In this document: positions 1-64,000 of the stretch, in pieces
How positions within the stretch are numbered: position 1 is the first letter of the stretch
Layout of the letters: each line of letters opens with the position of its first letter
Source: Lacibacter sp. H375
GTDB lineage: Bacteria; Bacteroidota; Bacteroidia; Chitinophagales; Chitinophagaceae
DNA length: 64,000 bases
Reading direction: 5' to 3'
NCBI RefSeq assembly: GCF_037892425.1
Contig: NZ_JBBKTT010000001.1
Location: 3,224,001 to 3,288,000, forward strand
The notes under the pieces: model-generated
What the model saw: the letters and a program-made list of their open reading frames with translations, nothing else
Told to the model about the DNA's origin: nothing
Database searches by the model: none
Position numbers and translations under genes: made by a program

Positions 1-252
1 TTCCTTTATATCGAGCATAGCTTTGTGAGCGTGCTCATTAATATTGTGACGTAGTTCATCGATGGTATTTCGCTGGATGATAAATTGATTTTGAAAATGC
101 TCAACACCTTTCATCGCATCAAGCCCCGTGTTCTTTTGTGCAACTTCTGCCAGGCGGTTTTCGAGAATATCAAGTTCATTATCGTAAAAGTCAATTGCCT
201 TTAACCAATCCTGGTGTTCGGCAACAAGATGTGGGACTGCTGTATAACTCAT
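1..252 (-). CDS. Conserved hypothetical coiled-coil protein, 3' end cut by window edge
   Basis: The reading frame starts at an ATG at 252 (MSYTAVPHLVAEHQDW) and stays open for 84 codons to the window edge, so the C-terminus is missing. The visible part is rich in Glu, Leu, Lys and Asn and has heptad-like spacing of hydrophobic residues, which suggests a helical or coiled-coil cytoplasmic protein. No signal peptide or catalytic motif is visible. It is the last visible gene of a minus-strand run after recF and DUF721, with 151 bp between it and the DUF721 gene. I do not recognise a named family, so function is unknown. Confidence 0.6.
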   Translation of the reverse strand, partial: MSYTAVPHLVAEHQDWLKAIDFYDNELDILENRLAEVAQKNTGLDAMKGVEHFQNQFIIQRNTIDELRHNINEHAHKAMLDIKE

Positions 253-403
253 GGTATTCAGTTTTTATGTGTTTCTGAAGCATGTTAACATGCCAAAGTT
301 TCCTGAATGCAGCCAAATAAAACATGATGGGAGTCAGCAAAAAGAATGAGAGTTTTCAGGATTGGTTTCAATACGCTGAGGTGTGGGCCGATTGGGCATT
401 ACC

Positions 404-685
404 TCACTTAATAATCACTTCTTTCACCGCATGTTCATTAAACAGTTCGTTAATGCGGTTGCGGATTTTTTCTTTCTGATATAATAATTCCTGTTTAAGG
501 GGAGCTACTGTTGTAGTGATGATAAGCTGCTGATTAATGAGTTTAATATCATCCGTGTATTTAGCAATGGTGTTGCCCATTAGTTCAGCCCAAACATCTT
601 TAATTTCCAGAGCACGCACCCGTTGTTTGAGTTTGCTTTGCTTGAGAAACTGTTCCATTGCTTCCTGTATGCTCATTTCAGCCAT
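404..685 (-). CDS. DUF721 family protein (DciA-like)
   Basis: This small 93-residue protein starts MAEMSIQEAMEQFL; an internal start three codons later (676) is equally possible. The frame is open further upstream, but that stretch runs through an intergenic heptamer repeat and is unlikely to be coding. The DUF721 pattern is visible: an N-terminal helix, the segment around VWAELMGNTIAKYT, then a beta-rich part ending in L..EL...K..I...IN. The family includes actinobacterial and proteobacterial DciA, a loader of the replicative helicase, and in Bacteroidota it commonly follows recF as here. A role in replication or repair is inferred from family and neighbour only. Confidence 0.8.
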   Translation of the reverse strand: MAEMSIQEAMEQFLKQSKLKQRVRALEIKDVWAELMGNTIAKYTDDIKLINQQLIITTTVAPLKQELLYQKEKIRNRINELFNEHAVKEVIIK

Positions 686-711
686 GTTGCGAAGATAGTT
701 AATGGAATTGG

Positions 712-809
712 CAATGCGCAATAAGCAATATTCAATAGGCAATAAGAAATAGTAAAATGGTAAGTCTGAAGTTATGATTTGCAAATTGCGCATTGTCAAT
801 TGCCTAATG
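712..809. repeat. Degenerate 7-bp tandem repeat between recF and DUF721
   Basis: Six consecutive heptamers run from 712 to 753: CAATGCG, CAATAAG, CAATATT, CAATAGG, CAATAAG, AAATAGT. A second run at 782-809 has heptamers ending in ATTG (CAAATTG, CGCATTG, TCAATTG) followed by CCTAATG. The run ends just before the recF stop codon. It lies in the 125-bp spacer of the recF-DUF721 pair. Confidence 0.75.
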
Positions 810-810
810 A

Positions 811-1902
811 TTATGTCAATTCAATCAGCTGCACCTTCTTACCCAGTGCTTCAAACGCACTGACAATCCGATCGGGGTGAGGGTCCGTTAGAAATACCTG
901 CCCGCCAAATTTTGTGCATACATAGTCTAATAAATTGTGCATGCGCACTGCATCTAGTTTTTCAAATACATCATCTAACAAAAGGATTGGAGCAAAACCT
1001 TTCTGTTGTTTTAATACTTCAGCTTCTGCAAGCTTTAAACTGAAGAGTAAACTTTTCCGTTGTCCTTGTGATGCTGTTTGTTTAAACCCTTCATCATTCA
1101 ATGAAAACAGCAGATCGTCTTTATGAATACCGGTGGTGCTTCGTTGCAACAGGTGATCTTTTTCTCTCGATTGCTGCAACAAACTTTCAAATGATTGTTC
1201 TAGCAGTTTACTTTCATAACTCACTTTTACGGGCTCTGCTTTACCTGCAATGGTTTGATAAAACTGTAACACCTGCTCATTAAAGCCCGGTAAAAAGTTT
1301 TTCCGTGTAGTGTGAATATAATTTCCGGCATTGAGTAATTGTTCATCCAGCACTTCAAGCAACGCATCATTTCTTGTTTGCGTTTGTGCACAGTTCTTTA
1401 AAAAGCTATTTCGCTGCTGAATGATTTTATTATAAACGATCAGCTGCTGCAAATAGGTTGCATCTAACTGCGAAAGCATTGAATCTAAAAACAAACGCCG
1501 TTCTTCACTACCGCCAATGATCAGCTCCACATCATCGGGCGCAATTACCACACAGGGATATTTGCCGATATGCTGAGAAAACTTTTCGTAGGGTACTGCA
1601 TTGCAAGTGATCTCCTTTTTCCCGGTTTCACGCAACACAATATTGATGACCGTTTCGTCTGTTCCTTCCTTCATCTGCCCTTCGATCCTGAAACCTTGCA
1701 GGCCATGCTGCACGTTTGCGCCATCATTACCGGAGAAGTAGCTTTTCGTAAAACAGAGATAATGAATAGCATCGAGGAGATTTGTTTTGCCGATCCCGTT
1801 TGCTCCGGTTACAGCCACGATCATTTCATCAAACGCAAAACGCTGATGGGTATAATTTTTGAACTGTGTAATACTGACTGACCGCAGGAACATGGGCTGC
1901 AA
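811..1902 (-). CDS. recF: DNA replication and repair protein RecF
   Basis: RecF is an SMC-like ABC ATPase that binds gapped DNA and helps load RecA through RecOR. The Walker A motif GANGIGKTN lies at residues 33-41. Near the C-terminus are the signature-like segment SQGQRKSLLFSLKLAE and the Walker B motif ILLLDDVFEKLD, followed by the D-loop region. Length (363 residues) is normal for the family. The start could also be the internal Met4 at 1893 (MFLRSVSITQFKNY), which fits the usual RecF N-terminus better. It is the first gene of a minus-strand run followed by DUF721. Confidence 0.95.
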   Translation of the reverse strand: MQPMFLRSVSITQFKNYTHQRFAFDEMIVAVTGANGIGKTNLLDAIHYLCFTKSYFSGNDGANVQHGLQGFRIEGQMKEGTDETVINIVLRETGKKEITCNAVPYEKFSQHIGKYPCVVIAPDDVELIIGGSEERRLFLDSMLSQLDATYLQQLIVYNKIIQQRNSFLKNCAQTQTRNDALLEVLDEQLLNAGNYIHTTRKNFLPGFNEQVLQFYQTIAGKAEPVKVSYESKLLEQSFESLLQQSREKDHLLQRSTTGIHKDDLLFSLNDEGFKQTASQGQRKSLLFSLKLAEAEVLKQQKGFAPILLLDDVFEKLDAVRMHNLLDYVCTKFGGQVFLTDPHPDRIVSAFEALGKKVQLIELT

Positions 1903-1954
1903 GATAAGAAGAGGATGGATGTGATGAAGTTTTTTGCCATGAGCTCTTTCGTTA

Positions 1955-1987
1955 TTGAAACTTCATTTTAATCGCCGTTTTTATTTG
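1955..1987 (+). promoter_or_regulatory. Possible Bacteroidota-type promoter for the 97-residue helical protein
   Basis: TTG at 1955-1957 and TTTATTTG at 1980-1987 resemble the -33 (TTG) and -7 (TAnnTTTG) elements of Bacteroidota promoters. The spacing (22 bp) is at the long end and one -7 base deviates. The gene start is 38 bp further downstream. Confidence 0.3.
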
Positions 1988-2025
1988 TAACTTGTACAAC
2001 AGCTTTTTTTAATTTAAAACTTACA

Positions 2026-2319
2026 ATGATGGAAGAGATCAAAAGCACCCAGGCAACAGCCGCAGAAAAGCAGGGCTGGAAGGATAAGGCAGAGGATACT
2101 TTGCAGGATCTGAAAGCAAAAGCAACGGTTTTTGCAGAGCAGGCTGAAGAGAAACTCGAAGAATTAAAGGACAAGGCAGAAGACAAATTTGAAGAGTTTA
2201 AGGAAAAGGCCGAAGATGTGGTTGATGATCTGAAAGAAAAAGCATCCGGTCTTTGGGATAAAGTAAAAGATAAGTTTGATGGCGATGATGAGCCGGCTAA
2301 AAAAAATCCAGGTATTTAA
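2026..2319 (+). CDS. Small amphipathic-helix repeat protein (YtxH/LEA/apolipoprotein-like)
   Basis: This 97-residue protein is almost entirely charged helix. After residue 20 it consists of near-repeats with an 11-residue spacing built on K-A-E-D/E-x-hydrophobic blocks, such as EKLEELKDKAEDKFEEFKEK. This pattern is shared by LEA-like, YtxH-like and apolipoprotein-like proteins, which form long amphipathic helices that bind membranes or protect proteins during stress. There is no signal peptide or transmembrane helix. The C-terminus is DGDDEPAKKNPGI. The start may be Met1 or Met2. A hairpin terminator follows directly. A stress role is inference. Confidence 0.75.
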   Translation: MMEEIKSTQATAAEKQGWKDKAEDTLQDLKAKATVFAEQAEEKLEELKDKAEDKFEEFKEKAEDVVDDLKEKASGLWDKVKDKFDGDDEPAKKNPGI

Positions 2320-2328
2320 CCTTCCACA

Positions 2329-2356
2329 GGCTGCAAGAGATTGCAGCCTTTTTTCT
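2329..2356 (+). terminator. Rho-independent terminator after the helical protein gene
   Basis: A perfect 7-bp stem GGCTGCA/TGCAGCC (2329-2335 and 2342-2348) with a 6-nt loop is followed by a T-rich run. It lies between the stop codon at 2319 and the next gene start at 2368. Confidence 0.85.
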
Positions 2357-2367
2357 TTCTTTGTTTT

Positions 2368-2955
2368 ATGGGCGATCATTTTTTAGAACACGATCTGCAT
2401 GTAATTGAAGCCAGCTTATGGAAACTGTTATTGGAATCGGTAAGGTCCTTCAAGGCTCCATTTCATACAGGTGTAGTAGCTACCGTTCATGAGCAACAAC
2501 CGGAAGTACGCACAGTTGTCATGCGTCATGCAGATGCCGGGCAAAAGAAATTATTTTTTCATACTGATATACGCTCGCCTAAAGTGCAACAATTGCAATT
2601 GCAACCGCAGATGAGTTGGTTGTTCTATGATAAGGATATTCGAATGCAGCTTCGCTTTGCTGCTACAGCTTTTGTTCATACAAGTGATGCAGTGGCGAAT
2701 GAAGCATGGGATCAGGCGAGGCTGGCCAGCAGGTTAACTTATACAACTTCATCAGCGTCAGGTACAGTTCTTCCTGCACCAGAATTGATTAACCTCAATC
2801 AAACGGAAGTGGAACCTGAATTGACAGCGATTGCCCGCAAAAATTTCTGTGTAGTGGAGACAGGCATTCATCAAATGGATTGGATCTTGCTTCACCATAC
2901 AGGCAACCGACGAGCTTTGTTTAACTATCTCACAAACGAATTTCAATGGATATAG
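2368..2955 (+). CDS. Pyridoxamine 5'-phosphate oxidase-like FMN-binding protein
   Basis: The chosen start (MGDHFLEHDLHVIEAS) lies just after the terminator hairpin; a longer frame would have to begin inside it. The 195-residue product has the split-barrel pattern of PNPOx-family flavoproteins: an N-terminal helix, FHTGVVATVHEQQPEVRTVVMRHAD for the first strands, then KKLFFHTDIRSPKVQQL, a typical FMN-phosphate contact region, and a C-terminal arginine-containing W.LLHHTGNRRALF segment. It could be a PdxH-like oxidase or a general flavin-dependent reductase. Its 3' end overlaps the next gene by 10 bp, so the two are probably co-translated. Confidence 0.75.
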   Translation: MGDHFLEHDLHVIEASLWKLLLESVRSFKAPFHTGVVATVHEQQPEVRTVVMRHADAGQKKLFFHTDIRSPKVQQLQLQPQMSWLFYDKDIRMQLRFAATAFVHTSDAVANEAWDQARLASRLTYTTSSASGTVLPAPELINLNQTEVEPELTAIARKNFCVVETGIHQMDWILLHHTGNRRALFNYLTNEFQWI

Positions 2956-3461
2956 GTTTAAGCTTTAACGCTAACGAATTGATCAATATGTTGCAACTTG
3001 AACCGCATCCGGAAGGCGGTTATTACAGTCGCACTTATGCCAGCGATGAACAAATTGCAGTTGCAAGTTTGCCAACAAGGTTTGATGGTGATCGTTTGAT
3101 CTCCACAGCTATTTATTTTTTATTGGAAGGAAAAGATTATTCAGCATTTCATCGCATTAAGAGCGATGAGCTTTGGCATTTTTATGCTGGTGGTGGCTTG
3201 CATATTTATGTCATTCATCCCGATGGAAGAGGAGAAGTGCTATTGCTTGGGAATGACCTTGCAAGTGGTTATCGTTTTCAGCAAACAGTAAAAGCGGGTT
3301 GTTGGTTTGCTTCGAAACCTGCAAGAGAAAACAGTTTTTCATTGGTTGGATGCACCGTTGCTCCGGGTTTTGATTTTGCCGATTTTGAAATGGCGAAAGA
3401 GATTGAATTGTTGAAGCTATTTCCTCAACAACGTGAATGGATTAAACAGTTTTGCAGATAA
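2946..3461 (+). CDS. DUF985 cupin-superfamily protein
   Basis: The 171-residue product carries the family signature near the N-terminus, LINMLQLEPHPEGGYYSRTY, followed by the cupin core IYFLLEGKDYSAFHRIKSDELWHFYAGG with the metal-ligand-like His, Glu and His residues. DUF985 proteins are small RmlC-like cupins of unknown substrate. The 10-bp overlap with the preceding PNPOx-like gene implies translational coupling. No signal peptide is present, so it is cytoplasmic. The exact reaction is not known. Confidence 0.85.
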   Translation: MDIGLSFNANELINMLQLEPHPEGGYYSRTYASDEQIAVASLPTRFDGDRLISTAIYFLLEGKDYSAFHRIKSDELWHFYAGGGLHIYVIHPDGRGEVLLLGNDLASGYRFQQTVKAGCWFASKPARENSFSLVGCTVAPGFDFADFEMAKEIELLKLFPQQREWIKQFCR

Positions 3462-3551
3462 TTTATTTTTGAAATAATTTCTCATTTTTATTTCGTAGAA
3501 ACACAACCGTGGTTAAGATTTTATCGTTAGTAGACGAAACAAACATTTTTT

Positions 3552-4070
3552 ATGAGAAAGCATTTTCAACTAATGGCCCTGATGCTGTGCACTACGATTG
3601 TATTGGCATCTTGCTCAAAGTATTCTGATGAAATGTCAGAAAAGTCAAATCAGTTTCTTTCTGAACAGTCCGAACGTCAGACATCTTCATTAGAACAGAT
3701 CAGCGACGATGCAATCGTGTTTACTCAGGTAGTACAACTGGAAGGAAGCCAGGAAGTGCCTGCGGCAAATACAGAAACAAAAGGCATTGCCATTTTACGG
3801 GTGTCGAAAAGCAAGAAACTTTACTCCAAAATTATCATCCAGAAACTTGCTGAAGGTGATGCCCTGCGCTTTGCACATATACACATGGGGGCAGCAGGTG
3901 TAAACGGTCCGGTTCGTATTGGTTTAGCTGATAATGCATCGCAGTTTGGAGTTAATAGAACCATACAGCTTACGGATGCTCAATTCACATTACTTACAGA
4001 AGGGGCATGCTATGTGAATGCACATTCAAACTTTTTCCCTGGTGGAATAGTACGTGGGCAAATTCGTTAA
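3552..4070 (+). CDS. CHRD-domain lipoprotein
   Basis: A lipoprotein signal peptide ends in the lipobox LASC (Cys20). A low-complexity Ser/Glu/Gln linker follows, then a CHRD domain (about residues 55-171). The domain signature is visible as VQLEGSQEVPAANTETKG, RFAHIHMGAAGVNGPVRIGL and CYVNAHSNFFPGGIVRGQI, with the conserved histidines. CHRD domains were first described in chordin, and their bacterial function is not established. The protein should be anchored in the cell envelope. It appears to be a single-gene unit ended by a hairpin at 4089. Confidence 0.88.
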   Translation: MRKHFQLMALMLCTTIVLASCSKYSDEMSEKSNQFLSEQSERQTSSLEQISDDAIVFTQVVQLEGSQEVPAANTETKGIAILRVSKSKKLYSKIIIQKLAEGDALRFAHIHMGAAGVNGPVRIGLADNASQFGVNRTIQLTDAQFTLLTEGACYVNAHSNFFPGGIVRGQIR

Positions 4071-4088
4071 TTAGCAGAAACTGTTTTT

Positions 4089-4130
4089 AAGCATTTATAT
4101 TTTCTGATGAGAAAGTATAAATGCTTTTTA
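4089..4130 (+). terminator. Terminator after the CHRD lipoprotein gene
   Basis: An 11-bp stem AAGCATTTATA/TATAAATGCTT (4089-4099 and 4116-4126), with further inner pairing, is followed by TTTTATTTT. It separates the convergent CHRD and carbonic anhydrase genes. Confidence 0.8.
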
Positions 4131-4132
4131 TT

Positions 4133-4870
4133 TTAGAGAAATACGACTTCTCCTGTATGTAAATTGTAATAGGCGCCGACAATTTTTATTTCGCCTTTAT
4201 CAGCCATCTCTTTTAATAGTGGGCTTTGCTGTTTTATCATTTCAATTGCATTCAACACATTTTTTTTGGCAACGTATTCAACAAAAAGCGGATCTTTTGA
4301 TGTTTTCTTTCCTGCGTAATCGGCACAGCGTTCCACAGCCGGTTTTATTTTTGAAAGCATCGAGGTAATATTACCCATCTGTACATTTTCAATGGCCGCT
4401 TTAATAGCACCACAGGATTCATGGCCCAATACCAATATGAGTTTGGCCCCAGCTACTTTGCAACCATATTCCATACTGCCCAGCAGGTCTTCATTTACAA
4501 AATTACCAGCCACACGGCCAACAAACAGATCGCCGATTCCTTTATCAAACACATCTTCTACCGGCACACGGCTATCTAAACAAGAAAGAATAACTGCCTT
4601 TGGATATTGCCCTTGCGAAGCATCACGAACCATCGCAGAATGGTTGCGTGCTGTAAGATCCTGATGTGCATAACGGTAATTGCCATCCTTCAAACTTTTC
4701 AATACCGTTTCAGGTGTTAATGCCTTTTGTTCTTCGGCCGAGAGCACTTTTTCAATTAATGGTTTTGGTAATTCTGCTTCTGCTGTTTTTGTTGAACTTG
4801 ATTGATCGCAGGAAGTTGCACTTGAAAGCAGGCCTGTAAATACAGCAACAGATAGAGTTAGGCGAAGCAT
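4133..4870 (-). CDS. Beta-class carbonic anhydrase, predicted lipoprotein
   Basis: The enzyme interconverts CO2 and bicarbonate. The beta-class zinc ligands are present: Cys97 and Asp99-Arg101 in SCLDSRV, and His150 and Cys153 in GHESCGA. The 245-residue length and segments such as GNYRYA and VGRVAGNFV fit the family. The N-terminus (about 20 residues ending SATSC, Cys21) looks like a lipoprotein signal peptide, so the enzyme is predicted to act in the periplasm rather than the cytoplasm. It is separated by 69 bp from the Nudix gene upstream on the same strand. Confidence 0.9.
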   Translation of the reverse strand: MLRLTLSVAVFTGLLSSATSCDQSSSTKTAEAELPKPLIEKVLSAEEQKALTPETVLKSLKDGNYRYAHQDLTARNHSAMVRDASQGQYPKAVILSCLDSRVPVEDVFDKGIGDLFVGRVAGNFVNEDLLGSMEYGCKVAGAKLILVLGHESCGAIKAAIENVQMGNITSMLSKIKPAVERCADYAGKKTSKDPLFVEYVAKKNVLNAIEMIKQQSPLLKEMADKGEIKIVGAYYNLHTGEVVFL

Positions 4871-4939
4871 TTTTTAGCAGTTAAATGTGGAGTAATAGCT
4901 GAAATTAGTTCAATTTTTTGGGTTCGTTCTTTTCAGGAG

Positions 4940-5518
4940 TCATAAAATATTCTTCAACTGCATGTACTGCAGCAACATGATTGTCTTGGCATCTTTTATT
5001 TCACCTGTTTCAATCATTTGCATGGCTTTTTCAAACGGTAGTTCTAATACTTCAATATTTTCCTGCTCGTGTTCAACGCCTCCTCCTTCAGCAATTTTCA
5101 TTTGTGGTTCATAGGCTGCAATAAATAGATAAAGGATTTCTGTAACTGATCCCGGCGACATATACGCTTCATATACTTTTTTTATCTCTGTTACTTTGTA
5201 ACCTGTTTCTTCTTCTGTTTCACGGCGTATGCAATCTTCAGGATTGTCTTTGTCTAACAAACCTGCACATACTTCAATGAGCATACCTGTTTCATTACCG
5301 TTGATGTATGTAGGCAAACGGAATTGTTCTGTAAGTATCACAGTTCTTTGTGGCAAATTGTATAACAATATTGCAGCTCCATTACCACGGTCATACGCTT
5401 CACGTTGCTGCACCTGTATGCTGCCATCTTTTTTGCGGTACTCGTAAGTAACTTTCTTTAAGGTGTACCAGTTGTTGGAAAGAATATCTGTTTGCAGAAT
5501 GTTGATATTGCTGTTCAT
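4940..5518 (-). CDS. nudK: NudK-like Nudix hydrolase (GDP-mannose pyrophosphatase type)
   Basis: The 192-residue protein matches the NudK/ADP-sugar pyrophosphatase subgroup. The Nudix box is CAGLLDKDNPEDCIRRETEE followed by ETGY, and it is followed by the typical YEAYMSPGSVTEILYLFIA segment. Family members hydrolyse GDP-mannose or other nucleoside diphosphate sugars using Mg2+. The exact substrate cannot be decided from the sequence, since ADP-ribose pyrophosphatases are close relatives. It is encoded on the minus strand upstream of the carbonic anhydrase, without obvious functional link. Confidence 0.85.
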   Translation of the reverse strand: MNSNINILQTDILSNNWYTLKKVTYEYRKKDGSIQVQQREAYDRGNGAAILLYNLPQRTVILTEQFRLPTYINGNETGMLIEVCAGLLDKDNPEDCIRRETEEETGYKVTEIKKVYEAYMSPGSVTEILYLFIAAYEPQMKIAEGGGVEHEQENIEVLELPFEKAMQMIETGEIKDAKTIMLLQYMQLKNIL

Positions 5519-5586
5519 AGTTTGATGAAGATAAAGTTTATAAGAACAGGGAAGATATAATTGTATGCGGTTACAGACTTCAGCGG

Positions 5587-6300
5587 TTAATTATTTTCCT
5601 TTAGTAATTTGACTAACAAGAAACCGACGCTCATATTATTAATGCGATTTATTCGCCCGGTGTTAAATGTAATACCGTTAGCAGGTTGTTGAGTAATGCT
5701 ACTTAAACCAAAGCCCGTTAAGGTATAAAATTGTGGTAATTTATCTTTTTCCCAATTAAGCCAGGCTGTTGACCCTCCAACCGCTCCACCTTTATTCAGC
5801 TTCAACTCTTTTCCTTCTATTAATTCTAACCTAAGGTAATGTCCGGCTTTAATTTCTTTTGTTTCACCGTTCACGTTTAAAGTTACAGGTTTGTCATCCT
5901 CATTCTCCCGCCCAAAAACAAAGACTACATTTTTTTCATGGTTAGCTGTATTTATATCTATCAAGGTATCGGATGCAGCATAGCTGTCAAGTATCAGCTC
6001 GCATTCATTTTTTGATGTGTTTCTGGTAAAAGAATTTATTTTGTAACAATTCGCACCAAGCTTAGTTGCTTTTTTTCGAATCTCATAGTAGAGTAACTCA
6101 ATCGCCGCTTTTTTGCCTCTTACCTTTGCAGCAAATGTCGCAACGAACTGCATTGTACTCGTATCGGTTGATGGCTGAATAAAAGCAAAGACTTTCCCTT
6201 CAGTTAGATTTCCAACGTCAGCTTTTTTAAGTACTTCAACTTTTTGTGCGTGACAGTTTATTACAATAAGTGAAAATAGAGAAGCAAAGATTCTTTTCAT
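5587..6300 (-). CDS. Secreted protein of unknown function
   Basis: The 237-residue product starts with a signal peptide (MKRIFASLFSLIVINCHA, cleavage before Gln19). The mature part has no transmembrane helix. It includes KATKLGANCYKINSF, which resembles the YY-x-I-R...A..LGAN pattern of small envelope proteins that handle redundant names such as YjfN/YbgT-type domains, but I cannot assign it. The C-terminal part is beta-rich (VTLNVNGETKEIKAGHYLRL). It follows the ECF sigma/anti-sigma pair on the same strand, with a 48-bp gap, so it may share their transcript. Confidence 0.6.
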   Translation of the reverse strand: MKRIFASLFSLIVINCHAQKVEVLKKADVGNLTEGKVFAFIQPSTDTSTMQFVATFAAKVRGKKAAIELLYYEIRKKATKLGANCYKINSFTRNTSKNECELILDSYAASDTLIDINTANHEKNVVFVFGRENEDDKPVTLNVNGETKEIKAGHYLRLELIEGKELKLNKGGAVGGSTAWLNWEKDKLPQFYTLTGFGLSSITQQPANGITFNTGRINRINNMSVGFLLVKLLKENN

Positions 6301-6348
6301 TAGTTAAGGTGTTGAGGTTGGTGCTAAATTAATTCTTTTCAAGAATTC

Positions 6349-6705
6349 TCACCCATTCTTCATCTTATAAATCACCAAAAAGCCCAGAACGATCAATACC
6401 AGTATTAAAAAAGTAGTTACAATAATCAACGATTGATTGGGCACAGGCCTGTGTTTCCGTTTGCGGCGCTGCTGTTGTAATTGTAGAGAGAGTTGTTTAT
6501 TGAGATCGGCTACGGCATGCTGCATCTTTTTTTCATCGGCCAGTCGAAGTCCTTCTTCTGCATCGCTCATCATATCAGACGAAGAAAGACGTTGCTCAAC
6601 TGCATTTCGTTCTTCGGGCGTGAGATTTCCCTGCAGGTAGTTAAGTAATTCCTGTTCAGTGAGATCGTCACGCTGGTTCAATATGTCAAGCAGGTTATCG
6701 GCCAT
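6349..6705 (-). CDS. Putative anti-sigma factor with one transmembrane helix
   Basis: The 118-residue protein has an acidic N-terminal helical region (residues 1-50, ELLNYLQGNLTPEERNAVEQ, typical of short anti-sigma domains), a basic Gln/Arg/Lys stretch, and a single transmembrane helix (about residues 92-114) near the C-terminus. The gene overlaps the 3' end of the ECF sigma gene by 11 bp, so it is translationally coupled to it. This arrangement is classical for sigma/anti-sigma pairs. The periplasmic part is only a few residues long, so signal input from outside would need a partner. Confidence 0.7.
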   Translation of the reverse strand: MADNLLDILNQRDDLTEQELLNYLQGNLTPEERNAVEQRLSSSDMMSDAEEGLRLADEKKMQHAVADLNKQLSLQLQQQRRKRKHRPVPNQSLIIVTTFLILVLIVLGFLVIYKMKNG

Positions 6706-7264
6706 TATTCTGTTGTTTCAGTAAAATCATTTTCAAGTTACGTTTTCCATTCTGAATATAGCTTTTCACCTGCATTAAGCTGTAACCGGTAGTGGAAGCA
6801 ATATCCGTATAGCTTTTTTTCTGCAGGTAAAACAGTTCAATACAGGTGCGTTGTTCAGGTATCAGTTCAGTTACGGCAATGGTTAGCCGCTCCAGTAATT
6901 CGTCTTTTTGTAAATGCTCGGTGTGGTTCACATCCTCGGCAGGTGTAGCCATCATCTGTTCACTTAATTCTTTGGGCAGTTTGCCTTTATCACGCAGCTG
7001 CATCAGGCAATGATTCTTGGCCACCATGTAGATCCAGCTTTTGAAATAATCCACTTTGTATTTGCCCAATTCTTTAATGGATTTTTCAAACACCTGTTGC
7101 ACGGCATCCTTCGCTTCTTCTTCGTTTTTCAAATATTTCATGCATACACCAAACAACAAAACCGTATAACGTTGCAGTAATTGGCCAAGCCATTTATTAT
7201 CGCCATCGTGGTAAAAGCGGTTGAGTAATTCCTGGTCGGGTATGGTGGAGTAGGTTGTATTCAC
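6695..7264 (-). CDS. RNA polymerase ECF sigma factor (sigma-70 family)
   Basis: The 189-residue protein has sigma region 2 at about residues 30-95 (VCMKYLKNEEEAKDAVQQVF, FKSWIYMVAKNHCLMQLR) and region 4 at about 128-180 (LIPEQRTCIELFYLQKKSYT, DIASTTGYSLMQVKSYIQNG), with no region 1 or 3. It directs RNA polymerase to a specific promoter set. The downstream overlapping membrane protein is the probable anti-sigma factor. The regulon is unknown. The gene is divergent from the NlpC/P60 gene, with 92 bp between the starts. Confidence 0.92.
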   Translation of the reverse strand: MNTTYSTIPDQELLNRFYHDGDNKWLGQLLQRYTVLLFGVCMKYLKNEEEAKDAVQQVFEKSIKELGKYKVDYFKSWIYMVAKNHCLMQLRDKGKLPKELSEQMMATPAEDVNHTEHLQKDELLERLTIAVTELIPEQRTCIELFYLQKKSYTDIASTTGYSLMQVKSYIQNGKRNLKMILLKQQNNGR

Positions 7265-7356
7265 AAACAGGTTTGTGATGGCAAATTAGTTATTTCTGTT
7301 GAAGAGATGCAAGGGCACACAAAATTCCATATATTCATAGTACTCAATTTCTTTGC

Positions 7357-8121
7357 ATGAATAACGCCCTTTGTATTGTTCCGGTTGCACCTGTCCGTAA
7401 GGAGCCGCAACAAGAGTCTGAGATCACCTCTCAATTATTATTTGGGGAAGCGGTAGAATTATTGGCCTCTCATGGCGAGTGGGTTGAACTGATATGTCTT
7501 TATGATGGCTACACCGGTTATTGTTTACGCAACCAGCTTACAGAAGTAAATGAAGCTATTGCATTGCAAGACCAGGTAGCATTGGTGAATACATGGAGCG
7601 GTATCATATTGGTAAATGATGTACCCATGCACGTGCCATTTGGCAGCGCACTTCCCGGGCTACATAATGGTGAAGCCATTTGGGGCGATCATAAAATCAA
7701 AAGCAGTAGTAAGTTAGTAATGGAAGGAGCTTATGTGTTTGATGAAGAAAGCATCAGGCAGGTAGCATTTTTATATTTAAACTCAGCTTATCTTTGGGGA
7801 GGACGTTCGGTATTCGGTATCGACTGTAGTGGTTTTGTGCAAGGGCTCATGCGTTTCTTTGGAAAGAAATTACCACGCAACTCGGCCAACCAGGCAATGG
7901 TGGGAGAGGATCTTGGATTTTTGCAGGAAGCACGTTGTGGTGATCTTGCTTATTTTGATGATGAAGAAGGAAAGATCATTCATGTTGGGTTATTGTTGAA
8001 CGATCATGAAATTGTACATGCCGCAGGTAAAGTACGTATCGATAATATTGATGGTGCAGGAATTCTTCACAGCGAAACGGGTGAACGAACGCATCGGTTG
8101 AGGATGATCAAACGGGTTTAA
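7357..8121 (+). CDS. NlpC/P60 family peptidoglycan endopeptidase with bacterial SH3 domain
   Basis: The N-terminal half (residues 1-120) is SH3-like (VPVAPVRKEPQQESEITSQL). The C-terminal half is an NlpC/P60 catalytic domain with Cys157 in GIDCSGF, His209 in IIHVGLL and His221 in EIVHAAG. The architecture matches YkfC-type gamma-D-glutamyl-L-diamino acid endopeptidases, which act on murein peptides. There is no signal peptide, so a cytoplasmic muropeptide-recycling role is more likely than wall cleavage. The stop codon touches an intergenic composite repeat. Confidence 0.88.
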   Translation: MNNALCIVPVAPVRKEPQQESEITSQLLFGEAVELLASHGEWVELICLYDGYTGYCLRNQLTEVNEAIALQDQVALVNTWSGIILVNDVPMHVPFGSALPGLHNGEAIWGDHKIKSSSKLVMEGAYVFDEESIRQVAFLYLNSAYLWGGRSVFGIDCSGFVQGLMRFFGKKLPRNSANQAMVGEDLGFLQEARCGDLAYFDDEEGKIIHVGLLLNDHEIVHAAGKVRIDNIDGAGILHSETGERTHRLRMIKRV

Positions 8122-8223
8122 GGCACAAGACTCAAAAAGGTCAAAGCACAAGAAAAACCCAAAAGCCAAAAAACAAAATCCAGTAAAGAAGAGCGAACGC
8201 CCAACTCCGAACTCAGAACTTTT
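8120..8223. repeat. Composite intergenic repeat, copy 1
   Basis: The spacer between two convergent genes holds AAGGCACAAG, AAGAAAAACCCAAAA, AAAAAACAAAATCCA and AACTCAGAACTTT in this order. The same blocks occur in the same order on the minus strand at 57353-57243. The end is a 7-bp tandem array AACTCCG, AACTCAG, AACTTTT (8203-8223). The upstream gene's TAA stop overlaps the first base pair of the element. Confidence 0.75.
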
Positions 8224-8227
8224 TGAA

Positions 8228-8641
8228 TTAAAAACTCTTTATCCAATTCACAACTGCTTTCTCCCAACCAATCATTTTAAACGCAGTATAAAATAAGAGA
8301 ATAGCAAATACTTTTTTCACAGTTTCCTGAGGCAAACTCAAACTCCATTTGCTTCCGAAGTAACTGCCCACTACAAAACCAAGCGCCAGTAATCCCACTA
8401 CTTTAAAATCAACATGGCCCGCTTTGTAATAGTTGATCATACCTAATAAAGCTACAGGTAATACCAATAAACCCAGCGATGTGCCTTGCGCAGTGTGTTG
8501 ACTAAAACCAAGAAAGAATACCAATGCAGGCACGACAATCAAACCTCCACCAACGCCTACCATGCCACCCAGTATACCGGCTGCCAACCCAATAATGAGT
8601 ACGGCGATAATAATTGTTGTATCCATTTTTTTTGTTTGCAT
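8228..8641 (-). CDS. Half-length TauE/SafE family membrane protein
   Basis: The 137-residue protein has four predicted transmembrane helices and the TauE/SafE signature GLAAGILGGMVGVGGGLIVVPAL. Family members are usually about 250 residues with two inverted halves, so this one corresponds to a single half and would need to dimerise. The family exports sulfite, sulfoacetate or related anions; the substrate here is unknown. Met6 (8626) is an alternative start. It lies 3 bp downstream of the pyrophosphatase gene, so the two form an operon. Confidence 0.85.
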   Translation of the reverse strand: MQTKKMDTTIIIAVLIIGLAAGILGGMVGVGGGLIVVPALVFFLGFSQHTAQGTSLGLLVLPVALLGMINYYKAGHVDFKVVGLLALGFVVGSYFGSKWSLSLPQETVKKVFAILLFYTAFKMIGWEKAVVNWIKSF

Positions 8642-8644
8642 GTA

Positions 8645-9193
8645 TTAAAGTTTGTCACGGTATTTGTCTTTGTAAAATCCGATTGCCTCTTCTATGATCT
8701 GAAAGGCTTCAGCTTTATTCTGAAAATTATCGATCTCCACCACTTTATTCTCAAGTACTTTATACTCTTCAAAATAGTGTTTCAGCTCGTGAAAGAAATG
8801 TTCAGGCAATTCATCAATATCCTTAATGTGTTTAACAGTAGGATCGTTACTGGCAACTGCAATAATTTTATCATCACGTTCGCCCTGGTCGATCATTTGC
8901 ATATTACCGATCACCGTTGCTTCAACAAGGCACAGGGGTTGAATAGATTGTGAACAGATCACCAGAATATCAAGCGGATCGCCATCCTGTCCGAGTGTTT
9001 GAGGAATAAATCCGTAGTTGACGGGGTAGATAAACGAAGAGAATATTACCCGGTCGAGACGGAGCAAACCAGTGTCTTTATCAATTTCATATTTACTGCG
9101 ACTGCCTTGTGAAATTTCAATGAGTGCGTTTACACGTTCTGGGGCTTTAGGGCCATAATGGGCGCCATGCCAGGGATGAAGGACTGTGATCAT
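8645..9193 (-). CDS. ppa: Inorganic pyrophosphatase (family I)
   Basis: Hydrolysis of pyrophosphate drives biosynthetic reactions. The family I signature DGDPLDILV is at residues 70-78, with metal-binding Asp70, Asp72 and Asp75. The substrate-binding region SRSKYEIDKDTGLLRLDRV and SSFIYPVNYGFIP are also intact. At 182 residues the length is normal. It is cytoplasmic and is followed by the half-size TauE gene after only 3 bp. A short heptamer repeat and a terminator of the upstream gene lie just before it. Confidence 0.95.
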   Translation of the reverse strand: MITVLHPWHGAHYGPKAPERVNALIEISQGSRSKYEIDKDTGLLRLDRVIFSSFIYPVNYGFIPQTLGQDGDPLDILVICSQSIQPLCLVEATVIGNMQMIDQGERDDKIIAVASNDPTVKHIKDIDELPEHFFHELKHYFEEYKVLENKVVEIDNFQNKAEAFQIIEEAIGFYKDKYRDKL

Positions 9194-9199
9194 ATAATG

Positions 9200-9220
9200 C
9201 GAAATGAATGATGAATGAGG
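9200..9220. repeat. Short degenerate heptamer array upstream of ppa
   Basis: CGAAATG, AATGATG and AATGAGG follow each other with a 7-bp period. On the minus strand the word reads CATCATT/CCTCATT, similar to the CTCATTA array at 55684. Confidence 0.5.
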
Positions 9221-9249
9221 AGCCGAAGTTAATGAGTTTTAATGGAGCT

Positions 9250-9282
9250 TATAAAAAGAAAAAGCGGTGAAGAATCACCGCT
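9250..9282 (-). terminator. Terminator after the small Tic20/DUF4870-like gene
   Basis: On the minus strand an 8-bp perfect stem AGCGGTGA/TCACCGCT (9263-9270 and 9275-9282) with a 4-nt loop is followed by TTTTCTTTTTAT. It ends transcription from the gene at 9374-9709 before ppa. Confidence 0.85.
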
Positions 9283-9373
9283 CCTTATTAACCAAAAGCT
9301 GTCGCCTTTATTCGGCAGCTCTACAGAGTTTATGCAACTATTGAATTGCTTTTAATAGTTGTTGTGCTTTACT

Positions 9374-9709
9374 TCACAGAACAGGAACTTCTTTTTCTTC
9401 GCCATTGATAGCCGCAATCAAACCTATGATCCAGAGTACAAACAAACCCAGCAATACAAAATAGAGCAGAATGGAAATGATCCAGCCGATGATCGGAATT
9501 AAAATCAGCACCCATTGTAAAATACTTACTCCAAAACCTGTAAGCATTAAAAATAGAGATTGCCTTAGGTGAAAAGCGCCCAGCTGCGTTTTGTTGTTAC
9601 CATGCATTACAAAAGCAATGATCCAGCCGATAATAGTGAGGTAACTGATGATGGCAATCGATTTCCCGTCCAGTGCAGTTTTATTTGTATTTACATTTTC
9701 TGTTTGCAT
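9374..9709 (-). CDS. Small integral membrane protein, DUF4870/Tic20-like
   Basis: The 111-residue protein has a polar N-terminus and three to four hydrophobic segments. The pattern ALDGKSIAIISYLTIIGWII, then AFHLRQSLFLML and PIIGWIISILLY, resembles the DUF4870/Tic20-like group of small bacterial membrane proteins, whose role is unknown. It is a single-gene unit: a terminator follows at 9250-9282, and the next gene upstream is 51 bp away on the same strand. Confidence 0.65.
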   Translation of the reverse strand: MQTENVNTNKTALDGKSIAIISYLTIIGWIIAFVMHGNNKTQLGAFHLRQSLFLMLTGFGVSILQWVLILIPIIGWIISILLYFVLLGLFVLWIIGLIAAINGEEKEVPVL

Positions 9710-9760
9710 GATTTGATATTTGATTAATAATTGTTTGTAATTCTGCTTTTTTACAGGTTA

Positions 9761-11251
9761 TTATTTTCTTTTTGCTAACCCCGTGAAAATTCCGCTCCCG
9801 GGGTGGTTGGCATCGTTCATCCACAAAACTCTTCCGCCTTTAATGGCTGAGAAATAAACATCAAAAGTTTTATCCTGGCCTCCAATATTTGAAAAAGACA
9901 TCTGCCAGTTATTAAGTGATTTAAAAATACCGTCGCTTTTTGATTGTGCGGCATTGATAACTCCTCCGCCTGAATTAGTCATAACCGCTTCCCAATGATA
10001 TTTGTTACCGCTGCTGAATTCATACCATTGTGATGCTGAAAAGGTGCTCATGCCGGCAAAATTGCCGCTGTAATAGTTGTAGTAAAATGTATTGCTTGAA
10101 AAATTGGCATCCCATCTGCCAGTATTATTAAGGTCTGTGGCAGCTACAGCAAACTTATTCCTGCCTGTCATATTATCTAGTTTATTGTACAGTTCAGGCT
10201 CATCTGCTTTTATTACAACACCCTGACTGTTATCAACTACATATCCGCCGGAATAATCGGTAACTTTTGCCCAACGAATAGTTTCAGGGTTAAAGCCAAA
10301 CTCCTGGGTAAACGTTAATACATCCGGTGTAATGACTTCCATCCATCCCGCACTTCTGCGAAACAGAACAACAAAAACAGAATTGCCTGAATTATTTTCG
10401 GTAACAGTACCCATGCCGAAATAGGGACGGTTGTTTGTTTCTACATAAGCTGTTTTGTAATTGACTAATTGAGAGTAACGTGGTGCTACCAATATATTCC
10501 AGGCTGCAGTAGTAAGTTTATCAGGATCAGCAGGGAAAATTGTGCCTTCTTTTGGGAAATGCAAAAGTACTTTGATGTTTCCTTTTACAACTTCTACCCA
10601 ATCTTCCTGTATGGTACTGGTCCATCCATCATCAAAATTGGTAGTATTAAATGCATAACCGGTGTTTACAGAAGTTGTTTGTTGAGTTGTCGTTGTTTGT
10701 TGTTGTTCAGGTGTTGTTTGTTGGGTAGTTGTCTGTTGCTCAGTTGTTATTTGTTGCTGTGTGTTTATTTGTTGTGTCGTTGTTTGTTGTTCAGGCATTG
10801 TTTGCTGTTGCTGCTGAGGAATTGTATTTTGAAATGTCGTAGGAGCAGCTCCTAATTCGCCAAAGTATAATTCAATGGATGTTTTCTTCTTTTCAAAATA
10901 CAACACGAGGTTTCGACTATCTTTTTGTAACCATGCATATTTGTTGTCAGTTTCTAATGGTTGAATAGCATAGCCAAGATTACTTAGCTGTGCTACCAAA
11001 GAATCTGATGAGAAGCCTGATTCAGCAGGTAATGTCAATACTTCTACTTTTGAAACAGTTGTGCCTGCTTTTTTTGTTTCCATTTCAAGTAATGTTTTAG
11101 CAGTTATTTCCGTAAGGAAACGACTGTCCTGTTTACTGCCATTCGGTAAACTCATGCCGGAAATGGCAGATTGATTTACAGGGGTTACTTTCTTTTGTGC
11201 TATTGTAACAGCACTCTGGAAGAGGATGATCAGAATAATGAGTTGTTTCAT
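9761..11251 (-). CDS. Secreted protein with Gln/Thr-rich linker, unknown function
   Basis: The 496-residue product has a signal peptide (about 18 residues, ending TIAQ). An N-terminal mixed domain (about 30-140) is followed by a linker of about 50 residues made nearly only of Gln and Thr (encoded at about 10665-10830). A large C-terminal beta-rich domain follows (about 200-496), starting with FDDGWTSTIQEDWVEV and rich in Trp, Tyr and Asn. I recognise no catalytic family. It is the last gene of a five-gene secreted-protein block but has its own putative promoter, with a CCTT-N5-AAGG element shared with the first gene of the block. Confidence 0.75.
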   Translation of the reverse strand: MKQLIILIILFQSAVTIAQKKVTPVNQSAISGMSLPNGSKQDSRFLTEITAKTLLEMETKKAGTTVSKVEVLTLPAESGFSSDSLVAQLSNLGYAIQPLETDNKYAWLQKDSRNLVLYFEKKKTSIELYFGELGAAPTTFQNTIPQQQQQTMPEQQTTTQQINTQQQITTEQQTTTQQTTPEQQQTTTTQQTTSVNTGYAFNTTNFDDGWTSTIQEDWVEVVKGNIKVLLHFPKEGTIFPADPDKLTTAAWNILVAPRYSQLVNYKTAYVETNNRPYFGMGTVTENNSGNSVFVVLFRRSAGWMEVITPDVLTFTQEFGFNPETIRWAKVTDYSGGYVVDNSQGVVIKADEPELYNKLDNMTGRNKFAVAATDLNNTGRWDANFSSNTFYYNYYSGNFAGMSTFSASQWYEFSSGNKYHWEAVMTNSGGGVINAAQSKSDGIFKSLNNWQMSFSNIGGQDKTFDVYFSAIKGGRVLWMNDANHPGSGIFTGLAKRK

Positions 11252-11270
11252 TTCAGTGATACTTATGTTT

Positions 11271-11325
11271 CAAAAATACCGGTACGGTGCAATTCTTGTT
11301 ATCCCTTAAAAGAAGGAAATTTAAT
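11271..11325 (-). promoter_or_regulatory. Putative promoter and operator of the 496-residue secreted protein gene
   Basis: On the minus strand TATTTTTG (11278-11271) matches the Bacteroidota -7 consensus TAnnTTTG exactly and lies 20-27 bp before the start codon. Upstream, plus-strand ATCCCTTAAAAGAAGGA begins at 11301, exactly 50 bp from the start codon. It contains the inverted repeat CCTT-N5-AAGG. A nearly identical element sits at the same distance before the gene starting at 17654. Confidence 0.6.
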
Positions 11326-11332
11326 TCATGGT

Positions 11333-13297
11333 TCAGCCCTTAGTAACTTTAATATTACTGATGTATACACCTGTTTCCTTTGAGTTGCTGGTGAAGTTCT
11401 CCCAGCTGATTGTATTAAATGAAAGCCCTGCCGGTATTCTGCAATCCTTACATATACCACCATAAGCCAGTTTCATATCTTTCCCTGAAACAGCAACTCT
11501 TGTATTATTTATAAATAATTGAATTTCTCCATTGTTGAAACTGAGTTTTACCTGCACTTTCCTTTTTTTATTTGTGAACTCTGTAAGACTCTTGGTATAA
11601 AATGCTCCTTCATTAAAGTTTTCCCTAAACAGGGGCGGGTTGGTGTGCAGTTCAAGTTTAGCTTCACCTCTGTAATTATTATTATACAAGTCAGCTTCAT
11701 TGCCTGCACCTATAGTAAGTTGCACATAAGCGCCATCCTTTGCTTTATTCTCTCCTCCTGTGGCTAATAATGGGTAGGTGCTCAGATAGAGTTTAACTGT
11801 TCCACCAGATCTGCTGCTGAAATCATCTGTAACAATGTCAAAGCTGATAGAAAAATTTTGTGGCAGCGGTTTTTTTAAAGAGAATGGTGTTACCGTATTA
11901 TTGTATCCCAGTTTCAGCCATTTTCCTGTTTCATTTTTAATTGTTGTAATGGTGGAGTGCTCGCCTGAAGTGCTCATCTTCCAGCCTTTGGCATTGGTAC
12001 CCTCAGCATTTATTGAAAAATCATCTGCAAGTAATACATTGGGTGAAGTGCTTGTATTTATAAAACTTACTGTTTCCATGCCTTTTTTTCGATAAGTATC
12101 TAAACGGGCTTTCAGTTGTTGTTCATTTGCCGGTGTATAGGGTTTGCCCTTTACTTTATCCGGGTTAAAGAAATAATTATAAGCATACTCATAGTTGAAA
12201 TTTTCTATAACAGATTTGTACATCTCATATTCCTGGTTGCCATCCGTTTTTGTTGTGTAGGGTACAGTTATATTAAGCCATTGCGGTTGGTCTGTTTTGC
12301 ATTTTTGAAGTAATTCTTTTGAGTATTTGTACACTCTGTAATAGTCTTTATTATTAAAAGCAACTTCACGAATAACAAAAGGATCGGGATCTGTTTCAAA
12401 GCTGTAAATATTCATACTGTAATTATCTACGATGGCTGGCTCATTTAATGTGGCACTGTGTTTTGCTTTTAATTTTTGAATATTGAGCAGGTGTTTTTCC
12501 ATTACTTTCTTTCGGCCCTCATATGCTTTTTCAACAGCTACTTTATTACTACTGCCAAACTGCTGCTCAATGGTCATTTTCAATTCTTTCAAAAGAATTT
12601 CAAATGATTCTTCGGCCATTTGTAGTAATTCACCTTTTGTAACAGCAACAATTGGGAGTTTATTGCCAGGCACAAGAAAGACTGATTGAACTTGTTTATT
12701 CTGCCATGTTAACCATGGATACAAATTCGGATGAATTTTCGGGTCAGCCTTTTTTCTTTCATCGCCAATTAAGTTACTTGCCGTTTTATCTTCTTCCCAG
12801 GTAAAAACATACCTGTCATCATTATTGATCCATGAAATTGGCCAGGTGCCCGGTAGTGTATTTACTTCAATATCAAAGCGTGTATATTCTTCTGATACAG
12901 GTTTGAAATGTCCTTTGGCATCTAACCATTTGCCGTTGTAGGTATAGCTTACGTTCCATACACGAAAGTCTATGCCATACGAATGTGGGGGATAGCGTTT
13001 AATAGGTCTGTATTCGCCAGCGGTAATGAAAAGTTTTTTATCATGAGTTCCCAGCCCGCCTACCGGAGTATAGGTTTGTCGCATCCATCTGATGATTTCA
13101 TTTAAGTTTTCCTGCTGCTTTACAGAAAACGTTTTGCCTTCGCCTGTAAATGGTGTTGTTGCCTTTTTGGGTTCTGCAGTATACCAACCAATAATACTAT
13201 CCTGTATCCTTTCTTCAGGTGTTAGTTGGGCCATTATTTGGTTTATAAGAAAAAAAGAAAAAACGATTGATGCCGATATCTTCTTCATGTTGATCAT
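11333..13297 (-). CDS. Secreted protein with C-terminal jelly-roll-like domain, unknown function
   Basis: The 654-residue product starts MINMKKISASIVFSFF (Met4 is an alternative) with a signal peptide ending IMAQ. Residues 60-200 are rich in Trp and Tyr. A helical middle part contains VAVEKAYEGRKKVMEKHLLN. About residues 440-654 (VLLADDFSINAEGTNAKGWK to GVYISNIKVTKG) have the strand pattern of concanavalin/LamG-like or 3-keto-disaccharide hydrolase-like domains, which often bind glycans. I do not recognise the N-terminal part. The start codon overlaps the stop of the upstream gene (ATGA), so the two are translationally coupled. Confidence 0.75.
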   Translation of the reverse strand: MINMKKISASIVFSFFLINQIMAQLTPEERIQDSIIGWYTAEPKKATTPFTGEGKTFSVKQQENLNEIIRWMRQTYTPVGGLGTHDKKLFITAGEYRPIKRYPPHSYGIDFRVWNVSYTYNGKWLDAKGHFKPVSEEYTRFDIEVNTLPGTWPISWINNDDRYVFTWEEDKTASNLIGDERKKADPKIHPNLYPWLTWQNKQVQSVFLVPGNKLPIVAVTKGELLQMAEESFEILLKELKMTIEQQFGSSNKVAVEKAYEGRKKVMEKHLLNIQKLKAKHSATLNEPAIVDNYSMNIYSFETDPDPFVIREVAFNNKDYYRVYKYSKELLQKCKTDQPQWLNITVPYTTKTDGNQEYEMYKSVIENFNYEYAYNYFFNPDKVKGKPYTPANEQQLKARLDTYRKKGMETVSFINTSTSPNVLLADDFSINAEGTNAKGWKMSTSGEHSTITTIKNETGKWLKLGYNNTVTPFSLKKPLPQNFSISFDIVTDDFSSRSGGTVKLYLSTYPLLATGGENKAKDGAYVQLTIGAGNEADLYNNNYRGEAKLELHTNPPLFRENFNEGAFYTKSLTEFTNKKRKVQVKLSFNNGEIQLFINNTRVAVSGKDMKLAYGGICKDCRIPAGLSFNTISWENFTSNSKETGVYISNIKVTKG

Positions 13298-15711
13298 TTT
13301 AATTTTGAAAATGAACTTTCTCCTTTTGCGCTATAACCACTGTTAACACTCCAGCGGCTATCAGCACTTACGTTTACTGACGGAGCAGCTGGTAAACTTA
13401 GTTTTACGGTTTCAGGTTCAGTTACTTTTCCTGATTTAGAGATCATCCCTGGTGTTACTTCAACTTCGTTGTCAACTTCCAGTTTACTTGCGATGTCCAG
13501 TTCTGATTTTTCTTTTACAATAAAGTCAGCAATGATTCCATCTTCACTTCTCGTAAGTTCCATGCTTACGCCTAATTCATTTTTCAAACCTACTTCCACA
13601 GGAGCTTCTTCTTCCATTGTTTTTGGAAGCAAGCTTAATTCTTTATCTATCCCCATTTCAATGCTTCCCTTTTTAAATCCTTTTTCATCAATTTCGGCGT
13701 CCATTTTTATACCAACTCCGTTAATATCAGTTCCAATGCTTCCTGAACCATTTATTTCTCCTTTTTTATTAATCTCTGCACCTATATTCACATCAACCCC
13801 TTTTATTTCAGTCTCAATACTTCCGGTACCTTTTTTAAAATTTCCCTTTTTATCAAACTCTGCACCTACATTAATTTTTACTTCTTTTATTTCAATTCCA
13901 ACAGATGCCTGTTCTATAAAGCCATCAAAATTTGCTGTAAGGCTTGCTTCAAATGGAAGCATGATTGGGTTGAGCTGAAGACTCATCGTATTACATCTCA
14001 TAACAATGTTACCAAGGCCCGGCGTGTAAATACGATTATATATTTTACAATTCACTTCATCGTAGTCATTCAGAGGTTTTAGAATACTGTATTCTGCTTT
14101 TTTCTGTATATCTGAACTGCAAGGATATCCTAAATCACTTTCATGAAATAATTCATATAATCTTTCCAGAAATCCTGCACGTAAATTCAAAACAATCATT
14201 TGTGCAGAGGCATCTGTTTTGGCAGTGGAAGGGTAATAATAGTACATATTATAAAACTCAGTAAGCCAAAAAGAAACCGATAGTTCGTTGGATTTTATAT
14301 TCAGCTGATTTGTTTTTTCAAGAAATTCATTGATAATGGGTAATTGACCTTCGCAATTGACCTGTTTGTTTGCACCTCTTTTGATTTCTTCGTCAAACCG
14401 GATTCGCTCTTTTTCTAAAGCTATGTCAAACTTGATTTTAAGTTCAGTCTTTTGTTTAACAAGCAGTAACAATTTTTCAGTGTATTGTTTTAAACGGCGA
14501 TCAAAGTCTTTTGTATAATTGTTATATCGTTCAACAGCTTTACTATAATATGGAGAATAGATGTTGAATTTGCTGGCCTGTGCTTTTTTAAAGAACGCCT
14601 GTTCTGCAATGCTTGCATTTTTGCTTACAAGTGTCAATTGTGCATTAATCTTTTCCTTCTCTGCCTTAATGATTTCTCTGAATTCACGCCATTGCAATTC
14701 TATATTGCTACCTAAATTGGTTGCATAAATTTTTGGAACCATTGCTGCATATTCATGTAAATTAAACGTGGTGGAATAGTATACTCTTGGTGCATAAAAT
14801 CTAACAGGCTTGTATTGATCTGCTTCCAATTCTTTTAACAGGTTGTTTTTTTGGGTGGTGACACTGTGTTTTAACGAGCGGTGCAGTGCAGCAATTGCTT
14901 CAGCCCTTTTGCCTCTTGCTTTCAGCAGCAGGCATTTTGTATAGTTCGCCTGCGGGTGGTAGGTATAAACACGAACAGCGCTGTCTAAATACTTTTCACC
15001 TTTCAACTCTTCACCCAGTTGCAACCATGCCTGCCCAAGATTATTAAGTATAGTGCTGTTGTTTTTATGAACACTGTTTAGCTTTTCAAGAATTGGCAAT
15101 GCGATATGTGCGGCACCACCCATTGTAAGATAGGATGCAAAATTGTTTAGATTGTCTGCATTTGGAATTGCTTCAACTGCTTTGCCCATTAAGTAGGTTG
15201 CAGATTCTTTATACCCATACATCCACATGCCATTGGCTGCTGATGCAATCATAAATCCGTAATAAGGATCGTTTTTAAATTGATCATTTATTTTATCAGC
15301 CATTTGCCGGGCTTCCGGTTTTATTAATGATGCAATAGATAGGTTGGTTTTTTTGATGAATGCCAGTAACTGCTCTTTTGAAAAAATTGTTTTAGGTAAT
15401 GCGTTAATCAGTGCTGTTTTCCTGGCAGGTACAACCCTGTTTTCATCCTCCCATGCAACAGCCAATTGTTTATCAGTAACACCTGACATGTTCTTCTTAT
15501 TCGGAATTTTTATTCCCATGCTGTCGAACATTCTCCTTTCTTCCGGTGTCATATTTTTTAAGATGTTATCCATCTCATTCATCATTTCGTCCATTTCTTT
15601 TTGCGTGGGCGGTTTTTCCTGTGGTTTTACAGGTTTGGGTTTGTTTTGCGCAAACATGTTGCTGCATGCTAATAGCAAAAGGAATAAAAAAAGTAATGAG
15701 TAAAATTTCAC
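13294..15711 (-). CDS. Secreted TPR protein with C-terminal beta-repeat region
   Basis: The 805-residue protein has a signal peptide (about 21 residues ending MFAQ; LLACS at 14-18 could also serve as a lipobox). A Lys/Pro/Met-rich segment follows, then a helical region with TPR-like motifs (about 150-290, for example STILNNLGQAWLQLGEELKG). A long coiled-coil-like middle part follows (about 350-480). Residues about 635-740 hold at least three tandem copies of a roughly 26-residue unit of the form SIxxxIxGVxxNxGAEIxKKG. A scaffold role at the cell surface is inference. It lies in the same operon as its neighbours, with 4-bp overlap to the downstream gene. Confidence 0.78.
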   Translation of the reverse strand: MKFYSLLFLFLLLLACSNMFAQNKPKPVKPQEKPPTQKEMDEMMNEMDNILKNMTPEERRMFDSMGIKIPNKKNMSGVTDKQLAVAWEDENRVVPARKTALINALPKTIFSKEQLLAFIKKTNLSIASLIKPEARQMADKINDQFKNDPYYGFMIASAANGMWMYGYKESATYLMGKAVEAIPNADNLNNFASYLTMGGAAHIALPILEKLNSVHKNNSTILNNLGQAWLQLGEELKGEKYLDSAVRVYTYHPQANYTKCLLLKARGKRAEAIAALHRSLKHSVTTQKNNLLKELEADQYKPVRFYAPRVYYSTTFNLHEYAAMVPKIYATNLGSNIELQWREFREIIKAEKEKINAQLTLVSKNASIAEQAFFKKAQASKFNIYSPYYSKAVERYNNYTKDFDRRLKQYTEKLLLLVKQKTELKIKFDIALEKERIRFDEEIKRGANKQVNCEGQLPIINEFLEKTNQLNIKSNELSVSFWLTEFYNMYYYYPSTAKTDASAQMIVLNLRAGFLERLYELFHESDLGYPCSSDIQKKAEYSILKPLNDYDEVNCKIYNRIYTPGLGNIVMRCNTMSLQLNPIMLPFEASLTANFDGFIEQASVGIEIKEVKINVGAEFDKKGNFKKGTGSIETEIKGVDVNIGAEINKKGEINGSGSIGTDINGVGIKMDAEIDEKGFKKGSIEMGIDKELSLLPKTMEEEAPVEVGLKNELGVSMELTRSEDGIIADFIVKEKSELDIASKLEVDNEVEVTPGMISKSGKVTEPETVKLSLPAAPSVNVSADSRWSVNSGYSAKGESSFSKLK

Positions 15712-15752
15712 TGTTGCTGGTTTAAAATTTATTAGTTGAATTCAATATTTTA

Positions 15753-16358
15753 TTAGTTGAAACCTGAAGTATCTTTAAGTATAGTTGAAATAATGGGCGT
15801 AAAATTTCCATCGGCTCTGCATTCAAAAAATTGTTCCCATTGATTTAAAAAACCGCTTGTATTATTAAATACTATTGTTTTGTTGCCAAGGGTTGGATGC
15901 AGGTTGCCATTTTGATCTTTAAATTCCAGTGTAACACTGATGCCCTCAATGCGCCATGCATCTGTAAACAGGTGAGGCATATACATAATGCGGAGTATGA
16001 TGCCTGATTGTTGAATATCAGTCAATAAAAAACTACCAATGTTTACAGTGTTAGTCCATTTGTATAAACCGAACTCATTTATACTGTTTACCTGCATTTC
16101 ATTTCTTGTATTGGTGCCCGGTTGTTGAAATAAAATACCCTTGCCTTTTTGAATAAGCCACACTGTTACTTCTGAAGGGAATTCTTTATTGTCTCTTCCT
16201 GTGCTAATGCTTACCCGGGCATTCGTTAAAGTGTAAACCGGTGTTTGAGTAACATTGATTGGTTTTAGTGTTGAGATTTTTGTTGGGCTTAGTATTTGAG
16301 CATTGGTTATAACTGTGCTCAACAGGCAAGGAAGTATAATTGTAATTAACTTATTCAT
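15753..16358 (-). CDS. Secreted beta-rich protein, unknown function
   Basis: The 201-residue product has a signal peptide ending TNAQ (residue 21). The mature protein is beta-rich (YTLTNARVSISTGRDNKEFP, SEVTVWLIQKGKG, WRIEGISVTLEFKDQNGNLH) and recalls a PLAT- or jelly-roll-like sandwich that describes a thermodynamic or ligand-binding fold rather than an enzyme. I see no catalytic motif. The spacers to both neighbours are short (41 and 45 bp), so it belongs to the same operon. Confidence 0.7.
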   Translation of the reverse strand: MNKLITIILPCLLSTVITNAQILSPTKISTLKPINVTQTPVYTLTNARVSISTGRDNKEFPSEVTVWLIQKGKGILFQQPGTNTRNEMQVNSINEFGLYKWTNTVNIGSFLLTDIQQSGIILRIMYMPHLFTDAWRIEGISVTLEFKDQNGNLHPTLGNKTIVFNNTSGFLNQWEQFFECRADGNFTPIISTILKDTSGFN

Positions 16359-16403
16359 TTTGAATTGGATTGTATAGTTGGATAATATATTGCCAAATTT
16401 TTA

Positions 16404-17654
16404 TTACCTGATATTAGTAGTTGCAGACACAGCCGCTTTATTCATTACCCATCTGCCACCGCCTCCTGCATTTGTGCCCGGGCCCCATGTTCCGTTAAGT
16501 TGGGTGCCGGTTAAAGATGCTGAGAATGAAAAACCAGAACTGGCGCCGTTGTAGGTGTAGGAACCGCTAAGTTGGTTATTTGAAAACGTGTAACGGCCCG
16601 ATGCAATACTGTTGCCGCTTGCATCCAGTAATTTCATAGTGCCATCAGTATTTAATTGAAAGCAATAAAAATTCGCTCCATTACTGCTGCCATTACCCCA
16701 TGTGCCTTTCCATACACCTGCTATGGAAGTTGGTGTAGACGTTGCAATGGTACCCGTTGTAGTACCCGGTAACGTTTTATAGGTTGTGTTAATCGTTGCG
16801 CCCGTGGCTGGTACTGTATTGCCCGCAACAGTTGTGCTTTGCGCCGGGAAAAACTCTATTTTCATCAGCACCGTGTAAATGCCGTGATCCCTTAAATTAC
16901 CAACCGCAGTTTCATCATATTGCACAGGTATAACACCCTTGCCAAATCCCATATCGCTATTACTGATGAATGCGAGGTTAGGTGTGTTCAATACAACAAA
17001 TTTTGGAGAGAAGTCGCCATATTTTTCCATACCGATGGGTCTTGTGCCGGGTTTCCCTAATTCCCCCTGCTCACCGCCCGCTTTCAATTTTGGCATACCA
17101 AGCTGGCTGGCTCCTAAAATAATTGACGTAGGGTTCATTGTTAAAATGCCGAATCCAATTGCAAGTGGTGCAATTTTTTGATTGATGCTGTATGCCATGC
17201 TTTGAATGGTAGAACTAAATCCTGCCTGGTTATCTGCTATGGGATCTTGTTCCCAACCGGTAGGTATGATGGTTAATATGTCGCCACTTGTCATGTCGTA
17301 TTCTCCAAGAAGCAGATTAGCCCGGTAATTATCGCCGGCTTTAATTCCGCCTTTGTTATTGCCAAATAAATCAACCCAGGTGCCAACACTTATACGGTTT
17401 GAAAATTGACCGGATGCATCACCATAAACCGGTGTTCGTTTTTCATAATTTAGTTTCGTGTTGCCGTTTTTATCACCCAGCAGAAAGGAAAATGTAAAAT
17501 AAACTTCATCGCCTTTCCCGTCTGAATGTAAAACATCATCCCAGGTTTCACGATAGCACTCAAAACCTGCAAATGATATACGAATGCGGCCTGATTGTGC
17601 CAGCATTGTATTAGATGTAGCAATGAATAACATCAAATAAAATAGCTTTTTCAT
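16404..17654 (-). CDS. Secreted protein with C-terminal lipocalin-like beta domain, first gene of the secreted block
   Basis: The start at 17654 (MKKLFYLMLFIATSNTMLAQ) gives a clear signal peptide; a longer frame has no such support. The 416-residue protein has an N-terminal domain of about 280 residues (GRIRISFAGFECYRETWDDV, with the acidic loop HSDGKGDEVYF), a Thr/Ala-rich linker, and a C-terminal domain of about 90 residues (GVWKGTWGNG...LSGSYTYNGASSGFSFSASL...GTWGPG). The latter repeats the strand pattern of lipocalin-like bacterial domains. Function is unknown. It is divergent from the histidine kinase gene, and a putative operator lies between them. Confidence 0.75.
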   Translation of the reverse strand: MKKLFYLMLFIATSNTMLAQSGRIRISFAGFECYRETWDDVLHSDGKGDEVYFTFSFLLGDKNGNTKLNYEKRTPVYGDASGQFSNRISVGTWVDLFGNNKGGIKAGDNYRANLLLGEYDMTSGDILTIIPTGWEQDPIADNQAGFSSTIQSMAYSINQKIAPLAIGFGILTMNPTSIILGASQLGMPKLKAGGEQGELGKPGTRPIGMEKYGDFSPKFVVLNTPNLAFISNSDMGFGKGVIPVQYDETAVGNLRDHGIYTVLMKIEFFPAQSTTVAGNTVPATGATINTTYKTLPGTTTGTIATSTPTSIAGVWKGTWGNGSSNGANFYCFQLNTDGTMKLLDASGNSIASGRYTFSNNQLSGSYTYNGASSGFSFSASLTGTQLNGTWGPGTNAGGGGRWVMNKAAVSATTNIR

Positions 17655-17673
17655 GTGTATGTTTTTGTTGATG

Positions 17674-17730
17674 TAAAAATGATGCAGTGTCCTGATTGGC
17701 ACCATCCCTTAAAAAAAGGATATTTTAAAA
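17674..17730 (-). promoter_or_regulatory. Putative promoter and operator of the secreted-protein operon
   Basis: Plus-strand ATCCCTTAAAAAAAGGA begins at 17704, exactly 50 bp from the start codon at 17654, and contains CCTT-N5-AAGG. On the minus strand CATTTTTA (17681-17674) occupies the same position as the perfect -7 box of the 496-residue protein gene, with two mismatches. The element lies in the spacer shared with the two-component genes, 89 bp from the kinase start. Confidence 0.6.
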
Positions 17731-17818
17731 CGGGTAAAAAATCATGTGAAAAAGGGAGGTGCTACTATAAAATGGTTGATTTTATTTGCAGTATGCCAAT
17801 TTGATTTTATATTAAGAC

Positions 17819-19750
17819 ATGCAAAAACTACTGTTCTATATTTCCCTTTTCCTTTTTTCAGTTGCAGATGCACAAGTACTGATGAACAGGGACAGTCTTT
17901 TGAAATTACTGCCCACAATTAAGGAAGATTCAGCAGGTGCAGAATTTTATATTGTTCTTGGTCAGCAATATGAAAGCAGTGAACCTGAACTGGCGAAACA
18001 TTATTATCACAAAGCCGGAATCATCAGTGAAAAAATAAATTACCCGGCAGGGGTGTTGCGCTATATTTTCAATTACACATTTGTACTAAACCTGCAGGGC
18101 AGATTTGACTCTGGTCTCGCTCTCAATTTAAAAGCAGTACCTATTGCAAGAAAACTGAATGATCCCGTCATGTTGGGGAAAGCATTGTTTAATGCAGGAT
18201 CTTCATACAGGATGCTGGCACAATTTGAAAAGGCAATTTCATTATACGAAGAAGGGCGAAAAATATTTGCATCGAATGGCGATAGTTTGTTAATGGCCAG
18301 GAGTTATGATATTATACAAATGCTTTACTATAATCTCGAAAACTATGATAAAGGAATTTACTATGGTGAAACAGCGGTGAAATGGCTTCGTACAATTGAC
18401 GATCCTTTGTGGTTGGGTACTACTTTAAATAATTTAGGCATGAATTATATAAAGAAAGGCGATAGTAAAAAGGCAAAGGAGGCATGGATGGAAGCGTTGG
18501 CCATCAGCAAAAAAATCGGCAACTTGGAAATGGAGGGCTCTCAAATGCTCAATCTTGGCGATTTATATATGCATGCAGGAGAATTCGCAATTCTCAAAGA
18601 CTATTATGGCAAAGCATTGGATTTGTATACTCAACTTGATGGAGCCGAAGGTATTGCCATTGCTTTACGTGGACTTGCCATTTATGAATACTTCAATAAA
18701 AATTTCGAGGCAGCAAAAAAATATGCAGAGCGGTCGCTTGAAGTGATTAATAAAAACAACCTGCAGCTTGAAAAAATAAAAACACTAGAAACTTTATCGA
18801 GCATTCATATTGCTATGCAGGATCTAATTACCGGACAGAGATATATGCAGGAAGCAACAGTTCTTTCTGATAGTTTGTTAAATGACCGGGTACGCAAAGC
18901 TTCTATTGATGCAGAAACCAAATATGAAACTGCAAAAAAAGATGTGCAAATACAATTGCAGCGGGCAGTTATTAAACAAAAGAACACGCTCAACTACTTT
19001 TTAAGTGCGGGTGCTGCAGCGCTATTACTTATTTCAGTTCTTGGCTACCGCAATTACAAACAAAAACAAAACCTGCAGCAGCAACGCATAAATGAACTGG
19101 AAACCGAAAAACAATTAGCCGCAACTGAAGCAGTACTTAAAGGCGAAGAACAGGAACGCACCCGGCTTGCAAAAGATTTGCATGACGGTTTGGGTGGTAT
19201 GCTCAGCGGTATTAAATATTCAATGAATACTATGAAAGGAAACTTAATCATGACGCCTGATAATGCACAGGCCTTTGAACGCAGCATGGATATGCTGGAC
19301 AGTTCTATTAAAGAAATGCGCCGTGTGGCACACAATCTTATGCCGGAAGCATTGGTGAAATTTGGATTAGATACTGCATTGAAAGATTTTTGTAAGGACA
19401 TTCATCAATCAGGTGCTTTGAATGTTTCATATCAATCTGTAGGTATGGAAGGAAAAGCACCAGATCAAACAACTGCCATTACAGTCTTTCGCATTGTGCA
19501 GGAATTGCTGAACAATACGTTGAAACATGCTGCTGCAAAAAATGCCATTGTACAGTTAAACAGAACTGATGATCAGCTTTCCGTTACTGTGGAAGATGAT
19601 GGTAAAGGATTTAACACAGCTGTCTTGGAGCACAATCGTGGTATTGGCTGGGATAATATTCAAAACCGTGTGGATTTTATGAAAGGAAAGTTGGATGTAA
19701 AATCGGGTGAGGGTAAGGGAACATCGGTGCATATTGAAATAAACGTTTAA
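17819..19750 (+). CDS. TPR-containing sensor histidine kinase (HisKA_3 type)
   Basis: The 643-residue protein has a signal peptide (ending VADAQ) and a periplasmic sensor region of tetratricopeptide repeats (about 50-360). A transmembrane helix follows (about 392-411), then a cytoplasmic HisKA_3 dimerisation domain with the phospho-acceptor His455 in KDLHDGLGGMLSG, and a HATPase_c domain with VEDDGKGF and the GIGWDNIQNRV box. This is the NarX/DesK-like class that pairs with NarL-type regulators. Its stop codon is directly followed by the ATG of the response regulator gene, so the pair is co-transcribed. It probably controls the adjacent secreted-protein block. Confidence 0.93.
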   Translation: MQKLLFYISLFLFSVADAQVLMNRDSLLKLLPTIKEDSAGAEFYIVLGQQYESSEPELAKHYYHKAGIISEKINYPAGVLRYIFNYTFVLNLQGRFDSGLALNLKAVPIARKLNDPVMLGKALFNAGSSYRMLAQFEKAISLYEEGRKIFASNGDSLLMARSYDIIQMLYYNLENYDKGIYYGETAVKWLRTIDDPLWLGTTLNNLGMNYIKKGDSKKAKEAWMEALAISKKIGNLEMEGSQMLNLGDLYMHAGEFAILKDYYGKALDLYTQLDGAEGIAIALRGLAIYEYFNKNFEAAKKYAERSLEVINKNNLQLEKIKTLETLSSIHIAMQDLITGQRYMQEATVLSDSLLNDRVRKASIDAETKYETAKKDVQIQLQRAVIKQKNTLNYFLSAGAAALLLISVLGYRNYKQKQNLQQQRINELETEKQLAATEAVLKGEEQERTRLAKDLHDGLGGMLSGIKYSMNTMKGNLIMTPDNAQAFERSMDMLDSSIKEMRRVAHNLMPEALVKFGLDTALKDFCKDIHQSGALNVSYQSVGMEGKAPDQTTAITVFRIVQELLNNTLKHAAAKNAIVQLNRTDDQLSVTVEDDGKGFNTAVLEHNRGIGWDNIQNRVDFMKGKLDVKSGEGKGTSVHIEINV

Positions 19751-20374
19751 ATGAAGATCAAAGTTTTTATTGTAGATGATCATTATATGGTGGTGGAAGG
19801 AATCCGCTCCATGCTGCAAACAGAAATTTCTGTTGAGTGGATGGGGCATGCTTCCAATGCTGATTCCTGCATGGCTTTTTTGAAACAACAGCAACCCGAT
19901 GTGTTGCTCATGGATATTAATATGCCCGGAAAAAACGGTATTGAGTTGTGTGGCGAAGTAAAACAAAAATATCCCGGAGTGTTTGTGTTGGCGCTGAGTA
20001 CATTCAATCAGCAAAGTTTTATTGAAAAAATGATGAATAATGGCGCATCAGGTTATGTGCTGAAAAATGCATCTCAACATGAACTGATGGAAGCGATAGA
20101 AACCGTTGCTAAAGGAAAAATATTTTTAAGTGAAGAAGCTGCAGCGATGCTTCGTAAAGATGACAATAGTGAAGTACCTGTTATTACGAGGAGAGAAAAG
20201 GAAGTATTGGAATTGCTGGCCGACGGATTAACAAACAATGAAATTGCTGAGAAATTATTTGTGAGTGCCACTACAGTTGACAGTCACCGTAAAAGTTTAG
20301 TAGCCAAACTGAAAGCCAAGAACACACCTGAACTCATTAAACTGGCATTTATCCATAAACTTATCGGAACATAA
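19751..20374 (+). CDS. NarL/FixJ-family response regulator
   Basis: The 207-residue protein has an N-terminal receiver domain with the acidic pocket VDD (residues 8-10), phospho-acceptor Asp55 in LLMDINMPG, the conserved Ser/Thr in ALST and Lys in YVLKN. The C-terminal LuxR-type helix-turn-helix is about residues 140-205 (ITRREKEVLELLADGLTNNE, IAEKLFVSATTVDSHRKSL). Such regulators bind imperfect inverted repeats. The CCTT-N5-AAGG elements at 11301 and 17704 are the natural candidate sites. It is directly abutted by the kinase gene before it and the sheath-like gene after it. Confidence 0.94.
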   Translation: MKIKVFIVDDHYMVVEGIRSMLQTEISVEWMGHASNADSCMAFLKQQQPDVLLMDINMPGKNGIELCGEVKQKYPGVFVLALSTFNQQSFIEKMMNNGASGYVLKNASQHELMEAIETVAKGKIFLSEEAAAMLRKDDNSEVPVITRREKEVLELLADGLTNNEIAEKLFVSATTVDSHRKSLVAKLKAKNTPELIKLAFIHKLIGT

Positions 20375-20848
20375 ATGAAATGGATTTTATTAATATCTCT
20401 GTTAAGTATTCATGTAGCACTTTCAGCACAGGATACTATTCAGCGTGTGAAACTTTCGGAGTTGCAGCAAACAAGGCTACTGTCATCACCAAGACTCATA
20501 AAATCTTCATTAACAACGGCACAAAAAATTGAATTGCGTATCAATCAGTTTCTGGATTCAATGGTTCGTACAGCTGATGCCAGTCCTTTTTTTATACAAA
20601 AAATAAAAAACGGTGTGTCAAATATTTTATATGAATTCTGGAAGATGGGTATGCTCACTGGTTTAGCACAGGAACAAGCTTTCTATGTAAAATGCAATGC
20701 TCAAACAATGACAGCTAAAGATATTGCCGAAGGGAGATTGGTTGTAATAGCAGGGTATGCATTAATCAAGCCTGCTGAATTTGAAGTGATCCGTTTTGAA
20801 CGGATGCTTATCAACAAAACTCCACTCCAATACGCAGCAAATTTCTGA
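20375..20848 (+). CDS. Exported protein with phage tail-sheath C-terminal-like domain
   Basis: The 157-residue product starts with a signal peptide (MKWILLISLLSIHVALSA, cleavage before Gln19). Residues about 75-150 strongly resemble the C-terminal domain of contractile tail-sheath proteins: a helix ending NILYEFWKMGMLTG, then AQEQAFYVKCNAQTMTAKDI, AEGRLVVIAGYALIKPAEF and EVIRFERM. In sheaths the equivalent reads roughly LW..GAL.G.T.EEAFFVKCD..T....I..GR..V.IG.APVKPAEFVVFRI. The rest of a sheath (400 or more residues) is absent. It begins immediately after the response regulator stop codon, so it is the third gene of that operon. Its function is unknown. Confidence 0.8.
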   Translation: MKWILLISLLSIHVALSAQDTIQRVKLSELQQTRLLSSPRLIKSSLTTAQKIELRINQFLDSMVRTADASPFFIQKIKNGVSNILYEFWKMGMLTGLAQEQAFYVKCNAQTMTAKDIAEGRLVVIAGYALIKPAEFEVIRFERMLINKTPLQYAANF

Positions 20849-20852
20849 CCGC

Positions 20853-22118
20853 TTATTCAAAATCTTTATAGATCAGGTATTTCTTTCGTATCGCTTTAAA
20901 CTTCGCTAATGCAGGCTCCCAACTCTTGCGTATTTCCTCTTCTGTCTTGCCATCTTTTATTTGTTGCATCAACGTGCCGTTGCCGGCAAGTTTATTAAAG
21001 AAATAATCTGTTGGTTTTCCACTGGCGGGTGCAATAAAAAATTCATCTTTATTGGGGAAAAGGTTATAGGCTTCCAGCAGCCATTTCAATTGCACTCTGC
21101 TGCCCGCAGTGATAAATACTTTATCAGCAGGCCCGCTTAGATCCCAACCATAACAAAGTTGATCTTTCAGTTTTGGATCTTTTGCGCCATCTCTGCTGCG
21201 GGGCGTAAAAGGTTTTAAAGTTTTTGGCAAAGAAGGATGCCCAAATATCTGGAATGGAATATTGGTGCCACGCCCTTCACTCAATACAGTGCCTTCAAAA
21301 AAACATGTGGAAGGATATAACCAGATCGATTGACTGTTGGGTAAGTTAGGTGAAGGCTTTACAGGCAACTCATACTTTGTTGTATGCGTGTAATTGTTAC
21401 ATGGGATGATCGTTAATTCAAATTTTCCATGACGACCAGCTAACTCATACAAGCGTGGTTCCAGCCATTCTTCATCATAGATCATTTGAGCATACTCGCC
21501 AATCGTCATGCCATACACAATTGGTACGGGTTGCATTCCAACAAATGATTTGTATGCGGGTTCAAGAACAGGTCCATCAACATAATGTCCATTTGGATTT
21601 GGACGATCAAGCACGATCAAATGTTTACCCCATTCTAGCGCTGCTTCCATGTAATACTCAAGTGAAGAGATGTAAGTATAAAATCGCACGCCCACATCCT
21701 GTATATCAAACAACATTACATCAACGCCGGCAAGATCTTCTTTTGAAGGTTTACGTTTTGTTCCGTAAAGTGAAATAACCTGGATGCCTGTTTTCTCATC
21801 TTTGTAATTTCCAATTTTCTCGCCTGCATCTGCAGTGCCACGAAAACCATGTTCAGGTCCGAAGATCACTTTAATGTTAACGCCCAGTTTTCGTAGTGAA
21901 TCTACAAGATGACTTTTGCCAATGGTTGAGGTTTGGTTGGCAAATACAGCAACCGTTTTTCCCTCAAGCAGATCAATATAGTTGTCAAGATTTTCAGAAC
22001 CGGTTTGAAACAACCTGTTCTTAATGGAGCCACGGTTATAACCGGAGCGGGCGTGTTTTTGCTGTGCTTCGGTATAAAAAGTTCCGAACAGAACCAGTAA
22101 AAGGAGTAATTGTTTCAT
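20853..22118 (-). CDS. DUF1343 protein, NamZ-like exo-beta-N-acetylmuramidase (GH171)
   Basis: The start at 22118 (MKQLLLLLVLFGTFYTEAQQ) gives a signal peptide; the longer frame adds an unlikely extension. The 421-residue protein carries the DUF1343 motifs: GKTVAVFANQTSTIGKSHLV, VIFGPEHGFRG, MLFDIQDVGVRFYTYISSLE, DRPNPNGHYVDGPVLE and LSEGRGTNIPFQIFG. Characterised members (NamZ) release terminal N-acetylmuramic acid from peptidoglycan fragments, so a periplasmic cell-wall recycling role is likely. It is convergent with the sheath-like gene, only 4 bp apart. Confidence 0.9.
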   Translation of the reverse strand: MKQLLLLLVLFGTFYTEAQQKHARSGYNRGSIKNRLFQTGSENLDNYIDLLEGKTVAVFANQTSTIGKSHLVDSLRKLGVNIKVIFGPEHGFRGTADAGEKIGNYKDEKTGIQVISLYGTKRKPSKEDLAGVDVMLFDIQDVGVRFYTYISSLEYYMEAALEWGKHLIVLDRPNPNGHYVDGPVLEPAYKSFVGMQPVPIVYGMTIGEYAQMIYDEEWLEPRLYELAGRHGKFELTIIPCNNYTHTTKYELPVKPSPNLPNSQSIWLYPSTCFFEGTVLSEGRGTNIPFQIFGHPSLPKTLKPFTPRSRDGAKDPKLKDQLCYGWDLSGPADKVFITAGSRVQLKWLLEAYNLFPNKDEFFIAPASGKPTDYFFNKLAGNGTLMQQIKDGKTEEEIRKSWEPALAKFKAIRKKYLIYKDFE

Positions 22119-22219
22119 TCCAAATGGTTTGTAGCTCAAAGTTGCACAATTAGTAGCGTAAAAAAAATTTATTGGCAGGGCTGGCATTTGCCAGTAATTT
22201 TGCCTGAAATAAATAATTT

Positions 22220-22672
22220 ATGCAGCAGGCAAAAAAAGGTGATACCGTACGTGTGCATTACACCGGTAAATTGACAACAGGTGAGCAGTTCGATTCAAGC
22301 GCAGGCCGTGAGCCACTTGAGTTTGAGGTGGGTGCCGGAATGATGATCAAAGGGTTTGACGACGCCGTGGTTGGTATGGCCATTGGAGATAAAAAAACTA
22401 TTAACATCCCTCCTCATGAGGCATATGGAGAACGTAACGATCAGATGGTGATTGATTTCCCCCGTTCAAATTTTCCTGATGATATGACGCCGGAAATCGG
22501 CATGCAGTTGATGATGAACAACAGTGCCGGGCAGCAGTTCCCAGTTACCATAACAGAAGTGCAGGAAGAAATTGTTGTATTAGATGCAAACCACATGTTA
22601 GCTGGTAAAGAACTGGTGTTTGATATTGAAATGGTTGAGATTGATGCAAAGGGATTGATCATAGTTCCTTAG
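22220..22672 (+). CDS. FKBP-type peptidyl-prolyl isomerase, SlyD-like
   Basis: The 150-residue cytoplasmic protein has the FKBP fold with VRVHYTGKLTTGEQFDSS, then FEVGAGMMIKGFDDAVVGMA and IPPHEAYGE. An insert-in-flap domain (about 75-120) follows, as in SlyD, where it gives chaperone activity. The His/Cys-rich metal-binding tail of E. coli SlyD is absent. It catalyses cis-trans isomerisation of proline peptide bonds during folding. The TAG stop codon falls inside a heptamer word (TTAGTCA, TTAGTCG). Confidence 0.92.
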   Translation: MQQAKKGDTVRVHYTGKLTTGEQFDSSAGREPLEFEVGAGMMIKGFDDAVVGMAIGDKKTINIPPHEAYGERNDQMVIDFPRSNFPDDMTPEIGMQLMMNNSAGQQFPVTITEVQEEIVVLDANHMLAGKELVFDIEMVEIDAKGLIIVP

Positions 22673-22770
22673 TCATTAGTCGATAGCAAAAGTCCACAGC
22701 TGATTTTATTCAACTGTGGACTTTTTGTATTTAGAACAAAAAATTAACCACTATCTACTATCGGCTTCTG
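22669..22770. repeat. Heptamer words flanking a terminator
   Basis: TTAGTCA and TTAGTCG (22669-22682), then ATAGC, lie left of the terminator. ACTATCT, ACTATCG and GCTTCTG (22750-22770) lie right of it, in inverted sense. These belong to the same word family as the arrays at 52293 and 53661. Confidence 0.55.
22688..22726. terminator. Bidirectional terminator between convergent genes
   Basis: A 12-bp stem AAAAGTCCACAG/CTGTGGACTTTT with a 14-nt loop is followed by T's on the plus strand and has A's on its left side, so it can stop transcription from both sides. Confidence 0.85.
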
Positions 22771-22774
22771 GTTT

Positions 22775-23320
22775 TTACTTCCTTCTCATCCACCATCCCA
22801 ACCAAACACCCACCAAAGCCCAACTCACCAGGGCGTCCATCAAATAGGCGTTAATATCATGTATAGGATACCATATATGCCCGGTATATGGACCATTGGC
22901 AAAGCAAATGATCCCAACAAATATGCTGGCAAATAAATAAGTGCCAAAACCCTGCGCTGTCATCTTTGAGAATATCCATGCAAGCAAACAAACAATAATG
23001 ATATTAGTCAATGCTCCTCTTGCCATGTTCATGCCCATATTCATGTTCCAGGCTTTGTAATAACTAAGCTGGGCCCATGGTTTTCCATCAACTTCTTTCA
23101 TGAATTTCTCCATCTCTTCCGATGAATTTTCATTTTGAAGCCGGGGCATAAAATAAGTGCCTTCTTCCAAACCGGAATTGTTTAAGAATTGAAGAATTGT
23201 GTCTTGCTTGGACGTGTATTGCTGTCCTTTGTCATGAAGATTAGCAACTGCAAATGAAATAGTTTGCCATGCAAAAAGTACAATGCCGCCAACAAGGCCG
23301 CCGATGAGGATCTTCTTCAT
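22775..23320 (-). CDS. Integral membrane protein of unknown function
   Basis: The 181-residue protein has an N-terminal transmembrane helix (about 5-25), a soluble extracytoplasmic segment (about 30-95, with DTILQFLNNSGLEEGTYFMP), then three further membrane helices (about 100-175) and the C-terminus WLGWWMRRK. The layout is common among Bacteroidota hypothetical membrane proteins, but I cannot assign a family. It is convergent with the FKBP gene and lies 67 bp downstream of the CPBP protease gene, so the two may share a transcript. Confidence 0.7.
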   Translation of the reverse strand: MKKILIGGLVGGIVLFAWQTISFAVANLHDKGQQYTSKQDTILQFLNNSGLEEGTYFMPRLQNENSSEEMEKFMKEVDGKPWAQLSYYKAWNMNMGMNMARGALTNIIIVCLLAWIFSKMTAQGFGTYLFASIFVGIICFANGPYTGHIWYPIHDINAYLMDALVSWALVGVWLGWWMRRK

Positions 23321-23387
23321 GTTTTTGATTTTGGTGAAGAAGTAAAGTAGAGATTCTGTTTAGCATTCACAAATTCTGAATGCACAT

Positions 23388-24236
23388 TTATTCAACGCTG
23401 CTGTTGTATTTGCGCTGAAACAAAAAGAAGAGGACAATTGCCATCAAGCTGGTGGCGAATGTGGTAAGCCACGAAGCTTCAAGTCCAAATGCTCCTCCGG
23501 TCAAGAGAACGGAACCTTTCAGATTTTGTTCTAATAAGGATGGTAACGAAAGCCCGCTTACTTCAAAGCCGAGAACAGGGCCCTGCACAAAATTCCAGGT
23601 AAAGTGAAAGAAGATAGCAAACCAAAGGTTACGTGTGTAAATATAATTTACACCTAGCAACACACCCGCAATAAAAATATTGATGAATGCAATGAGCGAC
23701 ATGTGAGAATTTAATGAATGAAACCCGGCAAATAATAATGCTGAGATAGATAATGCGGGCAACACGGAAGTTGATTGCATTAAATTGTTAAGTATATAAC
23801 CACGAAAAACAACTTCCTCCGAAAAACTTACCGACACAAGTATTATTATAGTGAGAGCAAATTCAGCTACATTAATATCTGCCACAAACCATTCCAGCAA
23901 TTTCATGAGCCATAATACTGTAGCCATTACTGTAAGCAACAGTATGCCGGTTACAACACCGGCAGTACGTTCTTTCCCAAATCCATTCCATATAAGCCCA
24001 AGACTTTTGAATGATTGTTTATCGAATACTTTACGGAATAACCAAACAGTAAAAAATGAGATCAAAAAGTTTAGCAATATAAAGCCATAAAATGTTACTG
24101 TAGTTGTATAGGTCATTTCTAAAAGCCCATACACAAAACCAAGCCCTCCGTTTCCAAGAATAAGAAGGAACATATAAACCAATATAAAAAGCAGTGCCCT
24201 CAGCCAGCCTTTTTTGATAATGGGAGATGATTGCAT
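23388..24236 (-). CDS. CPBP family intramembrane metalloprotease
   Basis: The 282-residue polytopic protein has the three CPBP/Abi (CAAX protease-like) motifs: Glu140-Glu141...Arg145 in SFSEEVVFRGY, His173 in FAGFHSLNS, and His211 in FAIFFHFTWNF. These form the glutamate-based intramembrane active site known from Rce1-like enzymes. About seven to eight membrane helices are predicted. Roles in the family include prenylated-protein processing, bacteriocin immunity and envelope maintenance; the substrate here is unknown. It is divergent from pepT. Confidence 0.9.
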   Translation of the reverse strand: MQSSPIIKKGWLRALLFILVYMFLLILGNGGLGFVYGLLEMTYTTTVTFYGFILLNFLISFFTVWLFRKVFDKQSFKSLGLIWNGFGKERTAGVVTGILLLTVMATVLWLMKLLEWFVADINVAEFALTIIILVSVSFSEEVVFRGYILNNLMQSTSVLPALSISALLFAGFHSLNSHMSLIAFINIFIAGVLLGVNYIYTRNLWFAIFFHFTWNFVQGPVLGFEVSGLSLPSLLEQNLKGSVLLTGGAFGLEASWLTTFATSLMAIVLFFLFQRKYNSSVE

Positions 24237-24296
24237 AGAGTTGATTTTGGTATGAGTGCCGAAACACTGTTATTTTACAAGTTCAAAAATAAGCGT

Positions 24297-25544
24297 ATGG
24301 CAACAGAAAACAACTACGGAACGGCAGAAAGGTTAATGCGGTATGTGCAGGTAGATACACAAAGCGATCCCGAAAGCAATAGCTCACCCACAACTGAAAA
24401 GCAAAAAGACCTGTCGAAGATATTGGTGGAGGAATTACTGGCGATGGGAATTTCGGATGCACATATGGACGCTTACGGCTATGTGTACGCTACAATTCCG
24501 TCAACTACTGAGAGGGATGTTCCTGTTATTTGTTTCTGCAGCCATGTTGATACTGCTCCCGATTGCAGCGGCACGAACGTAAAACCCATTCTTCATAAAA
24601 ATTATTGTGGAGCTGATATTGTGTTGCCCGATGATGGAACACAAATCATCAGCCCTTCGAAGTATAAATATCTTAAACAACATATCGGGAAAGATATTAT
24701 CACTGCAAGTGGAGCAACTTTACTTGGTGCAGATGATAAAGCAGGTGTTGCTATTATCATGAGTATGGCGAATTATCTAATACAGCATCCTGAAGTAAAA
24801 CACGGCACGATTAAATTGCTGTTCACACCAGATGAAGAAGTAGGAAAGGGAACAGATAAACTCGATCTGCAAAAACTGGGAGCAACAGTTGCATATACTT
24901 TAGATGGAGGCGAGTTAGGTACATTGGAAGATGAAACATTTAGTGCAGATGGCGTAAAGATCATTGTGCATGGAGTAATTGCACATCCCGGTTATGCGAA
25001 AGGGATTTTGGTAAATGCATTGAAAATTGCAAGTGAAATATTAACTGCTCTTCCCAAAACGGAATGGAGCCCTGAAACAACAGAAAAACGACAAGGCTTT
25101 GTGCATCCTGTAAGTGTAAATGGCATTGCAGAAAAAGCAAGCATTGATTTTATTGTCCGTGACTTTACTGTTGAAGGTTTATTGCAACACGAAACAAGAT
25201 TAAAAACAATTGCAGAAGAAGTGTTGAAACAATATCCAAACTGCACAATGGAGTTTATTGTAAAAGAACAATACCGGAATATGAAACAAGTGCTCGATCA
25301 GCATCCTGCAATTGTTGCAAATGCAATAGAAGCTTATGAGCGTTGTGGCTTAACAGTAGTAAAAGAACCCATCCGTGGTGGCACCGATGGTAGTCGTTTA
25401 AGTTATATGGGTTTGCCTTGTCCTAATTTATTTACAGGTATGCAGGCTATTCACAGCAAGCATGAGTGGATTGGAGTGGAGGACATGGAGCAAAGTGCCA
25501 ATATGCTTGTTGAATTGGTGAAAGTGTGGGAAGAAAAAAGCTGA
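24297..25544 (+). CDS. pepT: Peptidase T (tripeptide aminopeptidase)
   Basis: The start at 24297 (MATENNYGTAERLMRYVQVD) matches the family N-terminus; the frame is open upstream but without similarity. The 415-residue M20B metallopeptidase has His83 and Asp85 in CFCSHVDTAP, Asp146 in LLGADDKAG, and Glu180-Glu181 in LFTPDEEVG as dinuclear zinc ligands or catalytic base. RGGTDGSRLSYMGLPCPNLF near the C-terminus is also typical. It releases the N-terminal residue of tripeptides in the cytoplasm. Confidence 0.95.
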   Translation: MATENNYGTAERLMRYVQVDTQSDPESNSSPTTEKQKDLSKILVEELLAMGISDAHMDAYGYVYATIPSTTERDVPVICFCSHVDTAPDCSGTNVKPILHKNYCGADIVLPDDGTQIISPSKYKYLKQHIGKDIITASGATLLGADDKAGVAIIMSMANYLIQHPEVKHGTIKLLFTPDEEVGKGTDKLDLQKLGATVAYTLDGGELGTLEDETFSADGVKIIVHGVIAHPGYAKGILVNALKIASEILTALPKTEWSPETTEKRQGFVHPVSVNGIAEKASIDFIVRDFTVEGLLQHETRLKTIAEEVLKQYPNCTMEFIVKEQYRNMKQVLDQHPAIVANAIEAYERCGLTVVKEPIRGGTDGSRLSYMGLPCPNLFTGMQAIHSKHEWIGVEDMEQSANMLVELVKVWEEKS

Positions 25545-25545
25545 G

Positions 25546-25926
25546 TTACATTTTCACAAAATTACTTTCCGGTTTTTCTTCGGGCCAAATGCGGATGCCC
25601 CAGTAAATGGGGAAAGCAATGCTGTGCACAAAAATGAACAATAATACCCAGATGATCCGTTCTTCATTCTTAACACGCTTGTTGTTAATAGCGTGAATGA
25701 TGAAATAGATCATAAGGCCAAGCTGAACAAAAACGAGTATGATAATGGAAGCTATAAATCCCATCATGTTACCAAAGAAAAATTCAGGTGGAATGTCACC
25801 GTGTTCTTGCTCCATTCGTATAATGTCCGGGAAGAAAGTTGTAAAAAAATAAACGAGGAATATTGCTGCAGCAATTAATGGCAAAAAAGCAAGAATACCG
25901 ATGAATATTTTTTTAGAGCGGGTCAT
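25546..25926 (-). CDS. Small membrane protein, unknown function
   Basis: The 126-residue protein has three predicted transmembrane helices (about 7-30, 52-77, 88-109) with an acidic loop (MEQEHGDIPPEFFFGN) between the first two. It resembles the many PLDc_N-like small membrane proteins of Bacteroidota in layout but lacks their motif, so I leave it unassigned. It is convergent with pepT, 1 bp apart, and divergent from the SPFH gene. Confidence 0.65.
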   Translation of the reverse strand: MTRSKKIFIGILAFLPLIAAAIFLVYFFTTFFPDIIRMEQEHGDIPPEFFFGNMMGFIASIIILVFVQLGLMIYFIIHAINNKRVKNEERIIWVLLFIFVHSIAFPIYWGIRIWPEEKPESNFVKM

Positions 25927-26019
25927 GATGGTTTGTTTTCTTAAAATTAAACATTCAGTTGCATAGTTTCTACCTGTTTATAAATGGAATGTACTACTTT
26001 GTATGAAATTTTTACAACT

Positions 26020-26946
26020 ATGGAATTTCTAGTCAGTTATTGGTGGGTTTTACTCATCGCCTTTATCATTTTCAGTGGACTTGTTACCGTTAACCAGGGA
26101 ACAATTGCCGTTATTACGATGTTTGGAAAATACCAGCGGATTCTTCGCCCCGGTTTGGGATTTAAGATACCCATTCTGGAGCAGATCTATAAACGAGTAA
26201 GTATTCAAAACAGAAGTGTGGAATTAGAGTTCCAGGCTGTAACCATAGACCAGGCAAACGTGTATTTTAAAAGCATGTTGCTTTATTCTGTACAAAATTC
26301 AGAAGAAGAAACTATTAAGAAAGTAGCATTTAAATTCATCAGCGATAAAGATCTGATGCAGGCGTTGATCAGAACAGTTGAAGGTTCCATTCGTGCATTC
26401 GTTGCAACGAAGCGCCAGGCAGAGATTTTAACGGCCCGAAGGGAAATTGTTGAGTACGTCAAAGAGCAAATAGATCATTCTCTGGAAGAGTGGGGTTATC
26501 ATCTGCAGGATCTTCAGATCAACGATATTACGTTCGACCAACAGATCATGGAAAGTATGAGCCGTGTGGTAGCAAGTAACAACTTAAAAGCTGCTGCAGA
26601 AAACGAAGGACAGGCTTTGCTCATCACCAAAACAAAAGGTGCAGAAGCAGAAGGTAATGCTATTAAGATCGCTGCAGAGGCAGAACGTGAAGCCGCCCGT
26701 TTACGTGGACAAGGTGTGGCGCTCTTCCGCCAGGAGGTTGCAAAAGGTATGACTGAGGCAGCCGAACAAATGAAGCAGGCAAATCTTGACACCAATGTGA
26801 TCCTCTTCAGTATGTGGACCGAAGCGGTAAAGAATTTTGCAGAGTATGGAAAGGGCAATATTATTTTCTTGGATGGTAGTGCAAGTGGCATGGAAAATAC
26901 CATGAAGCAAATCCAGGCATTAATGGTGAAACAGGCCGGAGTATAA
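26020..26946 (+). CDS. SPFH domain / band 7 family membrane protein
   Basis: The start at 26020 (MEFLVSYWWVLLIAFIIF) gives an N-terminal membrane anchor; a Met 12 codons upstream is less likely. The 308-residue protein has the SPFH domain (about 30-200, TVNQGTIAVITMFGKYQRIL, RPGLGFKIPILEQIYKRVSI) and an Ala/Glu-rich coiled coil (about 200-260, KTKGAEAEGNAIKIAAEAER). Family members (prohibitin, stomatin, HflK/C-like) build ring scaffolds on membranes and modulate proteases. The C-terminus contains IIFLDGSASGMENTMKQIQ. A strong terminator follows. Confidence 0.92.
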   Translation: MEFLVSYWWVLLIAFIIFSGLVTVNQGTIAVITMFGKYQRILRPGLGFKIPILEQIYKRVSIQNRSVELEFQAVTIDQANVYFKSMLLYSVQNSEEETIKKVAFKFISDKDLMQALIRTVEGSIRAFVATKRQAEILTARREIVEYVKEQIDHSLEEWGYHLQDLQINDITFDQQIMESMSRVVASNNLKAAAENEGQALLITKTKGAEAEGNAIKIAAEAEREAARLRGQGVALFRQEVAKGMTEAAEQMKQANLDTNVILFSMWTEAVKNFAEYGKGNIIFLDGSASGMENTMKQIQALMVKQAGV

Positions 26947-26966
26947 ATTCTTCAAACTTATATTAG

Positions 26967-26993
26967 AAAGGGTTAGCATTGCTAACCCTTTTT
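26967..26993 (+). terminator. Terminator after the SPFH gene
   Basis: An 11-bp perfect stem AAAGGGTTAGC/GCTAACCCTTT with a 3-nt loop ends in TTTTT. Its left A's also permit function for the opposing gene at 27012. Confidence 0.9.
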
Positions 26994-27011
26994 CATTATT
27001 CAAAAGTATGA

Positions 27012-27323
27012 TTACTGTAAGTATTCAATTTTGTAATCACCCACATGTTTCTCACTATCGGCAATCAGTCTCTTTTGCCGGAAGTAGTTAATGATTCCTG
27101 TTACAAATAGTATGGCCGAAATAATGAAAAAGGGGATCTCAAAAAAGCGGTTGTTTTCTATATGGAGCAGGCTTTTGATACTCAACCCTGCCACGAGAAA
27201 ATATAGTGATGTTCGTATAAACGACAGGAGAGTTGTTTGATTTGCCATTTTAGTGCGTTGAATGGCCAGGCGCTCTCTTAAAATCAGATCTTTATTAAGG
27301 CTGTTATCAACAGTTGTTTCCAT
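27012..27323 (-). CDS. DUF202 family membrane protein
   Basis: The 103-residue protein has a cytoplasmic N-terminus carrying LRERLAIQRTKMANQTTLLS and FIRTSLYFL, which matches the DUF202/YidH signature (LA.ERT.LAW.RT.L), followed by two transmembrane helices (about 35-53 and 65-82). In YidH-like proteins the function is unknown; related domains occur in polyphosphate-associated VTC proteins. It stands alone, convergent with the SPFH gene. Confidence 0.82.
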   Translation of the reverse strand: METTVDNSLNKDLILRERLAIQRTKMANQTTLLSFIRTSLYFLVAGLSIKSLLHIENNRFFEIPFFIISAILFVTGIINYFRQKRLIADSEKHVGDYKIEYLQ

Positions 27324-27385
27324 ATCGTAAATATATCAAATTGTTCACCAAGCGATGATCGGTATCCGGATGTGATTAGTTTGTG

Positions 27386-28417
27386 CTATTGATATTGGAT
27401 ATAAACCGGCTGCGGCTTTAATAGTAGAATTTCTTTGGGCTGCATTATTTTGTTTCCATTGGAAACATCTTTTTTGTAGAATACTTTGAAGCCTGTAAAT
27501 TGAACGGGCTGTTTAAAAATGAAATGATAGTAAGTGCTTTTTTTCAGTGCAGCATTTCCAAATCCATCCATGTTGATGATAATCTGCACCTCGGGGTACG
27601 TTTTAATTTCCCGATAATTAGTAAGCATTGGTGAGGTAAAGCGATGTACAACCAGCATTTTTGGCGGTAGCTTATATTTCAGTACGATGGATTGTAGCCA
27701 TGCTGTTGCAAAATTGATATCGGTTGCATCAAAACTTCCAATGGCAGAGCCGGGAATTCTTCCTGTTTTCATGGAGTATTCAGCATCAATTCCAAGATGT
27801 ACATTTGTCCGTTGTAAATACTTTTCTAACCTTGGAAGTTCCTGTTGCAAGGTGCTGAACCCGGGTTGCACATCGAGAAAAACGAGCCCCTGAATTGAAT
27901 CGCCTAATGCAATAGCTTTCATAATCTCCTTTTCGGGCATTCGTAACCGATAGTAACCATCGCCTGCACTTCCCTGCGCTGTTACGGCAATGTAATGTAT
28001 AGCCGGGATTACTTCTGTTAATGAATCGGCTTCTTCCCATAAATCTGTTTGTGCTTTTATTTTTTCCAGCAAAACGGGAGTTGAGTATTCGCCCAGTATT
28101 CCCATATTACGGCTATAGAAATTTCCATAGAATGCAACAACCCGTTTGTAAGGAACAATGGCACCTGCAGCCGGTAAAGCAGAGTTTACAGGCCATCTTC
28201 CGGTTTTATCGTTGTTTGCTAACTGCGTTACTTTTTTCTTGTAAAGCACTGTATCAAAACCTGTCTGCTTTGGTATGCTATCGGGAAAAGATATGTTGAC
28301 GATTGACACGGGTACGTGGTCATTTGCTTTACAGGCATTGAATTGAAACAGTATTAAACCGTAAAGAAAAAAATTATAACAAAGGTTTTTTTGTGATATC
28401 GTGAAACCTTTTTTCAC
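27386..28417 (-). CDS. Lipoprotein, possible TIM-barrel hydrolase-like domain
   Basis: The 343-residue product has a signal peptide with lipobox FNAC (Cys29). The mature part contains PYKRVVAFYGNFYSRNMGIL, IHYIAVTAQGSAGDGYYRLR, QGLVFLDVQPGFSTLQQELP and VHLGIDAEYSM, in which acidic residues lie at strand ends as in TIM-barrel glycosidase-like folds. I cannot name a family with certainty. It is divergent from the polysaccharide deacetylase gene, with 214 bp between them, which could indicate a shared role in envelope polysaccharide metabolism; that is inference. Confidence 0.65.
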   Translation of the reverse strand: MKKGFTISQKNLCYNFFLYGLILFQFNACKANDHVPVSIVNISFPDSIPKQTGFDTVLYKKKVTQLANNDKTGRWPVNSALPAAGAIVPYKRVVAFYGNFYSRNMGILGEYSTPVLLEKIKAQTDLWEEADSLTEVIPAIHYIAVTAQGSAGDGYYRLRMPEKEIMKAIALGDSIQGLVFLDVQPGFSTLQQELPRLEKYLQRTNVHLGIDAEYSMKTGRIPGSAIGSFDATDINFATAWLQSIVLKYKLPPKMLVVHRFTSPMLTNYREIKTYPEVQIIINMDGFGNAALKKSTYYHFIFKQPVQFTGFKVFYKKDVSNGNKIMQPKEILLLKPQPVYIQYQ

Positions 28418-28631
28418 CGGCTATATTTTAGCAGGAAAGTAAGACACAGAACTACTTTTAAAAAGGACCTGTATTGTTTTCTTCGCTGATTCACATCATT
28501 AGTTCAAAGGTTATCGATAATTTATGACGAACGAATGAACAGCAGATCAAAAACGAGTTGCAGCTTTTGAATCAGTTCTTGCACTGATGGGCATCAAAGG
28601 TTCGCAAGACAGTTCTTTTTAATTTGCTTTT

Positions 28632-29390
28632 ATGAAAACCATCCTTCATTTTCTTAGTGTTCTCTGCTTTGTTCTTCCATCCGGTTTTTTATCTGCTCAA
28701 ATGGATCAACGTTTAAAAGTGCTTCGGGAAATACCTGTTTTAAGTTATCACAATATTTACCTGCATCCGCCCAAAGTCAATACGCTTTATATCAGTGTCG
28801 GTCAGTTTGCCTTGCAAATGGAAGAACTGTACAAAAGGGGGTACAACGCTGTGTTGCCGGATCAAATTGAAGCGTTTTATAAAAACGGAAAGGCGTTGCC
28901 TGATCATCCATTTCTGATTTCGTTTGACGATGCACATATTGAGCATTACACGTTGGCTCTACCGGTACTGGAACAATATAAGTTTAAAGCCGTTTTTTTT
29001 GTGATGACGGTTTGTATTGATAAAAAGGGATTTCTTTCCGGAAGTCAGATCGCTGATCTATCAAAACGTGGACATATAGTAGGAGCGCACACATGGGATC
29101 ACCCCAATATGACGAAACTCTCAATGGCCAAATGGGATACAGAGGTAGTTAAACCTAAAGGAAAGCTGGAGTCAATTATAAATAAACCAGTTACTTGTTT
29201 TGCTTTTCCTTATGGTGCATGGAATGAACAGTTATTGCAGAGGCTGCACGAAAGTGGATTTACCACAGCATTTCAATTGCAAGGTAAACTCAGTAATAAA
29301 TATCCGTTATTAACAATAAGGCGTATGATGGTGAGTGGAAATACGTCGCCGGAGGTATTGGTTAAACAAATGAAAGGGCTCTTTAAATAG
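28632..29390 (+). CDS. Polysaccharide deacetylase (NodB homology domain)
   Basis: The 252-residue protein has a signal peptide (ending FLSAQ). The CE4/NodB motifs are visible: Asp99-Asp100 in LISFDDAHIEHY (catalytic base and metal ligand), and His153 and His157 in GAHTWDHPNM (zinc ligands). The later segment FAFPYGAWNEQLLQ supplies the usual arginine/proline-glycine loop region. Such enzymes remove N- or O-acetyl groups from chitin, peptidoglycan or PNAG-like polymers. Location is periplasmic or surface. Confidence 0.9.
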   Translation: MKTILHFLSVLCFVLPSGFLSAQMDQRLKVLREIPVLSYHNIYLHPPKVNTLYISVGQFALQMEELYKRGYNAVLPDQIEAFYKNGKALPDHPFLISFDDAHIEHYTLALPVLEQYKFKAVFFVMTVCIDKKGFLSGSQIADLSKRGHIVGAHTWDHPNMTKLSMAKWDTEVVKPKGKLESIINKPVTCFAFPYGAWNEQLLQRLHESGFTTAFQLQGKLSNKYPLLTIRRMMVSGNTSPEVLVKQMKGLFK

Positions 29391-29439
29391 CAGTTTGTTT
29401 GGGGTATCAAAATAAATTTCATCTTTATAGAGAAACAAC

Positions 29440-29461
29440 AGAGCCGGCAAAAGCCGGCTCT
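29440..29461. terminator. Hairpin between convergent genes
   Basis: A perfect 9-bp GC-rich stem AGAGCCGGC/GCCGGCTCT with an AAAA loop lies between the deacetylase gene and the cytochrome gene. The T-rich flank is better on the minus strand (GTTGTTTCT), so it probably terminates the cytochrome c gene. Confidence 0.7.
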
Positions 29462-29476
29462 GATAAAAAATTGCAA

Positions 29477-30070
29477 TTACATTTTTGGCGGCGGATTAAT
29501 CTTTGCGGTTGGCACTACATTCTTAACCGGCGTTGTTGATTTAAGAAAAGCAAATACTTTACTTATTTCTTCATCTGTTAAATTCTTATAGGCTTCCCAT
29601 GGCATTGGAGGTAAGATCGGCCGTGTATTGTCCATGCCTTTGTATTTTCCTTCACGCAACACTTTTTTAAATTGATCTTCGGTCCACATACCTATACCTG
29701 TAGAATCGCTGCTAATGTTGGCTGTGTAGGATTGGCCCCACGGACCGATCATGGAAGTGAAGTCAGGGGCAAACAGCACCCAGCCTGCTTTCACTGTAGC
29801 TTCATCAAAAGGAGGAAGCTGAGAACCTGCCTGGTGACCCCCGAACCGAAGTTCAGGAATTATCTCAGGACCTTTTGGCCCCATACGTTTTGGTGAATGG
29901 CAGATCTCGCAATCGAGGCTTGCAACTAAACGTTCACCTTCTTTAATTTTATCTTCCGCACTTGGAGTGGAAGCTGTTGTTTCTTTTGTTTCTGTTGCCT
30001 GGTTGTTACAGGCGTTAATGAACAGAATGCATGCTAAAGCCGAGCCGGCAATCTTGAATGTGTAACGCAT
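29477..30070 (-). CDS. Mono-haem cytochrome c lipoprotein
   Basis: The 197-residue product has a lipoprotein signal with lipobox INAC (Cys21), a Thr/Ala/Glu linker, and one haem c site, Cys54-Cys57-His58 (CEICH). A later Met in LPPMPWEAYKNLTDEEI is the probable sixth ligand, and this segment is typical of class I cytochrome c subunits. An insertion of about 70 residues separates the two. It should act as an electron carrier or sensor tethered to the periplasmic face of a membrane. No oxidase or dehydrogenase gene lies nearby. Confidence 0.88.
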   Translation of the reverse strand: MRYTFKIAGSALACILFINACNNQATETKETTASTPSAEDKIKEGERLVASLDCEICHSPKRMGPKGPEIIPELRFGGHQAGSQLPPFDEATVKAGWVLFAPDFTSMIGPWGQSYTANISSDSTGIGMWTEDQFKKVLREGKYKGMDNTRPILPPMPWEAYKNLTDEEISKVFAFLKSTTPVKNVVPTAKINPPPKM

Positions 30071-30354
30071 GATTGGTAGTTTTGGGTTTATGGTGATGGC
30101 TGCTTAAAGCAGACGTTAAAACAAATTGTCGAAAAAAGGTGATCTCATTCAGGTAAGAATATAGTGCGGAAAAGTATAGGGTATAGGTGATTTCGAAACC
30201 TAAAGTAATATCTTCTTTCAGCAAATCATAACTTTTTTGAAAATGAATTCTGCGCAACAGGAATTTTGATAAGCAAATTGCCCTGCAGGCGTGGGCTTCC
30301 TTACCCAGCTTAAATTAAAAAACCTGTTGCGCTGCAAATGGCTTAAATTCATTT

Positions 30355-30984
30355 GTGTTATTGATCTTTTTTGCACGATATGGCCTTGCTTGCTTTTTAA
30401 TTACATCAATCAGCTGTAATTATTTTCAAGAAGATCAACAGGATATGAATTCTGCCGATACTGTTGTTAATTCGATTCCTGATACGGTTTTAGATGAGTC
30501 TCAGAAGGTTTGGGTCGATTCGTTTCCCATCGACAATCATTTAAATAATGTTGTTGACAGTGGAAAGGAAGTATCACGTGATCAATTGCTGGCATATGCA
30601 AAAACGTTGATTGGCACCCCTTACAAATATGCATCAATTGATCCTGCTGAAGGATTAGATTGCTCAGGTTTTATTACGCACGTGTTCAATCATTTTTCTA
30701 TCAACGTTCCCAGGTCATCAGTTGATTTTACGAATTATGGAGTACCTGTTAATCTCGCCGACGCTGAGACGGGGGATTTAATTCTTTTTTCCGAAACAGA
30801 TACCTTATCCAAAGTTGTTGGGCACATGGGGATAGTTACAGAAATTATTGATGGTGAATTGCAATTTATTCATTCAACTTCAGGTAAAGCGTATGCAGTT
30901 ACGATCAGTAAATTGAATGAGCATTACAGAAAGCGGTTCGTTAAAGTCATCCGCATTTCCTATGCTCGTAATGGTAAACTTTAA
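30355..30984 (+). CDS. NlpC/P60 family lipoprotein endopeptidase
   Basis: The frame starts with GTG at 30355 (MLLIFFARYGLACFLITSIS) and has a lipobox SISC (Cys21), so the enzyme should be anchored in the envelope. A linker of about 50 residues precedes the catalytic domain (about 75-205) with Cys103 in GLDCSGF, His157 in GHMGIV and His173 in FIHSTS. The family hydrolyses D-glutamyl-diaminopimelate bonds of peptidoglycan stems. GTG rather than ATG is used, and the first ATG in frame would remove the signal sequence. It is convergent with the histidine kinase gene, 2 bp apart. Confidence 0.85.
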   Translation: MLLIFFARYGLACFLITSISCNYFQEDQQDMNSADTVVNSIPDTVLDESQKVWVDSFPIDNHLNNVVDSGKEVSRDQLLAYAKTLIGTPYKYASIDPAEGLDCSGFITHVFNHFSINVPRSSVDFTNYGVPVNLADAETGDLILFSETDTLSKVVGHMGIVTEIIDGELQFIHSTSGKAYAVTISKLNEHYRKRFVKVIRISYARNGKL

Positions 30985-30986
30985 AA

Positions 30987-32399
30987 TCAGAGATTTTTTG
31001 AAATACTGAAAAAGAACGTGCTGCCTTTTCCTTCTTCCGACTCTAGCCAGATATCTCCACCATGTCGTTCAGCTATTTTTTTGCAGAGTGCTAATCCAAT
31101 CCCGGTTCCTTTGTGTGTTGAATTTGAATGCAGGCGCTGAAAGATCACAAAGATCCTTTCAAAAAATTGCGGATCTATCCCCAGCCCATTATCCTTAATT
31201 GCGAATATCCAGTGTGTAGCATTTTTAGTGGCTGTTATATTTATTTGTGGGGGTGCTTCGCTTCTGTACTTGATAGCATTGCCGATCAGGTTTTGAAATA
31301 ATTGCGACATCTGCAACCTGTTTGCTTTTATTACCGGCAATTCAGAATAAAAAATTCCGGCACCTGGTTCGTTCAACTCTTCCGGAAAGGTTTTAGTGAT
31401 CTCGTTAACCACATCGGCCACATTCACTTCATGGTAGTCAACGGCGGTGATACTTGTTTTAGAATAATCGAGCAAATCGTTGATCAATGTCTTCATTCTT
31501 TTTGCTCCATCAACTGCGAAGTGGACATAAGTTTGTGCTTTTTCATCCAACTGGCCATCATATTTTTTTTGTAATAAACCCATGTAAGATGATACCATTC
31601 TCAGCGGCTCCTGCAGATCGTGTGAGGCAGCATAGGTAAACTGTTCAAGTTGTTTGTTAGTATCATTCAGTTCTTTATTCTTAAGAATTAACTCTTTTTC
31701 GATCAAGATCAGATTGTTGATCGTTTTTACCGCATATATAGCAATAGCGCTTAATAAAAGAAGGATCAAAAATATATTGACCAACAGGAGATATCCTTTT
31801 ACATCTCTGGCCGTTTCACCCAATGCGTTTGAAAAGGCACTTTCTTTTTCTGAAAGTTGCGAAGAAAGAAAGTTGATCTCCGTTGTAAATTTTACTTTTT
31901 GTTCTGCAGATAAAGTACCAGTTTCAATTTGTGAATGAATTTGCTTGCCAATAGTATCAAATTTGTTGATAAGCGGCTCAGCTGACGCCCAGATGTTGAT
32001 CGCTTTTTTCATAAACGGTGCTTTATGAAAATTTTTAAAGAGCCAGATCATATCAGGGATATCCTCTGCATGGTTTTTCCCCATAATAAAACCTTTCCTG
32101 GCAAGTTCAACAGGCTTTTGAGAGAGCAAGGCGTTTCTTGCTATATTATCGCCTTTTGGTACTTCAATCGATTTATTGACCGCATACCAATATGCAATGT
32201 TTTTTGATTCAACATAAGTAACGAGGTATAGGGACGCATCTTTCTGTCCCTTTGAGTATTCAGATTCACCATTGATGTATGCTCTTGCTGCCGAAAGTAC
32301 TTTTATGGTATAGTAATTCGTAACGATCAGCAGGAGTGAAACGAAAAAGATGAAGAGTAACAGTAGTGATTTTTGCTTTTTCATGGATGCTTTTGGCAA
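30987..32399 (-). CDS. Membrane sensor histidine kinase with periplasmic helical sensor
   Basis: The 470-residue kinase has transmembrane helices at about 11-32 and 203-224, enclosing a periplasmic region of about 170 residues that looks all-helical (CHASE3-like). A short coiled coil leads to a HisKA domain with His260 in AASHDLQEPLRMV, and a HATPase_c domain with NAIKY, DNGLGI and GTGIGL. The H-box DLQEP is typical of phytochrome-like and other kinases lacking a fixed partner. No response regulator lies next to it, so it is an orphan. Met6 (32384) is an alternative start. Confidence 0.9.
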   Translation of the reverse strand: MPKASMKKQKSLLLLFIFFVSLLLIVTNYYTIKVLSAARAYINGESEYSKGQKDASLYLVTYVESKNIAYWYAVNKSIEVPKGDNIARNALLSQKPVELARKGFIMGKNHAEDIPDMIWLFKNFHKAPFMKKAINIWASAEPLINKFDTIGKQIHSQIETGTLSAEQKVKFTTEINFLSSQLSEKESAFSNALGETARDVKGYLLLVNIFLILLLLSAIAIYAVKTINNLILIEKELILKNKELNDTNKQLEQFTYAASHDLQEPLRMVSSYMGLLQKKYDGQLDEKAQTYVHFAVDGAKRMKTLINDLLDYSKTSITAVDYHEVNVADVVNEITKTFPEELNEPGAGIFYSELPVIKANRLQMSQLFQNLIGNAIKYRSEAPPQINITATKNATHWIFAIKDNGLGIDPQFFERIFVIFQRLHSNSTHKGTGIGLALCKKIAERHGGDIWLESEEGKGSTFFFSISKNL

Positions 32400-32499
32400 A
32401 CCCTAAGATAAGTGTAATAGTTGCCATGCACAATAGAGAGGGCTGTTTTTAAGAGAACACTTATTACTTATATGACTGTAGTGGAAATCACTTAAAGCA

Positions 32500-32940
32500 T
32501 CAGGAAATTTGCGACGTTGAAGAAACTACTACAGGTTCTGCAGAGGCAATAATTTCTTTAATGATTAATACAAGTTGTTGCTGCAGGTCGTCTGTGTTTT
32601 TGTAGATCACCCGGTGATCACTTGCACCTGAAAGCGTAGTAGAATGTTCTGCTTCTTTATGCCGGAGATAAACTACAGGTTTGTTCTTCGCTTTTGCATA
32701 ACCCGCTTCAATACCGATGCCGATACCTTTGTGCGATGTTTCTGCTATCAATAAATCACACTGCTCTAATTCAGCAAGTGCCGAACGCATCATTTCTTCT
32801 TCGTGCGTTTCTTCAAATTTGTAATGATCAACAAAAACAAATGATTCTACCTGGTGTTCTTCAAGAACACTCATAATAGCAGTAATGGCGGTGTTAAGAC
32901 TCCTGCGACGTTGGTAGCTGATGGAGATATAGGCTTTCAT
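32500..32940 (-). CDS. Nucleoside 2-deoxyribosyltransferase-like protein
   Basis: The start at 32940 (MKAYISISYQRRRSLNTAIT) fits better than an upstream Met. The 147-residue protein has the Rossmann-like pattern of the NDT superfamily: an N-terminal strand with YISIS, then CDLLIAETSHKGIGIGIEAG and YAKAKNKPVVYL, where the Glu in GIGIEAGYA is the usual nucleophile. Family members exchange bases on deoxynucleosides or hydrolyse nucleotide N-glycosidic bonds (DNPH1-like). The exact substrate is unknown. Confidence 0.75.
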   Translation of the reverse strand: MKAYISISYQRRRSLNTAITAIMSVLEEHQVESFVFVDHYKFEETHEEEMMRSALAELEQCDLLIAETSHKGIGIGIEAGYAKAKNKPVVYLRHKEAEHSTTLSGASDHRVIYKNTDDLQQQLVLIIKEIIASAEPVVVSSTSQIS

Positions 32941-33377
32941 ACATGTGCAAAATACGGATTGTGGATGATGATTTTGATTTCTGGCCAAGCTGGTGATTGA
33001 AAAAAGTTAGTCACATGGCTGGGGAAAACCAGAAAATGATAGTTGTTTAGCCTGAAACGCCCTGAAATTAACGTCTCACCTGTTAGGTCAGGTCACATTT
33101 TTAACGAAAATAGTAAGCATTGCAACCTTTTTTGATTAGCAAAAGATGCTGAAATCAATTTCAATGATCTGTAATAACATTGGCAATTTGGTTTAATATA
33201 TGTGGTGTTAAAGGAAAATAATGTTTTCTGAATTTTCACTTCGCTGAACTTTCTGCAAATAATATTGTTTGAGAGCGGGTGTTTCAGATGTATAGTAAGT
33301 AAGCATAAGCTTTTCTTTTTGTTTAACTTACGTATTCTTTTTTTGTCTGTGGCCACATTAATTGATAAACAGCTATA
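32941..33377. other. 437-bp AT-rich intergenic region before the TonB-dependent receptor gene
   Basis: No supported gene lies here. A small inverted repeat ACCTG...CAGGT is near 33078-33092. A minus-strand frame at 33093-33356 has the composition of untranslated sequence and no homology I can see. The region presumably holds the receptor promoter, but I see no clear consensus. Confidence 0.5.
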
Positions 33378-35783
33378 ATGAAATTACGATTGTTCTTATG
33401 TTTATTTCTATTAATCACCTGCATTGTCAATGCACAGGTAAACACAGCTCAACAATTTTCTATAAGTGGAATAGTGAAAGATGAAAAAGGGAAAGCTATT
33501 GCGCTTGCAACGGTGAGTGTTTATAAAACAGCTGATTCAGTTCTTCTTACTGCAACTGCAACAGATGAAAAAGGAAGATTTAGTGTAAGTGTTAATCCTG
33601 GCTCTTATTATTTAGCAGTAACATTTCTTTCCTACCAGGAAAAGAAACCAAGCAATGTTGTGGTTGATAAAAATGTAAATCTTGGAACAATTGTATTGCA
33701 GGAAACTGTAAAACAAATGTCGGAGATCGTAGTTACGTCCGATAAAAAGATGATGGAACTGAAACTGGATAAACGCATCTATAATGTAAGCCAGGATGTA
33801 AGTAATATCGGGGCAAATGCATCTGAGATATTGGCGAATATCCCTTCAGTAACGGTGGACCCAGACGGCAACGTAAGTTTAAGAGGCAGCGAAGGTGTGC
33901 GTATTCTGATCGATGGGAAACCATCTGCATTAACAGGATTGCGTAGTACCGATGCACTGCGTAACCTGCAGGGAGCAATGATCGAACGGATAGAAGTGAT
34001 CACCAACCCGTCTTCACGTTATGATGCGGCGGGTGAAACAGGCATCATCAATATCATACTCAAGAAAAATAAAACTAGAGGCTTCAATGGAAATTTCACA
34101 GGAACCATTGGCTATCCTTCAAATTTCAGTGGAGCATACAGCATCAACTACCGCACGCAGAAGATGAATCTATTCTCAAGCTTTGGAAGTAATTATCGAC
34201 AAAATCCGGGCAATGGTTCTTCCACACAACAGTTCAGCAGTGTAGATACAAGTTTTATTTATAATCAAACGCAGAACCGAACAAGACGTGATTTCTCTGT
34301 TAACTTTATGGCGGGTATTGATTATTACATTTCGTCAAACACAACTTTCACGGGTTCTTTTTTAATAGATGGTGGCAGAGAAAATAATCTCAATAAATTA
34401 TTATACGAAGATTTTAACAGCGTAGGGTCGTTAACGGGCAACAGTGAACGAACAGATGCCGAAACAGCTACCGAACGTGATACAGAGTTGTCATTTAATC
34501 TAACAAAGAAATTTCGAGGAGATAAGGAGCGAGAATGGACCACTGATTTTAAATGGACAAACAGTGGTGAAAAAGAAAGCTCAGACTATCTTCAAATATT
34601 TTCTGATGGTACAAAACCATTGTCGCAGAGATCGGGTAATCCTGCATACGAAGACAATCTCCTATTGCAAACAGATTACAGTCATGCATTTGGTAAAGAC
34701 GGAAAGTTTGAGACAGGCTTGAAAGGAACTATCCGGAGAATTACGAATGAATTTTTAGTTGAAGAACAGACTGCCAATGGCAATTGGATTACACTGCCAG
34801 CTTTTGATAATAATATGGAATTTATTGAGCAAGTGTATGCAGTGTATGGGCTACTTGGTAATAAAGTAAAAAACTTGTCCTATCAATTTGGTTTGCGTGG
34901 AGAATTAACAGCCATGCGTACAGGGTTAGTAAAAACAAATGAGATCAATGAACGGCGGTATGTAAATCTTTTTCCTTCAGCAAGTTTATCTTATGCACTT
35001 GATGAAAAAAATACCTTGCAATTGAGTTATAGTTACCGGATCAACCGACCTGATTTTCGTAACCTTACGCCGTTTGCTGATTTTTCTGATCCACGTGTTT
35101 ACTTCGTTGGTAACCCTAACCTCAATCCAGAATTCACACATTCAATGGAAGCTGGTCATTTGCTTGAATGGGAAAAAGGTTCTTTGCTTTCGGGTGTTTA
35201 CTACCGTTACAAAACAGGCGTGGTAGAGCGCATACGTACTATTGATACGGTTACTGGTATCAGCAATATCATACCAATTAATCTGTCAACACAAAAGGAG
35301 TTAGGTGCTGAAATAACGTTTGCTGTTACAGCAGCATCGTGGTGGAAGATCAACAGCACAATAAATTTCTTTCGTGCAGTTGCAAATGGAAGATATGAGG
35401 ATAAGGAATTGAATAGTGAAACTATATCGTGGACCAACCGCACAACGTCACGCATGACATTTTTTAAAGACCTCGATTTCCAGGCATCCGTAAATTATCA
35501 ATCGCCACGCATAACAACGCAGGGTAAAACGTTGGCCATCTATTCAATTGATCTGGGATTAGTAAAAGACATTTTTAAAGGTAAGGGTACACTTACATTC
35601 AATGTGCGTGATTTGATGAACAGCCGACGAAGAAGAACAGTTGTAGATATTCCCGGCTACTATTCCAACTCTGATTTTTTATGGCGGCCACGGCAAATGA
35701 CATTGACGCTTAACTTCCGCATCAACCAACAAAAGATACAACGGGATAACGATGACAATGATAATGGAAATATTGAAGGATAA
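33378..35783 (+). CDS. TonB-dependent receptor of the outer-membrane beta-barrel family (OMP_b-brl_3)
   Basis: The 801-residue protein has a signal peptide (ending IVNAQ), a carboxypeptidase-regulatory-like domain (about 27-110, FSISGIVKDEKGKAIALATV), a plug domain (about 118-225, with ASEILANIPSVTVDPDGNVS and RGSEGVRILIDGKPSALTG), and a large beta barrel (about 240-790) ending near WRPRQMTLTLNFRINQQ. No SusD-like partner is encoded next to it. It is not a SusC-type nutrient transporter but a shorter variant common in Bacteroidota; the substrate is unknown. exbB/exbD, which could energise it, lie 19 kb away in the window. Confidence 0.9.
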   Translation: MKLRLFLCLFLLITCIVNAQVNTAQQFSISGIVKDEKGKAIALATVSVYKTADSVLLTATATDEKGRFSVSVNPGSYYLAVTFLSYQEKKPSNVVVDKNVNLGTIVLQETVKQMSEIVVTSDKKMMELKLDKRIYNVSQDVSNIGANASEILANIPSVTVDPDGNVSLRGSEGVRILIDGKPSALTGLRSTDALRNLQGAMIERIEVITNPSSRYDAAGETGIINIILKKNKTRGFNGNFTGTIGYPSNFSGAYSINYRTQKMNLFSSFGSNYRQNPGNGSSTQQFSSVDTSFIYNQTQNRTRRDFSVNFMAGIDYYISSNTTFTGSFLIDGGRENNLNKLLYEDFNSVGSLTGNSERTDAETATERDTELSFNLTKKFRGDKEREWTTDFKWTNSGEKESSDYLQIFSDGTKPLSQRSGNPAYEDNLLLQTDYSHAFGKDGKFETGLKGTIRRITNEFLVEEQTANGNWITLPAFDNNMEFIEQVYAVYGLLGNKVKNLSYQFGLRGELTAMRTGLVKTNEINERRYVNLFPSASLSYALDEKNTLQLSYSYRINRPDFRNLTPFADFSDPRVYFVGNPNLNPEFTHSMEAGHLLEWEKGSLLSGVYYRYKTGVVERIRTIDTVTGISNIIPINLSTQKELGAEITFAVTAASWWKINSTINFFRAVANGRYEDKELNSETISWTNRTTSRMTFFKDLDFQASVNYQSPRITTQGKTLAIYSIDLGLVKDIFKGKGTLTFNVRDLMNSRRRRTVVDIPGYYSNSDFLWRPRQMTLTLNFRINQQKIQRDNDDNDNGNIEG

Positions 35784-35788
35784 ATAAT

Positions 35789-36286
35789 TTATACGTCCTT
35801 CTCTGCAAACGACAGTTCAATTTTAGAGATATTAGCTTCAACTTTACGGTACTGTACACCTGCCGTATCAAGCATGCGCCTTGATGCCAATGAAGTATCG
35901 CTGCCATTATATTTATCAGACAGATATATTACTTCTGTAATACCTGATTGAATAATTGCTTTCGCACATTCATTACAAGGAAACAATGCAGTATAAATTC
36001 TGCAGCCGTGCAGATCCATGCCAATGTTATTAAGGATGGCATTCAGTTCTGCATGGCACACATATGGATATTTTGTTTGCAGAAAATCGCCTTGCTTATC
36101 CCATGGAAATTCATTGTCATCGCAACCAGCAGGCAAACCATTATAACCCGCTCCAACGATCTTGTTTTTTGTATTCACAATACAAGCACCCACCTGTGTT
36201 GCGGGATCTTTACTTCGTTTTGCAGAAAGTAAGGCCACGCCCATAAAATATTCATCCCAGGAAATGTAGTTAGTTCGTTTGCTCAT
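35789..36286 (-). CDS. Deoxycytidylate (dCMP) deaminase family protein
   Basis: The 165-residue protein matches ComEB/dCMP deaminase. The zinc site is His78-Glu80 in CHAELN with Cys104 and Cys107 in [10 protein letters not shown]. Upstream, [20 protein letters not shown] and [12 protein letters not shown] are typical of this deaminase group and not of cytidine deaminase. It makes dUMP for dTTP synthesis. The gene is convergent with the receptor gene, 5 bp apart. Confidence 0.92.
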
Positions 36287-36705
36287 TTTTTAAATAGAAT
36301 GCTTTAGTGAGATTTAAGGCGGCGAAGGTAATGTGAAACGTGGTTTTAACGCAGACGAAAACTTCTTTGCCTTACAGTTTCAAAAATTATTAATTAATAA
36401 TTCGAATAATCCCAAGTGAAACAATCACTTATACCCCAATCGTACTTTTACCAAGTATTTTGTCTATTTAGCTCCTGACGAATTTTACTAGTTTTACATC
36501 GAATTAGTAAGTGTTTATATCTATCCAATCCCAATGAAAATGAATAATACCTTGGCATTTACCCTTATTCAGTTTCATAAGTATTTACGGGATTCGATTA
36601 AAATGAACAAACCGAAAGGTTGCTGATTACGTAGTTAAAAACCGTATATCAACTATCTGTTCATCGTATCAACACGTAAGAATTCAGTAATTCTAATCTG
36701 TACTT
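36287..36705. other. 419-bp AT-rich intergenic region between divergent genes
   Basis: No gene is supported. An exact 18-bp palindrome AATTATTAATTAATAATT lies at 36385-36402. It is AT-only and may be chance or a protein-binding site. The promoter of the T9SS cargo gene is expected here. Confidence 0.45.
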
Positions 36706-38727
36706 ATGAAACATTTTTTATCCGTAATTATTCTGCTTGCAATTAACAGCACGGTTGGTAATGCACAATTATCAAATGGTGGAACACTCGCCAATTTTAC
36801 AATAGATGCCGATACAAAAGTCGGTTACGCAAAATTTGGTACCACAACACTTCTTGCCTACAATAACGACGATTGGTTTCTGCCAGCTTCCTACTCTGGA
36901 ACCGGGAAAGGTGTAATAGATACCACCGGGGCATCAGCTTTCAGAACACGTTTGATGGCGGGTAATAATATTTCATTCAGCCGCAGAATGAATGTAGTGA
37001 ATAACACTGTTGTTAACGGCAGAATATGGGTTGATGGTTTGTATGTAAGAGACTATATAGGCAGCAACATCGATTCATTGAACATGTCTTATGACAGTAC
37101 TACGTTTGGCAATGCCGCTAAAAACGCCGGTAACCCAAATACGAACTGGAATGTAGGTACACAAACTATCCCGGGTAAAAATGATCTGATTGATGGCTTT
37201 GCCCATTTGCGCAGAGATGGAAGTTCCCCAAGTGATTCTTTATGGATGAACTTTGCAATAAGCACTCTTGGTGTGTTAGGCACACGTTATTATGATATTG
37301 AGCTTTTCAAAAAATCATGTGTTTATAACAGTACAACTGGTTTATTCAGTACTGGTGGTACAGAAGGTGGACATTCAGAATGGAAATTTAATGCCAGCGG
37401 TCAAATAATTCAGACAGGTGACCTTATCATTTCAGCAACATTCAGCCCAGGTTCTGCTCCTGTACTCGATATCAGGATATGGGTTTCTGCAACAACGCAC
37501 AGCACAGTAAACCCTGCTTTTTTCAATTTCAATTCTAATTTCGATATGCCATCCGGTGGTAGCTATGGCTATGCGCAGATTGTATCAAACGCAAATACTA
37601 CTGCCTTTGGTGCAGGAACTTCAAACTACAGTGGCGTAGAACTTATCGATACTACTTATGCTACGCCATGGGGTGCTACAACGTTTAATGCAACAAATAC
37701 ACAGCGAATCTGGTCGCAAAATTTCAATCAACTTCAATTAGTAGAAACTGGAATTAATTTAACCCGAATCGGATTAGATCCTTCATTGTACACAGCCTTG
37801 GGTATGGGTCAATGTTCGCCTTTATTCAATTCTGTTTTCTTTAAATCACGTTCATCTGCATCGTTTACATCAAACCTGCAGGATTTTATGGGCCCTTACG
37901 ATTTTGGCGCATTACCTGCTGCTTCAACCGTTGCTGCATCTTCTAATTTTCCGGCATTGTGTCCTAATAACCCTGTCAGTACATTGTTTGTAAACAATCC
38001 TGTTAGTACATCTCTCTACGAATGGAGCACACCCAATGGTAGTATTGCAACAAATCCAGCAGCAGGTACAACAATTGATATCAATGGTCCCGGTATTTAT
38101 TATGTTGCCCAACGCTTATTCAGTGGATGCGAAGTGTATGCAATAGACACAATACAGATCGTTTATACATCCGGAAGCTGTTCTATCTTGCCAAGCAGTA
38201 AAATTGAGATCAACGGAACAGTGAAAGCAAATAAAGCAATAGTTAGCTGGAGAGTTGAAGATGAATTACTTTCTTTAAGCAATAAGTTTGTGGTGGAGAG
38301 AACCATTAACAATAGTACTTATGCAACAGTTGCTGAGGTTAATGCAGAAGCAGGCAAAACTGTTTATTCTATTGATGATCTTCTTTCTGCTCCTGCTACC
38401 GGGTACAATTACCGGATTAGAATTGTTAAGAAAGATAATTCAGGCGCTTACTCTTCATCAATTCTTGTAAAGACAAAACACCTGGATAATGAAGTAAGTT
38501 TTTATCCTAACCCGGCTCAAAATGAGTTGAATTATTATACTGGAGCAACAGCAAAAAATGCACAGGTTGGTATCTATGATATTTCCGGCGCAGTATTGCA
38601 GCAGGCAACGTTTTCAGGTAATAATGTTCGGTTGAATATCAGTTTACTTAAATCCGGTACTTATTATTTAAAAGTGCAGCAACAGGATGGAAGCGAAGCG
38701 AAGTTGCACAAGTTTGTTAAACTCTAA
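36706..38727 (+). CDS. T9SS-secreted surface protein with type A sorting domain
   Basis: The 673-residue protein has a signal peptide (ending VGNAQ), a large Ser/Thr/Asn-rich beta domain of about 400 residues, an Ig-like segment (about 420-490, CSILPSSKIEINGTVKANKA), a fibronectin-like part, and a C-terminal type A sorting domain (about 600-673, VSFYPNPAQNELNYYTG to LHKFVKL). Cargo with such tails crosses the outer membrane by the type IX secretion system and is then fixed to the surface or released. The function of the large domain is not recognisable. Confidence 0.85.
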   Translation: MKHFLSVIILLAINSTVGNAQLSNGGTLANFTIDADTKVGYAKFGTTTLLAYNNDDWFLPASYSGTGKGVIDTTGASAFRTRLMAGNNISFSRRMNVVNNTVVNGRIWVDGLYVRDYIGSNIDSLNMSYDSTTFGNAAKNAGNPNTNWNVGTQTIPGKNDLIDGFAHLRRDGSSPSDSLWMNFAISTLGVLGTRYYDIELFKKSCVYNSTTGLFSTGGTEGGHSEWKFNASGQIIQTGDLIISATFSPGSAPVLDIRIWVSATTHSTVNPAFFNFNSNFDMPSGGSYGYAQIVSNANTTAFGAGTSNYSGVELIDTTYATPWGATTFNATNTQRIWSQNFNQLQLVETGINLTRIGLDPSLYTALGMGQCSPLFNSVFFKSRSSASFTSNLQDFMGPYDFGALPAASTVAASSNFPALCPNNPVSTLFVNNPVSTSLYEWSTPNGSIATNPAAGTTIDINGPGIYYVAQRLFSGCEVYAIDTIQIVYTSGSCSILPSSKIEINGTVKANKAIVSWRVEDELLSLSNKFVVERTINNSTYATVAEVNAEAGKTVYSIDDLLSAPATGYNYRIRIVKKDNSGAYSSSILVKTKHLDNEVSFYPNPAQNELNYYTGATAKNAQVGIYDISGAVLQQATFSGNNVRLNISLLKSGTYYLKVQQQDGSEAKLHKFVKL

Positions 38728-38762
38728 CACTTTCTCTTGTTAATTGATAGTTTGTTTATTGG

Positions 38763-38806
38763 TTAAATAAATGAAGCCTTGTAAAAACAAGGCTTCATTT
38801 ATTTAA
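38763..38806. terminator. Bidirectional terminator with a 20-bp perfect stem
   Basis: A perfect 20-bp stem (38763-38782 pairing with 38787-38806) has an AAAA loop; its core is GAAGCCTTGT/ACAAGGCTTC. A/T runs flank both sides. It lies between the convergent T9SS cargo gene and the M28 peptidase gene. Confidence 0.9.
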
Positions 38807-38818
38807 AAAGAGTTGGGT

Positions 38819-40384
38819 TTATCTGGCCGGTGCCGGTTTTGGCATTTCTTTTCTTGGTAATTTCTCTGCACGTTGTGCTGTGTTGTAAACAAACGTAGCA
38901 ACAATGGTTGCCATTTGTTTCAGATCATCAGCCACAAGGTGATCGTAACTATCCATTGTTGTATGATGCGTTCGTGTGTCATACTCAATTTCATCCTGGA
39001 TAAACTGGAAACCAGGAATACCTATTTCATTAAATGAAATATGATCGGTGCCACCAGTATTTTGTAAGGTGAGGGTAGAAGCACCTGCACTATGAAATGG
39101 TTCAAGCCATTTTGCAAAAATCGGTTGCACTGCAGCGTTACCTTCTAAATAAACACCTCTTATCTTTCCTGTTCCATTATCAATATTGTAGTAAGCAGAA
39201 ATTTTTCCTTGCTCGGGTTTTACTTCTTTGGTTACACGATCACCAACATTGTTTTTTATCCAGCCACGTGAACCAAGTAAACCCTGTTCTTCACCACTCC
39301 ATAATGCAATACGGATTGTGCGTTTTGGTTGCAGGTTCAATGTTTTCATAATGCGCATTACTTCAAGCATAACAGCACAGCCAGATGCGTTGTCTGTTGC
39401 ACCGGTTGAACCTTGCCAGCTGTCGAGATGGGCACCCAACATCACCACTTCATCTTTCAGTTTAGGATCAGTACCTTTTATTTCACCAATTACATTGTAA
39501 CCTTTCACATCGTTTCCTGTAAACTCTGATTGTACATCGAGATCAAGTGAAACGGTTGTACCCATATTCACCAAACGGTTGATGGTTTTCATGTCTTCAA
39601 ACGAAACAGCTATTTCCAAAATAGAAGGTTTACCATTGGTAAAATCAACACGATTGCCAGCAGGGCCTTGTACAAAAATAGTTCCATCGTGTGATGCAGG
39701 GCTGCTGGTTAAATAAGCAGCAGCACCTTCTTCAGTAATGAGTTGTTTAATGAGTGTGTTCAAACGTTGTGCAGCACCAAAGCGTGCAAATGCTTGCTGA
39801 TTGCCACCGGGACCCTGTGGCTGCGGATTAGGTTTATAATCAGCCATTTTTTTTAATTCGTCATCTGTATAACGATTTGCATCAGGCTTAAAACTGTGCT
39901 TGTATTCATCAATACGATTGACCAACACAACTTTGTCTGCTAGTTTTCCCTTGTATTGAACCAATTCAGTTGAATCTTTTACATTGATAACCACAACATC
40001 TGCTTTCACCAAACCTTTTGTGCTTTGTGTCCATGTTTTTGGATAAGCCATAATGGGTTTGTAGTAAGGAGCAGTCATAGCGATGTAACTTTTCTTCAGT
40101 TGCCAGCCCTGGCCAAAATCGCCCCATGCTTCTAAACCTGCTTTATCAGCACCCCATTTTTTCAATTGGTTCACAGCATAATTTGCTGCACGGAAATAAC
40201 CGGGTGAATTGGTCAAACGTGGACCGCTTACATCGGTAAGATGAAAAGCAATATCCATGATCTGCGAATTGGTAGTGCCTTCTTTAATGATCTTGTTGAT
40301 GATGTCAAGATCTGTTTTTTCTTCCTGGGCAAATACAGAAAAGGCGCTGAAGAGCAAGCCTGTGAAAAGCAAGAATTTTCTCAT
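38819..40384 (-). CDS. Secreted M28-family metallopeptidase
   Basis: The start at 40384 (MRKFLLFTGLLFSAFSVFAQ) gives a signal peptide; a 34-codon upstream extension has no support. The 521-residue protein has a protease-associated domain (about 130-270) inserted before or within the M28 catalytic domain. The zinc ligands are visible in MLGAHLDSWQGSTGATDNAS (His, Asp), WSGEEQGLLGSRGW (catalytic Glu and Glu ligand) and TGGTDHISF (Asp, His). Glutamate carboxypeptidase-like or aminopeptidase activity is expected in the periplasm or outside. The C-terminus is PRKEMPKPAPAR. Confidence 0.92.
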   Translation of the reverse strand: MRKFLLFTGLLFSAFSVFAQEEKTDLDIINKIIKEGTTNSQIMDIAFHLTDVSGPRLTNSPGYFRAANYAVNQLKKWGADKAGLEAWGDFGQGWQLKKSYIAMTAPYYKPIMAYPKTWTQSTKGLVKADVVVINVKDSTELVQYKGKLADKVVLVNRIDEYKHSFKPDANRYTDDELKKMADYKPNPQPQGPGGNQQAFARFGAAQRLNTLIKQLITEEGAAAYLTSSPASHDGTIFVQGPAGNRVDFTNGKPSILEIAVSFEDMKTINRLVNMGTTVSLDLDVQSEFTGNDVKGYNVIGEIKGTDPKLKDEVVMLGAHLDSWQGSTGATDNASGCAVMLEVMRIMKTLNLQPKRTIRIALWSGEEQGLLGSRGWIKNNVGDRVTKEVKPEQGKISAYYNIDNGTGKIRGVYLEGNAAVQPIFAKWLEPFHSAGASTLTLQNTGGTDHISFNEIGIPGFQFIQDEIEYDTRTHHTTMDSYDHLVADDLKQMATIVATFVYNTAQRAEKLPRKEMPKPAPAR

Positions 40385-40821
40385 GTTATTTGGTTTAAGG
40401 TTAAAGATATCTTTTGAAGAGGACCGTTTAGTTAGCAACTTAAGAAAGATGAGTGACATGTGTTGTTTTAATTCATGAAACGGCATAAACCACTGATTAG
40501 CGGAGTGCGATTGAAACTTTTTTTAGAAAAATCAAAAAAAATATTTGTTGAGGGTGATGCTGTTTTTTTTGATAATAAACTATCACAGCAATTGAAATCT
40601 GTTTAATTACAAAGCAAATAAAAGAGGATTAAAGTTCACATAAGTAAAATTTGCGCTCATTTTTTTCTTCAGTTAATTTTCTGCTTTACCCCACTTGGGT
40701 ATTGAATTGTGAACAATTGAAATGAAATCAATGTTTAATCAATCGTTTTGATTTCTTAAACAAAAAGTGATTCCATTTTTCACAACTGAGTCTTTTTTTA
40801 AACCATAAAACCATATAAAAG
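40385..40821. other. Intergenic region holding the rhodopsin promoter
   Basis: This 437-bp divergent spacer contains no supported gene. It contains the palindrome at 40702-40721 and a weak -7-like TCGTTTTG at 40743-40750. Several T-runs and A-runs give the region a very low GC content. Confidence 0.45.
40702..40721. promoter_or_regulatory. 20-bp imperfect palindrome upstream of the rhodopsin gene, possible operator
   Basis: TTGAATTGTGAACAATTGAA has two 9-bp arms around GA, with one mismatch. It ends 101 bp before the rhodopsin start codon. It could be an operator for light or nutrient regulation; no matching regulator gene is adjacent. Confidence 0.4.
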
Positions 40822-41562
40822 ATGTATTACACACTCCTTGAGATCTTACCGATCTCGAACGACAATTATGTTGCCTTTACTTTCTTTATCGGATGTATGG
40901 CAATGCTTGCGGCCTCTGTTTTTTTCTTTTTCGAAATGTGGAATACCGATAAGAAATGGAGAACATCCATTCTGGTATCCGGTCTTATTACGTTTATCGC
41001 TGCAGTACATTATTACTACATGCGGGATTACAATCTTGCTACGGGTCAATCACCAACATTCTTCCGTTATGTTGACTGGCTGTTAACCGTTCCTTTGATG
41101 TGTGTTGAGTTTTATCTCATTACAAAGAAGGCAGGTGCAAAAATGAGTTTGTTATGGAAATTGATCGCTGCTTCTGTGTTTATGCTCGTTACTGGTTACA
41201 TTGGAGAAGCCATTTATCCTACTGAAAAACAAAGCTGGATATGGGGCTTTGTAAGCGGTCTTGCTTATTTCTACATTGTTTATCTTATTTGGTTTGGCGA
41301 TGTTGCAAAGCTTGCAAACAATTCAGGTGCGGCGGTTGCAAAAGCAAATAAAACGCTTGCCTGGTTTGTATTGGTAGGCTGGGCAATTTATCCGATTGGA
41401 TATATTGCGGGAACAGAAGGCGGTTTGTTTGGTGTGAGAGTGTTAGAGGGATTGTCACTTGATGTTGTTTATAACATTGGTGATGCCATCAACAAAATCG
41501 GATTTGGGTTAGTTATATATGCACTCGCACAGAGTGATAAATCTTCAAGCGCACAGGCTTGA
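40822..41562 (+). CDS. Proton-pumping rhodopsin (proteorhodopsin/xanthorhodopsin type)
   Basis: The 246-residue seven-helix protein binds retinal through Lys225 in DAINKIGFGL. Helix C reads RYVDWLLTVPLMCVEF, so the proton acceptor is Asp85, then Thr89 and the donor Glu96 (the DTE triad of outward proton pumps), with His63 in AAVHYYYMR as the counter-ion partner. The colour-tuning site (proteorhodopsin Leu/Gln105) is Met93, a residue linked to green absorption. Gly142 in helix E aligns with bacteriorhodopsin Trp138 and xanthorhodopsin Gly156, which opens the fenestration used by carotenoid antennae. It is followed by a terminator and then blh. Confidence 0.96.
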   Translation: MYYTLLEILPISNDNYVAFTFFIGCMAMLAASVFFFFEMWNTDKKWRTSILVSGLITFIAAVHYYYMRDYNLATGQSPTFFRYVDWLLTVPLMCVEFYLITKKAGAKMSLLWKLIAASVFMLVTGYIGEAIYPTEKQSWIWGFVSGLAYFYIVYLIWFGDVAKLANNSGAAVAKANKTLAWFVLVGWAIYPIGYIAGTEGGLFGVRVLEGLSLDVVYNIGDAINKIGFGLVIYALAQSDKSSSAQA

Positions 41563-41570
41563 TGAATTCA

Positions 41571-41610
41571 AAACGGGAGTAGTGTGATTCTTTACTCCCG
41601 TTTCTTTTTA
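41571..41610 (+). terminator. Terminator between rhodopsin and blh
   Basis: A perfect 11-bp stem AAACGGGAGTA/TACTCCCGTTT with an 11-nt loop is followed by CTTTTTAATT. It lies 8 bp after the rhodopsin stop and 40-80 bp before blh, so blh expression depends on read-through or its own promoter. Confidence 0.85.
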
Positions 41611-41652
41611 ATTCGTGACAGTGATTGTTTTATTTCTACTAAACGGAAATTT

Positions 41653-42588
41653 ATGATAAGGATTCTGTTACTGTTGGTCGGGCTGTTGTTGCTGATCTTT
41701 CATGCTTATATTTCGCCACTTTCAACACAAACGCAGTTTGTTATTTTTTTAGTGGGAATTGTTTTGCTTGGTGTTCCTCATGGAGCTGCAGACTTATTAG
41801 TTGCCAACCAAACAGCCGATCATGCAAAAAGGAATTTTTCTAAATTTTCTTTCCTGTTTACCTATATCGGGCGTTTAGGAATGTTTGCTGCCATTTTATG
41901 GTTTTTTCCAGTGGTAGGAAATTTTCTTTTTATTGCCTTTGCGGCTTATCATTTTGGCGAAACCGATTTGCATCGTTTCAAAACAAATACTATTGCAGGA
42001 AAATTATTTGTATTCAGCTATGGCCTGCTCATACTCGGTGTTATTTTGTTACAGCATTTTCACGAGCTGAAACCGCTGTTTGCATTTTTTGAATCGGGCC
42101 GTGAAAATGAAAATCTGATTAGTTTTATTGACAGTAAAAAGTATCTGCTTTTATCAATTTGTACTGTGTTCTTTTTTGCTAGTACCTTTTTTTATTTCTC
42201 CAGTACGCCTAATGATCAAACTGATTCCGGCTATTTCCTTTTGCAGCTGGCTGTTTTGTTATTGTTGCTGTTTCATCTGCCTATGCTGATTGGGTTTACG
42301 TTTTATTTCATTGTGTGGCATTCGGTTTTATCACTTACCAACATAGTTATTTATCTCAGGCGTAACAATGTATATGCACCGGGTGTAATTTTGAAGCAGA
42401 TTGTATTTTATAGTGGTCTTGCAATGGCCGGAGTAAGTATGGTGGGTTTTGGTGGATTTATGTTTGTGAATACCAATACTATTCTGGTGTATGTATTTCT
42501 TGGTCTTGCAGTGCTTACAGCGCCGCATATGCAGATCATGCATGATATGTACAACCGTTTACGACTTGATAAGCAGCATGGGTTGTAA
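41653..42588 (+). CDS. blh: Blh/Brp family beta-carotene 15,15'-dioxygenase
   Basis: The enzyme cleaves beta-carotene into two retinal molecules, the chromophore of the neighbouring rhodopsin. The start at 41653 (MIRILLLLVGLLLLIFHAYI) was chosen because the upstream frame runs through the terminator. The 311-residue polytopic membrane protein has the conserved histidines in VPHGAADLL (His43), AYHFGETDLH (His100), VWHSVLSL (His223) and APHMQIMHDMY (His292, His297), thought to bind iron. No carotenoid synthesis genes (crtE, B, I, Y) are in the window. Confidence 0.94.
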   Translation: MIRILLLLVGLLLLIFHAYISPLSTQTQFVIFLVGIVLLGVPHGAADLLVANQTADHAKRNFSKFSFLFTYIGRLGMFAAILWFFPVVGNFLFIAFAAYHFGETDLHRFKTNTIAGKLFVFSYGLLILGVILLQHFHELKPLFAFFESGRENENLISFIDSKKYLLLSICTVFFFASTFFYFSSTPNDQTDSGYFLLQLAVLLLLLFHLPMLIGFTFYFIVWHSVLSLTNIVIYLRRNNVYAPGVILKQIVFYSGLAMAGVSMVGFGGFMFVNTNTILVYVFLGLAVLTAPHMQIMHDMYNRLRLDKQHGL

Positions 42589-42598
42589 CAGTTTGCTG

Positions 42599-43834
42599 TT
42601 ACAATTCCACAAAATCCAAATCTTTTGCAAAGGTTTCTTTTGTTTTTATAACGGAGTAGATACCGATTGCAAGAATGATGATGCCTGTAACCCAGGCACC
42701 TGTTATATAGTTATTGAACACAGTTTTGCTTCGCAGAAATTGGAACAATAATAACATCAATGGCAGAAAACCTCGTACAAGGTTAGGAACTGATACAGCT
42801 ACTGTTGACCGTAAGTTGGTGCCAAATTGTTCAGCACTCATGGTGATGTATAACACCGAAATACCTGAACCAAAACCAAGCCCCATACAAATGAGATACA
42901 TGTTAAATGCACTGCCGCCTCCTCTGAACACAAAGAACAGCAGAATAAAGAAAGCAGTAATGCCATAGAAGATGTACAATGTTTTCTTACGGCTTTTTAA
43001 ATAGTTGCTTAACAAGCCGGCACTCATATCCCCAAACACCAATGCTACATACTGTAACATCAATGCTTTTGGCTGATCAAAACCTGCAATACCAAACTGC
43101 TTTGCAAACTCATCAGAAAAACTGATGATGATACCAATGATATACCACACAGGCAAACCAATGGTGATGGCACGCAGGTAACGCATAAAGCGTTCTCTGT
43201 TGTTTAATAGCATGAAAAATTTACCTCTTGGAGTGTTGTCTTTTTTGACAGCGTTAAACATGTGGCTTTCAAGAAACCCAACACGCAGGAACAAAAGTGC
43301 AAGCCCCATACCACCACCAATAAAATAACAGAGCCGCCAGTTTTCATCGCTGAGGTAATGAATGAAATAAGCCGTGATGGTGCCAAACACACCACTGGTT
43401 GCAATAATAGTGGCTCCAATCCCTCTTTTTTCTTTTGGCAATAACTCGCTTGTTAAGGTGATACTTGCTCCTAACTCACCTGCAAGTCCTAATGCTGCAA
43501 TAAAACGAATCCATCTGTATTGCTCAACATCTGTCACAAATCCATTAGCAACAGTTGCGAGTGAATACAATAAGATGGAACTGAAGAGCACACTTTTCCT
43601 TCCTTTCTTATCGCCCAGAATTCCCCAAAGAATACCGCCGATGGTTAAGCCCAGCATCTGCCAGCTCAATAAATTTTCACCAATGTTTTTTAATTCGTTT
43701 TCAGGAACGCCAAGATCAGTAAGACTGGAACGGCGTGTGATATTGAACAGCAGCAGATCGTAAATGTCAACAAAGAATCCTAAAGCTCCAACGATAACAG
43801 GTAAGGAGAAAATGCCGTATTGTTTTGGTTGCAT
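42599..43834 (-). CDS. MFS transporter, metabolite:H+ symporter type
   Basis: The 411-residue protein has about 12 transmembrane helices. After helix 2 it has the MFS loop GILGDKKGRKSVLF, and between helices 8 and 9 NYLKSRKKTLYIF. The N-terminus FFVDIYDLLLFNITRRSSLTDLG and the acidic helix 1 recall the sugar/metabolite:H+ symporter group (ProP/NanT-like). The substrate cannot be told from sequence. It is convergent with blh, 10 bp apart, with no specific link to the light module. Confidence 0.88.
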   Translation of the reverse strand: MQPKQYGIFSLPVIVGALGFFVDIYDLLLFNITRRSSLTDLGVPENELKNIGENLLSWQMLGLTIGGILWGILGDKKGRKSVLFSSILLYSLATVANGFVTDVEQYRWIRFIAALGLAGELGASITLTSELLPKEKRGIGATIIATSGVFGTITAYFIHYLSDENWRLCYFIGGGMGLALLFLRVGFLESHMFNAVKKDNTPRGKFFMLLNNRERFMRYLRAITIGLPVWYIIGIIISFSDEFAKQFGIAGFDQPKALMLQYVALVFGDMSAGLLSNYLKSRKKTLYIFYGITAFFILLFFVFRGGGSAFNMYLICMGLGFGSGISVLYITMSAEQFGTNLRSTVAVSVPNLVRGFLPLMLLLFQFLRSKTVFNNYITGAWVTGIIILAIGIYSVIKTKETFAKDLDFVEL

Positions 43835-43882
43835 GCAAACGTGATTAGGAACGGAAGATAAAATTATTCTGAATAAATTGAT

Positions 43883-44707
43883 TTACTCGCCGGTAAGTTC
43901 GTGTCCGCAATGTTTGCAATAATTAGCGTCTACATCATGTCCCTCACGTCCGCAGGCGGGGCAGGTTTCATGTTGTTCTTTTTTGCGTCGCATAGCGGCT
44001 GTCATTTCAGAAGTAACGATTCCGGTAGGCACGGCAATAATTGCGTAGCCAATAAACATGATCACACTGGCGAAGAGTTTGCCTAAAGGTGTAACGGGTG
44101 AAATATCACCATAGCCAACGGTGGTAATGGTAACAATGGCCCAGTATATGCTGTCAGGAATGCTGTTGAATCCATTCTGTCCATTTTCAATGAGGTACAT
44201 CATGGAGCCAAGAATAATCACAACTGTAAATACCACCAGCATAAAAATGGTGATCTTATTCATACTTGCACGGATAGCATAACGAAGGAATCGCATCTCG
44301 CCAAGGAAATGTGTGAGTTTGAAAATACGGAAGATGCGAAGCAGTCTTAAAGCTCTTAATACCATGAGCGATTGGGTACCCGCCACAACCAAACTTAAAA
44401 AAGAAGGAAGAATAGCCAGTATATCGATCAGGCCAATAAAGCTCAACGCATATTTCAACGGTTTTTCCAGAGTAAGTAACCGTAGCAGGTATTCCAATGT
44501 AAACAGGATGGTGAAAAACCACTCAAGTATGATAAAGATGCGGCCATACTTTAGATGTAAAGAGGCTATACTGTCGAGCATCACAATCAAAATACTTACA
44601 ACAATCGCAACCAGCAACGTCACATCAAAGGCTTTGCCGGCCCTGGTATGGCTTTCGAAAATGACCGAATGCAATTTTTGACGTGCAGAATCAGAAAGTA
44701 ATGCCAT
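43883..44707 (-). CDS. Voltage-gated potassium channel with C-terminal zinc ribbon
   Basis: The 274-residue protein has the six-helix architecture of voltage-gated channels. S4 carries spaced arginines in LMVLRALRLLRIFRIFK (about 114-130). The pore loop contains the K+ selectivity filter TVGYGD (196-201), followed by S6. The short cytoplasmic tail ends in a zinc-ribbon-like CPACGREGHDVDANYCKHCG with Cys249, Cys252, Cys264 and Cys267. It should carry K+ across the inner membrane in response to voltage. The gene is divergent from the 595-residue protein gene. Confidence 0.93.
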   Translation of the reverse strand: MALLSDSARQKLHSVIFESHTRAGKAFDVTLLVAIVVSILIVMLDSIASLHLKYGRIFIILEWFFTILFTLEYLLRLLTLEKPLKYALSFIGLIDILAILPSFLSLVVAGTQSLMVLRALRLLRIFRIFKLTHFLGEMRFLRYAIRASMNKITIFMLVVFTVVIILGSMMYLIENGQNGFNSIPDSIYWAIVTITTVGYGDISPVTPLGKLFASVIMFIGYAIIAVPTGIVTSEMTAAMRRKKEQHETCPACGREGHDVDANYCKHCGHELTGE

Positions 44708-44939
44708 TATGTAATTTATTAATTAGTAAGCAAATGCTATACAGCAATTGTTGTGCTTGGTTTGTTGGTAGCTGACGAAGATCATCTGTTTATACGTTTC
44801 CTGTCAGTTGTTTCACAACCTTATTACTATGAGTACAGGGTACTTTTGCGGCAGCAAAAAGTTCGTCAAATCGAACCGTTGTTTTATTTATCACTATCCA
44901 AAAATTACCAGGCAGGTTATTGTCTGTTTATCTCAACTC

Positions 44940-46727
44940 ATGAATTATTCTTCTCCGCACAGGTTTCATATTCCGGTAATGGGATTAGCATATACTGTTG
45001 ATAGTCCTATTAAAGTTGCACGCTTTGGCATTTCATCAGTTATTTCCATTGTAGAAGACCGTTTGATCGAAATGATGCGTAGCCACTATTGTCAAACAGC
45101 CAATCTTCCTTATCAACCCATCGCCATACATGAAGAAGATTACAGGGCCAAACGTATTGCCGATTATCTCAACCTCGTCAATACAATTGTACATGACCAG
45201 GTGGAAAAATTGAAAGCAGCTGCTTTTGAAAAAGGATCGGAGATCATCAAGTATTTTGAAATGCTGCCGGAAGATAGTGCGTTGAAGCATTTATACAGGC
45301 AGATGATGAAGATGAGTAATGAGCCTGAAAAAGAAAAGATAGAAAGTTATCTGCGTTCGCAGATCGTTCCGGGTACAATTGATGTAAACATCATGACCAA
45401 GGTTGACAGGGAAACATTTACTAAAGAAGGAACATTGGTAGAAGATGGATCGGACGCTGTAGCTGCATTGCGTGGATTTGTAAAAAGTAATCTCAGCAAT
45501 TCATCGGTGATCTTTTCTGCAGGTATGAATCCACGTTTGTACAACTATCTTGAACATTGCAAAGAACTTGATGCAAATGAAGAAGGTGTGTTTACAAAGA
45601 AAGTGGTTGTAAAAGTGAGTGATTACCGCTCGGCATTGATACAGGGAAAATATTTAGCGAAGAAAGGTATTTGGGTAAGTGAGTTCAGAATTGAATCAGG
45701 TTTGAATTGCGGCGGACATGCATTTGCAACAGAAGGTTATTTGTTGGGTCCAATTCTTGAAGAATTCAGATCGAAGAAAGAAGAGCTTACCAATTCGTTG
45801 TTTGAAATATTTAACGCTGCTCAGCAGAAAACGAATAACCGCAGTTTTGATACAGCACCAGCAATTGTTTATTCTGTGCAGGGTGGAATTGGTACACACG
45901 AAGAAGATGAATTTCTGCACACGCAATACGGTATTGAAAGCACTGGTTGGGGCACACCATTCTTATTAGTGCCGGAAGCCACCACAGTTGATGATGAAAC
46001 CATGCAACTCTTATGTGCAGCAAAAGAAAAAGATGTGGTGCTGAGTAACAACTCGCCATTAGGTGTGCGTTTTCATTATCTCAAAGGAACAAGTTCTGCG
46101 AAAGAAAAGGCAGCAAGGATCAGCAATGGAAATCCCGGCAGCCCTTGCACGGAAAAACATTTGTCGTTTAATACAGAGTTTACCAAAGAACCGATTTGCA
46201 CTGCATCTAAAAAATACCAGAAACTGAAACTTGAACAACTGCAATCACTCGAACTTCCAAAACAGGAATACGAAAAGCAGGTGCAGGAAGTTTTGGATAA
46301 AGAATGTTTATGCGTTGGTCTCAGCAACTCTGCTGCCATTAACTGTCAGCAGCCGTTTGTAAAGAAACTGGAAGCAGTAACAATTTGTCCGGGTCCGAAC
46401 ATCGCAAATTTCTCCAAAGTGGTTTCATTGCAAACCATGACCGATCATATCTACGGCCGTGAAAATATTATAGAAAATAAAAGCAGGCCGCACATGTTTA
46501 TTGCCGAGCTGAATTTATACATGAATTATTTACGGGAACAACTCGCAGATAGTAAAGCAAATGAACAAGATGCAAAAAAGAAAAAATACATTGCTTCATT
46601 CTGCAACAACCTGCGTGAAGGCATTCAGTATTACCGAAGCCTAACCAATGTAGCAGCAGGTGGGAGAGAGGCTTTTGATGCTGCATTGCAGAAAACAGAA
46701 ATGGAATTAGATGTTTTATTGTGTTGA
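44940..46727 (+). CDS. Large conserved protein resembling FMN-dependent (nitronate monooxygenase-like) barrels, unclassified
   Basis: The start at 44940 (MNYSSPHRFHIPVMGLAYTV) was chosen because the upstream part of the frame is spacer-like. The 595-residue product begins with HIPVMGLAYTVDSPIKVARFGISSV, similar to the substrate-entry region of nitronate monooxygenase and IMP dehydrogenase-like barrels. GLNCGGHAFATEGYLLGPIL and VYSVQGGIGTHEEDEF have the strand-Gly-Gly phosphate-binding look. The C-terminal part has several cysteines (GSPCTEKHL, EPICTASKKY, KECLCVGLS, VTICPGPN) that may bind a metal or cluster. I cannot assign a family or reaction. Confidence 0.65.
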   Translation: MNYSSPHRFHIPVMGLAYTVDSPIKVARFGISSVISIVEDRLIEMMRSHYCQTANLPYQPIAIHEEDYRAKRIADYLNLVNTIVHDQVEKLKAAAFEKGSEIIKYFEMLPEDSALKHLYRQMMKMSNEPEKEKIESYLRSQIVPGTIDVNIMTKVDRETFTKEGTLVEDGSDAVAALRGFVKSNLSNSSVIFSAGMNPRLYNYLEHCKELDANEEGVFTKKVVVKVSDYRSALIQGKYLAKKGIWVSEFRIESGLNCGGHAFATEGYLLGPILEEFRSKKEELTNSLFEIFNAAQQKTNNRSFDTAPAIVYSVQGGIGTHEEDEFLHTQYGIESTGWGTPFLLVPEATTVDDETMQLLCAAKEKDVVLSNNSPLGVRFHYLKGTSSAKEKAARISNGNPGSPCTEKHLSFNTEFTKEPICTASKKYQKLKLEQLQSLELPKQEYEKQVQEVLDKECLCVGLSNSAAINCQQPFVKKLEAVTICPGPNIANFSKVVSLQTMTDHIYGRENIIENKSRPHMFIAELNLYMNYLREQLADSKANEQDAKKKKYIASFCNNLREGIQYYRSLTNVAAGGREAFDAALQKTEMELDVLLC

Positions 46728-46746
46728 TTCAATATCGAAGAAAAGC

Positions 46747-46776
46747 AAAAGCCTTACTGTTTTCAGCAAGGCTTTT
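46747..46776. terminator. Bidirectional terminator
   Basis: A 9-bp stem AAAAGCCTT/AAGGCTTTT with a 12-nt loop lies between two convergent genes. T-runs exist on both strands. Confidence 0.85.
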
Positions 46777-46829
46777 ATGTTATGAATTCTCTCTTTTTAT
46801 TCTTCAAACGAAATGCATCTGACGTTGGT

Positions 46830-49800
46830 TTATTGAAGAACAAATTGCTGTGTTAGAATTTTTCCTTGGTTAATTACGGTTACGAAATATACTCCGGAAG
46901 ATAATTTTTCCAAATTGATCGGTATTATGATCTGTTCATTATTAATCGATGCTATTGTTTTCTCCCATATCAATTTTCCATCCCAACTTCTTAAAATAAC
47001 TGAACTCTGACCTTTAAGCTTTGCTTTAATAACCAGTTGTGCAATGTTCTTTGCTGGATTTGGAGCAATCTTCAGTGAGCCCTCCAGCAGCTGTATACCT
47101 GATATGCCTGTAACAACATCAACAGAGCGAATGCTGATTTTTGATTGATTCGTAACAATTGGCAAATTATAATCGAAATAAATACTTGCTTTATTACGAA
47201 TCGTATCTCCCGGCAGCAGATTTGCGTTTGCTTTTATTCTGAATAAAACATATCCATTACTTCCGGCTTTGTCCCGTGTGCTGTCTGGCAACATGATGTT
47301 TTTAAATAACCAACATACCTGATTGTTGTTTTCTACTGTTACTTTGTTCGAGTGACTACTTTCAATCATCTCGAAACTACCCCAGTTTAATTTAGATTCA
47401 AGTGTGTCCCTCAGTATTACGTTATACGCTGCTGCATTTCCTGTATTCTGGAACCGGATCATGTAATAGATCCATGCAGTAGAATCAATTTCAGTTTTTC
47501 GCATTATACCCGCCCTGTTATCACGTTTATCATTAGGGTCATAAGCATTTACTACGAGTTGGTTGTATTTGTATTCATTATCAGTTGCATCAATTTCGCC
47601 TGTGTATCCGTTCAAAAGAATGCCATATCGTAATGTGTCTCCACCATTCACGGTGGGGGGAACGGCAACTGTTCCACTTATTTTAATTGTAAATACAGAA
47701 TCAGGATTTGGAAGAAGTGTACCAATGCTCCAGGTAATGCTGTCATTTGAAATTGAACTGGCTGCCGGCTTTAAACTGTCAATGATAATTCTTGGATCTT
47801 TGACAAGTTTAAGTTTAGCATTATAGATCGTGTCATTCCCTGTGTTTTTAACCGGGATACTGTAATATGCCCGAAACCCTGGTCGGGCTGGTGAGTTAGG
47901 TACTATTGAAACCATACCGTCCTTTACTTTCGTTATTGGTTGCAATCCAATATTTACGGTATCCGAAACTCCGATTTTTTTCGTGAAGTTAATGGTGATG
48001 TTGGAAGGAGTTACAGTATAATGGGATTTTGCCAAAGTCAATTGAATATTCACAAGTCCACTGTCGGTAGTTAAACGAAAGCTTCCTTTTTCTGAGTAAG
48101 CTATAGAACTTTTGCTGTTTACTGTTCCTGTAATTTTTGCCAGTTGAGTATAAGGTTTTTCAGTGGGGTCTTTAATGCCATTCTTGTTTGCATCAATATA
48201 TATATGCCCAATGATTTCATTCTTCCCTTGCCCTTGCTGAAAGTATCTGTATTCTCCGTCAATTTTAATTGTTCTTCTATAAATATCAACAACGGTTGAT
48301 GTTTGAAAGCTTGCATTTATGGCATAGGTGCCATGAACCGGATAGCCCCACTGGCCATATAAATCTCCTGAGTAGAATGGTCCTCCTCTTGATTGTATAC
48401 CTTCCTGGGTTACGCATCTAATATTACCCCTTGTGAGATAGTTGATTTCGTAAGGGTTATTTTTCGACTGCCAGAGTTCTAATGCATTGCCGTCAAAATC
48501 TAAGGTTAAGTTGATACTGTCTTCCGTTCTACAGCCTGTTATGGTGTCAACCACAATATGACGGATTAACCTGTTTGCTGAATCGAGATTATGAAGTTGA
48601 TAGAGAGGTGTACTGTAGCAATATTGTACCGCATAGTTAACAAGACCTGACGAGTATTTATGTTGCAGAAAAGGAGTAGAGCCTGTTGAAATAATATCCT
48701 TGTTGTCTAAAATCCAAGTATGTTTTTTTTGATTTGCTTTGTCGAGCGGCTTTCCTTCAAAATCATACTTTTCACTTCCATAACTTCTTTTGATCCTTAT
48801 TTTGCCAGTGCAGTCTGCAAGTTGTACTTGTAATGTATCATAGAATTCTTTGTAGCATTTGCCGCCATTAAATTGAAGCACGACCTTAATATTGTACTGG
48901 CCGGAATTAGTATAGGCGTGTGTAGGAACAGAACTGAATGTAGCAGAATCGCCATCACCAAAAAACCATGTAAACCGTTCCATTGTTTCACCCGCAAAGT
49001 CTTTCTGCTGATTATAAAATGTAAATGTATTGTTTGCAAATGTATCAAGGAGCACAGGGTTAATGTTATTAACTGCAGCGTCGCAATTTGTTAGCTTGCT
49101 GATAATTACCTGGAAAGAACTTTGACTGGTACATCCTGAAATAGGATCACGAATGATATGTCTAATAATGTAAGTTCCTTTTTGTGGGTACTGATAGACA
49201 GGTTTTACATCATACAATGTTACACCGTTGCCCATTTGCCATTCGTGGGTACGGTAGTCCAACGCTGTATCGTTTGGAGTTAACTTAACGGTGCTTGTGT
49301 CTTTTATTAATACTGCACTTGAAATGCATGTGTAATTCGGCATTCTTGTTTCCACAAATTGAACAGAAGTGTCGCTCCCGCTTGCATTTGTTACAATTAA
49401 TCTGATTGTATCTTTTTGAAGACGGTTGCTGATATAAGAAGTGCTGTAATCGTTACTTAGAAGTTGACCGTTTTTTGTCCATGTATATGTGTATCCTTTT
49501 GATGAAAGATTATTGAGTGATACTTTATTTTGAGTGCTTAGTTGTGAAAGGTCTGTCCGGAATACAGATTCTGGCAAAGGAGTACCTCCCTGGTTAGTTG
49601 TTCTGAATGTTCCCGGACCTGATACAGACTGGTAAGCTGTTTGTTGATCATAAAAATATAGCGCCTGAAAAGTATAACTGCTTGAAGGATTGTCAGGAAC
49701 ACCGATCATACGATCCCATGTTTGTCCGCTGGTGTTTGTTTTATATATACCATTGCCCATTTGGGCAATACCGGTACTGTCATTAAAAAAATGCCATTGT

Positions 49801-50582
49801 GAAAGAGAAAAATCCAGAGGCGCCTCCGGTATAGTTTTTTTTGTGAAACTAGTGCTTCCATTTAAAGATTGGTATATTCCGTTGCTGGTATAAACATATA
49901 GTTTATTAGTACCGGTTGCAAAAACATTATAAACTTCTGAACCTGCAAGGGAGTTAACCAAGGTGATAGTGCTAGATGTAGTTGATACTTTATATAAACC
50001 ATTTTCGCCCGCAATATAGCCTTCCGTTTCACTAACAAAAGACAGTTCCCTCATTATACCTGTTATACTCGTGCCTACCGCATTCCAGGTGTTACCTCCA
50101 TTGGTTGTTTTGAGTAATTGTTTTTGATGAATAGCAAAACCCACTGATGCCGAAACAAATTGCATGTCTACAACATATTGGGGCAAAGGGGTAGTATTAG
50201 CAGGTGCAGCATAAACAAGTTGCCATGTTAAACCTTTGTCTACACTTTTAACTATAACCGGTAGTAATATATATGAACCAAAAGCAAACAAAGTATTGCT
50301 TGAGTTTAAGTATACACCATCCAGAGTCATACCCAATGGTAACTCAGGTACTACAATGTTTCGTTTTGTATATGTTGCTCCTCCATTTGTGGTATAACCG
50401 ATAAAATCATCACCGAGATAATCATTTACAGCCATGAAGCCTTCGTCCGCAGTTATGAAAGCATAACCTTCGATAAATTGTTCATTATTTACAGGGTAGG
50501 AGCTTACTTTTTGCCATTGGGCATAAGCCGAGAGAACAGAGCAAAAAAAGAGAAGCAGCAAAACAAATAGGTTTTTTCTCAT
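46830..50582 (-). CDS. Very large T9SS-secreted protein with YCF48/BNR-like, PKD and type A sorting domains
   Basis: The start at 50582 (MRKNLFVLLLLFFCSVLSAY) gives a signal peptide. The 1250-residue protein has an N-terminal propeller-like part (about 25-330, with repeated GGxTW/KSVDKGLTWQ units as in YCF48/BNR proteins). Two PKD domains follow (about 440-600, THEWQMGNGVTLYDV and FTWFFGDGDSATFSSVPTHA), then a transthyretin/SpaA-like and DUF11-like region (about 790-990) and a conserved IRFQNTGNAAAYNVILRDTL module. The C-terminal type A sorting domain is about 1165-1250 (LKIAPNPAKNIAQLVIK to QFVLQ). It should be surface-located. Confidence 0.88.
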   Translation of the reverse strand: MRKNLFVLLLLFFCSVLSAYAQWQKVSSYPVNNEQFIEGYAFITADEGFMAVNDYLGDDFIGYTTNGGATYTKRNIVVPELPLGMTLDGVYLNSSNTLFAFGSYILLPVIVKSVDKGLTWQLVYAAPANTTPLPQYVVDMQFVSASVGFAIHQKQLLKTTNGGNTWNAVGTSITGIMRELSFVSETEGYIAGENGLYKVSTTSSTITLVNSLAGSEVYNVFATGTNKLYVYTSNGIYQSLNGSTSFTKKTIPEAPLDFSLSQWHFFNDSTGIAQMGNGIYKTNTSGQTWDRMIGVPDNPSSSYTFQALYFYDQQTAYQSVSGPGTFRTTNQGGTPLPESVFRTDLSQLSTQNKVSLNNLSSKGYTYTWTKNGQLLSNDYSTSYISNRLQKDTIRLIVTNASGSDTSVQFVETRMPNYTCISSAVLIKDTSTVKLTPNDTALDYRTHEWQMGNGVTLYDVKPVYQYPQKGTYIIRHIIRDPISGCTSQSSFQVIISKLTNCDAAVNNINPVLLDTFANNTFTFYNQQKDFAGETMERFTWFFGDGDSATFSSVPTHAYTNSGQYNIKVVLQFNGGKCYKEFYDTLQVQLADCTGKIRIKRSYGSEKYDFEGKPLDKANQKKHTWILDNKDIISTGSTPFLQHKYSSGLVNYAVQYCYSTPLYQLHNLDSANRLIRHIVVDTITGCRTEDSINLTLDFDGNALELWQSKNNPYEINYLTRGNIRCVTQEGIQSRGGPFYSGDLYGQWGYPVHGTYAINASFQTSTVVDIYRRTIKIDGEYRYFQQGQGKNEIIGHIYIDANKNGIKDPTEKPYTQLAKITGTVNSKSSIAYSEKGSFRLTTDSGLVNIQLTLAKSHYTVTPSNITINFTKKIGVSDTVNIGLQPITKVKDGMVSIVPNSPARPGFRAYYSIPVKNTGNDTIYNAKLKLVKDPRIIIDSLKPAASSISNDSITWSIGTLLPNPDSVFTIKISGTVAVPPTVNGGDTLRYGILLNGYTGEIDATDNEYKYNQLVVNAYDPNDKRDNRAGIMRKTEIDSTAWIYYMIRFQNTGNAAAYNVILRDTLESKLNWGSFEMIESSHSNKVTVENNNQVCWLFKNIMLPDSTRDKAGSNGYVLFRIKANANLLPGDTIRNKASIYFDYNLPIVTNQSKISIRSVDVVTGISGIQLLEGSLKIAPNPAKNIAQLVIKAKLKGQSSVILRSWDGKLIWEKTIASINNEQIIIPINLEKLSSGVYFVTVINQGKILTQQFVLQ

Positions 50583-50724
50583 TAAGGGTTGCTTTGCGTA
50601 AAAATAATCAATCGATTTTAATATATGTATTAAGGAACTAGCATATTTCAATGAAATGTTTCAGATTTTTAATTTACAGTGAGTAATGTCGGCTCTTTCA
50701 ACGCAGCAAAAATTGTAGTTTTCA

Positions 50725-50766
50725 TTAATTAAAAGAGCCATCATAAATGATGGCTCTTTTAATTAA
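50725..50766 (-). terminator. Terminator after lpdA
   Basis: A perfect 19-bp stem, positions 50725-50743 and 50748-50766 (core AAAAGAGCCATCA/TGATGGCTCTTTT), with a 4-nt loop lies 22 bp after the lpdA stop codon. It has T-rich flanks. Confidence 0.9.
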
Positions 50767-50787
50767 AAATATGACTCCTCGGTATTA

Positions 50788-52194
50788 TTAAATATCAATC
50801 GCTTCACCATAAGCAGCAGCAGTTGCTTCTTTCAACGCTTCGCTCATTGTTGGGTGAGGATGTACACCGTTGAGTATTTCATGATAAGTTGTTTCCAGTT
50901 TTCTTGCAACCACCACTTCAGCAATTAACTCAGTAACACCTGCACCGATCATGTGCGCACCAAGGAACTCACCATACTTCGCATCAAAGATCACTTTCAC
51001 AAAACCATCAGTACTTCCTGCTGCACTTGCTTTACCACTCGCCATGAAAGGGAACTTACCAACTTTTACTTCGTAACCCGCTTCCTTCGCTGCTTTTTCT
51101 GTATAACCTACTGAAGCAATTTCAGGCGTGCAATAAGTACAACCGGGGATGTTATTGTAATCCATTGCTTCAGGAGCGTGGTTGTGTTTCTTTTCCATGT
51201 AAGCAATATGCTCAGCAGCATTAATGCCTTCTTTACTTGCAACGTGTGCAAGTGCCTGGCCGGGGGCCACATCGCCAATTGCATAAATACCAGCAACTGA
51301 TGTTGCGCCATATTTATCAACAACAATTCTTCCTTTATCGGTTTTAATACCTGTTTCTTCCAAACCAATATTTTCAATGTTGGCAACAACACCTGCAGCA
51401 CTTAATAAAATATCAGCTTCAAGTACCTGTTCACCTGCAGCAGTTTTTACGGTTGCTTTTACACCGGCACCTGAAGTATCAACTTTTGTTACTTCGGCAC
51501 TTGTCATTATAGCAATGCCTTTCTTCTTGAACTGTTTTTCAAGTTCTTTCGAAATATCTTCATCTTCAACAGGCACTACACGTGGCATAAATTCAACGAT
51601 GGTGATTTTAGTACCCATGCTGTTATAGAAATCAGCAAACTCAACACCAATAGCACCACTTCCTACCACGATCATTGATTTCGGTTGAGTTGGCAACACC
51701 ATTGCTTCACGATAGCCAATGATCTTTTTGCCATCCTGAGGCATTGAAGGCAACACACGGCTACGGCCACCTGTTGCAATAATGATATATTTAGCTTCAA
51801 CTGTTTGTTTGCTTCCGTCAGCTGCAGTTACTTCCAGTTTGCCTTTGCCGGCAACTTTTCCGTAACCCATGATCACATCGATCTTGTTTTTCTTCATCAA
51901 AAAGGTAACACCCTTGCTCATTTTATCGGCCACACCACGGCTGCGTTTTACCACACCGCCAAAATCGTGTTTAACATCGCTGGCAGAAATACCATAATCG
52001 GCACTATGTTTCATGTATTCATATACCTGGGCACTCTTCAACAAGGCTTTGGTTGGGATACAACCCCAGTTCAAACAAACGCCACCAAGGCTTTCTTTTT
52101 CAACAATTGCAACTTTAAAACCAAGCTGTGAAGCACGGATAGCGGCAGGATAACCACCGGGGCCGCTACCAAGAACAATTACATCGTATGCCAT
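50788..52194 (-). CDS. lpdA: Dihydrolipoyl dehydrogenase (E3)
   Basis: E3 reoxidises dihydrolipoamide in 2-oxoacid dehydrogenase and glycine cleavage complexes, passing electrons to NAD+. The start at 52194 (MAYDVIVLGSGPGGYPAAIR) sits at the FAD-binding Rossmann motif; the longer frame runs into a repeat. The 468-residue protein has the redox pair Cys40 and Cys45 in GGVCLNWGCIPTKALL, the NAD-binding GSGAIGVEFADFYNSMG, YAIGDVAPG for the FAD, and HPHPTMSEAL with the catalytic His and Glu at the C-terminus. No E1 or E2 genes are adjacent. Confidence 0.97.
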   Translation of the reverse strand: MAYDVIVLGSGPGGYPAAIRASQLGFKVAIVEKESLGGVCLNWGCIPTKALLKSAQVYEYMKHSADYGISASDVKHDFGGVVKRSRGVADKMSKGVTFLMKKNKIDVIMGYGKVAGKGKLEVTAADGSKQTVEAKYIIIATGGRSRVLPSMPQDGKKIIGYREAMVLPTQPKSMIVVGSGAIGVEFADFYNSMGTKITIVEFMPRVVPVEDEDISKELEKQFKKKGIAIMTSAEVTKVDTSGAGVKATVKTAAGEQVLEADILLSAAGVVANIENIGLEETGIKTDKGRIVVDKYGATSVAGIYAIGDVAPGQALAHVASKEGINAAEHIAYMEKKHNHAPEAMDYNNIPGCTYCTPEIASVGYTEKAAKEAGYEVKVGKFPFMASGKASAAGSTDGFVKVIFDAKYGEFLGAHMIGAGVTELIAEVVVARKLETTYHEILNGVHPHPTMSEALKEATAAAYGEAIDI

Positions 52195-52535
52195 ATAATT
52201 AATTTGAAGATTTGAAATTTGGCTGATTTGAAAAATTATCGGCAGCGAAGGTAACTTAAGTGAGGGAAATAGCAAAAGGCAAGAAGCTACCAGCCGATAG
52301 CAGATAGCCGTTAGTTGTTAGTAAAGCCAGAAGCTGTTTTGCCCACTTGTTACTATCCACTAACCACACCGGGCTGTCTTTTAGCTTTCCTCTAACACAA
52401 ATCGTTAAAACATGGACGCATATTTGACTGTGGAAAATAAACAGTAAAAGCGCACGTTTAGATGCTTTGCAAGATTTACATTTGACCGTCGCAACCTTTT
52501 AGGAATGTGACAATTACTAAAACCATTGAACAGAT
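52195..52535. other. 341-bp divergent intergenic region with repeats
   Basis: Between lpdA and exbB lie a loose AATTTGA/AGATTTGA array (52201-52235) and the heptamer array at 52293-52327. CCACTAA-type words follow at about 52345-52372. No gene is supported in this stretch, which presumably also holds the two divergent promoters. Confidence 0.5.
52293..52327. repeat. Heptamer array GCCGATA-type
   Basis: GCCGATA, GCAGATA, GCCGTTA, GTTGTTA and GTAAAGC follow each other without gaps. The words match the family at 53661-53730 and flank the exbB-exbD pair on its other side. Confidence 0.7.
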
Positions 52536-53234
52536 ATGAATTTCTTTCTTCTCCAGGTTCAAAATGCAGTTGATACCTTAACCAATGCAGCAACAACACA
52601 AGTGGTACCCAAAAAAGAAATGCATCTCATCGATCTGCTGATGCAGGCCGGTTGGATCATGATCCCGTTGTTATTGTTGAGCGTTGCTACCGTGTATGTG
52701 TTTGTTGAACGCTGGATGGCCATTAAAAAAGCAACAGAGATCGATGGTAATTTCATGAACATCATCCGTGATAATATCCTTAGCGGAAATGTAACAGCGG
52801 CACGCAACTTTGCCCGTAACACACAAAACCCTGTTGGACGTATCATCGATAAAGGCCTGCAACGCATTGGCAAACCCATCGATTCTATTGAGAACAGCAT
52901 GGAGAATGTGGCCCAGCTCGAAATGTATAAACTGGAGCGTAACGTCAACATCCTTTCCGTGATCTCTAAGGTGGCACCCATCTTTGGTTTCGTTGGTACA
53001 CTGGTTGGTTTGATGCAATTGTTCTTCAACATTAACGCAACGGGTGAGTATGAATTGAGTACCATTGCCGGCGGTATCTATACAAAACTGATCACATCGA
53101 TCAGTGGTTTGGTGATTGGTTTGATCGCTTACCTGTGCCATAACATTCTGCATACACAGGTGGAGAAGGCATTGAATAAAATGGAAGCATCAGCTGCCGA
53201 TTTCCTTGATGTATTGCAGGAACCAACCCGTTAA
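52536..53234 (+). CDS. exbB: ExbB/TolQ/MotA-type proton channel subunit
   Basis: The 232-residue protein has three transmembrane helices (about 35-57, 145-165, 180-200). VISKVAPIFGFVGTLVGLMQ and ITSISGLVIGLIAYLCHN carry the conserved small and polar residues of the proton path. It powers TonB-dependent transport or Tol-like envelope functions by coupling the proton gradient, together with ExbD. The exbD gene follows 12 bp downstream. It could equally belong to a TolQR pair. No tonB is found next to it. Confidence 0.88.
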   Translation: MNFFLLQVQNAVDTLTNAATTQVVPKKEMHLIDLLMQAGWIMIPLLLLSVATVYVFVERWMAIKKATEIDGNFMNIIRDNILSGNVTAARNFARNTQNPVGRIIDKGLQRIGKPIDSIENSMENVAQLEMYKLERNVNILSVISKVAPIFGFVGTLVGLMQLFFNINATGEYELSTIAGGIYTKLITSISGLVIGLIAYLCHNILHTQVEKALNKMEASAADFLDVLQEPTR

Positions 53235-53246
53235 ACCAACTCACGC

Positions 53247-53660
53247 ATGAATCTCAGAAAGAAAAGAGCAGAATCATCGGAGGTGTTTACAGATGCGTTG
53301 AACGATATCCTGTTCATCCTGCTGATGTTTTTCTTGATAGTATCTACACTGGCTAATCCCAATGTGCGTAAAGCATCATTGCCAAAAGCCAAAAGCAATA
53401 CCCGCAGTAAGCAAACGGTGGTGGTAACAATTGATGCGACCAATCATTTTTATGTGGGCTCAAAACCTGTTGATCCGTTATTGATGGATACAACACTTTC
53501 TCAAATGATCAGCGCTAAACGTAACAGTGGTGAAGAGGTGAGTATTGTCATCAATGCAGATCGTAATGCAACAATTGAAAGCTTTGCAGCCGTACTTCGT
53601 GCCGCTGATCGCTTAGGTGTGAAGGCGGTGATGAGTGTTGATAAGAAGGGAGTGCAATAA
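53247..53660 (+). CDS. exbD: ExbD/TolR-type energy-transducing subunit
   Basis: The 137-residue protein has a short cytoplasmic N-terminus (MNLRKKRAESSEVFTDALND), one transmembrane helix with the essential acidic residue Asp20 in NDILFILLMFFLIVST, and a periplasmic domain (about 55-137, VVVTIDATNHFYVGSKPV, AADRLGVKAVMSV). It works with the ExbB product encoded 12 bp upstream. The gene's stop is followed directly by a heptamer repeat. Confidence 0.9.
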   Translation: MNLRKKRAESSEVFTDALNDILFILLMFFLIVSTLANPNVRKASLPKAKSNTRSKQTVVVTIDATNHFYVGSKPVDPLLMDTTLSQMISAKRNSGEEVSIVINADRNATIESFAAVLRAADRLGVKAVMSVDKKGVQ

Positions 53661-53730
53661 GATGTTGTTAGTGGATAGCCGACAGTAGTTAGTAGATGGC
53701 TCATTAACGGCTAATAACTAAAAACTATCG
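53661..53730. repeat. Heptamer array TTAGTNG/ATAGCCG-type between exbD and prmC
   Basis: GATGTTG, TTAGTGG, ATAGCCG, ACAGTAG, TTAGTAG, ATGGCTC, ATTAACG, GCTAATA, ACTAAAA, ACTATCG follow each other in register. The right half reads as the inverse of the left (ACTATCG pairs with CGATAGT). The prmC stop codon lies inside the last unit. Confidence 0.75.
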
Positions 53731-54594
53731 GCTTGCTTTCACCATCCGTTCGTTCCCACTCATATCTTTTTTCAATTCAACAGTAAAACCTTTGCGCTGA
53801 AATAGCTCAACAGTTTCTTTTCCCAATTGCTGGTTGATCTCAACATAAACAGAACCGTTCGGTTGGAGATGTTGTAATGCAAAATCAGCGATCTTTCGAT
53901 AAAACAACAATGCATCTTCATCTGGAACAAACAATGCTTTGTGTGGTTCAAATTCCAGCACATGTTTACTCATTGTGTTTGCTTCTGTTGTTTTGATGTA
54001 AGGCGGATTACTGACGATGATATCATGCTTGCTTAATTCATTCCATTTACTTTTATCCAAAAAATCCAGCAACTTAAAGTTGATCTCTGCTTCATTATTC
54101 ACCGCATTGGTTGTTGCTGTGTACAACGCATCGCTGCAAACATCAATGGCTGATACTCCTGTTTCTGGAAGATTTTTTTTGAGTGCGATGGGAATGCAGC
54201 CGCTGCCCGTTCCAATATCAAGGATAGAGAGTGAGGCGGTTTCTCTTCGTATATCGTACTTCATACCTCGTACATCCTTCACGATCCAATCCACCAACTC
54301 TTCCGTTTCCGGTCGGGGTATCAACACACTTTCATTTACTTCAAATTTCAACCCATAAAACCATGCTTCGTTCAATACATATTGCAGTGGACGATGCTTG
54401 AGCAGCTGCTGCAGAATACGATCGGTCTGTTGAGCTTCCTCAGCTGCAATGTTCTCTTGTTTGAGTTGCGGTAGTTTCTTTTTACCTACATGCTCCACAA
54501 CTAACGCAGCCATTGCTTCAGCTTCAGATGGTTCGTGTGCAGCAGTTAACGCTTGCCGTAAGTGTTGATATTGTTCCTGCCAAGTCATACGCAA
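53725..54594 (-). CDS. prmC: Release factor glutamine methyltransferase
   Basis: PrmC methylates the GGQ glutamine of class I release factors using SAM. The 289-residue protein has an N-terminal helical domain (about 1-90), the SAM-binding LDIGTGSGCIPIALKK, and the catalytic NPPY motif in IVSNPPYIK with the later LFVPDEDALLFYRK segment typical of this family. Met3 (54588) is an alternative start. It is divergent from ribD, with 43 bp between the starts, and its last three codons (S, R, stop) are part of a heptamer repeat. Confidence 0.95.
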   Translation of the reverse strand: MRMTWQEQYQHLRQALTAAHEPSEAEAMAALVVEHVGKKKLPQLKQENIAAEEAQQTDRILQQLLKHRPLQYVLNEAWFYGLKFEVNESVLIPRPETEELVDWIVKDVRGMKYDIRRETASLSILDIGTGSGCIPIALKKNLPETGVSAIDVCSDALYTATTNAVNNEAEINFKLLDFLDKSKWNELSKHDIIVSNPPYIKTTEANTMSKHVLEFEPHKALFVPDEDALLFYRKIADFALQHLQPNGSVYVEINQQLGKETVELFQRKGFTVELKKDMSGNERMVKASR

Positions 54595-54637
54595 ATCTAC
54601 CTGCTTCTTCCGAAACCGCTATTTTTGCAGCCTTACA

Positions 54638-55714
54638 ATGACCACCCACGAACAATATATGCAGCGCTGTATAGAACTTGCCCGTAAAGGCGCAGGCTCT
54701 GTAGCACCCAATCCAATGGTTGGGGCGGTATTGGTGCATGATGGTGAGATCATCGGTGAAGGGTGGCATCAGCAATATGGCGAAGCACATGCTGAGGTGA
54801 ATTGCATTGCTGCTGTCATCCCGACGAAGGAGGGATCTTCCGATCAACGAATTCAACACTCCACTTTGTATGTTTCGCTTGAACCCTGTGCCCATTTCGG
54901 CAAAACACCGCCTTGCAGCGACCTCATCATCGAACACAAAATTCCAAAAGTGGTGATCGGTTGCCGTGATCCGTTTAAAGAAGTGGATGGCAAGGGAATT
55001 GAAAAACTGAAAGCTGCTGGTGTGGAAGTGACCGTAGATGTGTTGAAAGACGAATGTATTGATCTCAACAAACGCTTCTTTACATTTCACCAACAGCATC
55101 GGCCTTATGTAATTCTCAAGTGGGCGCAAACAAAGAACGGGATGATCGCTTCCGGGTCATCAAAGCGATTATTGATCAGCAATGAAATGACCAATCGATT
55201 GGTTCATCAATGGCGCAGTGAAGAAGCTTCCATACTTGTTGGAACAAACACTGCTTTGGTTGATGATCCACAACTCACCAACCGTTACTGGCCCGGCAAA
55301 CAACCTGTTCGTCTGGTGCTGGATAAACAGTTGCGTTTACCAAATACTTTAAAGTTGTTTAATGATGATGCAAGAACAATTGTTTTTAATTCAATAAAGA
55401 ATACTGAAGAAGGTAATGTGCAATACTATCAATTGCCGACGGATGCCGATGCCGTTCCTGCGTTGTTAAACGCATTGTATCAACTCAACATCAATAGCGT
55501 TATTGTTGAAGGCGGTGCTCAACTGCTGCAAAGTTTTATTGCTGCCGGTTTGTGGGATGAAGCACGCATCATTACCAACGAACAACTAACTGTTGATGAT
55601 GGATTAAGAGCTCCACAACTTATCAACGCTGAACAGACATCCGAACAAATAATCGGTACAGATCGTATTGTGTACTACCGAAACTCATCACTCATTACTC
55701 ATCGCTCATTATAA
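54638..55714 (+). CDS. ribD: Bifunctional riboflavin biosynthesis deaminase/reductase RibD
   Basis: RibD deaminates the pyrimidine intermediate and reduces its ribose in riboflavin synthesis. The N-terminal deaminase has zinc ligands His51, Glu53 (GEAHAEVNC) and Cys84, Cys93 (EPCAHFGKTPPC). The C-terminal reductase (about 150-350) includes KWAQTKNGMIASGSS, RSEEASILVGTNTALVDDPQ and VEGGAQLLQSF. The length (358) is normal. The last 11 residues (NSSLITHRSL) are encoded by a CTCATNN heptamer array, so the original stop may have been earlier. No other rib genes are next to it. Confidence 0.94.
   Translation: MTTHEQYMQRCIELARKGAGSVAPNPMVGAVLVHDGEIIGEGWHQQYGEAHAEVNCIAAVIPTKEGSSDQRIQHSTLYVSLEPCAHFGKTPPCSDLIIEHKIPKVVIGCRDPFKEVDGKGIEKLKAAGVEVTVDVLKDECIDLNKRFFTFHQQHRPYVILKWAQTKNGMIASGSSKRLLISNEMTNRLVHQWRSEEASILVGTNTALVDDPQLTNRYWPGKQPVRLVLDKQLRLPNTLKLFNDDARTIVFNSIKNTEEGNVQYYQLPTDADAVPALLNALYQLNINSVIVEGGAQLLQSFIAAGLWDEARIITNEQLTVDDGLRAPQLINAEQTSEQIIGTDRIVYYRNSSLITHRSL
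55684..55711. repeat. CTCATNN heptamer array at the end of ribD
   Basis: CTCATCA, CTCATTA, CTCATCG, CTCATTA run in register over 28 bp. They are translated as the ribD C-terminus, and the stop codon TAA (55712-55714) follows. The DMT transporter start lies 2 bp later. Confidence 0.75.
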
Positions 55715-55715
55715 T

Positions 55716-56600
55716 ATGCTTTTACTTCTGCTTGGTAGTATTGTATTCAGTTCATGGCTAACATTGTCGTTTAAGCTTGTTGAGAAATTTGGCATTAACA
55801 CTTTCCAGGCAATTGTATTCAACTACATTACTTGTGTTATTACCGGTTCATTTGTAAACGGCGCATTTCCCATCAATAATGAAGTGATAGGTGAGGAGTG
55901 GTTTAGGTGGGCAATGCTGATGGGAACAATATTTATTTCACTGTTTAATGTAATTGCCAAAACAGCACAAACGATGGGCGTGGCTGTAGCATCAGTAGGA
56001 AATAAATTATCGTTGGTAATTCCTTTCTTGTTTTCTATTTATTTATATAACGAGGAAGTAACAGTATTAAAAGTGGCAGGAGTGATTTTAGCCTTGCTTG
56101 CAGTAGTGCTCACCTGCTGGCCCGCACCCGGACATGTTGAACTTTCTGGTAAAGTTGTAAAGACCGCCTATTTTCTGTTGCCCGTGGTTTTATTTGTTGC
56201 AAGCGGTTTACTTGATACAATGATCAAGTATGTAGAGACAACTTACATCAACGAAGCGAACCAGAATGCTTATCTAATCAGTGCATTTGCTGCAGCCGCC
56301 TCTATTGGCATTATCAGTTTAATATTCCTTTATACAACTGGGCGGGTAAAGTTTGAATCAAAATCTGTTATCGCAGGCATTATCATTGGCGTACCGAATT
56401 ATTTTTCCATTTGGTGTCTTATGGGTGTGCTGAAAGCTTATGCAGGCAACAGTTCTGCCATCATTCCAATTAATAACATGGGAATTGTTTTGTTCAGCAC
56501 AGTGGCAGCGTTCCTGATGTTCAGGGAAAAATTAACAAAACTGAACTGGATCGGAATAATCATATCGATCGCTGCCATTGCACTGATTGCTTACGGTTAG
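55716..56600 (+). CDS. EamA/DMT family transporter
   Basis: The start at 55716 (MLLLLLGSIVFSSWLTLSFK) follows the ribD stop codon by one base; a longer overlapping frame is not supported. The 294-residue protein has about ten transmembrane helices in two EamA-like halves, with GVAVASVGNKLSLVIPFLFS and AIIPINNMGIVLFSTVAAFL in equivalent positions. The substrate is unknown; relatives export amino acids, nucleotides or other metabolites. It is probably co-transcribed with ribD. Confidence 0.85.
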   Translation: MLLLLLGSIVFSSWLTLSFKLVEKFGINTFQAIVFNYITCVITGSFVNGAFPINNEVIGEEWFRWAMLMGTIFISLFNVIAKTAQTMGVAVASVGNKLSLVIPFLFSIYLYNEEVTVLKVAGVILALLAVVLTCWPAPGHVELSGKVVKTAYFLLPVVLFVASGLLDTMIKYVETTYINEANQNAYLISAFAAAASIGIISLIFLYTTGRVKFESKSVIAGIIIGVPNYFSIWCLMGVLKAYAGNSSAIIPINNMGIVLFSTVAAFLMFREKLTKLNWIGIIISIAAIALIAYG

Positions 56601-56611
56601 TTTTCTTATTT

Positions 56612-56639
56612 ACTATTCACCATTGACCATTCACAATAT
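56612..56639. repeat. ACCATTN heptamer array upstream of the YigZ gene
   Basis: ACTATTC, ACCATTG, ACCATTC, ACAATAT run in register and end 3 bp before the YigZ start codon. Confidence 0.7.
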
Positions 56640-56642
56640 TAA

Positions 56643-57245
56643 ATGAACGAAGAATTTTATTATACCATTGCCCAACCGGTTGTAGCCGAGTTTAAAGACC
56701 GGGGCAGTCGTTTTTTGGCCTATGCTTACCCGTTAAGTTCTGTTGATGATTTTAAAGCAAAGATGAAATTGTTGAAAGAAGAACATCCAAAAGCAGTGCA
56801 TCATTGTTTTGCGTATCGCTTAGGTGTCGACGGAAATACTTTTCGTGTGAGTGATGATGGCGAGCCATCGGGCAGTGCAGGAAGGCCTATTCTTGGACAG
56901 ATCGACAGCAAACAGCTTTGTAATGTACTGGTGGTAGTGGTGCGTTATTTCGGCGGCACGTTGTTAGGTGTACCTGGTTTGATCAATGCGTACAAGACTG
57001 CTACTTCGCTTGCTTTACAAACAACGCCCATCATTCAAAAGCAAATTGAAGTAAATTATCAGTTACACTTTGATTACACACGTATGAATGATGTGATGAT
57101 GATTGTAAAACAATACAACTGTACGGTGGTAAAGCAAGAAACAAATCTGTTTTGTGACGTAGAGATTAGCATACCCAAGAACAGGTTAGAAGAAGTGTTG
57201 TTTAAGTTGGGAGAAATGCATACGGTTGAAGTAAGAAAGTTGTAA
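56643..57245 (+). CDS. YigZ/IMPACT family protein
   Basis: The 200-residue protein has the UPF0029 N-terminal domain (about 1-120) with SRFLAYAYPLSSVDDFKAKM, HHCFAYRLG, VSDDGEPSGSAGRPILGQID and VRYFGGTLLGVPGLINAYKT, which are the family signatures. A C-terminal DUF1949-like domain (about 135-200, RMNDVMMIVKQYNCTVVKQE) follows. YigZ-like proteins are of unknown function; eukaryotic IMPACT binds GCN1 in translational control. Its stop codon abuts a composite repeat. Confidence 0.93.
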   Translation: MNEEFYYTIAQPVVAEFKDRGSRFLAYAYPLSSVDDFKAKMKLLKEEHPKAVHHCFAYRLGVDGNTFRVSDDGEPSGSAGRPILGQIDSKQLCNVLVVVVRYFGGTLLGVPGLINAYKTATSLALQTTPIIQKQIEVNYQLHFDYTRMNDVMMIVKQYNCTVVKQETNLFCDVEISIPKNRLEEVLFKLGEMHTVEVRKL

Positions 57246-57353
57246 GTAGTAAGTTACAGGTTCTAAGTTCTAAAGTTCTGAGTTTGCAGTTTCAAGCTTG
57301 TGCCTTGGATTTTGTTTTTTGGGTTTTCTTGAACCTTGTTCCTTGTGCCTTAC
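57243..57353. repeat. Composite intergenic repeat, copy 2 (inverted)
   Basis: The minus strand of this spacer holds AAGGCACAAG, AAGAAAACCCAAAA, AAAAAACAAAATCCA and AACTCAGAACTTT in the same order as copy 1 at 8120-8223. The left end is a heptamer array: AAGTTAC, AGGTTCT, AAGTTCT, A, AAGTTCT, GAGTTTG, CAGTTTC, AAGCTTG (57251-57300). It lies between two convergent genes, as copy 1 does. Confidence 0.75.
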
Positions 57354-58115
57354 TCACGCTTTTCCCGTCATCTTATACACCAGCAATCCCACCACTTCTT
57401 TCAAATAGTTATCCCATCCCTGGAATGCATGATGCGATGGTGTAACTGATTCCCAGAATAACTGCGGATTATTGATAGAGGTAAAGTTGCAGGGATAGGC
57501 AACAGTATTCAGCCCCACTTTTGTAAACACCTGTTGCGATCGTTTCATGTGCATCGCAGAAGTAATGAGCAGGTAAGGTCCTTTCAACTGCAATGAATCA
57601 AGCAGTTTCTTTGAATACACTGCGTTCTCATAGGTATTACGGCTTTGGTTGTCACTCAGTATATCCTCTTTTGCAACACCCATCAGCAACAATTCTCCTT
57701 TTACAAAATCCGCTTCTTTGTATTGCTGCCGTAATACACTGCCGCTGCCACCGGTAATCAATATTTTTTTGATATGCCCGAGTTTGTATAAACGAACGGC
57801 CTGTATATAGCGATCGCTTGCGCCACCATAAAAACCCTGTTTGCTTTTAAATTCAAACGAAACAAAACCCGCCAGCAAAATACCCGCCGGGTATTGTTCG
57901 CCGGTGGTCATTATTTTTTGTTGGGCCTGCCAGCTAAGCGAAAGTTTATGAATGAGGTAGGGGTTTGAAAAGAGCAGGAACCAGGCAAAGCAAAAAATTA
58001 TTCTGCGACGTTTCCTTTGCTGATCCTTTGTAAACAAGGTGATAAGTACAAATATCAGCAGCCAGTTAAAGGGCGAAATAAAAACGGAGAGGAGTTTCGA
58101 TAACAGAAAAAACAT
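57354..58115 (-). CDS. YdcF/ElyC/SanA family (DUF218) membrane protein
   Basis: The start at 58115 (MFFLLSKLLSVFISPFNWLL) was preferred over a longer frame. The 253-residue protein has two N-terminal membrane helices and a DUF218 domain (about 75-240) with ILLAGFVSFEFK, ASDRYIQAVRLYKLGHIKKI, LITGGSG and SRNTYENAVYSKKLL, followed by TSAMHMKRSQQVF. ElyC-like proteins act in envelope precursor metabolism. It is convergent with yigZ and divergent from the small secreted paralogue pair. Confidence 0.88.
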   Translation of the reverse strand: MFFLLSKLLSVFISPFNWLLIFVLITLFTKDQQRKRRRIIFCFAWFLLFSNPYLIHKLSLSWQAQQKIMTTGEQYPAGILLAGFVSFEFKSKQGFYGGASDRYIQAVRLYKLGHIKKILITGGSGSVLRQQYKEADFVKGELLLMGVAKEDILSDNQSRNTYENAVYSKKLLDSLQLKGPYLLITSAMHMKRSQQVFTKVGLNTVAYPCNFTSINNPQLFWESVTPSHHAFQGWDNYLKEVVGLLVYKMTGKA

Positions 58116-58249
58116 GCCGTGAAGATAAAAATTTCCTGTTGCCAACAAAGAAAGGGGGTGAAAACAAACTTTAGCAGGGATTTTGCAGTGTATGAGAAGC
58201 AATATTTGATGAATAGAACTTAAAAACCTCTAACAACAAAAAAGAACAT

Positions 58250-58747
58250 ATGAAACAGATTGCTCTCCTGCTTGTTTTGCTGGTAACTGGTTTCGCAACA
58301 GCCGCACAATTAAAAGTAAAACCTGATTGCGGTGTTTTAACAGTTGATGTGTACAAAGGCTGGATCAATGAAACAAAGCCCAATATCGATCCTGAACAAA
58401 TAAAGGCAAACCTACCTTGTTTTACCTCGTTTGAAAAAGAAGGATCTTCATCAACTTGCGGTGGTGGTGTTTATTTCGATGATAAAGGCTTTCGTTTTTA
58501 TACGCAGCGTGATTACATTGTGATCAACGAAAAATTCAAGGGAAAATTTACGGCTCCTGTAATGGGCGTTAAAAAAGGAGGACTGTTCACCCGTTTTGGC
58601 AATCCCAAATTAAAGGATGCAAATTGGGAGGCCTATCAGATGGCTTACGGCATCATGATCGTTTATTATAATGCAAAAGGCGTAGTTAACAAAGTGATCA
58701 TTAGTACCAAAACAACCGATGACATAGATCTCTGTAGTACAAACTGA
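58250..58747 (+). CDS. Small secreted protein, paralogue A of a tandem pair
   Basis: The 165-residue product has a signal peptide (ending TAAQ, residue 19). The mature part has cysteines in KPDCGVLTVDVYKGWINE, LPCFTSF, TCGGGVYF and DLCSTN at the C-terminus. These four are conserved in the next gene, so two disulfides are likely. The segment KDANWEAYQMAYGIMIVYYN is shared with the paralogue. I do not recognise the family. It lies 74 bp upstream of the paralogue, likely as an operon. Confidence 0.75.
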   Translation: MKQIALLLVLLVTGFATAAQLKVKPDCGVLTVDVYKGWINETKPNIDPEQIKANLPCFTSFEKEGSSSTCGGGVYFDDKGFRFYTQRDYIVINEKFKGKFTAPVMGVKKGGLFTRFGNPKLKDANWEAYQMAYGIMIVYYNAKGVVNKVIISTKTTDDIDLCSTN

Positions 58748-58820
58748 TCTTCTTTCAATGTTCTGTTTGGTGCGATGAAAGTTTCCATAGAAATTTGTAG
58801 TATTACAACAAATAATTTCT

Positions 58821-59318
58821 ATGAAGCATACTTTAACGCTATTACTTTTTGCCGTACTTACTATCAGCGCTACTGCACAATTAAAAACCAAGCCAGATTG
58901 TGGTGCTATTACAGTTGATGTTTACAAAGGCTGGATCAATGAAGCAAAACCGAATGCTGATCCCGAGCAGATAAAAGCCAAACTCCCTTGTTTTACCTCT
59001 GCTGACAAAGAAGGAAATGAATCAGGCTGTGGTGGCGGTGTTTATTATGATGATAAGGGCATCTGCTTTTATATACAGCGTGATTACGTGGTGATCACAG
59101 AAGCATTTAAAGGAAAATTCACCGTACCGGTTTTGGGTGCTAAACGTGACGATCTGTTTGTACGTTTTGGTAATCCAAAAATGAAAGACGCAAATTGGGA
59201 AGCCTATCAAATGGCTTTCGGCATCATGATCGTTTATTATAACATGAAAGAGGTTATCAATAAAGTGATTCTGAGCACCAAGTCAATGGATGAAATTGAC
59301 CTGTGTAATATCAACTAA
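58821..59318 (+). CDS. Small secreted protein, paralogue B of a tandem pair
   Basis: This 165-residue protein is a clear duplicate of the preceding gene: same length, same four cysteines, and identical blocks such as TVDVYKGWIN, ADPEQIKA/IDPEQIKA, GKFT.PV, RFGNPK and KDANWEAYQMA. Most differences lie in the signal peptide, in SADKEGNESGC versus SFEKEGSSSTC, and near the C-terminus. Function is unknown; both are exported. Confidence 0.75.
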   Translation: MKHTLTLLLFAVLTISATAQLKTKPDCGAITVDVYKGWINEAKPNADPEQIKAKLPCFTSADKEGNESGCGGGVYYDDKGICFYIQRDYVVITEAFKGKFTVPVLGAKRDDLFVRFGNPKMKDANWEAYQMAFGIMIVYYNMKEVINKVILSTKSMDEIDLCNIN

Positions 59319-59322
59319 ACAT

Positions 59323-59967
59323 TTATTTCTGTATAGTAACAACAGTGCCTGCTTTTGCATAACGGGCAAGATCATCTATATGGGTATTCTTGAGTGAAAT
59401 ACAACCGTTGGTCCAGTTGTAGTAACGGTCAATAAAATAATCGTTACCTCTTTCCACTCCATGGATGCCTATGCCGTTACCAACAGTTGCAGTTGCAGGT
59501 ATCAGTCCATTCTTTTTTCGGAGTTTGTATTTGATCATGCTTTCAGTTGTTGGGTAATCTAACATCAACATCTTTTTCCACAGTTGATGATCCCTGCTGT
59601 ATGCAATTTTAAATGAACCTTCCGGCGTTCTGCGGTCGCCCTGCATAAACTTATCTTCCAAAGGTTTTAAACCGAATACAACAGGGTAAGCAGCTAATAA
59701 ACCTTTGCTATCGTACACACGCAATTCAAAATCAGATTTGTCAATGATTATGCGAACCGGGCCGCTGATTGTTCCTGCCGGCCGGTAATATTTTTGCATA
59801 GGACGAATACCGGTCTTGTCAACTTTAGTCGAAGGAGTAGAAACGGTTTTATATACAACGGGTCTTGCCTTTGTTGTTTCAGTAACCGAGGTTACGGGAT
59901 TTGAATTGGTAGAACAGGCTATTGCAAGCACTGTCACAAGCAGTAGTACCGATGTAAAAAGTTTCAT
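59323..59967 (-). CDS. L,D-transpeptidase (YkuD domain) lipoprotein
   Basis: The 214-residue product has a lipoprotein signal (LAIAC, Cys18) and a YkuD catalytic domain (about 70-214). The catalytic motif is His169 in GIGIHGVERG followed by Cys189 in NWTNGCISLKN. The domain makes 3-3 cross-links in peptidoglycan or attaches envelope proteins. The segment VRIIIDKSDFELRVYDSKGL is the usual first strand pair. It is convergent with the paralogue pair, 4 bp apart. Confidence 0.92.
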   Translation of the reverse strand: MKLFTSVLLLVTVLAIACSTNSNPVTSVTETTKARPVVYKTVSTPSTKVDKTGIRPMQKYYRPAGTISGPVRIIIDKSDFELRVYDSKGLLAAYPVVFGLKPLEDKFMQGDRRTPEGSFKIAYSRDHQLWKKMLMLDYPTTESMIKYKLRKKNGLIPATATVGNGIGIHGVERGNDYFIDRYYNWTNGCISLKNTHIDDLARYAKAGTVVTIQK

Positions 59968-60316
59968 AGCATATCTGGTTTAAATAAAGCAGTTGAAACG
60001 GTTTTACAGAGTAGAAGAGGGTAGTGGTCGATTAAATAACGCTGCAAAATAAATGCTTATTGCATACAAAAAACAGGTTGGGGAAAGCCGGTTAGAAAAT
60101 GTGAAAAACAACGTGGTAGCTTTACTTAAACCGCTTTTCTATTTACAGGAATTGGAGTGGTGTAAATTCTTTTCATTGAGTATTTCATGCAAAACAATCT
60201 CGGGTTATTGGCTAAAATACCAGAATGGGTAAATATTCTTTTCACCCCGGCATTTGAGGACCATGATATACGAGAAATAAAAAAAGTGGAAAAAACTGTT
60301 GAAGTACAACAAGAAT
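59968..60316. other. 349-bp intergenic region without a supported gene
   Basis: The stretch contains the likely promoter of the L,D-transpeptidase gene and otherwise no feature I can support. A short plus-strand frame (60187-60411) overlaps the acetyltransferase gene and is rejected. Confidence 0.5.
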
Positions 60317-60853
60317 TTACAGCGTCAGCAGCATGTCTTCATTTAATCCATTGTACTGGAAATGACCCAATGAGCGGAATCCGTTTTTCTGATAAAAACG
60401 AACTGCTTTAAAGTTGTCGGTTTGCACACCTCCCCAAAGAATGAGCTGTTTCACTTTCCTGTTTTTCATTTCGTCAATGACATAATTAAATAGTAATTGA
60501 CCAACACCTGTACTTTGCCATTCATCTGTTACGGATGGTGCAATTGTGTAGCAATGATCGTAGGAAATCTCCACTCCATATTGTTGAAGCCGGGGGTAAT
60601 CGTGATGCAGGTAGCCTTTTTTTAAAACTGTATAAGCGATGATGGTTTCGGATGCTGGGTCGAAAGCGATCCATGCTTCATGCTCCTGATTATTATAAAA
60701 AATTACCACATCTTCCTTATGAAAGGAGTGTGGCTGAAAGCGCTTTACTGTTGCCGGGCTTAGTTGATTTAGATATGTAAGCAATTGATCAAGATCATCA
60801 CCTGTTAGTTGCTTGAGTATAACCGGCTTGTTTTGCTTTGTAAAGACTGTCAT
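60317..60853 (-). CDS. GNAT family N-acetyltransferase
   Basis: The 178-residue protein has the GNAT acetyl-CoA binding segment STGVGQLLFNYVIDEMKNRK (the Q/R-x-x-G-x-G/A loop with its helix), preceded by YDHCYTIAPSVTDEWQ and followed by VQTDNFKAVRFYQKNGFRSL, which is the typical N...FY...GF C-terminal motif. The acceptor substrate is unknown. It is a free-standing gene with 123 bp before the sugar porter gene. Confidence 0.88.
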   Translation of the reverse strand: MTVFTKQNKPVILKQLTGDDLDQLLTYLNQLSPATVKRFQPHSFHKEDVVIFYNNQEHEAWIAFDPASETIIAYTVLKKGYLHHDYPRLQQYGVEISYDHCYTIAPSVTDEWQSTGVGQLLFNYVIDEMKNRKVKQLILWGGVQTDNFKAVRFYQKNGFRSLGHFQYNGLNEDMLLTL

Positions 60854-60976
60854 TATTTTAGATTATCAGTACTTAATTGATGTGATGTAAATCACTTGTT
60901 GATTCTCTCTAAGTAGTACTGATGCCTTCATGGTTTGTCACGACAATTTACGCATTTGTATCGCCCAGGGTTTTGG

Positions 60977-62293
60977 TTAGTGAATAATTCTTGTTTCCAT
61001 ATCTTCCAAGGCAACCCCTTTGGTTTCCGGCATCAGAAACCGAACATAGAGCAATTGTAATGCCATCATAATACAAAAGAAAAGAAAAATGGGTGCCCCT
61101 CCATATTTACCTGCAAACCAAGGGAAGGCATTTGCAATAATAGCAGCAAACACCCAATGGGTAAGGCTGCCAAATGATTGGCCACTTGCTCTTACTTCGT
61201 TCGGGAATATCTCGGAAATAAATACCCAGATAACAGCACCTTGTCCAATCGCATGTGCAGCAATGAACATGAAGACAAAAAACTGCATACCTGTATATTG
61301 ATCGGTGTAAAATGCATAAGCCATTAATCCTAACGATATAATATAACCGATGGAGCCGATGTACATCAGTAATTTGCGGCCAAACCGATCGATGAGTGAC
61401 AGACCGATCATAGTAAAAATTAAATTCACCAAACCAATGCCGGTTGATGATAGAAGTGCAGATGATGTACCAAGCCCAGTCATTTCAAACACACGTGGTG
61501 CGTAGTAAATAATAGCATTAATGCCCGATGCCTGGTTAAAGAATGCTAACAGAAATGCAAGTAAGATGGGCCAGCGGAATTGTTTTGAAAAGAAACTTGC
61601 TTTTGTTTTTCGTTCGCTGTGTTTCGATTCTATGATGGCTTTCAACGTTTGCTCTGCACTTGATGGGTCAATTTGATTCAATACATCGATTGCTTTTGCA
61701 TCATCGTTTTTGTGCAACACCAGCCAACGTGGACTTTCAGAAATGAACAACGTCAGCAATGTAAATATTAGAGAGGGAATGGCAACAATACCCAACATCC
61801 AGCGCCAATCATTTTCACCGGTAGCGCCAAGTAAATAATTGGATACATACGCAATGAGGATACCAAACACAATATTGAATTGAAATAACGCTACTAAAAA
61901 CCCTCTTTTCTTTGGCGGTGCAATTTCTGAAATGTATAACGGCGATACAACCGATGATGCACCAATACTGAAACCGCCCAGCACACGAAAGATCATGAAC
62001 ACATATACATCCTGCGCCATGGCAGAACCCAGCGACGAGGCGAGAAATAATAATCCGATCCAGAATAATGAACGCTTTCGTCCCAGTTTATCTGCAATCA
62101 TACCGCCGAATAATGCACCAATGACGGTGCCGTACAATGCAGTGGCAATTGCAAGGCCATGCATGGCATCGCTCAATTGCCAGAGATGCTGAATCTTTTG
62201 TTCAGCACCGGAAATAACGGCAACGTCTAACCCAAATAAGAAACCGCTCAACGCAACGGTGAGCGACCAGAGAAGTAATTTGTTTGTTTGCAT
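60977..62293 (-). CDS. MFS sugar porter (sugar:H+ symporter family)
   Basis: The start at 62293 (MQTNKLLLWSLTVALSGFLF) leads directly into helix 1 and was preferred over an earlier Met. The 438-residue transporter has the family motifs GFLFGLDVAVISGAEQ, IADKLGRKRSLF, SESPRWLVLHKND, GINAIIYYAPRVFEMTG, DRFGRKLLMY and PETKGVALEDME. It imports a sugar using the proton gradient; the sugar is unknown. No catabolic genes adjoin it. Confidence 0.94.
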   Translation of the reverse strand: MQTNKLLLWSLTVALSGFLFGLDVAVISGAEQKIQHLWQLSDAMHGLAIATALYGTVIGALFGGMIADKLGRKRSLFWIGLLFLASSLGSAMAQDVYVFMIFRVLGGFSIGASSVVSPLYISEIAPPKKRGFLVALFQFNIVFGILIAYVSNYLLGATGENDWRWMLGIVAIPSLIFTLLTLFISESPRWLVLHKNDDAKAIDVLNQIDPSSAEQTLKAIIESKHSERKTKASFFSKQFRWPILLAFLLAFFNQASGINAIIYYAPRVFEMTGLGTSSALLSSTGIGLVNLIFTMIGLSLIDRFGRKLLMYIGSIGYIISLGLMAYAFYTDQYTGMQFFVFMFIAAHAIGQGAVIWVFISEIFPNEVRASGQSFGSLTHWVFAAIIANAFPWFAGKYGGAPIFLFFCIMMALQLLYVRFLMPETKGVALEDMETRIIH

Positions 62294-62427
62294 AACAATC
62301 GTGGTTTGTACAGGCGAAGCTTTCAAAAGGTCACTGTGAAAATAATCTTTCTATTTAAATTATGGGCATGATCGTTTTTGCAATCGTTTGATGTTTGGAG
62401 AATTTGGAATGGAGTGCTACTGCAAAA

Positions 62428-62892
62428 TTATGCTACCTGCTTTCGAAAAGCTGCAGCTATATAAGCCAATGGTATACCAATGCAAACAATAAGAATAAGA
62501 ATTGCTGTTAATGTTCCATTTAAAGTTGATGGCTGCTTAGTGGCGAATGATAATGGAACTACAACAAAACGCATTACAGCCCAGGTGAAAATGCCATAGC
62601 CAATTCCTGTAAGCAAACGATTTTGCAGTAGAGCGGGCCGCCTGCTAATGAGCCAGAAAAAGAAAACAGTAAAGCATATAGCAATGATGTAGTGAAACAA
62701 AAATCCCCAGGCGACCATAGCTGCACCGCCTTTCATTGCCACGTTGCCAAATACGCCACTGGCAATAAACTTCATAACGATGAAAGGATCTTTCCCTGTT
62801 TTAATAAAGAACTGAAGCATGGCAGCTGTAATATCGAGTGTGCCGACAATAATACCTGCCAGCAATACTTTTGCAGTAAACAGTTTACTCAT
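62428..62892 (-). CDS. Small membrane protein, DUF1440/YagU-like
   Basis: The 154-residue protein has four predicted transmembrane helices. The order GIIVGTLDITAAMLQFFI, FIASGVFGNVAMKGGAAM, VAWGFLFHYIIAICFTVFFF and IGYGIFTWAVMRFVVVPLS resembles YagU/DUF1440-type membrane proteins, but I am not certain of the family. The gene stands alone, 101 bp upstream of the sugar porter promoter region on the same strand. Confidence 0.7.
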   Translation of the reverse strand: MSKLFTAKVLLAGIIVGTLDITAAMLQFFIKTGKDPFIVMKFIASGVFGNVAMKGGAAMVAWGFLFHYIIAICFTVFFFWLISRRPALLQNRLLTGIGYGIFTWAVMRFVVVPLSFATKQPSTLNGTLTAILILIVCIGIPLAYIAAAFRKQVA

Positions 62893-62962
62893 TGGAGTTG
62901 ATTGTTAAGGACAATTAAGTTAGATCATTTTCTTTGGCCTGTTTGCTGATTTGGATGAAAGG

Positions 62963-62990
62963 AAAATGGCCTGCACCAGCAAGCCATTTT
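62963..62990 (-). terminator. Hairpin, probable terminator
   Basis: An 8-bp stem AAAATGGC/GCCATTTT with a 12-nt loop that can fold further (CTG/CAG) lies downstream of the small gene at 63043-63258. The minus-strand T-rich tail is short (CCTTTC), whereas the plus-strand tail (TTATTTTAATT) is better. Confidence 0.5.
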
Positions 62991-63042
62991 TTATTTTAAT
63001 TGGGGATCAATTGTGACTTCGTGACGAAGTAGAAGCCGCCAT

Positions 63043-63258
63043 CTATTCATCTGTGTCAATGGTCTCTTTGTTGAAATTTTTCCAACTGAGAAAATGGTCG
63101 ATCGTCAAATACAAAAACAAGGGGATACTCGTAATACGAAGAAAAAGATCCATTTTGTCTTTGTTGTCTTGACCACGTATTGCTAATACCAGGTTCGCTA
63201 ACACCACCAAAAGTGAAAGAGCAAAAAGAAATAAGTGGGTGTTTTTTGATTTGAGCAT
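63043..63258 (-). CDS. Small two-helix membrane protein
   Basis: The 71-residue protein has two hydrophobic helices (about 9-27 and 41-56) separated by GQDNKDKMDLFLRI, and an acidic C-terminus (TIDTDE). It starts MLKSKNTHLFLFALS. It is short, but the codon use and membrane pattern look real. No family is recognised. Confidence 0.55.
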   Translation of the reverse strand: MLKSKNTHLFLFALSLLVVLANLVLAIRGQDNKDKMDLFLRITSIPLFLYLTIDHFLSWKNFNKETIDTDE

Positions 63259-63344
63259 TTTTTGAAGTTGGATTAATAAAGATAATCAGATCGTTTGAAT
63301 ATCTTTTGTTGTTTTGGAGATGCTAACCAAATGAAATACTGTTA

Positions 63345-63758
63345 TCAGTTAGCCACCTTAATATAGCCATAACCTTCGGCCTGTTTCTTCACCAGTTCAT
63401 AAATACCATCGGGCACAGTTTGCACACCTGGTAATAAATTTCCTTTGTTGATCTCGTGTACTTTCATTGCTACTTCACACACTTTAAAGGTTGCTTTGTT
63501 AGCTGCCACGATCTTTTGAATATCATCGGTTACCGATGATTTTTCTTTAGTGACCATACCCAGTGATTTGCCATAAAACACCACGACGATCTTTGCTTTA
63601 GGGTCAGCTTCGGTAATTAAGTTGATCCAGCGTATGACACGTGCATGCACTTCGGGATCGGAACTGGTAAGATCGAATGCTACATTGTATGGTTTGTCTT
63701 GCGCAAATAACTGTGCTGTGGCAATACATACCAGTAGAAACACAAATATCTTTTTCAT
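63345..63758 (-). CDS. Exported DsrE/DsrF-like family protein
   Basis: The start at 63758 (MKKIFVFLLVCIATAQLFAQ) gives a signal peptide; an upstream frame of 32 codons has no support. The mature 117 residues show the DsrE fold order: YNVAFDLTSSDPEVHARVIR, a helix, KIVVVFYGKSLGMVTKE, KVCEVAMKVHEINKG and a C-terminal GIYELVKKQAEGYGYIKV. The Cys in FKVCEVAM aligns with the active Cys region of DsrE-like sulfur-carrier proteins. The signal peptide places it in the periplasm, unlike cytoplasmic DsrE. Confidence 0.85.
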   Translation of the reverse strand: MKKIFVFLLVCIATAQLFAQDKPYNVAFDLTSSDPEVHARVIRWINLITEADPKAKIVVVFYGKSLGMVTKEKSSVTDDIQKIVAANKATFKVCEVAMKVHEINKGNLLPGVQTVPDGIYELVKKQAEGYGYIKVAN

Positions 63759-63850
63759 AACCTTGTTTTTTAAGATGTATAAGTTACACAACTTAAAAGG
63801 GTATGTCAAGTGGTTCATTAATTTTTTTAAAACGAAACGTGACGATGCGT

Positions 63851-64000
63851 TCAATTCACATAGCTAAAATTCTTTCCTCCATCCTGAACTTCTATCTTTT
63901 TAATATCTGCAAGTTTTATTTCTTTACGAATAGCAGAAATAAATCTTGATCGTACGCCATATAAAGTGGAATCGGAGATAAACAGACGATCAAAATAGAA
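63851..64000 (-). CDS. C-terminal fragment of a hypothetical protein, 5' end cut by window edge
   Basis: The minus-strand frame is open from the window edge and stops at TGA (63851-63853). The 49 visible residues include DRLFISDSTLYGVRSRFISA and end KKIEVQDGGKNFSYVN. This ending is common in Bacteroidota envelope or regulatory proteins of unknown function. No more can be said. Confidence 0.5.
   Translation of the reverse strand, partial: FYFDRLFISDSTLYGVRSRFISAIRKEIKLADIKKIEVQDGGKNFSYVN

Follow-up and report, generated by a model that had tools for sequence, protein, structure and literature searches.

The window, i.e. the whole stretch of 64,000 nt analysed here, comes from a genome of the family Chitinophagaceae that belongs to the same genus group as G001, one of the genomes compared below. 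It holds five tightly consecutive genes on the (-) strand, all coding for secreted proteins: gene A (16404-17654, 416 aa), gene B (15753-16358), gene C (13294-15711), gene D (11333-13297) and gene E (9761-11251, 496 aa). Divergent from these, on the (+) strand, are the genes for a histidine kinase (17819-19750), a NarL-type response regulator (19751-20374) and, directly after the regulator, a secreted protein of 157 aa (20375-20848), homologues of which follow the regulator in loci L056 and L057, too. In a Pfam search genes A to E and the 157-aa protein matched no family, gene C giving a weak TPR-like match under the cut-off. Regulator (PF00072, Response_reg; PF00196, GerE) and kinase (PF07730, HisKA_3; PF02518, HATPase_c) were recognized with all domains above the cut-off and hence are a NarL/FixJ-type regulator with a HisKA_3 kinase. 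The kinase has, furthermore, TPR repeats (TPR_12 and related matches) and a signal peptide, read by eye, the features of a periplasmic TPR sensor. The two genes are adjacent and their pairing is conserved in relatives.

Structural searches with the secreted proteins remained negative: the profile of gene A matched no solved structure (best E 0.57; the predicted structure has a pLDDT of 44) and the model of gene E (pLDDT 75) had no PDB match at E<=0.001. Its weak PsbP-like matches (E 0.014, probability 0.96) may serve as a lead only. At about 10640-10830 gene E has a Gln/Thr-rich low-complexity stretch of low model confidence. The C-terminal residues of gene A, approximately 306-410, form a domain of about 100 aa that belongs to no Pfam family; the majority of genomes of the genus have it, alone or as part of a different protein. 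The gene at 8645-9193, starting MITVLHPWHGAHYG, adjoins the cluster in L056, L057, L060, L061 and L110 as well, as if this were a fixed chromosomal place with changing cluster contents.

Two copies of one element, TCCTTYTTTTAAGGGAT in gene-strand reading, are located on the (-) strand at 17704-17720, upstream of gene A, and at 11301-11317, within the 81 bp that separate genes D and E. A preliminary description had reported such a repeat at identical distance before two genes, and this is borne out: ATCCCTTAAAANAAGGA is present at both places, the window has no other copy at up to three mismatches, and from the first base of each copy it is exactly 50 bp to an ATG, at 17654 and 11251, respectively. 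The start at 17654 was set from orthologues (the mechanical list of open reading frames has a longer frame from 17705). The -7-like box that had been described at the same position in both is likewise there, beginning 22 bp after the 17-mer in each case, at 17674-17681, (-), in the gene A promoter (CATTTTTA) and at 11271-11278, (-), in the gene E promoter (TATTTTTG); outside element and box the flanks of the two copies are dissimilar. The inverted repeat CCTT/AAGG exists, yet it had been drawn too short, as the repeat extends over 16 bp and is TCCYNTTTTTNRGGGA-like. No third copy had been seen; a degenerate one is present at 17742-17757 on the (+) strand. In the following, these predicted operators are called O1-A (17704-17720, TCCTTTTTTTAAGGGAT, in the promoter of the gene A operon), O1-E (11301-11317, TCCTTCTTTTAAGGGAT) and O2 (17742-17757, TCATGTGAAAAAGGGA, facing the kinase gene and with a degenerate left half).

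The window has 61 upstream regions. Their closest pair of 17-mers at the same position shares 16 of 17 bases, and in 200 dinucleotide-shuffled sets of upstream regions the maximum was 15 shared bases, reached nine times. These window statistics by themselves give moderate support, the pattern having been picked after the fact. The exact form occurs at two places in the 5.08 Mb genome, both within the window. When up to two mismatches were allowed, five places were found (three for the control pattern read backwards); thus, the looser matches in this genome sit at background. A scan of 59 relatives at one mismatch returned 27 matches versus 10 for the backward control. In view of these counts, single near-matches were not taken as evidence. 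One of them, a one-mismatch element at position 200 of L123 (G004:C199), is located at a contig end, and the 9 kb fetched there contain neither a kinase nor a regulator.

Comparison with orthologous promoters, which had been proposed as a check, was more telling. In both G001 and G003, gene A is preceded by the element at the corresponding position, and so is gene E, though in G001 by a diverged copy. Upstream of gene A it was found in all ten loci of named genomes, nine of which are outside the genomes used for training the model described below. No more than two of the 12 fixed positions deviate, and the distance from the start is nearly unchanged (48 to 51 bp; in one locus the start was moved to the next ATG). 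All ten also have a box, CAnnTTTA or CAAATTTG, at 22 bp. In the fetched relatives a variant element precedes other secreted-protein genes that adjoin homologous kinase-regulator pairs, and the consensus of 28 sites, TCC(C/T)NNTTTT(A/T)(A/G)GGGAT, is near an inverted repeat. Upstream of the gene A-like genes of L058 (G032) no site was found. As to the second gene of the preliminary description, gene E, its site is real, yet three of five orthologues (L059, L060, L061) have none directly upstream. We regard this conservation as decisive evidence for the element being real.

The two boxes in the window match the Bacteroidota -7 motif TAnnTTTG in six of six and four of six positions. When this motif was placed at offsets of 10-34 bp after the element in all 28 sites, 131 of 168 positions matched at 22 bp, compared to 31 to 81 at the 24 other offsets; at least five of six box positions were matched in 17 of the 28 sites at 22 bp and in at most two sites at any other offset. 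Since the sites had been picked by the 17-mer and not by the box, the box constitutes an independent observation. A conserved -33 TTTG was not found in the first bases after the 17-mer, according to column counts over the 28 sites. With the box numbered -12 to -5, as in the excerpted text of PMC6847099, the 16-bp repeat is predicted to span -51 to -36 with its centre at -43.5, a position predicted from the box.

A similar arrangement is seen in the direction of the kinase. In eight of ten aligned divergent kinase promoters, all selected for having the element there, a second conserved block occurs 37-38 bp upstream of the element, TCCCCTTTTTCCATGAT when read towards gene A. In kinase direction it reads TCATGGAAAAAGGGGA, with TTTATTTG 23 bp further on; in the window this -7 box is at 17781-17788, (+), 23 bp after O2. 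The best operator-box pair is spaced 22-23 bp in 14 out of 19 kinase upstream regions, and the block at -37 is present in four of the ten named gene A loci. O2, having the same geometry before the kinase-regulator operon, likely mediates autoregulation.

For a search independent of the window, a sequence-only model, R1, was derived from 23 sites of relatives, none of them from the window's genome. In this 5.08 Mb genome only the two window sites were significant (E 1e-6 for O1-A, 2.9e-4 for O1-E), the next of 14 listed matches having an E of 0.21. The genome-wide scan suggested earlier thus finds the element rare, with two exact copies and two significant model matches. The weaker matches (E 0.21 and worse) were considered as regulon members and rejected: tblastn detected no kinase, regulator or cluster gene near the 12 that were fetched. 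Over 195 genomes of the family, R1 had matches at E<=0.01 in 54, whereas a reversed control model, the alignment read backwards, had them in nine and in none at E<=1e-3. The regulator is present in 58 of the 195 (E<=1e-70). With the three training genomes left out of both co-occurrence tests, it was found in 22 of 27 genomes matched at E<=1e-3, the window's own genome among these, versus 55 of 192 overall (Fisher P 8.5e-10). The location of the matches was compared with a regulator table of 36 rows, those of the genomes with matches. Within 20 kb of a regulator lie 24 of the 42 held-out matches (E<=1e-3), all 24 on the opposite strand and several at a distance of about 2.0 kb, which is the length of the kinase gene; the other 18 have no strict regulator match within that distance. 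Around 29 fetched match loci, approximately 1.5 kb contained the kinase in 18 and other cluster genes in two; the remaining nine held neither kinase, regulator nor cluster gene. Conversely, 33 of the 55 held-out genomes with a regulator had no R1 match at E<=1e-3.

The window's genome harbours a paralogous pair (L063, G000:C1:1985000-2003000) with a regulator 63% identical to the one described here (2762-3388) and a kinase (3393-5321). It adjoins C-like and E-like genes and has a diverged element, TCCTGTTTTTCCATGAA, with a box, TACGTTTA, at 22 bp; this element is absent from the R1 matches listed at E<=10. Some site-bearing clusters of relatives encode secreted proteins of very large size, complete ones having about 2,100 aa; they are located in L109 at 10708-17190, L061 at 10920-17192, L120 at 16025-19501 and L121 at 1-6201. 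CARDB repeats and a sorting tail for type IX secretion are present in the one of L109.

A kinase-facing operator was sought in 79 loci by a rule in which the discriminating bases are left unspecified. This rule located one in 40 loci and none in the other 39. Position 13 of the operator, in its proximal half, differs with a single residue in the recognition helix of the regulator: where this residue is D or E, 24 of 25 loci have G, and where it is N, 13 of 14 have A. These counts include the site of L182, which the rule probably mispicked. Genomes G158 and G161 each have one D-type and one N-type locus, each locus with its own half-site. A tree analysis covered 39 of these 40 loci; L219, which has no recognized helix residue, was dropped. 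In the regulator tree computed without the helix, 13 of the 14 N rows form one supported clade; the D/N difference amounts to two changes on this tree, and in a contrary case, L193, the regulator has N but the operator keeps G. Being essentially one evolutionary switch plus one contrary case, with too few pairs for a test of independent pairs, the covariation was not accepted as decisive evidence, although it looked so by count. It fits the co-inheritance of regulator and operator and would by itself be no proof of contact. One may ask whether a portable cassette exists throughout the Chitinophagaceae, consisting of TPR-sensor kinase, NarL-type regulator and back-to-back operators at fixed spacing before interchangeable secreted-protein operons, in which regulator clades switched the operator code (GGGGA versus GATGA/GAGGA half-sites). 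We consider this a possibility about as easily doubted as believed and leaning slightly towards doubt. If true, the switch would shield paralogous systems that share a genome from each other, as in G158 and G161.

The elements, their fixed spacings, their conservation and rarity and the co-occurrence with the regulator can be read directly from the genomes compared. From there we infer the operon structure, autoregulation, the phosphorylation and binding of the regulator, and that it activates instead of repressing. With good confidence, the element can be seen as the operator of the NarL-type regulator (19751-20374), whose partner would be the TPR-sensor kinase (17819-19750), in a system with class II-like activation and control of its own synthesis. 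The phosphorylated regulator dimer would bind the inverted repeat just upstream of the -7 box, which is of the Bacteroidota housekeeping type, and recruit RNA polymerase. The secreted-protein operon, genes A to D, would then be transcribed from the O1-A promoter and gene E from an internal promoter at O1-E, and O2 would exert autoregulation on the kinase-regulator operon that it faces. It is the NarL-like position of the operator, together with the missing conserved -33 TTTG, that leads us to propose class II-like activation.

The same regulator and operator could also act by repression, the bound protein blocking polymerase and an inactive kinase releasing the cluster. Geometry alone is compatible with this, and NarL is described in the excerpted text of PMC4549865 as both activator and repressor. 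However, the operator precedes the box with a spacing that is constant at 22 bp, and its predicted span of about -51 to -36 (numbering of PMC6847099) is close to that of the activating NarL 7-2-7 sites at napF and yeaR (PMC4549865). Moreover, no conserved -33 TTTG follows it, as in activator-dependent promoters, yet promoters of Flavobacterium johnsoniae generally have a weak -33 motif (PMC6847099). We hold repression to be unlikely, and the element is probably an activator site of the adjacent regulator.

Much less probable still is a role of the element as upstream recognition box for an alternative (ECF) sigma factor. A candidate gene (6695-7264) is situated about 4 kb from gene E and sigma boxes, too, keep a constant spacing, but a homologue of this gene occurs in only three of 24 fetched loci (the window, L057 and L110) and sites in most of them, palindromes of 16 bp are unusual for sigma boxes, the -7 box belongs to the housekeeping type, and the model matches track the NarL-type regulator. 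This reading was rejected on the distribution of the sigma gene in these 24 loci. The two copies might finally represent a recent duplication or a chance match devoid of function, for they are 6.4 kb apart and 1.2 copies are expected by chance in the window at three mismatches. With flanks beyond element and box that are unlike each other, an element kept at the same place in relatives and only these two sites in the genome significant for a model built elsewhere, this appears scarcely conceivable, and it is the conservation which contradicts it.

That both copies belong to one regulon under the neighbouring NarL-type regulator, as the preliminary description suggested, is supported by an element that is kept upstream of orthologues, is rare, tracks the regulator and points away from it. 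Commonness at random places and absence upstream of orthologues had been named as contrary outcomes, and neither refuted the reading. A regulon it is, but not a scattered set of secreted genes: it seems small and local, comprising the two operon promoters and probably the regulator's own. For a TPR-sensor NarL-type system of Chitinophagaceae, this yields a predicted operator sequence and the geometry of its promoters, with which the regulons of many uncharacterised secreted-protein clusters become predictable from sequence; the pairs of regulator and operator, with their two codes, allow one to test how insulation between paralogous systems is kept up.

Among open-licence papers no description of this operator was found. 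The comparisons drawn from the literature refer to the excerpted text of the papers cited. In Escherichia coli, NarL activates napF and yeaR from 7-2-7 sites, the inverted repeat being centred near -43 (PMC4549865), and the element described here resembles these in its C-rich and G-rich inverted half-sites, the family of its presumed regulator and the predicted promoter position. It is, however, not a 7-2-7 site, as 4 bp lie between the CCCCT and AGGGG cores, compared to 2 bp in the engineered site TACCCCTAAAGGGGTA (PMC4549865); the outer base is TC rather than TAC, the promoter is of Bacteroidota type, and there is no link to nitrate. With the Bacteroidota housekeeping promoter (-33 TTTG / -7 TAnnTTTG, PMC6847099) it shares a box fitting TAnnTTTG 22 bp after the operator, whereas a conserved TTTG is missing in the -33 region, immediately upstream of which the operator is located. 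The nearest known system is FimS/FimR of Porphyromonas gingivalis. The presumed target genes here are not recognised as fimbrial, the kinase stays far below the cut-off of the equivalog model NF053520 (70.1 bits versus 600), and the excerpts of PMC5706477 and PMC1974823 name no FimR operator sequence. Yet FimS/FimR, too, is a two-component pair of Bacteroidota with a periplasmic TPR sensor kinase (PMC5706477), the NCBIfam FimS model aligns with the sensor part of the kinase described here, and FimR, likewise a NarL-type regulator, controls genes of surface or secreted proteins, binding the mfa1 promoter directly (PMC1974823).
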